Of a DNA stretch of 64,000 bases, positions 1 to 64,000 are shown piece by piece. This DNA is from Hydractinia symbiolongicarpus (taxonomy: Eukaryota > Cnidaria > Hydrozoa > Anthoathecata > Hydractiniidae). The first letter of the stretch is position 1, and each line of letters opens with the position of its first letter. The notes under the pieces were generated by a model, which was not told the origin of the DNA, searched no databases, and saw only the letters and a program-made list of their open reading frames with translations. The stretch covers positions 30,345,501 to 30,409,500 of the forward strand of contig NC_079878.1 in assembly GCF_029227915.1 (NCBI RefSeq), given 5' to 3'. The position numbers and the translations under genes are program-made.

Positions 1-1389
1 GTTCCGTTACATCACATTATTAACCAGACTTTACGCTCCAGTACAGTTCCGAACGCATGGAAACAAGCAAAAATCGTCCCACTTTTTAAATCAGGAGACA
101 CAAACAAACCTGAAAATTATCGTCCAATTTCAGTGTTGCCAATACTCTCTAAATTATTGGAAAAAGCAGTACACACACAATTAATGGAATTTTTAGAAAA
201 TGAGAAATTACTAAATGACTCCCAATTTGGCTATAGAGCTAAACGTTCAACACATCTTGCAACAACACTACTTGTTGACGAAGTAAGACAAGCTGCCGAG
301 AACGGAAAGTTAGTTGGAGCGCTGTTCCTGGATTTGAGTAAAGCGTTCGATACGATCAGTCACGATGTAGTCTTAAGAAAACTTTCATCATACGGTGTTG
401 ACAATGTAGAATTGTTGTGGTTTACAGATTATCTTTTTAACCGATCACAAGTTGTTGAAGTTGGCAATCGAACATCAGCAAGTTTTAATATTGTAAGTGG
501 AGTGCCGCAAGGATCGATACTCGGTCCTATACTATTTTTGATATTTTTTAATGACTTCTCGGAACACCTTGAGAAAAGTAAGTGTATTCAATTTGCTGAC
601 GATACCGTCATCTATGTTGCAAATGCTGACCCCTATATAATAGAAACAACATTGAACGATGAATTAGAAAACGTATCCACTTATTTGAACGATAACGAAC
701 TCATACTGAATCTAAAGAAAGGAAAAACAGAAACTGTGCTATTTGGAACATCTAAAAGATTATCCCGTAAAAATACCAAAAATACAATCCAATTGGCAAT
801 GTAGGGTCAACCTATTCATCATTCCACGTCTTACATATATTTGGGAAACGAACTGGATTCGTCACTAACCCTGGTTGATAATTTCGAGAAGTCATATAAG
901 AAAGCAGCCGGAAGATTGAACCTTCTTAGAAAAATGCGACCATTTCTGAGTTTTGAAGCTGCTTATAAAATCTATCAGATGGTAATTGAACCCATTTTGT
1001 TGTATAGTTCTCTTTTAAATTTAAAATTAACGATGACCCAACGAAAAAAGTTACAATCAATAGAAAATCGAGCCGGACAAATAGTTGGAGGAAAAAATAC
1101 GATTGGGAGTATTGAAGGAAAGATGAAAGGACGGGCATGCGTTTTGGTAAAAAGCTGTCTGACGAGCACTGTCTGCGAAAATTTCAATAAGTATTTTGTT
1201 ATCAACGAGTATTCAATTAACACACGGAATCGAAATATGTTAGTGAAATTACCACGTATAAAATTAGAGTTCGGAAAAAGATCCTTCAAATATCTTGGTG
1301 CAGCATTATACAATGACTTACCATTAAAAATACGTTGTTGCGATAACTTATTTCAGTTCAAAAAATTAGTTTATCAACATTTTATGTAA
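1..1389 (+). pseudogene. Non-LTR retrotransposon reverse transcriptase, 3' part, one in-frame stop
   Basis: The frame is open from base 1 of the window, so the 5' part lies outside. It encodes the reverse transcriptase domain of a CR1/L2/Jockey-type non-LTR element, which copies element RNA into the target site. Visible motifs are NYRPISVLP (RT block 1-2), FLDLSKAFDT with the first catalytic Asp (about 328-357), GVPQGSILGP (about 499-528) and FADD, the catalytic pair, at 592-603. After FADD comes the thumb region with YIYLG (about 829-843) and a C-terminal tail of the N-D-L-P-x-x-I-R type usual for these elements. A TAG at 802-804 interrupts the frame; reading resumes in the same frame and ends with TAA at 1387-1389. 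One nonsense change and no frameshift suggests a fairly young but dead copy. The endonuclease domain is not in view. The exact clade is uncertain. Confidence 0.9.
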
Positions 1390-1678
1390 ATATTCGCTTT
1401 TAAAATATGTTTTATATGTTTTTAGTAATTATTAAAGTAGCTTCTGTTTCTAACTTTTGCGCATTCTAGTTTCACATTTTTCTTTTTTCTCTTTTTCTTT
1501 TTTCTTGGTACGTACATGCGTTTTATATTAATTTTTTAGCTAACTCATGAGTGGTTATTTAGTAGATAATAGTTTTTGCTTATATTTTTCTTTCTTTTAT
1601 ATATTTTTACTGACAGGACACACGATGATAGCAGTAGTTCATTTTACTGAAGTGTAAAAAATCCTGTATAAATATTGT

Positions 1679-1945
<267 letters not shown>

Positions 1946-1961
1946 TTCCTAATTCATTTTC

Positions 1962-2107
1962 GGATAGCCGCACGACCGTTTAGGATAGCCGCACAACCGA
2001 CAGGATAGCCGCATAACCGTACAGGATAGCCGCACAACCATACAGGATAGCCGCACAACCACTTAGGATAGCCGCACAACCACTTAGGATAGCCGCACAA
2101 CCACTTC
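1962..2107 (+). repeat. 21-bp minisatellite, 7 copies, core GGATAGCCGCACAACC
   Basis: Copies begin at 1962, 1983, 2003, 2024, 2045, 2066 and 2087, so the period is 20-21 bp. The core ggatagccgcacaacc is nearly invariant, with single changes in copies 1 and 3; the 4-5 bp linkers vary (gttta, gaca, gtaca, ataca, actta). The same core recurs in the 84-bp repeat at 13607-14505 and as a single copy at 18876-18892. Confidence 0.95.
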
Positions 2108-5100
2108 GGCAGCCGTGACATTATCATGTTTTCATTAAAAAAATGGCTACCAAGCGGATGCCATGCGATGACTCTGGCCAGTGTATTCGAAAAGTTTAAC
2201 AACTGTAGCTAACCATTTGTTTAATGTTCAACGGAAGCTGTTGTATTTAAACTTTTAAAGAAATAAGGGTTACTAATTTTTAATCACAGATTACACTTCT
2301 GGTTGCTTTAATCTTCTGTTAAGTATTTGCAGCTGTGATGGGAAGATCTGTCTTGGATATATGCAAAATATCAAATGTCTTCTGCTGATAATTTATGATA
2401 GCTAGCTAGCTGGCTAGCTAACTATATATATTTATAGATTTATTTTTTTCTTGAACTTTATTGAAAGTAGCTAGGTAGCTACATATACAATAATATAGCT
2501 AGCTATAGCTAGCTGTAACAGTTTGATTATAGTTGCAGAATTATAAGTTATTCATTACCACGAACTTATTTCTGAAGCTGAAAATTATTGCTGTAAAAAT
2601 TTTGAGATTTCTTTATCAGGAAATCTTTCTGAAAGTTTTTTTGATTAAACACGAAAATGAATGCGGGCTAGCTAGCTAGCTATTTAAGGGCTGAAAATTA
2701 AGAGCTGAACTCTCATGATAATTGCATGAAAAATGCTTATAAAATTTTAAAAACATTAGCAAATTTTTTTGATGATTTCAGTATTTCGGGGACCATGCAC
2801 TATTGCTGCAGAAACCATAAAAGCTAAAACTTTTTCCTTTTTGGATAGTATTTTTTTCTCTATATAAAATAATATCCACTTCTGTACGGGTTAACAAATA
2901 AAAAAAGGTGTGTGTGTGTGTATCAGTATAGTTGATATCAGTATATATTTGATTAGTTTGGCCAAACTCTCTTGTTATCCATTATATATATATAAATTAA
3001 AATGGATAAATAAATATGGCACAGCTAATAATAAACAAAGTGGGAAAAGTAATCTTTCCCTGATGCTTCTGTATATAGCTATAAATTTTAAAAATATTTT
3101 GAGCATTCTATGCGCAAAGTGCTCAAGCTAAAGTTTTTATGCGCAACAACTTATGAATAAAGTTAAAATGAATCTTCCTAAATTTGAAGCATCAAAATGA
3201 AGTATAATGTAACAGGTATATATACCTGAAATTGATCTATGTTTAGATTATTTTTTAAATTTTTCGTTATTTTTATAACTTCCACTTGACTCTAGTTCAT
3301 TTGTGGTTTATTTTTCTAAGATTTTAAGTTACAAAAGAGCCCGTAATGTATATGTAAAGTATATTTTTTTACTGTATATACTTCGGTGTTATGTTTGGTG
3401 TGGTAAAGTAAAAAATTTTTATCTGAAGATTGACAAAAGTATTCTTGGGCAGTTGATATGTACATTTAAGATGTAATAACCAATATTTATAGGCATTGAT
3501 GTGGACTAGATATATGACATTTAGACAAGATGGTAGACAGAGACACAGGACATAACATAAAAAAATATGGAAATATTTAATGTAAAGATGACACGATAAC
3601 ATATAGAAATGTAGGCTAGTGATGGCCAGGCAGCCTCTCGAAATTAACTTTTTTTTATCATATCCACTGAAAAAAATTCAAGCTATGTTCTATAACTATT
3701 ATTTAATCTTGTTTTTACTGACACAGCATTGTTAAAGTGTGCAGTGAAAGTAAATTTTGTGTTTGGGTGGATATTTTTATGTTGATGACAAAGCTCAATC
3801 TTTTTGTTAAAGTTTAAACTTAGGAAAAATAAAAACGATGACGTTAAACTTGGAATGGTGTGTTTTAAAATCGTGTGACGATATTCCCCCAAAATATTTA
3901 TTATATACCCATCATTATAATTATCGAGTTCTTTAATTTAGGCATTTTAAGAGAGACCGTATTAATTTCAACCAAATGTTTACATCAAGATCAATTAAAA
4001 TTAGCCAAGTTTATATGGTTTTAATAAAATTTGTTAACAGATTTGCTTCAACCCCACTCCCTACCCCTTTCACATAAATGTTTCGAATTAAGAAACATTT
4101 TTTGTCACTTTTCTCCAACTCTGGGGCATCTTAATACCTTGTATATTGTAAATATACATAAAGTCATTGTTAGGGATTTTGTGTTTGCCATTATTGGAGA
4201 TGCAGCAGAGACTTGAGGAATATTTAGGGTTGGACGAGATGCTCGATAATAAGAACAAATCCTGTTTTTATTTTATCGTTTTTATTTCATAAATTTTTGG
4301 AGTCCAGTAAGCCACAATTTTTTAAAGCTTTTCGCAAAATAATATAATGTACATTTAAGGTAATGCTATCGCTCCAAAACATTTTTTACTGTGAACCTGA
4401 CAAAAATGTTTTGTTGAGAAAGAATATAACTACTTAAACATTACAATATATATAATCCCTAATCCCTAAAACAAGAGTATTTCGACTGGAATGGATTCTT
4501 TTGTTTTTATACATAGTATGGTATTTGACTTTATTTGAGAGCTCTCAATTTAGTAGTATTAAAAATATAAATAACAATGATGTGAGGAACATGTAAAGAT
4601 ATGTAATAATTAAATAGAGTAATTTGGGTTATATACAGTTATCATAAAGTGTGACCTTATTATGTAAAGAGCTATGATTTCAAACCTGTTGAAGAACTAA
4701 ATAATCTTTATGATATAATGTTTTATAGTTTTAGACTGACACAAAAATTATCAGTAGTAGGGAAGCTTTCAACAACAACATGCTGAAGGTTAGACAGAAA
4801 AGTCACAAATAGGTTGATTGTCATTGAAATTAAGTATGGGAACTGGACAAAATACAATTACTGTAGGTAAGAAAATTTTTATACAACAAACTTGGAATGT
4901 ACTGTACATAAAATCATACACATTCTTTATATAAGAAATCTTAATTAATATATCTTTCCTGCACTCTGCAATTCTTTTAATGAAAGATGATAATTGATTT
5001 TTTTATCATATTAATGTCATTATAACTGCCAAAAATACCTGATTTATGTTTTTTATCCTGTTTTGTTAACAATTTAGGCAACTGTCAACCTTAAAGTTTC

Positions 5101-5140
5101 GTGTTTCTAATAAAAAATGTGTCTTTATAATCCTGATCAT
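2108..5140. other. Gene-poor AT-rich DNA
   Basis: No frame here looks like protein: the open frames are short and of low-complexity composition. Clusters of TAGC/GCTAGC tetranucleotides occur at about 2398-2430, 2465-2515 and 2668-2685, and a short GT run at 2908-2922. Nothing else is recognised. Confidence 0.6.
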
Positions 5141-5144
5141 TTGT

Positions 5145-5490
5145 CCAAAAAGTGACACACTTTTTTGATAGCCATTTTTGTTTCCAACTCCCTCTGGTAA
5201 TCGATACATGATTTTATCTGAAAAATTAGTGATTCTTTGTTGCCTTTTTCATTGATAATCCATACATTATATTATTAAATAAATTGCGGTGATTGTGTAT
5301 TTACCACTTTCGTTTCCACCCCCTCTCATAATCCATACATCAATTTATCAAAGAGATTACAGTGATTCTTTTTTGCTACTTTAGTTTTTAACTCCTTCTA
5401 TGATTCTGTGATTCTCTATTTACAGTTCTGGTTTATACTTTTTATTATTAATATTTATGAAAGATATGACAGTGATTCTCCATGTAGGAT
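5145..5490 (+). repeat. Decayed tandem repeat of about 70-80 bp
   Basis: Variants of a unit containing 'aatccatacat', an AT-rich spacer, 'ttacagtgattctt' and 'ccactttngtttccaactcc' recur here, with the 'aatc(c/g)atacat' box at about 5200, 5258 and 5331. Related pieces occur at about 7060-7185 and 7668-7700. The copies are too diverged for a firm consensus by eye. It may be internal sequence of an old mobile element. Confidence 0.5.
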
Positions 5491-7060
5491 GTAATTTTAT
5501 TTTTCTAGAAAATTGTGATACACTGGATTAGCATTGCTTCAGACTTTGGCGGCTTGTTTACGACAGCACAAAATTAACGATAGTACAGAGAAGCACACAT
5601 AATTCATATATGGAGTGCTGCATTGTTACAGTAATGTGTTCAAGTTGGATGAAAATGACACTGTTGATTAGTGCTCTGTAATTAACCCTAATATTAATTG
5701 GAATAATATATATTCTTCTTTTTTTACTAATTTTCTTACTTTCCTAAACAACGGTAAACTTAAACTCGCTTTGGCCTAATGTTCAAATAAACGGGGTCTT
5801 GATGTATTAGAGTTAAGGATCTGATCTATAAGCAACCAGAGTCAAGCATTAGTAGAATATTGCTTAATTTTTAGCGCAAGTGTTAATAACCTATTCGACC
5901 AGAGAGTTTTATTGACAGGGAGGGTGGGGGCGGATTCCGCCTTATGCATGACTTTTGATAGGTTTATACAAAATAAATAAAATTTAGCACACTTTTTTTA
6001 CGTCATATAAGAAAAAGAGGGCGACAAATTTTACTCTGTCAGGATTTTTACTGTGACGTCACCGGAAGCTGGAAATTTGTCCAAAATACAACTATCTGTC
6101 TAAAAATCAATTACTAAGTTTTAAGGCGAATTTTTACATTATATTTGAAGTTTCCGACAGCCAAACTAACATTTTTTTTGTTTTTTACGCAAAATAGCCT
6201 GAAAATCTGTTTTAATAATAACCAATAGCAACAACAAATTTAAGAAACTAGTAAACATCCTTCGATTATGAAAAAGGCTCGCATTAAAAATAAACGCCTC
6301 TCTCAAACGTACGCTAATTAACAAAACGCATTACTACTGCCTGTCTGCGAGGTCTGGCCGGGTTCGTCAGGGATTTCTAAATCGCGCTCGAAATCTTTAA
6401 GCTACAATTAAAAAAGGGGAATATATTTTTATCGACTTTGCTGCGACTAATAAATTCCTGTACCTCACTTGCAAGATTGCCAAATTTTTCAATATTCAAT
6501 CCTAAGCTATTACAAACTCGTTCCTAGATCCTTTTGCTAACGTAGCTTTATATCGAAATGACAAAGGGTACAGGGATCAAAGATAAAGATTTCTTACAGT
6601 TTTAAATTGAATACACTGGTGACATCTTTTTGTTTTAAGTATTTAACAAAACGTAACACCTGTTATGCATTTCGCCTTAACCATTCGCACTTTCGTTCCG
6701 ACAAATGAATGTAGCGTAGAGAAGAAGACATATAACTGTGCTCTTTAATTGTTTCACTTTTATGCGATTTAATTGGGATTTATATTTGAGAGTAAAAATA
6801 ACGAATTGGATCACTGATTTGGAAAACGATTTTTTGTACACAAGATTTAAAGTTAAATAGAAGAATTTTGGTTAGGATACAGCTTGATAAAGGTATTGGT
6901 AATTATGCATTTTAAAACGAAAACTGTCTTTCCTCCATATACTATATTAGTATTGAAGTCACTCTCTGATAATAAACACTCTGGACCATCATAAGAAAAA
7001 AGGCGCCAGGGACTAAAAGCTGGATTACGTATAGATAAAACATTGGATAACCGACGATGA
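5491..7060. other. Non-coding stretch between decayed repeat copies
   Basis: No protein-like frame. It separates copies of the 5145-5490 repeat family, so it may be an insertion, but no terminal repeats were found. At 5918-5942 lies a G-rich 25-mer that recurs with one mismatch at 9830-9854 inside an intron of the recombinase gene. Confidence 0.4.
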
Positions 7061-7171
7061 TTCTCTTTTTACCACTTTTGTTCCCATTTCTCCGGGATAA
7101 TCCATACACCATTTATAAGGAAATTACGGTGATTTTTATTTTACCTCTTGTTTTCAACAGTATCTAATAAT

Positions 7172-7640
7172 CCATATCGTAATTTTTCGAATAAACGCCC
7201 AGGGCGTTTATTAAATTTTGTGAGTGAGAGCTTAGTATTTTTTTTAATTACGGATGAAAGGAAAGACGCCAGGAATTACGACAAATATTCGATAAGCCTT
7301 TACAAAAGAGATGTTCTTATTGGACATATGTATGTTACCATTTTAAAAATAAAAGTTGGACTAGTTAGTAGTATCAACTAGTTTCTGAGGTTTTTAAAAA
7401 TGAACTTGCTAAGAGGAAAAAACGTTTCCTACGGCAAAGTTAAAGTTGAGAAAAAAGTGTACATAGATAATTTCTTATTACGAATAAAGAGGCAAGAGAG
7501 TTTTCCTTTTGGTTTGAATAAATGCTCCCGCTGGATGTGCGCTATTCCAGCGGGGTGTCTATTAAAGGCAGCTTTTAAATTAAAAAGATAAGAAGATGGG
7601 GGCGTTTAGACAAGAGGGGCGTTTCATGAAAACAGCGATT
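7172..7640. mobile_element. Possible degraded copy of the 7806-8032 MITE family
   Basis: The left end (about 7172-7215) reads 'atcgtaatttttcgaataa' then 'acgcccagggcgtttatta', closely like the start of the MITE at 7806 with GCGC changed to GCGT. The right end (about 7600-7640) has 'gggggcgttta' and 'aggggcgtttcatgaaaa', resembling an inverted version of that start. The interior (7220-7590) is unlike the shorter element. The boundaries are guesses. Confidence 0.3.
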
Positions 7641-7805
7641 ATTTAAACCATTAACACATTTTTTGAAAGATTACAGTGATCCTCCATTTATCAGTTTCAT
7701 CTGCAACCGCCTTATATGCACTATTCTATCTAAGATAGTACAAAGATTTTTAATTTAACACTTTTATTCCAGCCTTCTTGACTGACCCCAAGATTGAACC
7801 AGAAT

Positions 7806-8032
7806 ACCGTAATGATCCGAACAAGCGCCCTGGGTGCTTATTAACTTTTTAGATATTTTGGGCGCTTAATCGAGGGAGGGCTTAAAAACGCTGGGCGCTT
7901 TCATCAGGTGGGCGCTTATTCGAGGGGGCGCTTAGTAAGTGCTGGGTGCTTATTGAACTTTGAGGAAATTATCTGGGCGCTTATTTGAGGGGCGCTTAAT
8001 AAATATTGGGCGCTTATTCGGATCTTTACGGT
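7806..8032. mobile_element. MITE-like element with 25-bp terminal inverted repeats
   Basis: The left terminus begins accgtaatgatccgaacaag (7806) and the right terminus ends cttattcggatctttacggt (8032). The right end's reverse complement matches the left over about 25 bp with two mismatches. The interior carries many degenerate copies of 'gggcgcttatt' and 'gaggg(g)gcgctta', so the element is rich in internal subrepeats. No coding capacity. No convincing target-site duplication is visible. It ends 70 bp before the probable first ATG of the DBF4-recombinase gene, so it could contribute promoter or UTR sequence; that is inference. Confidence 0.75.
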
Positions 8033-8102
8033 GTTTAATTTTTATTATGTACAACTGGTTATTTTTTGCTACTTTTTTAATTTCACAATAGGTTTGAAAG
8101 TA

Positions 8103-8165
8103 ATGGAAGGTACAACGGGCGTAAAGAATCAAACAACGGAGAGGAATACGGATATAGAGAAAAAG
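8103..8165 (+). CDS. Probable first coding exon of the DBF4-recombinase gene
   Basis: An ATG at 8103 in good context (purine at -3, G at +4) opens 21 codons, MEGTTGVKNQTTERNTDIEKK split as 20+1 residues, ending at AAG followed by GT at 8166. A strong acceptor-like tract (ctctttcgtag) ends at 8414. Joining 8165 to 8415 is phase 0 and adds Ser-Gly before the ATG at 8421. The implied intron is 249 bp. The same-phase join and the polar, coding-like composition support it. The donor (AAG/GTTGGT) is only moderate. A second acceptor-like site, cacaatag, ends at about 8091, so this could itself be an internal or trans-spliced exon. Confidence 0.45.
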
Positions 8166-8383
8166 GTTGGTTATAATTTTAAATGGTTAGTCATTTTGAG
8201 GCTTAATACTAATATAAATGCATAAAATGTCCAACCAGTTTGTTTTTATTTACATATATGTAAATTACATGACCTTTCTGCTAGTGCTATATAGTTTTTG
8301 CCGGCGGCGTTGTCTTATGTTTAAGCATGTTTTGCCGTGTAAATACAACATGTTTTCTCAGAAAGTTTTCAATTATAATAATT

Positions 8384-8506
8384 ATGTCTAAAAGGCGGGT
8401 AATCTCTTTCGTAGAGTGGGATGAGCAAAGATGGAACAAAGCAAAAGAACCCATCAACGGCAACGGAACTTTTAAAAAATATTTTAGCGTCAAAGAGCAA
8501 ATTTAG
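8384..8506 (+). other. 40-codon upstream ORF overlapping the 8421 start
   Basis: An ATG at 8384 opens a 40-codon frame, out of frame with the main protein and ending at TAG 8504-8506. In an unspliced 5' leader it would be met first and would reduce initiation at 8421. If the acceptor at 8414 is used, its ATG is removed. This is one reason to favour the spliced start at 8103. Confidence 0.3.
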
Positions 8507-11500
8507 AGAGAGCAAAGACAAATTTACCGAGCAAGAGATGACTTTGCAATTAGTTAATGTGACAAAATCAAGCGCCAAAAAAGAAGAATTGGAAAGTAAG
8601 AAGATAGTGAATGAGGCCAAGCAATTGAAAAGAATGTTTAATAAAGTTGAAATACTGGACGGTAGATACATAAAATTCGAAGACAAAGACAAACAATATA
8701 AACCCGTTGTGTGTAAAGAACTTTCTCTACCTATTATTAACTACCTCGATCAGGGACCAGCTTTTGTATCTTGTAAACCTTTACCAAAGGAATTAAGAGA
8801 TAATACGCAAATTCAATTGGATTCGAACTGTAAAGACGTGACTAAAAAGGAAAATGGTTATTGTGAAATATGCGCAGTACATTTCGAAGATCTCGAGATT
8901 CATCGATCAACTGAGCAACACACGGCATATATATCTGATAGAGCTAATTACGCTAGCTTGGATCGGGTGATCAGTAATGTTAATAAAAGAAATGAAAACG
9001 AAGTAACTGAAAATTGTACCATTAAAGGAATCAGCATGTTTAACGCAGAATTGATTGTAACTGTCATAAGTTGTGGCTATGTCAAAGGTACTATGGAGGG
9101 CAATGAAGACTGTTGGAGGCACTTGGCATTTGCCAATGGTGGTAGAACTCAGAAGGATCTTGATGACACAAAATTATTGGAATTGGTACCTGAAGAGATC
9201 ATGTCCATGATAGAGAAGCAAATAAGGCAGATTCTTGGAGAACATTATGAAAACGGTTACATTAGAGATTACATCATAAAGGTTTTACTCCCGGACGCTA
9301 TTATATGCTTGTTTTCTACAGTAATGAAATGGACAAAAGCAAAAACCGAGGAGCACTTCAAAGTATATCTTACGTACATAGATGAGAATAACGATATGAC
9401 TTTTAAAGAAGACGAGACTTTCCAACAGAACATCAAACGTGGAATGGTAAATCATCAGAATTTTATTAAAGAATTGCACTCAAAAATTCAAAACAAAAGG
9501 TCACAAATAGACTTTGAAGTCACAAATGGAGCAACAGAAGCGACGAAAGTTTCTGATGCTGAAATAGAAAGTGAGAAAGAAGTTTTTCTTCAATCCACAG
9601 AAGCCAATGCGACAAATACAAAGGAACAACTTAAAAAAAGAAAATCTGGTAGCATCGTTAAGGAATGTCCAGTTTGCAATATTAGTCAAAAATATATTAC
9701 GCGTCATTTACGTAGAGCGCATAAATGGAGCTGGGAAAGTGCAGCTGCAGCCTCGAGTCAATTCGGATTGAAAAATAGCCAGAAGAAAGGTGTGTTTGTT
9801 TGTTATATCATTGAAACCTATTCGGTCCCGGGAGGGCGGGGGCGGATTCCGCCTCAGACTGTTTTCCTTTAATAACTTCCTTATGCCATGTTGTATGGCA
9901 ATGAAACTTACTAAGATTCAATAATTATCTATTAGGCACGCAAATGCCAAATGTTTTGATCCCACACGTCTAGGAGGCTTAGATATTGGCTATTACTCGA
10001 AACTACTCCTAAAAATCTCTATCAAATCTAATAACTTTTTTTAGGATTATCCTTAGAGCATGAAAAACTTACATCACCACTTCGTTTCCTTAAGTACAAT
10101 AATTATTCCGATTTCCAAATTTTGTCGTATTTTACCCAAAAACCAGGTTTTTTCCAATTTTCGGGTAAAATCCGACAAAATTTGGAAATCGGAATAACTT
10201 GTTAGGCGAATTATTCAAAAACCGAAATATATGTTAAATAAATTTTATTTGGCTTTCAGATAGTGGTATTTTAAATAAATTTCCAGCTTTCGGTAATGTC
10301 ACAGAAAAACTGCTGACATTTCTGTTTTCTTCGTAATATAAATGTGCCAATTTTTATTTCATTGGGACAAGCCTCTAAAATGTTAGTTTCAAAGCAGGGA
10401 TAAAACGCAGTCAGACTATTCTTAGGACAAGTTGCGACTTTCTTGGCAAATTTAATTGTGCACAAAAATAAATTCCTCATTTCTACAAGCATATGTGAAT
10501 AACCGTATATATTTTCGTCTTTTCTTCCATTAAAGAGTTGGACAAGAAGAGTAGCAACTACCATTACAGTCGAATGTGTCCATTCCCGAACTGCTTTCTC
10601 GTAAGATCAAACTTGCCTGATCATCTAGCAAGGTTTCACAAAATAGAGAAAGGACCCAAATTTTACGAAATGCTTAAAATAGCGCCAAAATTCGAAGAAT
10701 CGTATCTGCCAAAGGACTTTTCGCAGTCTCCCAAAAAATCGTTCCAAGACATCCTCGTCAAGAAAGCAGAGGCCGCAAGTAGTAATGATAACGCCGATAT
10801 ATCGCAACACAGGAAACGCAGGTTTGATTACTCATCGAGACCAAATTCATTAGAGAGCAATGTGGTACCCAAAGAGACCAAAAAAACAGTCTTTGTACAC
10901 GGCGACGATCAAGAGAAGTTGGGAAATGAGGAATCCAGTTGCGTCATTGAATCAATGCATCAATCTTCTAATGTTAATGAATTTTGTCAGTTGCGGCTAC
11001 GGCCAAAAGTAAGATATGAGATGCCCGCAAAAGAACAAGTGCCGGAGTCAGATGATTCTACTGAGGATGAAAGTAACATTAGCGGCGAATATTTAGGAGA
11101 AAGAAGTGGTGATGATGATTGTTGCGACCAAGCTCTTGGTAAGAACGTGGAAAAGCTTGTAGAACGGTTTAGGGAGTATATGGTTGGTCCTGATCGCAAA
11201 AGAGATGAAGCTTCAATGTACGTAATCGCTGGAGATATTCGACGTATTTTTCGGGCTATAAATGTTAAAGATGACGTGAGTATAGTTTTCAAAAATGGTG
11301 GTAACGACTTTAGAGAAATATATTTGAACCAATACTGCAAGCAAAAAAAAACGAAGCCAACAAGCGTGAAGAAATACCTCTACTCTTTAATTGATTTATG
11401 CGAATTCTTAATCGCAGAAGATGTTGCCCTACCAAACGTTTCCAGCCACGACATTACAACAATGATTGGTAAACTCAAACAATGGAGAAAGAACTTTAGA

Positions 11501-12622
11501 AAGGAGGAGAAGCTAGCGCGATTTGAAAGAATGTCTGAAGATCAGGAAATGTTGGTCACTAAAGATCAAGTACTGAAATACACAAACAGTAATCAGGCTC
11601 GAAAAGCCACGGAAATTATTCAAAAGTTAGCACAGTATGGTGCTTACCCCATAAGTCAAACTGATTATTGTATGGTGAGAGATCATATTTACTTTACAAT
11701 ACACTTTACATTGGCACAGCGATTAGGTGTTACTGCCAACATGACCATGAATGAATTCCTGAATGCAAAGAACAAAGACGGAGTGTGGATTATCGATGTA
11801 TGGAACCATAAAACAGTCGAGACTTATGGACCAGCTAAAGTCATATTATCTGAAGATAATTTTAATAGTATGAAAACATACATCGATTTTGCCAGGATTC
11901 AAACTAATCCAAGGTGCACCGAAGTGTTCCTAAGCTGGTCTGGAAGAAAAGTGAAATCGGGCGATATAAGTAAAAGACTCCATTTGTTATGGGAGCGAGT
12001 AGGCAACTTTGAAAACAAGATAATACGGAAAAATCTCTCGTCGAACATTGTCAGAAAGTCTGCAAGCACAGGCCTGAGAGAGTCAAAAAGCGCACATATC
12101 GACGATGCTGCAAACTTAATGTCCCATAGTATAAAAACCGCTGACCAGCATTATTATTTACGGAACATAGAAAAGTCTTCGTTGATTGGAACAAGTTCGA
12201 TAACGAATTTGTTTCATGGAACAGATGACATCAATAAAACGCCAACGAAGAAAAAGACTTGGACCGAAAAAGAGTGCGAAGTATTAAAACATACTTTTGA
12301 TGAAAAAAATGAGATCAGTCTAAGTGAGGTGAAAAAAAAGAGCGACTCCCTGTCGTCACTGAATGCTTCTCCCAGACAAATGTATGACAAGCTTCGTCGT
12401 ATGAGTAAACCTGCATTTTCTCCCATAAAGCGACGAAGTTTATTTTCCAATGAAGATATAAAAACATTAAAGCATTATGGAGGTAAATTAATTGAAGGAG
12501 GTGCGTTAACAGAGGAGAGAGTAAGGGATTGTCTGAGAGAATGTAATTTGATGGAAAACTTTAGTTTTACTCAAATTCGAACACGAATCATGTATGAACG
12601 CAAGAAAAGGCTGGTAAAATAA
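8421..12622 (+). CDS. DBF4-domain/tyrosine recombinase fusion protein (Crypton-like), spliced
   Basis: Two exons, 8421-9789 and 10536-12622, join in phase 1 (AAAG/GTGTGT donor; pyrimidine tract then AAAG acceptor) to give 1151 residues and no internal stop. Counting from the ATG at 8421: DBF4 motif M at about 83-118, around YIKFED and PIINY; DBF4 zinc finger C148-x2-C151-x9-H161-x5-H167, the spacing of the Cdc7-activating motif; an unrecognised helical region at about 215-330; C2H2 finger C416-C419-H429-H434; second finger C471-C476-H486-H491; an acidic linker; a recombinase core-binding region at about 660-790; and a catalytic domain with R852, K882, R963 (NIVR in place of HxxR), H987 and Y996, with the usual nine-residue H-to-Y spacing. 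Two Myb/SANT-like segments follow, starting near W1032 and F1093. DBF4 activates Cdc7 at replication origins; tyrosine recombinases cut and join DNA through Tyr. No BRCT domain is seen. It may be a Crypton that captured DBF4, or a domesticated fusion. An in-frame TAG at 8412-8414 precedes this ATG unless the upstream exon is spliced on. Confidence 0.85.
9790..10535 (+). other. Phase-1 intron of the DBF4-recombinase gene (746 bp)
   Basis: It begins GTGTGT after AAAG and ends in a pyrimidine-rich tract (attttcgtcttttcttcc) then attaaag. Exon 1 leaves one base (g) and exon 2 supplies 'ag', restoring a Glu codon and the recombinase frame. It contains a G-rich 25-mer shared with 5918-5942 and a strong foldback at 10103-10197. 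Without splicing, the first frame runs on to 9872 and the recombinase half would have no obvious ATG near its start. Confidence 0.75.
10103..10197. repeat. Foldback with 35-bp arms in the intron
   Basis: The left arm starts ttattccgatttccaaattt and the right arm ends aaatttggaaatcggaataa. The arms pair over 35 bp with one mismatch, around a loop of about 25 bp. The size and near-perfect arms fit a very small MITE or foldback insertion. An unspliced transcript would form a stable hairpin here. Confidence 0.85.
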
Positions 12623-12623
12623 G

Positions 12624-12705
12624 GTGAGTAATTTTTCCACATTTTGTTTTGAAACGTGTGGTTATATCAGTGGTAACTAATTTTTACTATCTTATTTCTC
12701 TTTAG
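12624..12705 (+). other. Probable 3'-UTR intron just after the stop codon
   Basis: The stop TAA is at 12620-12622, followed by one base and a consensus donor, AAG/GTGAGT. A strong acceptor, ttatttctctttag, ends at 12705, giving an 82-bp intron. The exon junction would lie 1 nt after the stop, too close to trigger nonsense-mediated decay under the usual 50-nt rule. Use of these sites is inferred from their match to consensus. Confidence 0.5.
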
Positions 12706-13606
12706 CTGATGTATATATTTGGATTTACGACTACCTGCTTGCACGGTTCGAACATACATATCATAAACTAACATGTTATTAGATTTTTTAGTTTTATTAT
12801 TTTTGTTAAATTATCGTGATAAGGACTTTATTAGCCGTTGCAACTATTTCACCAATTTACAAAACGTTCGTTGTCGTAGTCACGTAGTCACCTCATTCAC
12901 GCGTAAAAACACCAAAGTTGTTGTTTTTATACCGTCTCGTATTCAGTTATCATGTGACTTTAAATTCTTTAATACGCTTTTTATATAAGAAACTTTTGGT
13001 CTTACGTCAATGTTTTTAACTTTACAAAGAGTGCCTCTGAAAATTTTTAAAATCATTGCTCTTGACACGCATTAAAATTGTTTTTTAGAAGAAGTTTTGA
13101 CAAGTTGTATAGTATATGTCAGGATATAAACGTTTCTTATTTGGAACGTGTATTTCTGCATATTTTTTTCATTTTTTGAAGTTTTTTTCTAACTTACTTT
13201 TGTTGTCAGATTTTCCATTGACTGTTTTATGTTGTTTATAATTTTTGTTAAACCTTTTTTTTGTTACAAGTATTGTGACTTTCAAGAAAACGTACTTCAA
13301 CGCTTATACATTATATATTGTCTCCAATGCGCATAATCTGTCGCCAGCCGACAATTTTTTGTCCTCAGATATAAATCAGTATAGCTATAGTTGTATATCA
13401 TACAATAATTAATCTGAAACCTTGTACGTCGTAATATAAAGTTCAATATTTCAGAGACAAATGATTTCTGAAACTCCTGATTTTTTCATTTTTTAATATA
13501 TCCAAAATCACAATTATGGGGGTTTGGGCCCTTTAACAGAACTACTTGAATTTCTTGGATATCTATACTACCGATATAAAAATAATTACTTTGATGTTTA
13601 AAAATG
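12706..13606. other. Probable 3' UTR and intergenic AT-rich DNA
   Basis: No protein-like frame. The first part is probably 3' UTR of the upstream gene; no clear AATAAA with a downstream GT-rich element was singled out. Sequence resembling flanks of the 84-bp repeat starts near 13600. Confidence 0.4.
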
Positions 13607-14505
13607 GGATAGCTGCACAACCGCTAATTATTTTAATTATCTCGGTACTTGCTTTTGTTCATCGCTTCAACATATAGGATAGCTGCGCAACCGTTGATTA
13701 TTTTAATTATCTCGGTACTTTTATCGATTTAATTGCGTTTTTTTCATCGTTTCGACAAATAGGATAGGTGCACAACCGCTAATTATTTTAAATATTTTAG
13801 ATCAATTTAATTGCGTTTTATATAAAGGATAGCCGCACAACCGGTAATTATTTTAATTATCTCTGTACTTGCATGGATTTAATTGCGTTTTACTATCTTT
13901 CCGATATGTAGGATAGCCGCACAACCGGTAATTATTTTAATTATCTCTGTACATGTATGGATTTATTTGCGTTTTACTATCTTTTCGATATGTAGGATAG
14001 CCGCACAACCGGTAATTATTTTAATTATCTCTGTACATGTATGGATTTAATTGCGTTTTACTATCTTTCCGATATGTAGGATAGCCGCACAACCGGTAAT
14101 TATTTTAATTATCTCTGCACTTGTATGGATTTAATTGCGTTTTACTATCTTTCCGATATGTAGGATAGCCGCACAACCGGTAATTATTTTAATTATCTCT
14201 GCACTTGTATGGATTTAATTGCGTTTTACTATCTTTTCGATATGTAGGATAGCCGCACAACCGGTAATTATTTTAATTATCTCTGTACATGTATGGATTT
14301 AATTGTATTTTACTATCTTTTCGATATGTAGGATAGCCGCACAACCGGTAATTATTTTAATTATCTCTGCACTTGTATGGATTTAATTGCGTTTTACTAT
14401 CTTTTCGATATGTAGGATAGCCGCACAACCGGTAATTATTTTAATTATCTCTGTACATGTATGGATTTGATTCTGTTTTTTGTAATATGTATGATAGCTG
14501 CACCG
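13607..14505 (+). repeat. 84-bp tandem repeat, about 11 copies
   Basis: The box ggatagccgcacaaccg starts at 13607, 13677, 13762, 13827, 13911, 13995, 14079, 14163, 14247, 14331 and 14415, with a decayed copy at about 14492. The first spacings are irregular (70, 85, 65 bp); the rest are exactly 84 bp. Each unit continues with 'gtaattattttaattatctc', 'tgtatggatttaattgcg' and 'tttactatctttncgatatg'. Copies at the left edge and the last one are the most diverged, as expected when unequal exchange homogenises the middle. Confidence 0.95.
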
Positions 14506-17500
14506 TTATTACTGAAAATAGAAAAATCGTCTCTTTCAATACCTTAAAAAAGAAGCTTGCCAATTCCTCCTTTATTTGTTTCTATATTTTTATCAATGCA
14601 GTATGAATTTTTTTCTTATGTTGAGATATATATGTTAGCTCTACAACTGTTACCGACTTTCCATACATATCTTGTTCGTGTGGGCGATTTTGGACAATTA
14701 ACAACAACATATCAGCGGCATGTTTCAGCTTCTCCCACAATGTCTGTATAATTTACGTTCACTTAAATTCAAATATTCAAGTTGTGCACGAAAATTGCCA
14801 GGCTTTTGTGAAGTCATTTATAACTTCAGGTAAAAATAACATGGCCGGAAATAATCGGAAAGACTATGTAGTCATAGAGGGCATAATAACTTTCCTACTA
14901 AAAAAAGGAATATGTATCTCTTTCTATCTTTCGGCTTCTGATGGAAAATTTTTATCGACATTTTGATGCAACTACAATGCAGCTTTTCTAAATTACAAAA
15001 ATATCGAAATATTCATCGTTTTTTTAACATTGAACCATGAGAGCGTTGATGTCTGGAAGGGCATTTTCGGCCAATCTAGAGATGCAAAATTTAAAAATTT
15101 TTTACTCGGCGCCCGTCATGGGGGTGCCTCGGGTAGTCATTATAGGTCCCCTCCTCAATACTAAAATTGTGGTTACAGTAATGCATCTAGTCTTCTTTAA
15201 ATTTCTTCTTTAAAGTGTCGAGTTTTCGTGATTTTTGTTTTAAAGATACTATTAATTTTTACAAGTATTTAGTTGTCTTGAATAGTACTTTACGTGTACG
15301 TAATTTAATTGCGTTTATTCGAGGCGATAGTAAAAGTATATAAAAAATCCATAACTGCTATTGTTTGCTCTTTTTATTAAAAGGTAATTTCACTGGTGAT
15401 ATTATAATATAGAAATTTCGTTAATACAACTAAACACAATCTCTCATATTTGATACATCGGTAAAATAAGGTATCCTAAAAAACTGCAATAGAGACGAAG
15501 TGTAAAAATTTGAATAAAGACCCCTCTTTTTTGAACGTCTCCCCCCCCCCCTAAAATGAAAACTCGATTGAAAAATCTGAACGAGGGACTTTAGCTACTA
15601 GACTTAAGATATATTTTATGATCGTGTCAAGAGTAATGTCAGGGAGTTATAAATGGATAAAAGTAGTAGGAACGTGTGCGTAATAATCCATGCTAAGCGT
15701 TCACTAAGGAATTGATCGATTAACGAATGGAATTAAATGTTGGTGCGCGAAAATGAATGATGGGTTCCATAAATTTTTATAAAAACTAGTTGATAAGGCC
15801 CATGAAAAAATTTCATTTAGGAAAAAGATCGGCCCTTTGACATTTAATGACCTTTAGCAATGACCCGTCGATGTAAAAACCATATTTTTAGGTGTTACCT
15901 GTATTGTGTGGAGTTTTAAACTCTGATCAAATTAATTTATAGGATCGCGCGGTTTTGATTAGCACTTAAAGAGATTTAAGAATTATTGCTTACATCAGCA
16001 ATGTTTCTATTTTACAAAAAATTTTTTGAAAAATATGCTCAACCGGTGCCTCTATTGTGTAGAGCCTTAAATGTTGATCAAGAAAATAGATACGATATTA
16101 TGTTTTTGAGGAACGGTTGAACTGATATCGTGATCAGAAAAGTTTTTGATGACGTCGTTAGCTATCTGTTCCAAAATAGTTAGGTTGACCGAGCTTTAGA
16201 AAATTTTTTCGAATTGCTACACACACAGGAGATGGCGTCAGTTATTTCCACTCGTTTCTTCAAGTAGGCTTAAAATTAAAACTGTGATGTATAACGTTTC
16301 CACTAATCTTAATACACTACAACCTTGACGCCAGTCTTGTTATAAACGTCAATGATACGTCTTTCGAATTTTGATGCCGTCAGCAATGAATCATGGATGC
16401 ACAAAAAAGCTTTTTTACAATTTTATTGTATGGTGAAAAGCTACTGTACAAAGTAATGTATTGGATTGCGCAGTTTTTATCAGCAAAGAAAGATATAGGA
16501 TTATAAAAAATAAAAAACTTTCCCACCAATGCACCAAAATGTTTTGACTGATCAAGAAAATATATACAAATTTGTGTTTCGACGAACGGGAAGAGACATT
16601 CCATATGGTGATTAAATAGATGAAGTCATTAGGCAGGCCTGTTCTGAATCAGGTGGGTTGACTCAGATTAAGAAAATTAGTCCTTAGTTAGTTTTAGGTA
16701 GTCCCTTTACCCAGTCGGTTACTTCTAAAACTTAACAGTGCAATACAATGCCTTCACTAACCTTAATACTTTTCTCTGATGTCGATATCGTTTTAACGTA
16801 AAAATCGGTAGATTGCAAAAGAATTTTAGAGGTGGTGTGGTATAGACTTTGTTAAAGAGAAGTACGAAAAAGAAAACCCACTTTGCAAAAGTCACAGACA
16901 GACACACGGAAGTATCCTATTTAAGTTTGATAAACTTACTTATGATAAAATACCACAAGATGTTAGCATCGGTTTATTTGACTCTTCTTGAAGGCCTATT
17001 TCTATTTGACTGTGTATATTGAAAATAATGAATAAAAAAAATGTTTATCATGTGTTTTAAAATTTCTTTAGACATACACAAATCTTACCACTTCTTTACT
17101 AAAACAATCAATAGTGTATGAAGCCTTCATTGCAAAATCTAAACGAGGGGATTTCCGCTACAAGGATTACAGATAAATTGGAAATCAAATTAACAAAACT
17201 TCAGAAGTTACCCACACACATCCGTTCTCTACATACGATACTTGGAATCCTTCACCGGAGAGTAGGGACAACCAATCGAAAAACAATCGAAAATCAAACA
17301 CTACCGCTTAAACACTACCACAGGCTATATTCGTCAAAATAATCACGCAGCATGCAAATTGAAATAGATACAACGCCCAGACCTGGCCCTGCAGCACCCT
17401 GAGCTGTCGGTCCCCTATTTTATAATAACTCCCGCTTGTCTGCGCACGTTTTTTACATAAAAAGAACTTTACGCACTACTGTGCCCTCTCGATTGACATG

Positions 17501-18272
17501 GTCCGTTATACAGGACAATGTACCTTCGTCACTTAACGTCTTTGACGTGGTATGTATCCGCCCCTGACTTTCAGATTTGTTTTCACAAGATTTCGGATTC
17601 TCAAATTCTCTCTTATTAACCTATTCATTGTTACCTGGACAAAAATATTCGAAACTTTATAAGTTTTCTGTATTTTGGATTTTCTGTCTTTTGGACTTCC
17701 CTTACCATAAGCAAAATGAAAATTTGGGTGAAGCTTTGAAACCAACACTCTGATTGGGAAAGAAACTAATTGAATTATGCTAATACTTTAATTATTTTGT
17801 CTATGGAGAGTAAGCCAGATTGAAATTTCAAATAACAAGTGCTACTTACCAATTTCTTCTGTCAATTTGAATTTCCAATATACATTTGTACTAAAACCTT
17901 TAAGTCATAATATTTTTTTTATTTCAAAGAACCGTTCCATCATACTAGTGGTGTCTTCCATACATACTTTTTGTATTTCAACCGTAGGGCCAGAACAAGG
18001 AATTATCTTGCGCGATATCTTTCTTCGTCATTGATTTTACATAAAAATCATGCCATTTAAAAACAATAAGGTCAAAAAGGCATTTTATTTAAATTTATCA
18101 TCCAGCAGGTTAAAAAGGAATAAAGATTAACGTGCGCAAAAATATAATTCCCTGAAAAGTTTTTAACCAAATGAAAATTTCGATGGTTTTTCACTGTAGC
18201 AACCTTAAACATAAGGGATATTTCTTCTCCGTACATTTTCACTAAGAAATGTCCTCTTTCAAGGACTACTCT
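14506..18272. other. Non-coding AT-rich DNA
   Basis: No recognisable gene. There is an 11-base C run at 15541-15551. Weak internal repetition occurs between about 15900-16140 and 16440-16640: 'atcgcgcggttttgattagca' is like 'attgcgcagtttttatcagca', and 'tgatcaagaaaatagatac' is like 'tgatcaagaaaatatatac'. This may be an old duplicated element. Short open frames near 17118 and 17533 have no family resemblance I can name. Confidence 0.5.
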
Positions 18273-18334
18273 AACCTCGTCCCAAGGCCATCTTGTATCT
18301 TTTCTGACCCCGGGATGCCCTGGGGACGAGGTTG
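18273..18334. repeat. Short foldback with AACCTCGTCCC ends
   Basis: The left end reads aacctcgtcccaagg and the right end ccctggggacgaggtt, inverted with one gap, around a 30-bp middle. A half-copy, acctcgtccccagggtt, is at 24314-24330, about 140 bp before the satellite begins. This looks like the remains of a dispersed foldback family. Confidence 0.55.
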
Positions 18335-18614
18335 CCACTACTCATAATCACCCTAATCACCCTGATTTTTATACGGGATGTTTTATAAAAGGATTCAGGC
18401 GGTAATATCTGATAACATCGGGATTGGAAACTCGTTTTTATTTTAACATGAGAAAGCACTGTGGCAACTGTATTTTCCCTTATATAATTTAGTTTGTTTA
18501 ATTTATTTAAAGTCGGATATATACTTTACAGTAGTTTTTAATTATATATATTGCTTTACATATAGCACAACTTATTTTTTCTCTTAGATATATTGGCCAC
18601 CTTATATTTTTGCG

Positions 18615-18636
18615 TAATATGTTGGCCAACATATTA
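18615..18636. repeat. 22-bp perfect palindrome centred on TTGGCCAA
   Basis: The sequence from 18615 to 18636 equals its own reverse complement (taatatg-ttggccaa-catatta). A second perfect palindrome, ctgtcaaatttgacag, is at 18684-18699. Such sites can bind dimeric proteins, but no function can be read from them here. Confidence 0.6.
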
Positions 18637-18875
18637 AAAATCATTTTTGTTTCGGCTTACGGCCGAATGTTTTAATAATATTGCTGTCAAATTTGACAGT
18701 AATTCTCAAATTTGACAAGATTATTATCAATATTTGACAAGTGTTATTACATCAATTTACAACAGTTTTTGTCTCTTGTATTGATTAAAAAATAAAAGTT
18801 TCGTGCATTAGGTCCCTATTTCACATTTTGAAAGCTCGAGCATGAACTTTTCGTATTCCGGTTGCCGATATGAAA

Positions 18876-18892
18876 CGGTTGTGCAGCTATCC
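18876..18892 (-). repeat. Single copy of the GGATAGCYGCACAACCG motif
   Basis: On the minus strand this reads ggatagctgcacaaccg, matching the core of the repeats at 1962-2107 and 13607-14505 with one change. It is 20 bp from the second AAT tract, with an intervening 'aatattcc'-type junction also seen next to the first AAT tract (about 1941-1950). Confidence 0.8.
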
Positions 18893-18911
18893 TATAAGGA
18901 ATCGGGAATAT

Positions 18912-21393
<2,482 letters not shown>

Positions 21394-21425
21394 TTAATTA
21401 ATTAATTAATTAATTAATTAATTAA
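21394..21425. repeat. (TTAA)8 tetranucleotide repeat
   Basis: Eight consecutive TTAA units with no interruption. Confidence 0.95.
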
Positions 21426-21612
21426 ATAGTAACCTTGCAAGGGTTTTGAAATTTTGACAGTAAAACACCTAAATCTTGTTAAGTTAAATGAGGTAGCCGA
21501 CAAAATGCAAAAAGTGCTGACATGTGCAATAAAAAGCCTGGTTGACATAAAAAGACTGTTTTTTAAATTTGACACAACTTATGCAAAATATACACATTTA
21601 CTACTATAGAGG

Positions 21613-21880
21613 CATTTGGTAGACATGTCTACCAAATGATGCTATAAGTGATAATATATATGGTCGTGTCTACCAAATGAGCCTCTTAGGAAAGGCAACG
21701 TTATTTGGTGGACATGACAATGTATTTTTTATTCTCGGTAAGACCTTTACGTACCCCATGCAAAATGAAAGTTTTTGAGGTGATGCGCGAAATTATTTAA
21801 TTATAAGTGGCGTAAATTTTTAGAAATATGTATTGTCTACCAAATGCTTCATTTTTTGACTTTGCGACCAAATGATGCTA
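21613..21880. repeat. 26-bp palindrome and scattered TCTACCAAATG motifs
   Basis: Positions 21613-21638 form a perfect palindrome (catttggtagaca and its complement). The half-site tctaccaaatg recurs at about 21667 and 21836, a variant (tttggtggacatg) is on the other strand at about 21704, and gaccaaatgatgctatta is at about 21866. 'ccaaatgatgctat' occurs both beside the palindrome and near 21869. This may be a nested foldback element interrupted by the AT tract. Confidence 0.6.
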
Positions 21881-21886
21881 TTAGTA

Positions 21887-22030
<144 letters not shown>

Positions 22031-24471
22031 GTTTTTTTGTTGCTGTGCTTTTTCTGGAAATTTTTGTTGGATTGGAAAGCTCCTGTGTAAGGTACCCTTT
22101 CCTAAAGAAAAATTGAAGTAATTTGTACAATTATAACGCGCCGAGCTGTGTTTTATTTTATTGTTTCTAAGAGGATGTAAGAATACAATATTATCAATTT
22201 TAATTGGTTTTATCCAAATCAAGGTAAGGCTTAATCACACGAAAGGTAGCTAGCTAGAGCTCAGTTTTGTATAAAAGAATTGAAAGTAATTTGTAGAATA
22301 CATATGGAGAAGCTGTATTACTACCTAACTGATAGCCAGATATAGGAAAACCTGTAGCTAGGGCGCAGCCAAAACAAATAGCTCTGGGCGCTAGAGTGAG
22401 TTGACCAACCGTTTTTTATCATTTTTTATTTATTATATAAGTAACCTGTTAACAGTAATTAAAAAAATATCCACTTTTGCTATCAAACCAACAGCAATGT
22501 AATTGTCAATAGGAATTAGTTTTCCCTACACCCTCCCTGAGAACAAGGTTTAAAACGACATTAAAACATTAAAACTGTCATTAAACAGAACTTCAAGGAT
22601 GCCCAAGCCGCACCACGTCCCCTAAACGGCGTGGGCATCTTCGAAACTGCTTGTAATTTTAGAACAAGGGTGCTGATAAGCTGCATACGCCGTATAACGT
22701 GCAGGCGTTTTTGGGCAAGTTTAGCGTTTTGCAAAAAAATTGAAGTATTCACCCGAAAACCTGCATAGACCATAAAGTAAACTATGTGGTAGTAAAGTTC
22801 TTGAAAGAACTGTTTTTGATGGTTTTTGATAAAATTTACTTGATAAATAACTTTTAATTTTTATTAACTTCTTTCTCTTAAAGCATCTTTTTCCAACTAT
22901 CGTCCACAAGGTATGTTACAAGGAATTGAATTTTGAAAATGCTTCAGGCAAGTTCGGGAAAGTGCGGGCGGTTTTGGAAGACAATCACTAATTTAATTGA
23001 AAAAGTTTCCCGAACTCGCCCTTATATATGTGGCTGTTTGCAGCTTATTGACACCCTCTTATTTTAGAATATTCTCAGGAATAATAGACCAAGAGAAATT
23101 ACATCACAGTTTTTTGTCCACCACCCACGTGTGTTTGAGAACAACCCACATAACAAAGCTCATTATTTTTTAAATTATTTGTGTAAAAATTACTATTTCA
23201 TTCACGATAAACCATTTGTCAGTCATTTTATTCGCCCAACAAAGAATCCTATCCAAGGTGCTCTTCTATTAGTGCTGAATTTAATAATTGACATGGTTCA
23301 GCATAGTTTTTAAAAGGGTCTGATTGCAAAATATGATTGCCAAAGTTCAGCACTTGTAATATTTGTGTATTTGTGTACTCAGCTTCTAAAACACACACAA
23401 GAGACATTATAATTTCCTCTGGGTGATTACATTAATGTTGGTTGAAAAAAAACCGAATGATGAGAAGCATATGTTTTTAAATGGGTCTAGGACAATAAAC
23501 TTATTTAATTTCCCTTGGCCTTGCATCAATCAAATTCTGAAAAAATAAACACTTCTAAAATGATTTTGTCAGATTTGGAAACTGTTGGTATGGTTGGAAC
23601 TTTGCGTATAAAATTAGTAAAGTTGCCAAATTGTTTAGTTTTTTTCTTTTATACTTTTCCGAATTAGCCTTAATTATTTATAAGATGAAAAACAGTGCTT
23701 TCAATTCCATTGACTTGGCCATCCCTTAAAGGCACTGGAAGCTTCACTATATGAAAATGTTTTCTTTTTCTTTTAGATTGTGTACAATGGGAGTGAGTGA
23801 TGTAATCTTCTAATGCGTGTGGTGAAAAGAAGGCGAATCCGTTATTGTTTTTCTGCCCAAATTTGAAGCTATTTAATAAATCTTGATAAAGTTAAAAAAC
23901 TGTTTTGATTTGTTTGTTTTTGTTTTAATTGTTTCCCGTGAGTATTCGAAATTCGTTTCAGCAGATTCTGTGGCTTCTACTGCCGGTATTTTTACGTGAA
24001 AAAAATACTGTTTTGTTGTGAGGTCATTTACGAAATCGTTAACGTTAGGACCAACTTCTGCGGGTTGTACAACTCGATGTATCACATATCTTTCAGAATA
24101 CTGCTAAAAGTGTAATTTTGTATTGCGCTCTTTACTTTTACCATTCTGTGGGAAAAGGCGGTACAAAATTTTAGCACGCGTTATTCGTTTTTGTTAGTTT
24201 CGCGTAATCTAATTTTCTCGCACATTTTGAAAAGAATATCCCACGCACATCAAATACTCGCGCAGTCTATTCTATTTTGAGCAACGAATTGTTCCGCTGA
24301 GCGTTCATTTCCTACCTCGTCCCCAGGGTTCTTCTATATGATAATCAATTTTGATGTATTTCGGAAGATGTTAGCGCCAAAGAAACAAGAAGCGCTAGGG
24401 ACAAAGTATTGGATAGTTTAATTTTGCTTGCAACTTGCGCAATGCTTCGCAACCTTTTTTTAATTTCTAGC
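22031..24471. other. Non-coding DNA before the satellite array
   Basis: No firm gene. Two short hairpins are visible: 22595-22641 (aaggatgcccaagccg against cggcgtgggcatctt) and 22951-23016 (perfect 11-bp arms agttcgggaaa and tttcccgaact). A half-copy of the CCTCGTCCCCAGGG foldback end lies at 24314-24330. The last 140 bp before 24472 show no satellite similarity. Confidence 0.45.
23873..24100 (-). other. Possible orphan coding exon
   Basis: On the minus strand an open frame follows an acceptor-like 'cttttagcag' and encodes a mixed, protein-like sequence beginning YSERYVIHRVVQPAEVGPNV, rich in Val, Thr, Glu and Lys rather than the Phe/Ile/Asn-rich translations of AT-rich junk. No family is recognised, no partner exon was found and the donor is weak. 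It could be a remnant of a gene or of a mobile element. Confidence 0.2.
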
Positions 24472-27445
24472 AGTTTTCAAAAATGTTTTCATTTTTGATG
24501 AGACGATGAATAAAAGATGTTTAATCGCCGACAAACGAAAACCCGCGATTTCCCGTAAATCCCGGACTCGGCCCGTATAATCAAAAGTATAGAAATAAAG
24601 TACCCAGGAAGTAAACTTATTTCCCGAACGATTTTTTAAATTATTTTTTCACCACTAAAACGCATGAGACTTGTAGTTTTCAGGAATGTTTTCATTTTTG
24701 ATGAGACGCTTAATGAAAGAAGTTTAATCGCCGGCAAACGAAAAACCGCGATATCCCGTAAATCCCGGGCTTGGCCGTATAGTCGAATGTATACAAAGAA
24801 AGTACCGTGTGAGTAAACTCATTTCCCGAACGATTTTTTAAATTATTTTTTCACCACTAAAACGCACGAGACTTGTAGTTTTCAAAAATGTTTTCATTTT
24901 TGATGAGACGCTGAATAAAAGAAGTTTAATCGCCGGCAAACGAAAACCTGCGATTTCCCGTAAATCCCGTGCTTGGCCCGTATAGTCGAGTATATACAAA
25001 GAAAGTACCCTGTGAGTAAACTCATTTCCAGAACGATTTTTTAAATTATCTTTTCACCACTAAAACGCACGAGACTTGTAGTTTACAAAAATGTTTTCAT
25101 TTTTTGATGAGACGCTGAATAAAAGAAGTTTAATCGCCGGCAAACGAAAACCCGCGAATTCCTGTAAATCCCGCACTCGGCCCGTATAGTCAAAAGTATA
25201 CAAAAAAATACCCAGGGAGTAAACTCATTTCCAGAACGATTTTTTAAATTATCTTTTCACCACTAAAACGCTTGAGACTTTTAGTTTTCAAAAATGTTTT
25301 CATTTTTGATGAGACGATGAATAAAAGATATTTAATCGCCGGCAAACGAAAACCCGCGATTTCCCGTAAATCCCGGACTCGGCCCGTATAATCAAAAGTA
25401 TACAAATAAAGTACCCAGGAAGTAAACTTATTTCCCGAACGATTTTTTAAATTATTTTTTCACCACTAAAACGCATGAGACTTGTAGTTTTCAGGAATGT
25501 TTTTATTTTTGATGAGACACTTAATGAAAGAAGTTTAATCGCCGGCAAACGAAAAACCGCGATTTCCCGTAAATCCCGGGCTTGGCCGTATAGTCGAATG
25601 TATACAAAGAAAGTACCGTGTGAGTAAACTCATTTCCCGAACGATTTTTTAAATTATTTTTTCACCACTAAAACGCACGAGACTTGTAGTTTTCAAAAAT
25701 GTTTTCATTTTTGATGAGACGCTGAATAAAAGAAGTTTAATCGCCGGCAAACGAAAACCCGCGATTTCCCGTAAATCCCGTGCTTGGCCCGTATAGTCGA
25801 GTATATACAAAGAAAGTACCCTGTGAGTAAACTCATTTCCAGAACGATTTTTTAAATTATCTTTTCACCACTAAAACGCATGAGACTTGTATTTTTCAAA
25901 AATGTTTTCATTTTTGATGAGACGCGGAATAAAAGAAGTTTAATCGCCGGCAAACGAAAACCCGCGATTTCCCGTAAATCTCGGACTCGGCCCGTATAGT
26001 CAAAAGTATACAAAGAAAATACCCAGGGAGTAAACTCATTTCCCGAACGATTTTTTAAATTATTTTTTCACCACTAAAACGCATGAGACTTGTAGTTTTT
26101 AAAAATGTTTTCATTTTGATGAGAAGCGGAATAAAAGAAGTTTAATCGCCGGCAAACGAAAACCCGCGATATCCCGTAAATCCCGGACTCGGCCCGTATA
26201 GTCAAAAGTATACAAAGAAAATACCCAGGGAGTAAACTCATTTCCCGAACGATTTTTTAAATTATTTTTTCACCACTAAAACGTATGAGACTTGTAGTTT
26301 TCAAAAATGTTTTCATTTTTGATGAGACGCTGAATAAAAGAAGTTTAATCGCCGGCAAACGAAAACCCGCGATTTCCCGTAAATCCCGGGCTCGGCCCGT
26401 ATAGTCAAAAGTATACAAAGAAAGTACCCTGCGAGTAAACTCATTTCAAGAAAGATTTTTTAAAGTATATTTTCACCACTAAAAAGCACGAGACTTGTAG
26501 TTTACAAAATTGTTTTCATTTTTTGATGAGATGCTGAATAAGGGAAGTTTAATCGCCGGCAAACGAAAACCCGCGAATTCCCGTAAATCCCGCACTCGGC
26601 CCGTATAGTCAAAAGTATACAAAAAAATACCCAGGGAGTAAACTCATTTCCAGAACGATTTTTTAAATTATCTTCACACCACTAAAACGCACGAGACTTG
26701 TAGTTTACAAAAATGTTTTCATTTTTTGATGAGACGCTGAATAAAGGAATTTTAATCACCGGCAAACGAAAACCCGCGAATTCCCGTAATCTCGCACTCG
26801 GCCCGTATAGTCAAAAGTATACAAAAAAATACCCAGGGAGTAAACTCATTTCCCGAACGATTTTTTAAATTATTTTTTCACCACTAAAACGTATGAGACT
26901 TGTAGTTTTCAAAAATGTTTTCATTTTTGATGAGACGCTGAATAAAAGAAGTTTAATCGCCGGCAAACAAAAACCCGCGATTTCCCGTAAATCCCGGGCT
27001 CGGCCCGTATAGTCAAAAGTATACAAAGAAAGTACCCCGCGAGTAAACTCATTTCAAGAACGATTTTTTAAATTATCTTTTCACCACTAAAACGCACGAG
27101 ACTTGTAGTTTACAAAAATGTTTTCATTTTTTGATGAGACGCTGAATAAAGGAAGTTTAATCGCCGGCAAACGAAAACCCTCGATTTCCCGTAAATCCCG
27201 AACTCGGCCCGTATAATCAAAAGTATACAAATAAAGTACCCAGGAAGTAAACTTATTTCCCGAACGATTTTTTAAATTATTTTTTCACCACTAAAACGCA
27301 TGAGACTTGTAGTTTTCAGGAATGTTTTCATTTTTGATGAGACGCTTAATGAAAGAAGTTTAATCGCCGTCAAACGAAAACCCGCGATTTCCCGTAAATC
27401 CCGAGCTTGGCCCGTATAGTCGAATGTATACTAAGAAAGTACCCG
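24472..27445 (-). repeat. 203-bp satellite array, left segment, reverse orientation
   Basis: About 15 monomers of 202-204 bp, counted from successive cgccggcaaacg boxes at 24729, 24931, 25135 and 25337. Orientation is defined by ttgccggcgattaaac, which is on the minus strand here. The array starts abruptly in mid-monomer at 24472. Monomer landmarks, in plus-strand order, are aaaatgttttcatttttgat, tttaatcgccggcaaacg, cccgtaaatcccg, agtaaactcatttcccgaac and ttcaccactaaaacg. A three-monomer block at 24472-25070 recurs at 25283-25880. Confidence 0.95.
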
Positions 27446-28743
27446 CGGGTTTTCGTTTGCCGACGATTAAACTTCTTTTATTGAGAGTCTCATCAAAAAT
27501 GAAAACATTTTTGAAAACTACAAGTCTCATGCGTTTTAGTGGTGAAAAAATAATTTAAAAAATCGTTCGGGAAATGAGTTTACTCACACGGTACTTTCTT
27601 TGTATACATTCGACTATACGGCCAAGCCCGGGATTTACGGGAAATCGCGGTTTTTCGTTTGCCGGCGATTAAACTTCTTTCATTAAGCGTCTCATCAAAA
27701 ATGAAAACATTCCTGAAAACTACAAGTCTCATGCGTTTTAGTGGTGAAAAAATAATTTAAAAAATCGTTCGGGAAATAAGTTTACTTCCTGGGTACTTTA
27801 TTTGTATACTTTTGATTATACGGGCCGAGTTCGGGATTTACGGGAAATCGCGGGTTTTCGTTTGCCGGCGATTAAACTTCCTTTATTCAGCGTCTCATCA
27901 AAAAATGAAAACATTTTTGTAAACTACAAGTCTCGTGCGTTTTAGTGGTGAAAAGATAATTTAAAAAATCGTTCTTGAAATGAGTTTACTCGCGGGGTAC
28001 TTTCTTTGTATACTTTTGACTATACGGGCCGAGCCCGGGATTTACGGGAAATCGCGGGTTTTCGTTTGCCGGCGATTAAACTTCTTTTATTCAGCGTCTC
28101 ATCAAAAATGAAAACATTTTTGAAAACTACAAGTCTCATACGTTTTAGTGGTGAAAAAATAATTTAAAAAATCGTTCGGGAAATGAGTTTACTCCCTGGG
28201 TATTTTTTTGTATACTTTTGACTATACGGGCCGAGTGCGGGATTTACGGGAATTCGCGGGTTTTCGTTTGCCGGTGATTAAACTTCCTTTATTCAGCGTC
28301 TCATCAAAAAATGAAAACATTTTTGTAAACTACAAGTCTCGTGCGTTTTAGTTGTGTAAAGATAATTTAAAAAATCGTTCTGGAAATGAGTTTACTCCCT
28401 GGGTATTTTTTTGTATACTTTTGACTATACGGGCCGAGTGCGGGATTTACGGGAATTCGCGGGTTTTCGTTTGCCGGCGATTAAACTTTCCTTATTCAGC
28501 ATCTCATCAAAAAATGAAAACAATTTTGTAAACTACAAGTCTCGTGCTTTTTAGTGGTGAAAATATACTTTAAAAAATCTTTCTTGAAATGAGTTTACTC
28601 GCAGGGTACTTTCTTTGTATACTTTTGACTATACGGGCCGAGCCCGGGATTTACGGGAAATCGCGGGTTTTCGTTTGCCGGCGATTAAACTTCTTTTATT
28701 CAGCGTCTCATCAAAAATGAAAACATTTTTGAAAACTACAAGT
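26290..28743. repeat. Large inverted repeat across the orientation switch
   Basis: The left arm, about 26290-27443, is the reverse complement of the right arm, about 27589-28743, with a central asymmetric spacer of about 145 bp. Private variants pair across one axis at about 27516: caccgg at 26757 with ccggtg at 28271, and gttttcagga at 27312 with tcctgaaaac at 27711. Rare variants such as aaagtatattttcacc and its partner also match, so this is a copied segment, not just two head-to-head arrays. The strand switch itself is at acccgcgggt (27441-27450), a 10-bp palindrome. Confidence 0.85.
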
Positions 28744-28819
28744 CTCATGCGTTTTAGTGGTGAAAAGATAATTTAAAAAATCGTTCTGGAAATGAGTTTA
28801 CTCCCTGGGTATTTTCTTT

Positions 28820-30446
28820 GTATACTTTTGACTATACGGGCCGAGTCCGGGATTTACGGGAATTCGCGGGTTTTCGTTTGCCGGCGATTAAACTTCTTTT
28901 ATTCAGCGTCTTATCAAAAATGAAAACATTTTTGAAAACTACAAGTCTCATACGTTTTAGTGGTGAAAAAATAATTTAAAAAATCGTTCTGGAAATGAGT
29001 TTACTCCCTGGGTATTTTCTTTGTATACTTTTGACTATACGGGCCGAGTCCGGGATTTACGGGAATTCGCGGGTTTTCGTTTGCCGGCGATTAAACTTCT
29101 TTTATTCAGCGTCTTATCAAAAATGAAAACATTTTTGAAAACTACAAGTCTCATACGTTTTAGTGGTGAAAAAATAATTTAAAAAATCGTTCGGGAAATG
29201 AGTTTACTCCCTGGGTATTTTCTTTATATACTTTTGACTATACGGGCCGAATCCGGGATTTACGGGAAATCGCGGGTTTTCGTTTGCCGGCGATTAAACT
29301 TCTTTTATTCCGCGTCTCATCAAAATGAAAACATTTTTGAAAACTACAAGTCTCATGCATTTTAGTGGTGAAAAAATAATTTAAAAAATCGTTCGGGAAA
29401 TGAGTTTACTCCCTGGGTATTTTTTTTGTATACTTTTGACTAAACGGGCCGAGTCCAAGATTTACGGGAAATCGCGGGTTTTCGTTTGCCGGCGATTAAA
29501 CTTCTTTTATTCCGCGTCTCATCAAAAATGAAAACATTTTTGAAAACTACAAGTCTCATCCGTTTTAGTGGTGAAAAGATAACTTAAAAAATCGTTCTGG
29601 AAATGAGTTTCCTCACAGGGTACTTTCTTTGTATACTTTTGACTATACGGGCCGAGTCCGGGATTTACGGGAATTCGCGGGTTTTCGTTTGCCGGCGATT
29701 AAACTTCTTTTATTCAGCGTCTTATCAAAAATGAAAACATTTTTGAAAACTACAAGTCTCATACGTTTTAGTGGTGAAAAAATAATTTAAAAAATCGTTC
29801 TGGAAATGAGTTTACTCCCTGGGTATTTTCTTTGTATACTTTTGACTATACGGGCCGAGTCCGGGATTTACGGGAATTCGCGGGTTTTCGTTTGCCGGCG
29901 ATTAAACTTCTTTTATTCAGCGTCTTATCAAAAATGAAAACATTTTTGAAAACTACAAGTCTCATACGTTTTAGTGGTGAAAAAATAATTTAAAAAATCG
30001 TTCGGGAAATGAGTTTACTCCCTGGGTATTTTCTTTATATACTTTTGACTATACGGGCCGAATCCGGGATTTACGGGAAATCGCGGGTTTTCGTTTGCCG
30101 GCGATTAAACTTCTTTTATTCCGCGTCTCATCAAAATGAAAACATTTTTGAAAACTACAAGTCTCATGCATTTTAGTGGTGAAAAAATAATTTAAAAAAT
30201 CGTTCGGGAAATGAGTTTACTCCCTGGGTATTTTTTTTGTATACTTTTGACTAAACGGGCCGAGTCCAAGATTTACGGGAAATCGCGGGTTTTCGTTTGC
30301 CGGCGATTAAACTTCTTTTATTCCGCGTCTCATCAAAAATGAAAACATTTTTGAAAACTACAAGTCTCATCCGTTTTAGTGGTGAAAAGATAACTTAAAA
30401 AATCGTTCTGGAAATGAGTTTCCTCACAGGGTACTTTCTTTGTATA
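28820..30446 (+). repeat. Tandem duplication of a 4-monomer block (811 bp)
   Basis: Block 28820-29635 is repeated directly at about 29631-30446. Rare variants recur at an offset of exactly 811 bp: taaacgggcc at 29441 and 30252, with the accompanying gagtccaaga, and the 'tctttatatac' then 'gaatccggg' pair near 29220-29255 and 30031-30066. Confidence 0.85.
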
Positions 30447-32339
30447 TACTCGACTATACGGGACAAGCACGGGATTTACGGGAAATTGCGGGTTTTCGTT
30501 TGCCGGCGATTAAACTTCTTTTATTCAGCGTCTCATCAAAAATGAAAACATTTTTGAAAACTACAAGTCTCATGCGTTTTAGTGGTGAAAAAATAATTTA
30601 AAAAATCCTTCTGGAAATGAGTTTACTCCCTGTGTATTTTCTTTGTATACTTTTGACTATACGGGCCTAGTCCGGGAATTACGGGAATTCGCGGGTTTTT
30701 GTTTGCCGGCGATTAAACATCTTTTATTCAGCGTCTCATCAAAAATGAAAACAATTTTGAAAACTACAAGTCTCGTGCGTTTTAGTGGTGATGAGATAAT
30801 TTAAAAAATCGTTCTGGAAATGAGTTTACTCGCAGGGTACTTTCTCTGTATACTTTTGACTATACGGGCCGAGTCCGGGATTTACGGGAAATCGCGGGTT
30901 TTCGTTTGCCGGCGATTAAACTTCTTTTATTCAGCGTCTTATCAAAAATGAAAACATTTTTGAAAACTACAAGTCTCATACGTTTTAGTGATGAAAAAAT
31001 AATTTAAAAAATCGTTCGGGAAATGAGTTTACTCCCTGGGTATTTTCTTTGTATACTTTTGACTATACGGGCCGAGTCCGGGATTTACGGGAAATCGCGG
31101 GTTTTCGTTTGCCGGCGATTAAACTTTTTTTATTCCGCTTCTCATCAAAATGAAAACATTTTTGAAAACTACAAGTCTCAAGCGTTTTAGTGGTGAAAAG
31201 ATAATTTAAAAAATTGTTCGGGAAATGAGTTTACTCCCTGGGTATTTTTTTGTATACTTTTGACTATACGGGCCGAGTGCGGGATTTACGGGAATTCGCG
31301 GGTTTTCGTTTGCCGGCGATTAAACTTCCTTTATTCAGCGTCTCATCAAAAATGAAAACATTTTTGTAAACTACAAGTCTCGTGCGTTTTAGTGGTGAAA
31401 AGATATATTAAAAAATCGTTCTTAAAATGAGTTTACTCGCAGGGTACTTTCTTTGTATACTTTTGACTATACGGGCCGAGTCCGGGAATTACGGGAATTC
31501 GCGGGTTTTCGTTTGCCGGCGATTAAACTTCCTTTATTCAGCGTCTTATCAAAAATGAAAATATTTTTGAAAACTACAAGTCTCATACGTTTTAGTGGTG
31601 AAAAAATAATTTAAAAAATCATTCGGGAAATGAGTTTACTCCCTGGGTATTTTCTTTGTATACTTTTGACTATACGGGCCGAGTCCGGGATTTACGAGAA
31701 ATCACGGGTTTTCGTTTGCCGGCGATTAAACTTCTTTTATTCCGCGTCTCATCAAAATGAAAACATTTTTGAAAACTACAAGTCTCATGCGTTTTAGTGG
31801 TGAAAAAATAATTTAAAAAATCGTTCGGGAAATGAGTTTACTCCCTGGGTATTTTCTTTGTATACTTTTGACTATACGGGCCGAGTCCGAGATTTACGGG
31901 AAATCGCGGGTTTTCGTTTGCCGGCGATTAAACTTCTTTTATTCCGCGTCTCATCAAAATAAAAACATTTTTGAAAACTACAAGTCTCATGCGTTTTAGT
32001 GGTGAAAAAATAATTTAAAAAATCGTTCGGGAAATGAGTTTACTCCCTGGGTATTTTCTTTGTATACTTTTGACTATACGGGCCGAGTCCGAGATTTACG
32101 GGAAATCGTGGGTTTTCGTTTGCCGGCGATTAAACTTCTTTTATTCAGCGTCTCATCAAAAATGAAAACATTTTTGTAAACTACAAGTCTCGTGCGTTTT
32201 AGTGGTGAAAAGATAATTTAAAAAATCGTTCTTAAAATGAGTTTACTCGCAGGGTACTTTCTTTGTATACTTTTGACTATACGGGCCGAGTCCGGGAATT
32301 ACGGGAATTCGCGGGTTTTCGTTTGCCGGCGATTAAACT

Positions 32340-35300
32340 TCCTTCATTCAGCGTCTCATCAAAAATGAAAACATTTTTGAAAACTACAAGTCTCATACGT
32401 TTTAGTGGTGAAAAAATAATTTAGAAAATCATTCGGGAAATGATTTACTCCCTGGGTATTTTCTTTGTATACTTTTGTCTATACGGGCCGAGTCCGGGAT
32501 TTACGGGAAATCGCGGGTTTTCGTTTGCCGGCGATTAAACTTCTTTTATTCCGCGTCTCATCAAAATGAAAACATTTTGAAAACTACAACTCTCATGCGT
32601 TTTAGTGGTGAAAAAATAATTTAAAAAATCGTTAGGGAAATGAGTTTACTCCCTGGGTATTTTCTTTGTATACTTTTGACTGTACGGGCCGAGTCCGAGA
32701 TTTACGGGAAATCGCGGGTTTTCGTTTGCCGGCGATTAAACTTCTTTTATTCCGCGTCTCATCAAAATGAAAACATTTTTGAAAACTACAAGTCTCATGC
32801 GTTTTAGTGGTGAAAAAATAATTTAAAAAATCGTTCGGGAAATGAGTTTACTCCCTGGGTATTTTCTTTGAATACTTTTGACTATACGGGCCGAGTCCGA
32901 GATTTACGGGAAATCGCGGGTTTTCGTTTGCCGGCGATTAAACTTCTTTTATTCCGCGTCTCATTAAAAATGAAAACATTTTTGAAAAATACAAGTCTCA
33001 TGCGTTTTAGTGGTGAAAAAATAATTTAAAAAATCGTTCGGGAAATGAGTTTACTCCCTGGGTATTTTCTTTGAATACTTTTGACTATACGGGCCGAGTC
33101 CGAGATTTACGGGAAATCGCGGGTTTTCGTTTGCCGGCGATTAAACTTCTTTTATTCCGCGTCTCATTAAAAATGAAAACATTTTTGAAAAATACAAGTC
33201 TCATGCGTTTTAGTGGTGAAAAGATAATTTAAAAAATCGTTCTGGAAATGAGTTTACTCACAGGGTACTTTCTTTGTATACTTTTGACTATACGGGCCGA
33301 GTCCGGGATTTACGGGAAATCGCGGGTTTTCGTTTGCCAGCGATTAAACTTCTTTTATTCAGCGTCTTATCAAAAATGAAAACATTTTTGAAAACTACAA
33401 GTCTCATACGTTTTAGTGGTGAAAAAATAATTTAAAAAATCATTCGGGAAATGAGTTTACTCCCTGGGTATTTTCTTTGTATACTTTTGACTATACGGGC
33501 CGAGTCCGGGATTTACGGGAAATCGCGGGTTTTCGTTTGCCGGCGATTAAACTTCTTTTATTCCGCGTCTCATCAAAATGAAAACATTTTTGAAAACTAC
33601 AAGTCTCATGCGTTTTAGTGGTGAAAAAATAATTTAAAAAATCGTTCGGGAAATGAGTTTACTCCCTGGGTATTTTCTTTGTATACTTTTGACTATACGG
33701 GCCGGGTCCGAGATTTACGGGAAATCGCGGGTTTTCGTTTGCCGGCGATTAAACTTCTTTTATTCCGCGTCTCATCAAAAATGAAAACATTTTTGAAAAA
33801 TACAAGTCTCATGCGTTTTAGTGGTGAAAAGATAATTTAAAAAATCGTTCTGGAAGTGAGTTTACTCACAGGGTACTTTCTTTGTATATACTCGACTATA
33901 CGGGCCAAGCATGGGATTTACGGGAAATTGCGGGTTTTCGTTTGCCGGCGATTAAACTTCTTTTATTCAGCGTCTCATCAAAAATGAAAACATTTTTGAA
34001 ACCTACAAGTCTCATGCGTTTTAGTGGTGAAAAAATAATTTAAAAAATCCTTCTGGAAATGAGTTTACTCCCTGCGTATATTCTTTGTATACTTTTGACT
34101 ATACGGGCCGAGTCCGGGAATTACGGGAATTCGCGGGTTTTCGTTTGCCGGCGATTAAACATCTTTTATTCAGCGTCTCATCAAAAATGAAAACATTTTT
34201 GAAAACTACAAGTCTCATGCGTTTTAGTGGTGAAAAAATAATTTAAAAAATCGTTCGGGAAATGAGTTTACTCCCTGGGTATTTTCTTTGTATACTTTTG
34301 ACTATACGGGCCGAGTCCGAGATTTACGGGAAATCGCGGGTTTTCGTTTGTCGGCGATTAAACTTCTTTTATTCAGCGTCTCATCAAAAATGAAAACATT
34401 TTTGTAAACTACAAGTCTCGTGCGTTTTAGTGGTGAAAAGATAATTTAAAAAATCGTTCTTAAAATGAGTTTACTCGCAGGGTACTTTCTTTGTATACTT
34501 TTGACTATACGGGCCGAGTCCGGGAATTACGGGAATTCGCGGGTTTTCGTTTGCCGGTGATTAAACTTCCTTTATTCAGCGTCTCATCAAAAATGAAAAC
34601 ATTTTTGAAAACTACAAGTCTCATACGTTTTAGTGGTGAAAAAATAATTTAGAAAATCATTCGGGAAATGATTTACTCCCTGGGTATTTTCTTTGTATAC
34701 TTTTGTCTATACGGGCCGAGTCCGGGATTTACGGGAAATCGCGGGTTTTCGTTTGCCGGCGATTAAACTTCTTTTATTCCGCGTCTCATCAAAATGAAAA
34801 CATTTTGAAAACTACAACTCTCATGCGTTTTAGTGGTGAAAAAATAATTTAAAAAATCGTTAGGGAAATGAGTTTACTCCCTGGGTATTTTCTTTGTATA
34901 CTTTTGACTGTACGGGCCGAGTCCGAGATTTACGGGAAATCGCGGGTTTTCGTTTGCCGGCGATTAAACTTCTTTTATTCCGCGTCTCATCAAAATGAAA
35001 ACATTTTTGAAAACTACAAGTCTCATGCGTTTTAGTGGTGAAAAAATAATTTAAAAAATCGTTCGGGAAATGAGTTTACTCCCTGGGTATTTTCTTTGAA
35101 TACTTTTGACTATACGGGCCGAGACCGAGATTTACGGGAAATCGCGGGTTTTCGTTTGCCGGCGATTAAACTTCTTTTATTCCGCGTCTCATTAAAAATG
35201 AAAACATTTTTGAAAAATACAAGTCTCATGCGTTTTAGTGGTGAAAAGATAATTTAAAAAATCGTTCTGGAAATGAGTTTACTCACAGGGTACTTTCTTT

Positions 35301-36590
35301 GTATATACTCGACTATACGGGCCAAGCACGGGAATTACGGGAAATCGCGGGTTTTCGTTTGCCGGCGATTAAACTTCTTTTATTCAGCGTCTCATCAAAA
35401 ATGAAAACATTTTTGAAAACTACAAGTCTCATGCGTTTTAGTGGAGAAAAAATAATTTAAAAAACCGTTCGGGAAATAAGTTTACTTCCTGGGTACTTTA
35501 TTTGTATACTTTTGACTATACGGGCCGAGTCCGGGAATTACGGGAATTCGCGGGTTTTCGCTGGCCGGCGATTAAACTTCCTTTATTCAGCGTCTCATCA
35601 AAAATGAAAACATTTTTAAAAACTACAAGTCTCGTGCGTTTTAGTGGTGAAAAGATAATTTAAAAAATCGTTCTGGAAATGAGTTTACTCACAGGGTACT
35701 TTCTTTGTATACTTTTGACTATACGGGCCGAGTCCGGGATTTACGGGAAATCGCGGGTTTTCGTTTGCCAGCGATTAAACTTCTTTTATTCAGCGTCTTA
35801 TCAAAAATGAAAACATTTTTGAAAACTACAAGTCTCATACGTTTTAGTGGTGAAAAAATAATTTAAAAAATCATTCGGGAAATGAGTTTACTCCCTGGGT
35901 ATTTTCTTTGTATACTTTTGACTATACGGGCCGAGTCCGGGATTTACGGGAAATCGCGGGTTTTCGTTTGCCGGCGATTAAACTTCTTTTATTCCGCGTC
36001 TCATCAAAATGAAAACATTTTTGAAAACTACAAGTCTCATGCGTTTTAGTGGTGAAAAAATAATTTAAAAAATCGTTCGGGAAATGAGTTTACTCCCTGG
36101 GTATTTTCTTTGTATACTTTTGACTATACGGGCCGGGTCCGAGATTTACGGGAAATCGCGGGATTTCGTTTGCCGGCGATTAAACTTCTTTTATTCCGCG
36201 TCTCATCAAAAATGAAAACATTTTTGAAAAATACAAGTCTCATGCGTTTTAGTGGTGAAAAGATAATTTAAAAAATCGTTCTGGAAGTGAGTTTACTCAC
36301 AGGGTACTTTCTTTGTATATACTCGACTATACGGGCCAAGCATGGGATTTACGGGAAATTGCGGGTTTTCGTTTGCCGGCGATTAAACTTCTTTTATTCA
36401 GCGTCTCATCAAAAATGAAAACATTTTTGAAACCTACAAGTCTCATGCGTTTTAGTGGTGAAAAAATAATTTAAAAAATCCTTCTGGAAATGAGTTTACT
36501 TTCTGCGTATATTCTTTGTATACTTTTGACTATACGGGCCGAGTCCGGGAATTACGGGAATTCGCGGGTTTTCGTTTGCCGGCGATTAAA
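32340..36590 (+). repeat. 11-12-monomer block duplication
   Basis: The rare variant ttagaaaatcattcgggaaa, followed by the one-base-short tgatttactcc, is at 32421 and 34649 (offset 2228, 11 monomers). The variant cgtttgccagcgattaaac is at 33331 and 35762 (offset 2431, 12 monomers). Neighbouring lines are nearly identical in each pair. Confidence 0.75.
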
Positions 36591-36689
36591 CATCTTTTAT
36601 TCAGCGTCTCATCAAAAATGAAAACATTTTTGAAAACTACAAGTCTCGTGCGTTTTAGTGGTGAAAAAATAATTTAAAAAATCGTTCGG

Positions 36690-38280
36690 GAAATGAGTTT
36701 ACTCACACGGTACTTTCTTTGTATACATTCGACTATACGGGCCAAGCCCGGGATTTACGGAAAATCGCGGGTTTTCGTTTGCCGGCGATTAAACTTCTTT
36801 CATTAAGCGTCTCATCAAAAATGAAAACATTCCTGAAAACTACAAGTCTCATGCGTTTTAGTGGTGAAAAAATAATTTAAAAAATCGTTCGGGAAATAAG
36901 TTTACTTCCTGGGTACTTTATTTGTATACTTTTGATTATACGGGCCGAGTCCGGGATTTACGGGAAATCGCGGGTTTTCGTTTGCCGGCGATTAAACATC
37001 TTTTATTCATCGTCTCATCAAAAATGAAAACATTTTTGAAAACTACAAGTCTCAAGCGTTTTAGTGGTGAAAAGATAATTTAAAAAATCGTTCGGGAAAT
37101 GAGTTTACTCCTTGGGTATTTTTTTGTATACTTTTGACTATACGGGCCGAGTGCGGGATTTACGGGAATTCGCGGGTTTTCGTTTGCCGGCGATTAAACT
37201 TCCTTTATTCAGCGTCTCATCAAAAATGAAAACATTTTTGTAAACTACAAGTCTCGTGCGTTTTAGTGGTGAAAAGATAATTTAAAAAATCGTTCTTAAA
37301 ATGAGTTTACTCGCAGGGTACTTTCTTTGTATACTTTTGACTATACGGGCCGAGTCCGGGAATTACGGGAATTCGCGGGTTTTCGTTTGCCGGCGATTAA
37401 ACTTCCTTTATTCAGCGTCTCATCAAAAATGAAAACATTTTTGAAAACTACAAGTCTCGTGCGTTTTAGTGGTGAAAAGATAATTTAAAAAATCGTTCGG
37501 AAAATGAGTTTACTCACACGGTACTTTCTTTGTATACTTTTGACTATACGGGCCGAGTCCGGGATTTACGGGAAATCGCGGGTTTTCGTTTGCCGGCGAT
37601 TAAACTTCTTTCATTAAGCGTCTCATCAAAAATGAAAACATTCCTGAAAACTACAAGTCTCATGCGTTTTAGTGGTGAAAAAATAATTTAAAAAATCGTT
37701 CGGGAAATAAGTTTACTTCCTGGGTACTTTATTTGTATACTTTTGATTATACGGGCCGAGTCCGGGATTTACGGGAAATCGCGGGTTTTCGTTTGCCGGC
37801 GATTAAACATCTTTTATTCATCGTCTCATCAAAAATGAAAACATTTTTGAAAACTACAAGTCTCAAGCGTTTTAGTGGTGAAAAGATAATTTAAAAAATC
37901 GTTCGGGAAATGAGTTTACTCCTTGGGTATTTTTTTGTATACTTTTGACTATACGGGCCGAGTGCGGGATTTACGGGATTTCGCGGGTTTTCGTTTGCCG
38001 GCGATTAAACTTCCTTTATTCAGCGTCTCATCAAAAATGAAAACATTTTTGTAAACTACAAGTCTCGTGCGTTTTAATGGTGAAAAGATAATTTAAAAAA
38101 TCGTTCTTAAAATGAGTTTACTCGCAGGGTACTTTCTTTGTATACTTTTGACTATACGGGCCGAGTCCGGGAATTACGGGAATTCGCGGGTTTTCGTTTG
38201 CCGGCGATTAAACTTCCTTTATTCAGCGTCTCATCAAAAATGAAAACATTTTTGAAAACTACAAGTCTCGTGCGTTTTAG
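36690..38280 (+). repeat. Tandem duplication of a 4-monomer block
   Basis: The rare attaaacatcttttattcat variant precedes cgtctcatca at 37011 and again at 37822, an offset of 811 bp. The surrounding variants (actcacacgg, cattaagcg with attcctgaaaac, ctccttggg) recur in the same order. Confidence 0.75.
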
Positions 38281-39404
38281 TGGTGAAAAGATAATTTAAA
38301 AAATCGTTCTGGACATAAGTTTACTCGCAGGGTACTTTCTTTGTATAATTTTGACTATACGGGCCGAGTCCGGGATTTACGGGAAATCGCGGGTTTTCGT
38401 TTGCCGGCGATTAAACTTCTTTTACTCAGCGTCTTATCAAAAATGAAAACATTTTTGAAAACTACAAGTCTCATACGTTTTAGTGGTGAAAAAATAATTT
38501 TAAAAATCATTCGGGAAATGAGTTTACTCCCTGGGTATTTTCTTTGTATACTTTTGACTATACGGGCCGAGTGCGGGATTTACGGGAAATCGCGGGTCTT
38601 CGTTTGCCGGCGATTAAACTTCTTTTATTCCGCGTCTCATCAAAATGAAAACATTTTTGAAAACTACAAGTCTCATGCGTTTTAGTGGTGTAAAAATAAT
38701 TTAAAAAATCGTTAGGGAAATAAGTTTACTCCCTGGGTATTTTCTTTGTATACTTTTGACTATACGGGCCGAGTCCGAGATTTACGGGAAATCGCGGGTT
38801 TTCGTTTGCCGACGATTAAACTTCTTTTATTCCGCGTCTCTTCAAAAATGAAAACAGTTTTGAAAAATACAAGTCTCATGCGTTTTAGTGGTGAAATGAT
38901 AATTTAAAAAATCGTTCTGGAAATGAGTTTACTCACAGGGTACTTTCTTTGTATATACTCGACTATAAGGGCCAAGCACGGGATTTACGGGAAATCGCGG
39001 GTTTTGGTTTGCCGGCGATTAAACTTCTTTTATTCAGCGTCTCATCAAAAATGAAAACATTTTTGAAAACTACAAGTCTCAAGCGTTTTAGTGGTGAAAA
39101 GATATTTTAAAAAATCGTTCTGGAAATGAGTTTACTCCCTGGGTATTTTTTTGTATACTTTTGACTATACGGGCCGAGTGCGGGATTTACGGGAATTCGC
39201 GGGTTTTCGTTTGCCGGCGATTAAACTTCCTTTACTCAGCGTCTCATCAAAAATGAAAACATTTTTGTAAACTGCAAGTCTCGTGCGTTTTAGTGGTGAA
39301 AAGATAATTTAAAAAATCGTTCTTGAAATGAGTTTACTCGCAGGGTACTTTCTTTGTATACTTTTGACTATACGGGCCGAGTCCGGGAATTACGGGAATT
39401 CGCG

Positions 39405-39440
39405 GGTTTTCGTTACAAGTTTCGAGTACAAGTCTCATAC
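39405..39440 (+). repeat. Deletion junction inside a monomer
   Basis: After gcgggttttcgtt the sequence jumps to acaagtttcgagt and then acaagtctcatacg, omitting the roughly 70 bp that normally carry tgccggcgattaaac to tgaaaact. The short acaagt repeat at the junction suggests an end-joining or slippage event. This is the only strongly shortened monomer I noticed. Confidence 0.8.
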
Positions 39441-40989
39441 GTTTTAGTGGTGAAAAAATAATTTAAAAAATCATTCGGGAAATGCGTTTACTCCCTGGGT
39501 ATTTTATTTGTATACTTTTGTCTATACGGGCCGAGTCCGGGATTTACGGGAAATCGCGGGTTTTCGTTTGCCGGCGATTAAACATCTTTTATTCCGCGTC
39601 TCATCAAAATGAAAACATTTTTGAAAACTACAAGTCTCATGCGTTTTAGTGGTGAAAAGATAATTTAAAAAATCGTTCTGGAAATGAGTTTACTCACAGG
39701 GTACTTTCTTTGTATATACTCGACTATACGGGCCAAGCACGGGATTTACGGGAAATCGCGGGTTTTCGTTTGCCGGCGATTAAACATCTTTTATTCATTG
39801 TCTCATCAAAAATAAAAACATTTTTGAAAACTACAAGTCTCAAGCGTTTTAGTGGTGAAAAGATAATTTAAAAAATCGTTCTGGAAATGAGTTTACTCCC
39901 TGGGCATTTTTTTGTATACTTTTGACTATACGGGCCGAGTGCGGGATTTACGGGAATTCGCGGGTTTTCGTTGGCCGGCGATTAAACTTCCTTTATTCAG
40001 CGTCTCATCAAAAATGAAAACATTTTTGTAAACTACAAGTCTCGTGCGTTTTCGTGGTGAAAAGATAATTTAAAAAATCGTTCTTGAAATGAGTTTACTC
40101 GCAGGGTACTTTCTTTGTATACTTTTGACTATACGGGCCGAGTCCGGGAATTACGGGAAATCGCGGGTTTTCGTTTGCCGGCGATTAAACTTCTTTTACT
40201 CAGCGTCTTATCAAAAATGAAAACATTTTTGAAAACTACAAGTCTCATACGTTTTAGTGTTGAAAAAATAATTTAAAAAATCATTCGGGAAATGAGTTTA
40301 CTCCCTGGGTATTTTCTTTGTATACTTTTGACTATACGGGCCGAGTGCGGGATTTACGGGAATTCGCGGGTTTTCGTTTGCCGGCGATTAAACTTCCTTT
40401 ATTCAGCATCTCATCAAAAATGAAAACATTTTTGTAAACTACAAGTCTCGTGCGTTTTAGTGGTGAAAAGATAATTTAAAAAATCGTTCTTGAAATGAGT
40501 TTACTCGCAGGTTACTTTCTTTGTATACTTTTGACTATACGGGCCGAGCCCGGGATTTACGGGAAATCGCGGGTTTTCGTTTGCCGGCGATTAAACTTCT
40601 TTTATTCAGCGTCTCATCACAAATGAAAACATTTTTGAAAACTACAAGTCTCGTGCGTTTTAGTGGTGAAAAGATAATTTAAAAAATCGTTCTTGAAACG
40701 AGTTTACTTGCAGGGTTTTTTCTTTGTATACTTTTGACTATACGGGCCGAGTCCGGGAATTACGGGAATTCGCGGGTTTTCGTTTGCCGGCGATTAAACT
40801 TCCTTTATTCAGCGTCTCATCAAAAATGAAAACATTTTTGAAAACTACAAGTCTCATACGTTTTAGTGGTGAAAAAATAATTTAAAAAATCATTCGGGAA
40901 ATGAGTTTACTCCCTGGGTATTTTCTTTGTATACTTTTGACTATACGGGCCGAGTCCGGGATTTAAGGGAAATCGCTGGTTTTCGTTTG

Positions 40990-41800
40990 CCGGCGATTAA
41001 ACTTCTTTTATTCCGCGTCTCATCAAAATGAAAACATTTTTGAAAAATACAAGTCTTATGCGTTTTAGTGGTGAAAAGATAATTTAAAAAATCGTTCTGG
41101 AAATGAGTTTACTCACAGGGTACTTTCTTTGTATATACTCGACTATACGGGCCAAGCACGGGATTTACGGGAAATCGCGGGTTTTCGTTTGCCGGCGATT
41201 AAACTTCTTTTATTCAGCGTCTCATCAAAAATGAAAACATTTTTAAAAACTACTAGTCTCATGCGTTTTAGTGGTGAAAAAATAATTTAAAAAATCGTTC
41301 GGGAAATAAGTTTACTTCCTGGGTACTTTATTTGTAAACTTTTGATTATACGGGCCGAGTCCGGGATTTACCGGAAATCGCGGGTTTTCGTTTGCCGGCG
41401 ATTAAACTTCTTTTATTCCGCGTCTCATCAAAATGAAAACATTTTTGAAAAATACAAGTCTTATGCGTTTTAGTGGTGAAAAGATAATTTAAAAAATCGT
41501 TCTGGAAATGAGTTTACTCACAGGGTACTTTCTTTGTATATACTCGACTATACGGGCCAAGCACGGGATTTACGGGAAATCGCGGGTTTTCGTTTGCCGG
41601 CGATTAAACTTCTTTTATTCAGCGTCTCATCAAAAATGAAAACATTTTTAAAAACTACAAGTCTCATGCGTTTTAGTGGTGAAAAAATAATTTAAAAAAT
41701 CGTTCGGGAAATAAGTTTACTTCCTGGGTACTTTATTTGTAAACTTTTGATTATACGGGCCGAGTCCGGGATTTACCGGAAATCGCGGGTTTTCGTTTGC
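40990..41800 (+). repeat. Tandem duplication of a 2-monomer block (405 bp)
   Basis: The rare variant aatacaagtcttatgcg occurs at 41046 and 41451, an offset of 405 bp. Each is followed by the same tatactcgactatac and gtaaacttttgattatac variants. Confidence 0.75.
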
Positions 41801-41879
41801 CGGCGATTAAACATCTTTTATTCATCGTCTCATCAAAAATGAAAACATTTTTGAAAACTAAAAGTCCCATGCGTTTTAG

Positions 41880-44800
41880 TGGTGAAAAGATAATTTAAAA
41901 AATCGTTCTGGAAATGAGTTTACTCACAGGATACTTTCTTTGTATATACTCGACTATACGTGCCAAGCACGGGATTTACGGGAAATCGCGGGTTTTCGTT
42001 TGCCGGCGATTAAACTTCTTTTACTCAGCGTCTCATCAAAAATGAATACATTTTTGAAAACCGCAAGTCTCATGCGTTTTAGTGGTGAAAAGATATTTTA
42101 AAAAATCGTTCTGGAAATGGGTTTACTCCCAGGGTACTTTCTTTGTATACATTCGACTATACGGCCAAGCCCGGCATTTACGGGAAATCGCGGGTTTTCG
42201 TTTTCCGGCGATTAAACTTCTTTCATTCAGCGTCTCATCAAAAATGAAAACATTTTTGAAAACTACAAGTCTCATGCGTTTTAGTGGAGAAAAGATAATT
42301 TAAAAAATCGTTCTGGAAATGAGTTTACATCCTGGGTACTTTCTTTGTATATACTCGACTATACGGGCCAAGCACGGGATTTACGGGAAATCGCGGGTTT
42401 TCGTTTGCCGGCGATTAAACTTCTTCTATTCACCGTCTCATTAAAAATGAAAACATTTTTGAAAACTACAAGTCCCATGCGTTTTAGTAGTGAAAAGATA
42501 ATTTAAAAAATCGTTCTGGAAATGAGTTTACTCCCTGGGTATTTTCTTTGTATACTTTTGACTATACGGGCCGAGTCTGGGATTTACGGGAAATCGCGGG
42601 TTTTCGTTTGCCGGCGATTAAACTTCTTTTATTTCGCGTCTTATTAAAAATGAAAACATTTCTGAAAACTACAAGTCTCATGCGTTTTAGTGGTGAAAAG
42701 ATAATTTAAAAAATCGTTCTGGAAATGAGTTTACTCACAGGGTACTTTCTTTGTATATACTCGACTATACGGTCCAAGCACGGGATTTACGGGAAATCGC
42801 GGCTTTTCGTTTGCCAGCGATTAAACTTCTTTTATTCCGCGTCTCATCAAAAATGAAAACATTTTTGAAAACTACAAGTCTCATGCGTTTTAGTGGTGAA
42901 AAAATAATTTAAGATATCGTTCGGGAAATGTGTTTACTCCCTGGGTATTTTCTTTGTATACTTTTGACTATACGGGCCAAGCACGGGATTTACGGGAAAT
43001 CGCGGGTTTTCGTTTGCCGGCGATTAAACTTCTTTTTTTCAGCGTCGCATCAAAAATGAAAACATTTTTGAAATTTACAAGTCTTATGCGTTTTAGTGGT
43101 GAAAAAATAATTTAAAAAATCGTTCGGGAAATGAGTTTACTCCCTGGGTACTTTCTTTGTATACATTTGACTATACGGGCCAAGCCCGGGATTTACGGGA
43201 AATCGCGGGTTTTCGTTTTCCGGCGATTAAACTTCTTTCATTCAGCGTCTCATCAAAAATGAAAACATTTTTGAAAACTACAAGTCTCATGCGTTTTAGT
43301 GGAGAAAAGATAATTTAAAAAATCGTTCGGGAAATGAGTTTACTCCCTGGGTACTTTCTTTGTATACATTCGACTATACGGGCCAAGCCCGGGATTTACG
43401 GGAAATCGCGGGTTTTCGTTTTCCGGCGATTAAACTTCTTTCATTCAGCGTCTCATCAAAAATGAAAACATTTTTGAAAACTACAAGTCTCATGCGTTTT
43501 AGTGGAGAAAAGATAATTTAAAAAATCGTTCTGGGAATGAGTTTACTCACAGGGTACTTTCTTTGTATATACTCGACTATACGGGCCAAGCACGGGATTT
43601 ACGGGAAATCGCGGGTTTTCGTGTTTGCCGGCGATTAAACTTCTTTTATTCCGCGTCTCATCAAAATGAAAACATTTTTGAAAACTACAAGTCTCATGCG
43701 TTTTAGTGGTGAAAAAATAATTTAAAAAATCGTTCGGGAAATGAGTTTACTCCCTGGGTATTTTCTTTGTATACTTTTGACTATACGGGCCGAGCCCGTG
43801 ATTTACGGGAAATCGCGGGTTTCCGTTTGCCGGCGATTAAACTCCTTTTATTCAGCGTCTCATCACAAATGAAAACATTTTTGAAAACTACATGTCTCAT
43901 ACGTTTTAGTGGTGAAAAAATAATTTAAAAAATCATTTGGGAAATGAGTTTACTCCCTGGGTATTTTCTTTGTATACTTTTGTCTATACGGACCGAGTCC
44001 GGGATTTACGGGAAATCGCTGGTTTTCGTTTGCCGGCGATTAAACTTCTTTTATTCCGCGTCTCATCAAAATGAAAACATTTTTGAAAACTACAAGTCTC
44101 ATGCGTTTTAGTGGTGAAAAGATAATTTAAAAAATCGTTCTTGAAATGAGTTTACTCGCAGGGTACTTTCTTTGTATACTTTTGACTATACGGGCCGAGT
44201 CCGGGAATTACGGGAATTCGTGGGTTTTCGTTTGCCGGCGATTAAACTTCGTTTATTCAGCGTCTCATCAAAAATGAAAACATTTTTGAAAACTGCAAGT
44301 CTCATGCGTTTTAGTGGTGAAAAGATAATTTAAAAAATCGTTCTGGAAATGAGTTTACTCACAGGATACTTTCTTTGTATATACTCGACTATACGTGCCA
44401 AGCACGGGATTTACGGGAAATCGCGGGTTTTCGTTTGCCGGCGATTAAACTTCTTTTACTCAGCGTCTCATCAAAAATGAATACATTTTTGAAAACTGCA
44501 AGTCTCATGCGTTTTAGTGGTGAAAAGATATTTTAAAAAATCGTTCTGGAAATGGGTTTACTCCCAGGGTACTTTCTTTGTATACATTCGACTATACGGC
44601 CAAGCCCGGCATTTACGGGAAATCGCGGGTTTTCGTTTTCCGGCGATTAAACTTCTTTCATTCAGCGTCTCATCAAAAATGAAAACATTTTTGAAAACTA
44701 CAAGTCTCATGCGTTTTAGTGGAGAAAAGATAATTTAAAAAATCGTTCTGGAAATGAGTTTACATCCTGGGTACTTTCTTTGTATATACTCGACTATACG

Positions 44801-45236
44801 GGCCAAGCACGGGATTTACGGGAAATCGCGGGTTTTCGTTTGCCGGCGATTAAACTTCTTCTATTCACCGTCTCATTAAAAATGAAAACATTTTTGAAAA
44901 CTACAAGTCCCATGCGTTTTAGTAGTGAAAAGATAATTTAAAAAATCGTTCTGGAAATGAGTTTACTCCCTGGGTATTTTCTTTGTATACTTTTGACTAT
45001 ACGGGCCGAGTCTGGGATTTACGGGAAATCGCGGGTTTTCGTTTGCCGGCGATTAAACTTCTTTTATTTCGCGTCTTATTAAAAATGAAAACATTTCTGA
45101 AAACTACAAGTCTCATGCGTTTTAGTGGTGAAAAGATAATTTAAAAAATCGTTCTGGAAATGAGTTTACTCACAGGGTACTTTCTTTGTATATACTCGAC
45201 TATACGGTCCAAGCACGGGATTTACGGGAAATCGCG
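41880..45236 (+). repeat. 12-monomer-offset duplication (2435 bp)
   Basis: About 920 bp at 41880-42800 recur at 44315-45236. Markers are acaggatactttc with atacgtgccaagcac (atactttc at 41931 and 44366), aatgaatacattt, and gttttccggcg. The offset is 2435 bp throughout. Both copies end where the monomer subtype changes. Confidence 0.85.
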
Positions 45237-48200
45237 GGTTTTCGTTTTCCGGCGATTAAACTTCTTTCATTCAGCGTCTCATCAAAAATGAAAACATTTT
45301 TGAAAACTACAAGTCTCATGCGTTTTAGTGGAGAAAAGATAATTTAAAAAATCGTTCGGGAAATGAGTTTACTCCCTGGGTACTTTCTTTGTATACATTC
45401 GACTATACGGGCCAAGCCCGGGATTTACGGGAAATCGCGGGTTTTCGTTTTCCGGCGATTAAACTTCTTTCATTCAGCGTCTCATCAAAAATGAAAACAT
45501 TTTTGAAAACTACAAGTCTCATGCGTTTTAGTGGAGAAAAGATAATTTAAAAAATCGTTCTGGGAATGAGTTTACTCACAGGGTACTTTCTTTGTATATA
45601 CTCGACTATACGGGCCAAGCACGGGATTTACGGGAAATCGCGGGTTTCCGTTTGCCGGCGATTAAACTCCTTTTATTCAGCGTCTCATCACAAATGAAAA
45701 CATTTTTGAAAACTACAAGTCTCATACGTTTTAGTGGTGAAAAAATAATTTAAAAAATCATTTGGGAAATGAGTTTACTCCCTGGGTATTTTCTTTGTAT
45801 ACTTTTGTCTATACGGACCGAGTCCGGGATTTACGGGAAATCGCTGGTTTTCGTTTGCCGGCGATTAAACTTCTTTTATTCGGCGTCTCATCAAAATGAA
45901 AAACATTTTTGAAAACTACAAGTCTCATGCGTTTTAGTGGTGAAAAAATAATTTAAAAAATCGTTCGGGAAATGAGTTTACTCCCTGGGTATTTTTTTGT
46001 ATACTTTTGACTATACGGGCCGAGTGCGGGATTTACGGGAATTCGCGGGTTTTCGTTTGCCGGCGATTAAACTTCCTTTATTCAGCGTCTCATCAAAAAT
46101 GAAAACATTTTTGTAAACTACAAGTCTCGTGCGTTTTAGTGGTGAAAGGATAATTTAAAAAATCGTTCTTGAAATGAGTTTACTCGCAGGTTACTTTCTT
46201 TGTATACTTTTGACTATACGGGCCGAGTCCGGGATTTACGGGAAATCGCTGGTTTTCGTTTGCCGGCGATTAAACTTCCTTTATTCAGCGTCTCATCAAA
46301 AATGGAAACATTTTTGTAAACTACAAGTCTCGTGCGTTTTAGTGGTGAAAAGATAATTTAAAAAATCGTTCTGCAAATGAGTTTACTCACAGGGTACTTT
46401 CTTTGTATACTTTTGACTATACGGGCCGAGTCCGGGAATTACGGGAATTCGTGGGTTTTCGTTTGCCGGCGATTAAACTTCCTTTATTCAGCGTCTCATC
46501 AAAAATGAAAACATTTTTGAAAACTACAAGTCTCGTGCGTTTTAGTGGTGAAAAGATAACTTAAAAAATCGTTCTGGAAATGAGTTTACTCGCAGGGTAC
46601 TTTCTTTGTATACTTTTGACTATACGGGCCGAGTCCGGGAATTACGGGAAATCGCGGGTTTTCGTTTGCCGGCGTTTAAACTTCTTTTAATCAGCGTCTT
46701 ATCAAAAATGAAAACATTTTTGAAAACTACAAGTCTCATACGTTTTAGTGGTGAAAAAATAATTTAAAAAATCGTTCGGGAAATGAGTTTACTCCCTGGG
46801 TATTTTCTTTGTATACTTTTGACTATACGGGCCGAGCCCGTGATTTACGGGAAATCGCGGGTTTCCGTTTGCCGGCGATTAAACTCCTTTTATTCAGCGT
46901 CTCATCACAAATGAAAACATTTTTGAAAACTACAAGTCTCATACGTTTTAGTGGTGAAAAAATAATTTAAAAAATCATTTGGGAAATGAGTTTACTCCCT
47001 GGGTATTTTCTTTGTATACTTTTGTCTATACGGACCGAGTCCGGGATTTACGGGAAATCGCTGGTTTTCGTTTGCCGGCGATTAAACTTCTTTTATTCCG
47101 CGTCTCATCAAAATGAAAACATTTTTGAAAACTACAAGTCTCATGCGTTTTAGTGGTGAAAAGATAATTTAAAAAATCATTTGGGAAATGAGTTTACTCC
47201 CTGGGTATTTTCTTTGTATACTTTTGACTATACGGGCCGAGCCCGTGATTTACGGGAAATCGCGGGTTTCCGTTTGCCGGCGATTAAACTCCTTTTATTC
47301 AGCGTCTCATCACAAATGAAAACATTTTTGAAAACTACAAGTCTCATACGTTTTAGTGGTGAAAAAATAATTTAAAAAATCATTTGGGAAATGAGTTTAC
47401 TCCCTGGGTATTTTCTTTGTATACTTTTGTCTATACGGACCGAGTCCGGGATTTACGGGAAATCGCTGGTTTTCGTTTGCCGGCGATTAAACTTCTTTTA
47501 TTCCGCGTCTCATCAAAATGAAAACATTTTTGAAAACTACAAGTCTCATGCGTTTTAGTGGTGAAAAGATAATTTAAAAAATCATTCGGGAAATGAGTTT
47601 ACTTACTGGGTATTTTCTTTGTATACTTTTGACTATACGGGCCGAGTCCGGGATTTACGGGAAATCGCTGGTTTTCGTTTGCCGGCGATTAAACTTCTTT
47701 TATTCGGCGTCTCATCAAAATGAAAACATTTTTGAAAACTACAAGTCTCATGCGTTTTAGTGGTGAAAAAATAATTTAAAAAATCGTTCGGGAAATGAGT
47801 TTACTCCCTGGGTATTTTTTTGTTTACTTTTGACTATACGGGCCGAGTGCGGGATTTACGGGAATTCGCGGGTTTTCGTTTGCCGGCGATTAAACTTCCT
47901 TTATTCAGCGTCTCATCAAAAATGAAAACATTTTTGTAAACTACAAGTCTCGTGCGTTTTAGTGGTGAAAAGATAATTTAAAAAATCGTTCTTGAAATGA
48001 GTTTACTCGCAGGTTACTTTCTTTGTATACTTTTGACTATACGGGCCGAGTCCGGGATTTACGGGAAATCGCTGGTTTTCGTTTGCCGGCGATTAAACTT
48101 CTTTTATTCGGCGTCTCATCAAAATGAAAAACATTTTTGAAAACTACAAGTCTCATGCGTTTTAGTGGTGAAAAAATAATTTAAAAAATCGTTCGGGAAA

Positions 48201-50170
48201 TGAGTTTACTCCCTGGGTATTTTTTTGTATACTTTTGACTATACGGGCCGAGTGCGGGATTTACGGGAATTCGCGGGTTTTCGTTTGCCGGCGATTAAAC
48301 TTCCTTTATTCAGCGTCTCATCAAAAATGAAAACATTTTTGTAAACTACAAGTCTCGTGCGTTTTAGTGGTGAAAGGATAATTTAAAAAATCGTTCTTGA
48401 AATGAGTTTACTCGCAGGTTACTTTCTTTGTATACTTTTGACTATACGGGCCGAGTCCGGGATTTACGGGAAATCGCTGGTTTTCGTTTGCCGGCGATTA
48501 AACTTCCTTTATTCAGCGTCTCATCAAAAATGAAAACATTTTTGTAAACTACAAGTCTCGTGCGTTTTAGTGGTGAAAAGATAATTTAAAAAATCGTTCT
48601 GCAAATGAGTTTACTCACAGGGTACTTTCTTTGTATACTTTTGACTATACGGGCCGAGTCCGGGAATTACGGGAATTCGTGGGTTTTCGTTTGCCGGCGA
48701 TTAAACTTCCTTTATTCAGCGTCTCATCAAAAATGAAAACATTTTTGAAAACTACAAGTCTCGTGCGTTTTAGTGGTGAAAAGATAACTTAAAAAATCGT
48801 TCTGGAAATGAGTTTACTCGCAGGGTACTTTCTTTGTATACTTTTGACTATACGGGCCGAGTCCGGGAATTACGGGAAATCGCGGGTTTTCGTTTGCCGG
48901 CGATTAAACTTCTTTTACTCAGCGTCTTATCAAAAATGAAAACATTTTTGAAAACTACAAGTCTCATACGTTTTAGTGGTGAAAAAATAATTTAAAAAAT
49001 CGTTCGGGAAATGAGTTTACTCCCTGGGTATTTTCTTTGTATACTTTTGACTATACGGGCCGAGCCCGTGATTTACGGGAAATCGCGGGTTTCCGTTTGC
49101 CGGCGATTAAACTCCTTTTATTCAGCGTCTCATCACAAATGAAAACATTTTTGAAAACTACAAGTCTCATGCGTTTTAGTGGAGAAAAGATAATTTAAAA
49201 AATCGTTCGGGAAATGAGTTTACTCCCTGGGTACTTTCTTTGTATACATTCGACTATACGGGCCAAGCCCGGGATTTACGGGAAATCGCGGGTTTTCGTT
49301 TTCCGGCGATTAAACTTCTTTCATTCAGCATCTCATCAAAAATGAAAACATTTTTGAAAACTACAAGTCTCATGCGTTTTAGTGGAGAAAAGATAATTTA
49401 AAAAATCGTTCTGGGAATGAGTTTACTCACAGGGTACTTTCTTTGTATATACTCGACTATACGGGCCAAGCACGGGATTTACGGGAAATCGCGGGTTTTC
49501 GTGTTTGCCGGCGATTAAACTTCTTTTATTCCGCGTCTCATCAAAATGAAAACATTTTTGAAAACTACAAGTCTCATGCGTTTTAGTGGTGAAAAAATAA
49601 TTTAAAAAATCGTTCGGGAAATGAGTTTACTCCCTGGGTATTTTCTTTGTATACTTTTGAATATACGGGCCGAGCCCGTGATTTACGGGAAATCGCGGGT
49701 TTCCGTTTGCCGGCGATTAAACTCCTTTTATTCAGCGTCTCATCACAAATGAAAACATTTTTGAAAACTACAAGTCTCATACGTTTTAGTGGTGAAAAAA
49801 TAATTTAAAAAATCATTTGGGAAATGAGTTTACTCCCTGGGTATTTTCTTTGTATACTTTTGTCTATACGGACCGAGTCCGGGATTTACGGGAAATCGCT
49901 GGTTTTCGTTTGCCGGCGATTAAACTTCTTTTATTCCGCGTCTCATCAAAATGAAAACATTTTTGAAAACTACAAGTCTCATGCGTTTTAGTGGTGAAAA
50001 GATAATTTAAAAAATCGTTCTTGAAATGAGTTTACTCGCAGGGTACTTTCTTTGTATACTTTTGACTATACGGGCCGAGTCCGGGAATTACGGGAATTCG
50101 TGGGTTTTCGTTTGCCGGCGATTAAACTTCCTTTATTCAGCGTCTCATCAAAAATGAAAACATTTTTGAA
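43250..50170 (+). repeat. 29-monomer-offset duplication (5880 bp)
   Basis: Roughly 1040 bp at 43250-44290 reappear at 49130-50170 with about four single-base differences. The private 2-base insertion ttcgtgtttgccgg is at 43621 and 49501, an offset of exactly 5880 bp. Confidence 0.85.
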
Positions 50171-53100
50171 AACTACAAGTCTCGTGCGTTTTAGTGGTGA
50201 AAAGATAACTTAAAAAATCGTTCTGGAAATGAGTTTACTCGCAGGGTACTTTCTTTGTATACTTTTGACTAAGCGGGCCGAGTCCGGGAATTACGGGAAA
50301 TCGCGGGTTTTCGTTTGCCGGCGATTAAACTTGTTTTACTCAGCGTCTTATCAAAAATGAAAACATTTTTGAAAACTACAAGTCTCATACGTTTTAGTGG
50401 TGAAAAAATAATTTAAAAAATCATTCGGGAAATGAGTTTACTCCCTGGATATTTTCTTTGTATACTTTTGACTATACGGGCCGAGTCCGGGATTTACGGG
50501 AAATCGCTGGTTTTCGTTTGCCGGCGATTAAACTTCTTTTATTCGGCGTCTCATCAAAATGAAAAACATTTTTGAAAACTACAAGTCTCATGCGTTTTAG
50601 TGGTGAAAAAATAATTTAAAAAATCGTTCGGGAAATGAGTTTACTCCCTGGGTATTTTTTTGTATACTTTTGACTATACGGGCCGAGTGCGGGATTTACG
50701 GGAATTCGCGGGTTTTCGTTTGCCGGCGATTAAACTTCCTTTATTCAGCGTCTCATCAAAAATGAAAACATTTTTGTAAACTACAAGTCTCGTGCGTTTT
50801 AGTGGTGAAAGGATAATTTAAAAAATCGTTCTTGAAATGAGTTTACTCGCAGGTTACTTTCTTTGTATACTTTTGACTATACGGGCCGAGTCCGGGATTT
50901 ACGGGAAATCGCTGGTTTTCGTTTGCCGGCGATTAAACTTCCTTTATTCAGCGTCTCATCAAAAATGGAAACATTTTTGTAAACTACAAGTCTCGTGCGT
51001 TTTAGTGGTGAAAAGATAATTTAAAAAATCGTTCTGCAAATGAGTTTACTCACAGGGTACTTTCTTTGTATACTTTTGACTATACGGGCCGAGTCTGGGA
51101 ATTACGGGAATTCGTGGGTTTTCGTTTGCCGGCGATTAAACTTCCTTTATTCAGCGTCTCATCAAAAATGAAAACATTTTTGAAAACTACAAGTCTCGTG
51201 CGTTTTAGTGGTGAAAAGATAACTTAAAAAATCGTTCTGGAAATGAGTTTACTCGCAGGGTACTTTCTTTGTATACTTTTGACTATACGGGCCGAGTCCG
51301 GGAATTACGGGAAATCGCGGGTTTTCGTTTGCCGGCGATTAAACTTCTTTTACTCAGCGTCTTATCAAAAATGAAAACATTTTTGAAAACTACAAGTCTC
51401 ATACGTTTTAGTGGTGAAAAAATAATTTAAAAAATCGTTCGGGAAATGAGTTTACTCCCTGGGTATTTTCTTTGTATACTTTTGACTATACGGGCCGAGC
51501 CCGTGATTTACGGGAAATCGCGGGTTTCCGTTTGCCGGCGATTAAACTCCTTTTATTCAGCGTCTCATCACAAATGAAAACATTTTTGAAAACTACAAGT
51601 CTCATACGTTTTAGTGGTGAAAAAATAATTTAAAAAATCATTTGGGAAATGAGTTTACTCCCTGGGTATTTTCTTTGTATACTTTTGTCTATACGGACCG
51701 AGTCCGGGATTTACGGGAAATCGCTGGTTTTCGTTTGCCGGCGATTAAACTTCTTTTATTCCGCGTCTCATCAAAATGAAAACATTTTTGAAAACTACAA
51801 GTCTCATGCGTTTTAGTGGTGAAAAGATAATTTAAAAAATCATTCGGGAAATGAGTTTACTTACTGGGTATTTTCTTTGTATACTTTTGACTATACGGGC
51901 CGAGTCCGGGATTTACGGGAAATCGCTGGTTTTCGTTTGCCGGCGATTAAACTTCTTTTATTCGGCGTCTCATCAAAATGAAAACATTTTTGAAAACTAC
52001 AAGTCTCATGCGTTTTAGTGGTGAAAAAATAATTTAAAAAATCGTTCGGGAAATGAGTTTACTCCCTGGGTATTTTTTTGTTTACTTTTGACTATACGGG
52101 CCGAGTGCGGGATTTACGGGAATTCGCGGGTTTTCGTTTGCCGGCGATTAAACTTCCTTTATTCAGCGTCTCATCAAAAATGAAAACATTTTTGTAAACT
52201 ACAAGTCTCGTGCGTTTTAGTGGTGAAAAGATAATTTAAAAAATCGTTCTTGAAATGAGTTTACTCGCAGGTTACTTTCTTTGTATACTTTTGACTATAC
52301 GGGCCGAGTCCGGGATTTACGGGAAATCGCTGGTTTTCGTTTGCCGGCGATTAAACTTCTTTTATTCGGCGTCTCATCAAAATGAAAAACATTTTTGAAA
52401 ACTACAAGTCTCATGCGTTTTAGTGGTGAAAAAATAATTTAAAAAATCGTTCGGGAAATGAGTTTACTCCCTGGGTATTTTTTTGTATACTTTTGACTAT
52501 ACGGGCCGAGTGCGGGATTTACGGGAATTCGCGGGTTTTCGTTTGCCGGCGATTAAACTTCCTTTATTCAGCGTCTCATCAAAAATGAAAACATTTTTGT
52601 AAACTACAAGTCTCGTGCGTTTTAGTGGTGAAAGGATAATTTAAAAAATCGTTCTTGAAATGAGTTTACTCGCAGGTTACTTTCTTTGTATACTTTTGAC
52701 TATACGGGCCGAGTCCGGGATTTACGGGAAATCGCTGGTTTTCGTTTGCCGGCGATTAAACTTCCTTTATTCAGCGTCTCATCAAAAATGAAAACATTTT
52801 TGTAAACTACAAGTCTCGTGCGTTTTAGTGGTGAAAAGATAATTTAAAAAATCGTTCTGCAAATGAGTTTACTCACAGGGTACTTTCTTTGTATACTTTT
52901 GACTATACGGGCCGAGTCCGGGAATTACGGGAATTCGTGGGTTTTCGTTTGCCGGCGATTAAACTTCCTTTATTCAGCGTCTCATCAAAAATGAAAACAT
53001 TTTTGAAAACTACAAGTCTCGTGCGTTTTAGTGGTGAAAAGATAACTTAAAAAATCGTTCTGGAAATGAGTTTACTCGCAGGGTACTTTCTTTGTATACT

Positions 53101-54500
53101 TTTGACTATACGGGCCGAGTCCGGGAATTACGGGAAATCGCGGGTTTTCGTTTGCCGGCGATTAAACTTCTTTTACTCAGCGTCTTATCAAAAATGAAAA
53201 CATTTTTGAAAACTACAAGTCTCATACGTTTTAGTGGTGAAAAAATAATTTAAAAAATCGTTCGGGAAATGAGTTTACTCCCTGGGTATTTTCTTTGTAT
53301 ACTTTTGACTATACGGGCCGAGCCCGTGATTTACGGGAAATCGCGGGTTTCCGTTTGCCGGCGATTAAACTCCTTTTATTCAGCGTCTCATAACAAATGA
53401 AAACATTTTTGAAAACTACAAGTCTCATACGTTTTAGTGGTGAAAAAATAATTTAAAAAATCATTTGGGAAATGAGTTTACTCCCTGGGTATTTTCTTTG
53501 TATACTTTTGTCTATACGGACCGAGTCCGGGATTTACGGGAAATCGCTGGTTTTCGTTTGCCGGCGATTAAACTTCTTTTATTCCGCGTCTCATCAAAAT
53601 GAAAACATTTTTGAAAACTACAAGTCTCATGCGTTTTAGTGGTGAAAAGATAATTTAAAAAATCATTCGGGAAATGAGTTTACTTACTGGGTATTTTCTT
53701 TGTATACTTTTGACTATACGGGCCGAGTCCGGGATTTACGGGAAATCGCTGGTTTTCGTTTGCCGGCGATTAAACTTCTTTTATTCGGCGTCTCATCAAA
53801 ATGAAAACATTTTTGAAAACTACAAGTCTCATGCGTTTTAGTGGTGAAAAAATAATTTAAAAAATCGTTCGGGAAATGAGTTTACTCCCTGGGTATTTTT
53901 TTGTTTACTTTTGACTATACGGGCCGAGTGCGGGATTTACGGGAATTCGCGGGTTTTCGTTTGCCGGCGATTAAACTTCCTTTATTCAGCGTCTCATCAA
54001 AAATGAAAACATTTTTGTAAACTACAAGTCTCGTGCGTTTTAGTGGTGAAAAGATAATTTAAAAAATCGTTCTTGAAATGAGTTTACTCGCAGGTTACTT
54101 TCTTTTTATACTTTTGACTATACGGGCCGAGTCCGGGATTTACGGGAAATCGCTGGTTTTCGTTTGCCGGCGATTAAACTTCTTTTATTCGGCGTCTCAT
54201 CAAAATGAAAACATTTTTGAAAACTACAAGTCTCATGCGTTTTAGTGGTGAAAAAATAATTTAAAAAATCGTTCGGGAAATGAGTTTACTCCCTGGGTAT
54301 TTTTTTGTATACTTTTGACTATACGGGCCGAGTGCGGGATTTACGGGAATTCGCGGGTTTTCGTTTGCCGGCGATTAAACTTCCTTTATTCAGCGTCTCA
54401 TCAAAAATAAAAACATTTTTGTAAACTACAAGTCTCGTGCGTTTTAGTGGTGAAAAGATAATTTAAAAAATCGTTCTGCAAATGAGTTTACTCACAGGGT
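45850..54500 (+). repeat. Four-copy higher-order repeat with 9-12-monomer period
   Basis: The one-base-insertion marker aatgaaaaacattttt occurs at 45895, 48123, 50558 and 52381, giving spacings of 2228, 2435 and 1823 bp (11, 12 and 9 monomers). A second marker, aatggaaacattttt, links 46301 with 50964 (offset 4663, 23 monomers). The cccgtgatttacgg marker near 46836, 49064, 51499 and 53332 gives the same order of spacings. The units therefore differ by whole monomers gained or lost. Confidence 0.8.
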
Positions 54501-54639
54501 ACTTTCTTTGTATACTTTTGACTATACGGGCCGAGTCCGTTAATTACGGGAATTCGTGGGTTTTCGTTTGCCGGCGATTAAACTTCCTTTATTCAGCGTC
54601 TCATCAAAAATGAAAACATTTTTGAAAACTACAAGTCTC

Positions 54640-57600
54640 ATCCGTTTTAGTGGTGAAAAAATAATTTAAAAAATCATTCGGGAAATGAGTTTACTCCCTG
54701 GGTATTTTCTTTGTATACATTTGACTATACGGGCCGAGTCCGGGATTTACGGGAAATCGCTGGTTTTCGTTTGACTGCGATTAAACTTCTTTTATTCAGC
54801 GTCTCATCAAAATGAAAACATTTTTGAAAACTACAAGTCTCATGCGTTTTAGTGGTGAAAAAATAATTTAAAAAATCGTTCGGGAAATGAGTTTACTCCC
54901 TGGGTATTTTTTTGTATACTTTTGACTATACGGGCCGAGTGCGGGATTTACGGGAATTCGCGGGTTTTCGTTTGCCGGCGATTAAACTTCCTTTATTCAG
55001 CGTCTCATCAAAAATGAAAACATTTTTGTAAACTACAAGTCTCGTGCGTTTTAGTGGTGAAAAGATAATTTAAAAAATCGTTCTTGAAATGAGTTTACTC
55101 GAAGGTTACTTTCTTTGTATACTTTTGACTATACGGGCCGAGCCCGGGATTTACGGGAAATCGCGGGTTTTCGTTTGCCGGCGATTAAACTTCTTTTATT
55201 CAGCGTCTCATCACAAATGAAAACATTTTTGAAAACTACAAGTCTCATGCGTTTTAGTGGAGAAAAGATAATTTAAAAAATCGTTCTGGAAATGAATTTA
55301 CTCCCTGGGTACTTTCTTTGTATATACTCGACTATACGGGCCAAGCGCGGGATTTACGGGAAATCGCGGGTTTTCGTTTGCCGGCGATTAAACTTCTTTT
55401 ATTCCGCGTCTAATCAAAATGAAAACATTTTTGAAAACTACAAGTCTCATGCGTTTTAGTGGTGAAAAAATAATTTAAAAAATCGTTCGGGAAATGAGTT
55501 TACTCCCTGGGTATTTTCTTTGTATACTTTTGACTATACGGGCCGAGCCCGTGATTTACGGGAAATCGCGGGTTTTCGTTTGCCGGCGATTAAACTCCTT
55601 TTATTCAGCGTCTCATCACAAATGAAAACATTTTTGAAAACTACAAGTCTCATACGTTTTAGTGGTGAAAAAATAATTTAAAAAATCATTCGGGAAATGA
55701 GTTTACTCCCTGGGTATTTTCATTGTATACTTTTGTCTATACGGACGGAGTCCGGGATTTACGGGAAATCGCTGGTTTTCGTTTGTCGGCGATTAAACTT
55801 CTTTTATTCGGCGTCTCATCAAAATGAAAACATTTTTGAAAACTACAAGTCTCATGCGTTTTAGTGGTGAAAAAATAATTTAAAAAATCGTTCGGGAAAT
55901 GAGTTTACTCCCTGGGTATTTTTTTGTATACTTTTGACTATACGGGCCGAGTGCGGGATTTACGGGAATTCGCGGGTTTTCGTTTTCCGGCGATTAAACT
56001 TCCTTTATTCAGCGTCTCATCAAAAATGAAAACATTTTTGTAAACTACAAGTCTCGTGCGTTTTAGTGGTGAAAAGATAATTTAAAAAATCGTTCTTGAA
56101 ATGAGTTTACTCGCAGGTTACTTTCTTTGTATACTTTTGACTATACGGGCCGAGCCCGGGATTTACGGGAAATCGCGGGTTTTCGTTTGCCGGCGATTAA
56201 ACTTCTTTTATTCAGCGTCTCATCACAAATGAAAACATTTTTGAAAACTACAAGTCTCGTGCGTTTTAGTGGTGAAAAGATAATTTAAAAAATCGTTCTT
56301 GAAATGAGTTTACTTGCAGGGTGCTTTCTTTGTATACTTTTGACTATACGGGCCGAGTCCGGGAATTAAGGGAATTCGCGGGTTTTCGTTTGCCGGCGAT
56401 TAAACTTCCTTTATTCAGCGTCTTATCAAAAATGAAAACATTTTTGAAAACTATAAGTCTCGTGCGTTTTAGTGGTGAAAAGATAATTTAAAAAATCGTT
56501 CTGGAAATGAGTTTACTAGCAGGGTACTTTCTTTGTATACTTTTGACTATACGGGCTGAGTCCGGGATTTACGGGAAATCGCGGGTTTTCGTTTGCCGGC
56601 GATTAAACTTCTTTTACTCAGCGTCTTATCAAAAATGAAAACATTTTTGAAAACTACAAGTCTCATACGTTTTAGTGGTGAAAAAATAATTTAAAAAATC
56701 ATTCGGGAAATGAGTTTACTCCCTGGGTATTTTCTTTGTATACATTTGACTATACGGGCCGAGTCCGGGATTTACGGGAAATCGCTGGTTTTCGTTTGAC
56801 TGCGATTAAACTTCTTTTATTCAGCGTCTCATCAAAATGAAAACATTTTTGAAAACTACAAGTCTCATGCGTTTTAGTGGTGAAAAAATAATTTAAAAAA
56901 TCGTTCGGGAAATGAGTTTACTCCCTGGGTATTTTTTTGTATACTTTTGACTATACGGGCCGAGTGCGGGATTTACGGGAATTCGCGGGTTTTCGTTTGC
57001 CGGCGATTAAACTTCCTTTATTCAGCGTCTCATCAAAAATGAAAACATTTTTGTAAACTACAAGTCTCGTGCGTTTTAGTGGTGAAAAGATAATTTAAAA
57101 AATCGTTCTTGAAATGAGTTTACTCGAAGGTTACTTTCTTTGTATACTTTTGACTATACGGGCCGAGCCCGGGATTTACGGGAAATCGCGGGTTTTCGTT
57201 TGCCGGCGATTAAACTTCTTTTATTCAGCGTCTCATCACAAATGAAAACATTTTTGAAAACTACAAGTCTCATGCGTTTTAGTGGAGAAAAGATAATTTA
57301 AAAAATCGTTCTGGAAATGAATTTACTCCCTGGGTACTTTCTTTGTATATACTCGACTATACGGGCCAAGCACGGGATTTACGGGAAATCGCGGGTTTTC
57401 GTTTGCCGGCGATTAAACTTCTTTTATTCCGCGTCTAATCAAAATGAAAACATTTTTGAAAACTACAAGTCTCATGCGTTTTAGTGGTGAAAAAATAATT
57501 TAAAAAATCGTTCGGGAAATGAGTTTACTCCCTGGGTATTTTCTTTGTATACTTTTGACTATACGGGCCGAGCCCGTGATTTACGGGAAATCGCGGGTTT

Positions 57601-58700
57601 TCGTTTGCCGGCGATTAAACTCCTTTTATTCAGCGTCTCATCACAAATGAAAACATTTTTGAAAACTACAAGTCTCATACGTTTTAGTGGTGAAAAAATA
57701 ATTTAAAAAATCATTCGGGAAATGAGTTTACTCCCTGGGTATTTTCATTGTATACTTTTGTCTATACGGACGGAGTCCGGGATTTACGGGAAATCGCTGG
57801 TTTTCGTTTGTCGGCGATTAAACTTCTTTTATTCGGCGTCTCATCAAAATGAAAACATTTTTGAAAACTACAAGTCTCATGCGTTTTAGTGGTGAAAAAA
57901 TAATTTAAAAAATCGTTCGGGAAATGAGTTTACTCCCTGGGTATTTTTTTGTATACTTTTGACTATACGGGCCGAGTGCGGGATTTACGGGAATTCGCGG
58001 GTTTTCGTTTTCCGGCGATTAAACTTCCTTTATTCAGCGTCTCATCAAAAATGAAAACATTTTTGTAAACTACAAGTCTCGTGCGTTTTAGTGGTGAAAA
58101 GATAATTTAAAAAATCGTTCTTGAAATGAGTTTACTCGCAGGTTACTTTCTTTGTATACTTTTGACTATACGGGCCGAGCCCGGGATTTACGGGAAATCG
58201 CGGGTTTTCGTTTGCCGGCGATTAAACTTCTTTTATTCAGCGTCTCATCACAAATGAAAACATTTTTGAAAACTACAAGTCTCGTGCGTTTTAGTGGTGA
58301 AAACATAATTTAAAAAATCGTTCTTGAAATGAGTTTACTTGCAGGGTGCTTTCTTTGTATACTTTTGACTATACGGGCCGAGTCCGGGAATTAAGGGAAT
58401 TCGCGGGTTTTCGTTTGCCGGCGATTAAACTTCCTTTATTCAGCGTCTTATCAAAAATGAAAACATTTTTGAAAACTATAAGTCTCGTGCGTTTTAGTGG
58501 TGAAAAGATAATTTAAAAAATCGTTCTGGAAATGAGTTTACTAGCAGGGTACTTTCTTTGTATACTTTTGACTATACGGGCTGAGTCCGGGATTTACGGG
58601 AAATCGCGGGTTTTCGTTTGCCGGCGATTAAACTTCTTTTACTCAGCGTCTTATCAAAAATGAAAACATTTTTGAAAACTACAAGTCTCATACGTTTTAG
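54640..58700 (+). repeat. Tandem duplication of a 10-monomer block (about 2026 bp)
   Basis: The rare variant ttgactgcgattaaac is at 54771 and 56796 (offset 2025). The variant atacggacggagtccggg near 55740 recurs near 57768. Intervening lines match almost base for base, so the two copies lie directly end to end. Confidence 0.85.
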
Positions 58701-61700
58701 TGGTGAAAAAATAATTTAAAAAATCATTCGGGAAATGAGTTTACTCCCTGGGTATTTTCTTTGTATACTTTTGTCTATACGGACCGAGTCCGGGATTTAC
58801 GGGAAATCGCTGGTTTTCGTTTGCCGGCGATTAAACTTCTTTTAATCCGCGTCTCATCAAAATTAAAACATTTTTAAAAACCACAAGTTTCATGCGTTTT
58901 AGTGGTGAAAAAATAATTTAAAAAATCGTTCGGGAAATGAGTTTACTCCCTGGGTATTTTCTTTGTATACTTTTGACTATACGGACCGAGTCCGAGATTT
59001 ACGGGAAATCGCGGGTTTTCGTTTGCCGGCGATTAAACTTCTTTTATTCCGCGTCTCATCAAAAATGAAAACATTTTTGAAAAATACAAGTCTCATGCGT
59101 TTTAGTGGTGAAAAGATAATTTAAAAAATCGTTCTGGAAATGAGTTTACTCACAGGGTACTTTCTTTGTATATACTCGACTATACGGGCGAAGCACGGGA
59201 TTTACGGGAAACCGCGGGTTTTCGTTTGCCGGCGATTAAACTTCTTTTATTCAGCGTCTCATCAAAAATGAAAACATTTTTGAAAACTACAAGTCTCATG
59301 CGTTTTAGTGGTGAAAAAATAATTTAAAAAATCGTTCGGGAAATAAGTTTACTTCCTGGGTACTTTATTTGTATAATTTTGATTATACGGGCCGAGTCCG
59401 GGGTTTACCGGAAATTGCGGGTTTTCGTTTGCCGGCGATTAAACATCTTTTATTCATCGTCTCATCAAAAATGAAAACATTTTTGAAAACTACAAGTCTC
59501 AAGCGTTTTAGTGGTGAAAAAATAATTTAAAAAATCGTTCGGGAAATGAGTTTACTCCCTGGGTATTTTCTTTGTATACTTTTGACTATACGGGCCGAGC
59601 CCGTGATTTACGGGAAATCGCGGGTTTCCGTTTGCCGGCGATTAAACTCCTTTTATTCAGCGTCTCATCACAAATGAAAACATTTTTGAAAACTACAAGT
59701 CTCATACGTTTTAGTGGTGAAAAAATAATTTAAAAAATCATTCGGGAAATGAGTTTACTCCCTGGGTATTTTCTTTGTATACTTTTGTCTATACGGACCG
59801 AGTCCGGGATTTACGGGAAATCGCTGGTTTTCGTTTGCCGGCGATTAAACTTCTTTTATTCCGCGTCTCATCAAAATGAAAACATTTTTGAAAACTACAA
59901 GTCTCATGCGTTTTAGTGGTGAAAAGATAATTTAAAAAATCGTTCTTGAAATGAGTTTACTCGCAGGGTACTTTCTTTGTATACTTTTGACTATACGGGC
60001 CGAGTCCGGGAATTACGGGAATTCGTGGGTTTTCGTTTGCCGGCGATTAAACTTCCTTTATTCAGCGTCTCATCAAAAATGAAAACATTTTTGTAAACTA
60101 CAAGTCTCGTGCGTTTTAGTGGTGAAAAGATAACTTAAAAAATCGTTCTGGAAATGAGTTTACTCGCAGGGTACTTTCTTTGTATACTTTTGACTATACG
60201 GGCCGAGTCCGGGAATTACGGGAAATCGCGGGTTTTCGTTTGCCGGCGATTAAACTTCTTTTACTCAGCGTCTTATCAAAAATGAAAACATTTTTGAAAA
60301 CTACAAGTCTCATACGTTTTAGTGGTGAAAAAATAATTTAAAAAATCATTCGGGAAATGAGTTTACTCCCTGGGTATTTTCTTTGTATACTTCTGACTAT
60401 ACGGGCCGAGTCCGGGATTTACGGGAAATCGCGGGTTTTCGTTTGCCGGCGATTAAACTTCTTTTATTCGGCGTCTCATCAAAATGAAAACATTTTTGAA
60501 AACTACAAGTCTCATGCGTTTTAGTGGTGAAAAAATAATTTAAAAAATCGTTCGGGAAATGAGTTTACTCCCTGGGTATTTTTTTGTATACTTTTGACTA
60601 TACGGGCCGAGTGCGGGATTTACGGGAATTCGCGGGTTTTCGTTTGCCGGCGATTAAACTTCCTTTATTCAGCGTCTCATCAACAAATGAAAACATTTTT
60701 GTAAACTAAAAGTCTCGTGCGTTTTAGTGGTGTAAAGATAATTTAAAAAATCGTTCTTGAAATGAGTTTACTCGCAGGTTACTTTCTTTGTATACTTTTG
60801 ACTATACGGGCCGAGTCCGGGATTTACGGGAAATCGCTGGTTTTCGTTTGCCGGCGATTAAACTTCCTTTATTCGGCGTCTCATCAAAATGAAAACATTT
60901 TTGAAAACTACAAGTCTCGTGCGTTTTAGTGGTGAAAAAATAATTTAAAAAATCGTTCGGGAAATGAGTTTACTCCCTGGGTATTTTTTTGTATACTTTT
61001 GACTATACGGGCCGAGTGCGGGATTTACGGGAATTCGCGGGTTTTCGTTTGCCGGCGATTAAACTTCCTTTATTCAGCGTCTCATCAAAAATGAAAACAT
61101 TTTTGTAAACTACAAGTCTCGTGCGTTTTAGTGGTGAAAAGATAATTTAAAAAATCGTTCTTGAAATGAGTTTACTCGCAGGTTACTTTCTTCGTATACT
61201 TTTGACTATACGAACCGAGCCCGGGATTTACGGGAAATCGCGGGTTTTCGTTTGCCGGCGATTAAACTTCTTTTATTCAGCGTCTCATCACAAATGAAAA
61301 CATTTTTGAAAACTACAAGTCTCATGCGTTTTAGTGGAGAAAAGATAATTTAAAAAATCGTTCTGGAAATGAGTTTACTCACAGGGTACTTTCTTTGTAT
61401 ATACTCGACTATACGGGCCAAGCACGGGATTTACGGGAAATCGCAGGTTTTCGTTTGCCGGCGATTAAACTTCTTTTATTCCGCGTCTCATCACAAATGA
61501 AAACATTTTTGAAAACTACAAGTCTCATACGTTTTATTGGTGAAAAAATAATTTAAAAAATCATTCGGGAAATGAGTTTACTCCTTGGGTATTTTCTTTG
61601 TATACTTTTGTCTATACGGACCGAGTCCGGGATTTACGGGAAATCGCTGGTTTTCGTTTGCCGGCGATTAAACTTCTTTTATTCCGCGTCTCATCAAAAT

Positions 61701-61919
61701 GAAAACATTTTTGAAAACTACAAGTCTCATGCGTTTTAGTGGTGAAAAGATAATTTAAAAAATCGTTCTTGAAATGAGTTTACTCGCAGGGTACTTTCTT
61801 TGTATACTTTTGACTATACGGGCCGAGTCCGGGAATTACGGGAATTCGTGGGTTTTCGTTTGCCGGCGATTAAACTTCTTTCATTAAGCGTCTCATCAAA
61901 AATGAAAACATTTTTGAAA

Positions 61920-63545
61920 ACTACAAGTCTCATGCGTTTTAGTGGTGAAAAGATAATTTAAAAAATCGTTCTTGAAATGAGTTTACTCGCAGGGTACTTT
62001 CTTTGTATACTTTTGACTATACGGGCCGAGTCCGGGAATTACGGGAATTCGTGGGTTTTCGTTTGCCGGCGATTAAACTTCCTTTATTCAGCGTCTCATC
62101 AAAAATGAAAACATTTTTGAAAACTACAAGTCTCGTGCGTTTTAGTGGTGAAAAGATAACTTAAAAAATCGTTCTGGAAATGAATTTACTCGCAGGGTAC
62201 TTTCTTTGTATACGTTTGACTATACGGGCCGAGTCCGGGAATTACGGGAAATCGCGGGTTTTCGTTTGCCGGCGATTAAACTTCTTTTACTCAGCGTCTT
62301 ATCAAAAATGAAAACATTTTTGAAAACTACAAGTCTCATACGTTTTAGTGGTAAAAAAATAATTTAAAAAATCATTCGGGAAATGAGTTTACTCCCTGGG
62401 TATTTTCTTTGTATACTTTTGACTATACGGGCCGAGTCCGGGATTTACGGGAAATCGCTGGTTTTCGTTTGCCGGCGATTAAACTTCTTTTATTCGGCGT
62501 CTCATCAAAATGAAAACATTTTTGAAAACTACAAGTCTCATGCGTTTTAGTGGTGAAAAAATAATTTAAAAAATCGTTCGGGAAATGAGTTTACTCCCTG
62601 GGTATTTTTTTGTATACTTTTGACTATACGGGCCGAGTGCGGGATTTACGGGAATTCGCGGGTTTTCGTTTGCCGGCGATTAAACTTCCTTTATTCAGCG
62701 TCTCATCAAAAATGAAAACATTTTTGAAAACTACAAGTCTAATGCGTTTTAGTGGTGAAAAGATAATTTAAAAAATCGTTCTTGAAATGAGTTTACTCGC
62801 AGGGTACTTTCTTTGTATACTTTTGACTATACGGGCCGAGTCCGGGAATTACGGGAATTCGTGGGTTTTCGTTTGCCGGCGATTAAACTTCCTTTATTCA
62901 GCGTCTCATCAAAAATGAAAACATTTTTGAAAACTACAAGTCTCGTGCGTTTTAGTGGTGAAAAGATAACTTAAAAAATCGTTCTGGAAATGAATTTACT
63001 CGCAGGGTACTTTCTTTGTATACGTTTGACTATACGGGCCGAGTCCGGGAATTACGGGAAATCGCGGGTTTTCGTTTGCCGGCGATTAAACTTCTTTTAC
63101 TCAGCGTCTTATCAAAAATGAAAACATTTTTGAAAACTACAAGTCTCATACGTTTTAGTGGTAAAAAAATAATTTAAAAAATCATTCGGGAAATGAGTTT
63201 ACTCCCTGGGTATTTTCTTTGTATACTTTTGACTATACGGGCCGAGTCCGGGATTTACGGGAAATCGCTGGTTTTCGTTTGCCGGCGATTAAACTTCTTT
63301 TATTCGGCGTCTCATCAAAATGAAAACATTTTTGAAAACTACAAGTCTCATGCGTTTTAGTGGTGAAAAAATAATTTAAAAAATCGTTCGGGAAATGAGT
63401 TTACTCCCTGGGTATTTTTTTGTATACTTTTGACTATACGGGCCGAGTGCGGGATTTACGGGAATTCGCGGGTTTTCGTTTGCCGGCGATTAAACTTCCT
63501 TTATTCAGCGTCTCATCAAAAATGAAAACATTTTTGTAAACTACA
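61920..63545 (+). repeat. Tandem duplication of a 4-monomer block (810 bp), near-identical
   Basis: The private variant tacgtttgac is at 62211 and 63021 (offset 810). The whole segment around it matches closely, including tggtaaaaaaataattt and tgaatttactcgcagg. This is one of the most recent events in the array as judged by identity. Confidence 0.85.
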
Positions 63546-64000
63546 AGTCTCGTGCGTTTTAGTGGTGAAAAGATAATTTAAAAAATCGTTCTTGAAATGA
63601 GTTTACTCGCAGGTTACTTTCTTTGTATACTTTTGACTATACGGGCCGAGTCCGGGATTTACGGGAAATCGCTGGTTTTCGTTTGCCGGCGGTTGAACTT
63701 CTTTTATTCGGCGTCTCATCAAAATGAAAACATTTTTGTAAACTACAAGTCTCATGCGTTTTAGTGGTGAAAAAATAATTTAAAAAATCGTTCGGGAAAT
63801 GAGTTTACTCCCTGGGTATTTTTTTGTATACTTTTGACTATACGGGCCGAGTGCGGGGTTTACGGGAATTCGCGGGTTTTCGTTTGCCGGCGATTAAACT
63901 TCCTTTATTCAGCGTCTCATCAAAAATGAAAACATTTTTGAAAACTACAAGTCTCATACGTTTTAGTGGTAAAAAAATAATTTAAAAAATCATTCGGGAA

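Follow-up and report, generated by a model that had tools for sequence, protein, structure and literature searches.

Why would a tyrosine recombinase be fused to a part of the replication factor DBF4, and does such a gene serve its host or a mobile element? The question is raised by a gene of the hydrozoan Hydractinia symbiolongicarpus, located within a window of 64,000 nucleotides (NC_079878.1, positions 30,345,501-30,409,500 of the forward strand). The window is the whole stretch of DNA that was analysed, and all coordinates below refer to it.

Structure and conservation of the fusion gene

The fusion protein of 1151 aa is encoded by two exons on the forward strand, 8421-9789 and 10536-12622, with the ATG at 8421. 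Exon 1 (aa 1-456 plus one base) contains DBF4 motif M, the DBF-type zinc finger (zf-DBF), a helical region and the first of two C2H2-type fingers (CPVCNISQKYITRHLRRAH; aa 416-434, 9666-9722, forward strand), which was recognized by eye. Exon 2 comprises the second C2H2-type finger, a linker, the tyrosine recombinase and a C-terminal helical region, and ends in TAA. To the eye, and by this criterion only, the C-terminal helical region is Myb-like. The intron between the exons (9790-10535, forward strand) is of the GT..AG type with the donor junction AAAG/GTGTGT.

In a database relative, P0002, the reading frame continues uninterrupted across the same point, and one ORF of 1321 aa spanning both exons holds the whole architecture. 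In a gene of a sister family, too, a single ORF of 1272 aa encodes a SET domain, the DBF4 module, the fingers and the greater part of the recombinase. The splice between exon 1 and exon 2 is supported by the continuity of these two frames, which also make two separate genes an unlikely reading. The 40 aa around the first C2H2-type finger are 73% identical to P0002. The original prediction of a DBF4 module joined to a tyrosine recombinase in one spliced frame is thus borne out, with its coordinates, splice and residue numbers all correct, and from these comparisons the fusion is judged genuine and conserved in P0002 and the sister families.

Two further matches in the protein fall below the Pfam cut-off. 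A region of exon 1 (aa 247-314; 9159-9362, forward strand) weakly resembles the C-terminal domain of PWWP3A/B (PWP3A-B_C, 20.9 of 27 bits); this match is sub-threshold in P0006 and P0007 too and unlisted for P0002, family 2 and family 3. An MCM3 winged helix in exon 2, at 17.1 of 27 bits, is a sub-threshold lead only. Protein searches for relatives returned 5, 2 and 3 matches at E <= 0.01. No relatives were detected in viral contigs scanned with the exon-1 and exon-2 alignments, or in prokaryotic genome contigs scanned with the exon-2 alignment.

The DBF4 module

Both Cdc7-contacting motifs of DBF4 had been predicted in exon 1, and both are present. Motif M (RYIKFED...PIINY, about aa 82-115; 8664-8765, forward strand) is followed by the zf-DBF and its adjoining helix (aa 144-186, with C148, C151, H161 and H167; 8850-8978, forward strand). 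The finger matches PF07535 with E=1.5e-13 (51 bits against a cut-off of 24.8), and phmmer aligns motif M and finger with the human DBF4 structure 4f99_B over aa 82-186 with E=7.6e-9. The human DBF4 match is found again in P0002 (4.4e-4, alignment from aa 73) and in family 3 (7.5e-5). P0002 retains motif M, and family 3 most of it; the second half of the motif is lost in family 2. The exon-1 AF2 model (pLDDT 42) was too poor for use.

The module is 31% identical to human DBF4 and 21% identical to the host's own DBF4-like locus, which lies separately in the genome, on C5. As in DBF4, the regulatory subunit of DDK, motif M precedes the motif C zinc finger, and both align with the human protein; unlike DBF4, the module is joined to a recombinase, and exon 1 gave no BRCT domain (DBF4 motif N) among its Pfam matches with E <= 1. 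Only about 80 residues lie ahead of motif M. As far as the description of the yeast DDK complex goes (PMC8927117), motif M binds Cdc7 only, motif C sits between Cdc7 and Mcm4, and removal of motif C compromises the kinase. From these similarities the module of the element would be expected to bind Cdc7, and the earlier idea that recruited Cdc7 could time excision or integration to replication initiation fits such a role.

A divergent tyrosine recombinase

The core-binding and catalytic domains of the recombinase occupy about residues 200-543 of exon 2 (11135-12166, forward strand). The catalytic pentad R852, K882, R963, H987 and Y996, predicted at exactly these positions, is invariant in 9/9 aligned sequences, window included, and in the same nine the histidine of HxxR is replaced by asparagine (Asn960). 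Pfam alone gives no recombinase call for exon 2, the best recombinase-type match being Phage_int_SAM_1 at E=0.13, and Phage_integrase is not matched in exon 2 itself; in the profile check proposed for the two halves of the protein, only the zf-DBF clears its cut-off. Phage_integrase is matched in the relatives P0005 (4.8e-4) and P0002 (0.014), both under the cut-off, and the best relative reaches 20.4 of 27.1 bits. In a Foldseek search with an AF2 model of low confidence (pLDDT 54.5), the first 14 rows were tyrosine recombinases or integrases, with a best E of 2.2e-3 and none reaching 0.001; on this model, the fold is that of known recombinases. Absence of a family from the VIA-align list does not exclude that family. 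The pentad, the Phage_integrase matches of the relatives and the low-confidence AF2/Foldseek result together are the grounds on which exon 2 is classified, from sequence and model, as a divergent tyrosine recombinase.

A mobile element between TAA microsatellites

The fusion gene belongs to a mobile element that lies between (TAA)n tracts. The element extends from 1944 to 18910 (forward strand, about 16,967 bp), and five full-length copies are present in the genome, on C1, C4, C12, C13 and C15. Mobility is demonstrated by these near-identical copies of about 17 kb, which have the same ends and different flanks, as expected from the mobile-element option of the original prediction; the C1 copy differs from the window copy at 6 of 7,580 aligned sites. 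The boundaries of the element, its (TAA)n target, the iteron-like arrays and the SET8-like domain of the sister families described below are additions to that prediction.

On the left, the element abuts (TAA)88 (1680-1943, forward strand), a tract that at this locus is a LINE's own tail; TAA repeats follow in 10/10 other copies of the LINE that were sampled. The right end is flanked by (TAA)89 (18914-19180, forward strand), and these two tracts are the only runs of at least ten TAA units in the 64-kb window. (TAA)n borders both sides of the element in 5/5 copies, and TAA was also seen at 8/8 right ends of family 2 and 2/2 of family 3. Since TAA is common to element and target, the ends can be placed only to within 1-3 bases. 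The left terminus, TATTCCTAATTC..., forms the first inverted arm (1944-1960, forward strand) and is identical from TATTCC on in all five copies. The right terminus (18877-18910, reverse strand) consists of one inverted motif copy and the second inverted arm, ...GGGAATA. The right junction is GGAATCGGGAATATTA followed by (TAA)n in the window, C1 and C13, and AATCGGGAATATTA followed by (TAA)n in C15; the right end of the C12 copy was placed by alignment only and not read across the terminus. The termini are thus inverted: the short arms are AATATTCC and GGAATATT, and a GGATAGC motif likewise stands in inverted orientation at the two ends.

Within 1944-18910 no long ORF other than the two exons was found, and none of the size of a reverse transcriptase; the window does have a reverse transcriptase-like frame, but as part of the LINE that lies outside the element. 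Both exon frames are open in 4/5 copies, and decayed copies exist too. The C13 copy has 18 substitutions in 3456 exon sites versus 42 in 2949 upstream sites, a difference that possibly reflects constraint on the coding sequence. Synonymous and non-synonymous changes number 10 and 8 in C13, 10 and 13 in C12, and 0 and 3 in C1, and the evidence for selection between copies is thin.

Iteron-like arrays

A 16-bp iteron-like motif occurs at 19 sites in the element and at none outside it within window positions 1-24400; 50 mononucleotide shuffles of the element yielded no forward site. Seven copies (GGATAGCCGCACAACC) spaced by about 21 bp form a left subterminal array (1962-2102, forward strand), and an internal array (13604-14479, forward strand) holds the terminal motif 11 times, for the most part at 84-bp intervals. 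The sister families have their own versions, GGATAGCCTGACATC in family 2 and GGATAGAATTGCATC in family 3, in internal arrays with a spacing of about 89-94 bp, and near-identical forms occur at an end as well. The 7 kb of sequence beyond L017 and L021 did not extend to a left end of family 2 or family 3; that of family 2 comes from one abutting copy in L024.

Sister families and related loci

The two sister families carry, ahead of the DBF4 module, a SET domain that resembles KMT5A/SET8 (PR-Set7), the H4K20 methyltransferase. KMT5A chains top the PDB lists for these domains (4.8e-21 and 1.2e-19). Unlike KMT5A/SET8, the sister SET domain precedes a DBF4-recombinase fusion and has aspartate for the histidine of the NHS motif (8/8 loci of families 2 and 3 checked). 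Some modules may have lost biochemical activity, since half of motif M is lost in family 2 and the NHS motif is altered. Within the element of the window, tblastn found no credible SET domain.

Among 59 recombinase loci, a SET domain was found within 10 kb upstream on the same strand at 27 and a zf-DBF at 13; the downstream side gave one of each and the other strand none of either. Neither module lies within 10 kb at 23 of the 59 loci, and the DBF4 and SET modules therefore seem not to be needed for such mobility. These module-less loci include a five-copy group with 29% identity and open frames of 671-701 aa; a SET8-like match lying 18 kb upstream of its C15 member was left out of the count.

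Comparison with known recombinase elements

Cryptons (CryptonA/I of animals), as presented by Kojima and Jurka (2011; PMC3212892), are DNA elements with a tyrosine recombinase for which circular excision has been proposed. In that account they have no terminal inverted repeats, and for the animal ones no terminal repeats were found and a C-terminal domain is lacking. The present element is similar in that its only long ORFs are those of the recombinase gene, whose product would move it, and in having no reverse transcriptase. It is unlike a Crypton in its inverted termini, its 17-kb body, its TAA target, its iteron-like arrays and its DBF4 module, to which the sisters add the SET8-like domain. 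The Crypton-like label given to the element earlier is at odds with its inverted termini, which depart from one clearly testable Crypton feature. A terminal direct repeat of 4-6 bp as in Cryptons would be indistinguishable from the target, as both sides are (TAA)n. DUF3504 (PF12012), a profile built on domesticated genes, was found at 23 places in the genome, none coinciding with the 72 listed recombinase matches, and hmmscan gave no PF12012 match. When L042, an ORF of this genome with DUF3504, was compared by hhalign, no relation emerged (probability 0.1%); the evidence is weak, as L042 looks like a host gene.

DIRS/Ngaro retrotransposons are eukaryotic mobile elements that also encode a tyrosine recombinase; the present element differs in having no ORF of reverse-transcriptase size. 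A tyrosine recombinase also drives the Starship elements of fungi, large mobile elements of eukaryotes whose captains carry DUF3435. Here, unlike in Starships, the Pfam matches include no DUF3435, there is no second long ORF and the host is an animal.

How the element may work

The reading that we consider probable is a tyrosine-recombinase transposon that inserts into (TAA)n and whose DBF4 module, with the SET8-like domain in the sisters, brings replication licensing to the element. The zinc fingers, the C-terminal region or both would bind the 16-bp motif at the left array, the internal array and the right end. Recombination at the short inverted arms would excise the element, presumably via a circular intermediate, and for reinsertion the exchange would take place within a TAA overlap that the target provides. 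At the iteron array, the DBF4 module (and the SET8-like domain in the sisters) may recruit or mimic the licensing and firing machinery, i.e. Cdc7 and H4K20 methylation. Element or circle would then be replicated, or moved in S phase, with a gain in copy number; the circle and the role in replication or timing are both conjectural. More tentative is the stronger version, possible though we would not expect it to hold, in which such elements form a class of animal transposons with the array as their own replication origin: the array-bound recombinase-DBF4 protein (with a SET8-like methyltransferase in the sisters) would by itself both license the excised circle and fire its replication, before inserting it again in TAA microsatellites.

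The same transposon could instead use its DBF4/SET8 modules to evade or reshape host control, by sequestering Cdc7 or acting on chromatin or the checkpoint. Without a BRCT domain normal docking at origins would be incomplete, and the altered NHS motif and the half-lost motif M of family 2 would suit such a use. We nevertheless hold it unlikely, as sequestering would not require fusion to a recombinase, and two licensing-related modules together with a large internal array point to the element's own DNA; these are arguments, not proof. Less likely again is a tether to Cdc7- and MCM-loaded chromatin, by which integration would follow origins without aiding replication. In favour of a tether, the yeast DDK complex as described shows a contact of motif C with Mcm4 (PMC8927117); against it, every insertion end seen lies in TAA microsatellite, as would be accounted for by recognition of sequence within the recombination overlap.

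Inverted termini are foreign to the recombinase DNA transposons covered by Kojima and Jurka (PMC3212892), which might suggest that a DDE transposase acting in trans moves the element and that the recombinase is cargo. This is quite improbable, given the lack of another long ORF in the element, the pentad kept in 9/9 sequences, and the recombinase and terminal plan with family-specific motifs shared by three divergent families. Least probable by far is a domesticated single-copy host gene in which DBF4 was fused to a captured recombinase, an option of the original prediction. The intact long frame and some sign of constraint between copies would agree with domestication; at the window locus it is rejected, provided that the assembly is correct, by the five near-identical copies of about 17 kb, which share their ends but not their flanks, together with decayed copies, and the separate DBF4-like locus on C5 also speaks against it.

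Implications

Our literature search found no paper in which zf-DBF, DBF4 or the DBF zinc finger is linked to a tyrosine recombinase or to transposition, and papers that mention a SET domain, transposable elements and a tyrosine recombinase together were, judging from titles and the opening of abstracts, reviews or unrelated work. The chromosome-scale genome, the open copies and the short, defined modules make Cdc7 binding, motif binding, circle formation and TAA targeting separately testable. If the DBF4 module works, the transposon would engage the origin-firing kinase directly, and it would offer a testable answer to the question of how cut-and-paste recombinase elements gain copies. Should it also have its own origin, it could be called the eukaryotic equivalent of an iteron plasmid, the initiator having been assembled from licensing factors of the host. 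The findings in H. symbiolongicarpus suggest a transposon that borrows the cell's machinery for starting replication.

A mobile element in TAA microsatellites

The search covered a genome of 480.9 Mb, 15 contigs making up 480.2 Mb of it. Exon 1 (8421-9789) was recovered in five copies with 99-100% amino acid identity, on contigs C1, C4 (the copy in the window), C12, C13 and C15, while C7 and C11 contain decayed copies. Across most of the first 10 kb compared, the five element copies are 96.8-99.9% identical. At the left limit of identity, (TAA)n is followed by TATTCCTAATTC in 5/5 copies, the C12 junction reading CAATATTCC, and at the right limit GGGAATATTA is followed by (TAA)n, as read in the window, C1, C13 and C15 and placed by alignment only in C12. 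These common ends delimit an element of 16,967 bp (1944-18910), and the sequence beyond them differs in every one of the five copies. The locus is a mobile element, one of the two possibilities that the original prediction had raised.

Each of the five copies has at least 24 TAA units on either side. Within the 64-kb window, (TAA)n runs of ten or more units occur nowhere but in the two tracts beside the element. To the left, the tract forms the tail of a LINE and very probably predates the insertion, since TAA repeats follow this LINE in 10/10 other copies sampled (nine with four or more perfect units, one with an interrupted tract). TAA tracts also adjoin all right ends seen in two sister families with a related recombinase (8/8 in family 2, 2/2 in family 3), counts to which loci L020 and L023 contribute no end in the stretch covered. 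The target of the element is a TAA microsatellite. On a single (TAA)48 tract at about 8190-8340 of the family-2 locus L024, one right end and the left end of another copy are found, an arrangement that resembles a second insertion into one target.

The LINE (window 1-1679) carries an RT-like frame and a (TAA)n tail, and its 3' end has 42 genome matches, many of them 97-100% identical. Two more repeats lie directly to the right of the element (19176-22030 and 22033-24400), the latter matching 31 other places among 40 scored, and 24472-64000 is occupied by a 203/406-bp satellite, about 39.5 kb in length, whose orientation switches at about 27444.

Only 6 of 7,580 aligned sites differ between the C1 and window copies. 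Both exon frames are open in four of the five copies, exon 2 of C15 having a small deletion. The window and C13 copies differ at 18/3,456 sites in the exons and 42/2,949 in the upstream region, and synonymous to non-synonymous changes number 10:8 for C13, 12:8 for C15, 10:13 for C12 and 0:3 for C1; C15 probably shares history with C13. Coding constraint between copies is suggested by these comparisons but not proven.

Fusion of the DBF4 module and the recombinase

The predicted joining of a DBF4 module (exon 1) and a tyrosine recombinase (exon 2, 10536-12622) in one protein is upheld by P0002, a database relative recovered by protein search, whose single uninterrupted ORF of 1321 aa matches both exons. 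Identity to exon 1 is 30% over 369 aa, rising to 73% in a 40-aa stretch at the finger; identity to exon 2 is 48% over 701 aa. P0002 also matches human DBF4 independently (4.4e-4). This argues that the fusion is not a mis-splice. Further relatives are P0006 and P0007 for exon 1 (91% and 86% identical) and P0001 for exon 2 (94%).

Exon 1 aa 247-314 resemble the PWWP3A/B C-terminal domain and exon 2 residues 306-347 the MCM3 winged helix, both below threshold (20.9 and 17.1 bits, respectively, against a cut-off of 27). A 25-nt G-rich stretch is common (96%) to the upstream region (5918-5942) and the intron of the gene (9830-9854).

The genome holds 22 zf-DBF places: 7 in family 1 (the element described here), 4 in family 2, 3 in family 3, 7 partial ones with internal stops, and one on C5. 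The C5 locus looks like an ordinary DBF4 gene separate from the elements; an intron apparently divides its motif M between two frames, and the 8 kb covered contain no recombinase frame. Recent capture of the module from this host gene is unlikely, because the family-1 module has 31% identity to human DBF4 and 21% to the C5 locus.

Sister families and the wider recombinase superfamily

In families 2 and 3, motif M and zf-DBF are preceded in-frame by a SET domain; the Pfam values for the two families are, respectively, 3.5e-15 and 6.1e-14 for SET and 5.3e-12 and 9.9e-12 for zf-DBF. The best solved structures for the SET domain are KMT5A/SET8, the H4K20 methyltransferase (4.8e-21, 1.2e-19); no SET domain was detected in the window's own element. 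In family 2, the exon-1 frame is open on C7, C1 and C8 and broken on C2, decayed copies occur at L024-L028, and no recombinase match was found for the C8 copy. In family 3, one ORF of 1272 aa spans SET, DBF4, the finger and most of the recombinase; the copy at 6.13 Mb of C4 is broken once near the recombinase end, and decayed copies lie on C14 and C11.

The modules mark part of a larger recombinase superfamily, as follows from loci with neither. Among 59 recombinase loci (72 matches merged by eye, a subset obtained by scoring 64 of 356 candidates), SET lies within 10 kb upstream on the same strand at 27, zf-DBF at 13, both at 4 and neither at 23, SET being counted by one start per listed locus, leaving out second pieces and unlisted matches. 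Control counts were one SET and one zf-DBF downstream and none of either on the opposite strand. A distant recombinase group of 29% identity (L040) has five copies, on C1, C9, C11, C14 and C15, with open frames of 671-701 aa and no DBF4 or SET8 match found within 10 kb; the C15 copy has a SET8-like match 18 kb upstream, and the C1 ORF gave no Pfam match at E <= 1.

Genome-wide, the SET8-like query gave at least 151 matches, with 150 of 243 candidates scored. Sets of equal-score matches without a scored recombinase within 10 kb (e.g. C67:1451, C1:23486484 and C2:14450501) are possibly other elements with SET8.

Iteron-like motifs

The motif GGATAGCCGCACAACC (up to two mismatches) has 18 forward sites in the element, 7 at the left end and 11 in an array at 13.6-14.4 kb, and one inverted site at the right end. 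No site was found outside the element within window 1-24400, and 50 mononucleotide shuffles of the element yielded no forward site. In family 2, GGATAGCCTGACATC is repeated at 89-bp spacing in internal arrays and also stands at the right end, while the left-end array, known from one abutting copy, is made up of closely similar variants, most often GGATAGCCTGCCATC. Ten sites in family 3 carry GGATAGAATTGCATC, for the most part at intervals of 92-94 bp, and an inverted form with two mismatches stands at the right end of this family. The families differ in their motif but place it at comparable positions, which speaks for recognition of each motif by the protein that its family encodes.

Putative mechanism and relation to Cryptons

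SET8 is tied to origin licensing via H4K20 methylation. With SET8 linked to licensing and DBF4 to Cdc7, two independent modules point to a role in replication. In yeast DDK, Cdc7 is the sole contact of motif M, motif C lies between Cdc7 and Mcm4, and the kinase is compromised once motif C is removed (PMC8927117). A protein that recruits Cdc7 to a new location, in this case the element, would be expected to keep motifs M and C and to lack BRCT, as this one does. In an excised circle, the short inverted arms from either end would come together to form a recombinase-type site, with a junction of GGAATATTA joined to TAATATTCC in family 1 and of GGAACATCC, TAA and GGATGTTCC in family 2; TAA would then lie in the recombination overlap, which would explain the TAA target. 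Counting against this mechanism are the half-lost motif M of family 2, the Asp in place of His in the SET NHS motif (8/8 loci checked) and the existence of relatives without the modules.

The supposed likeness to Cryptons, described tyrosine-recombinase DNA transposons, stands in part: the recombinase is the only putative transposition protein, but the element has inverted termini, which Cryptons are described as lacking. None of the 23 DUF3504 places in the genome coincides with any of the 72 listed matches to this recombinase, in a comparison confined to sequences of this genome. In the open-licence PMC literature, with Repbase outside the search, no joint report was found of zf-DBF with tyrosine recombinase, nor in the same literature of DBF4 with tyrosine recombinase or of the DBF zinc finger with transposition; titles and opening lines of abstracts there showed nothing relevant on tyrosine recombinase, SET domain and transposable element together. 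The element is rated as belonging to a known kind, the recombinase DNA transposons; if its modules do serve replication, the mechanism would be categorically new.
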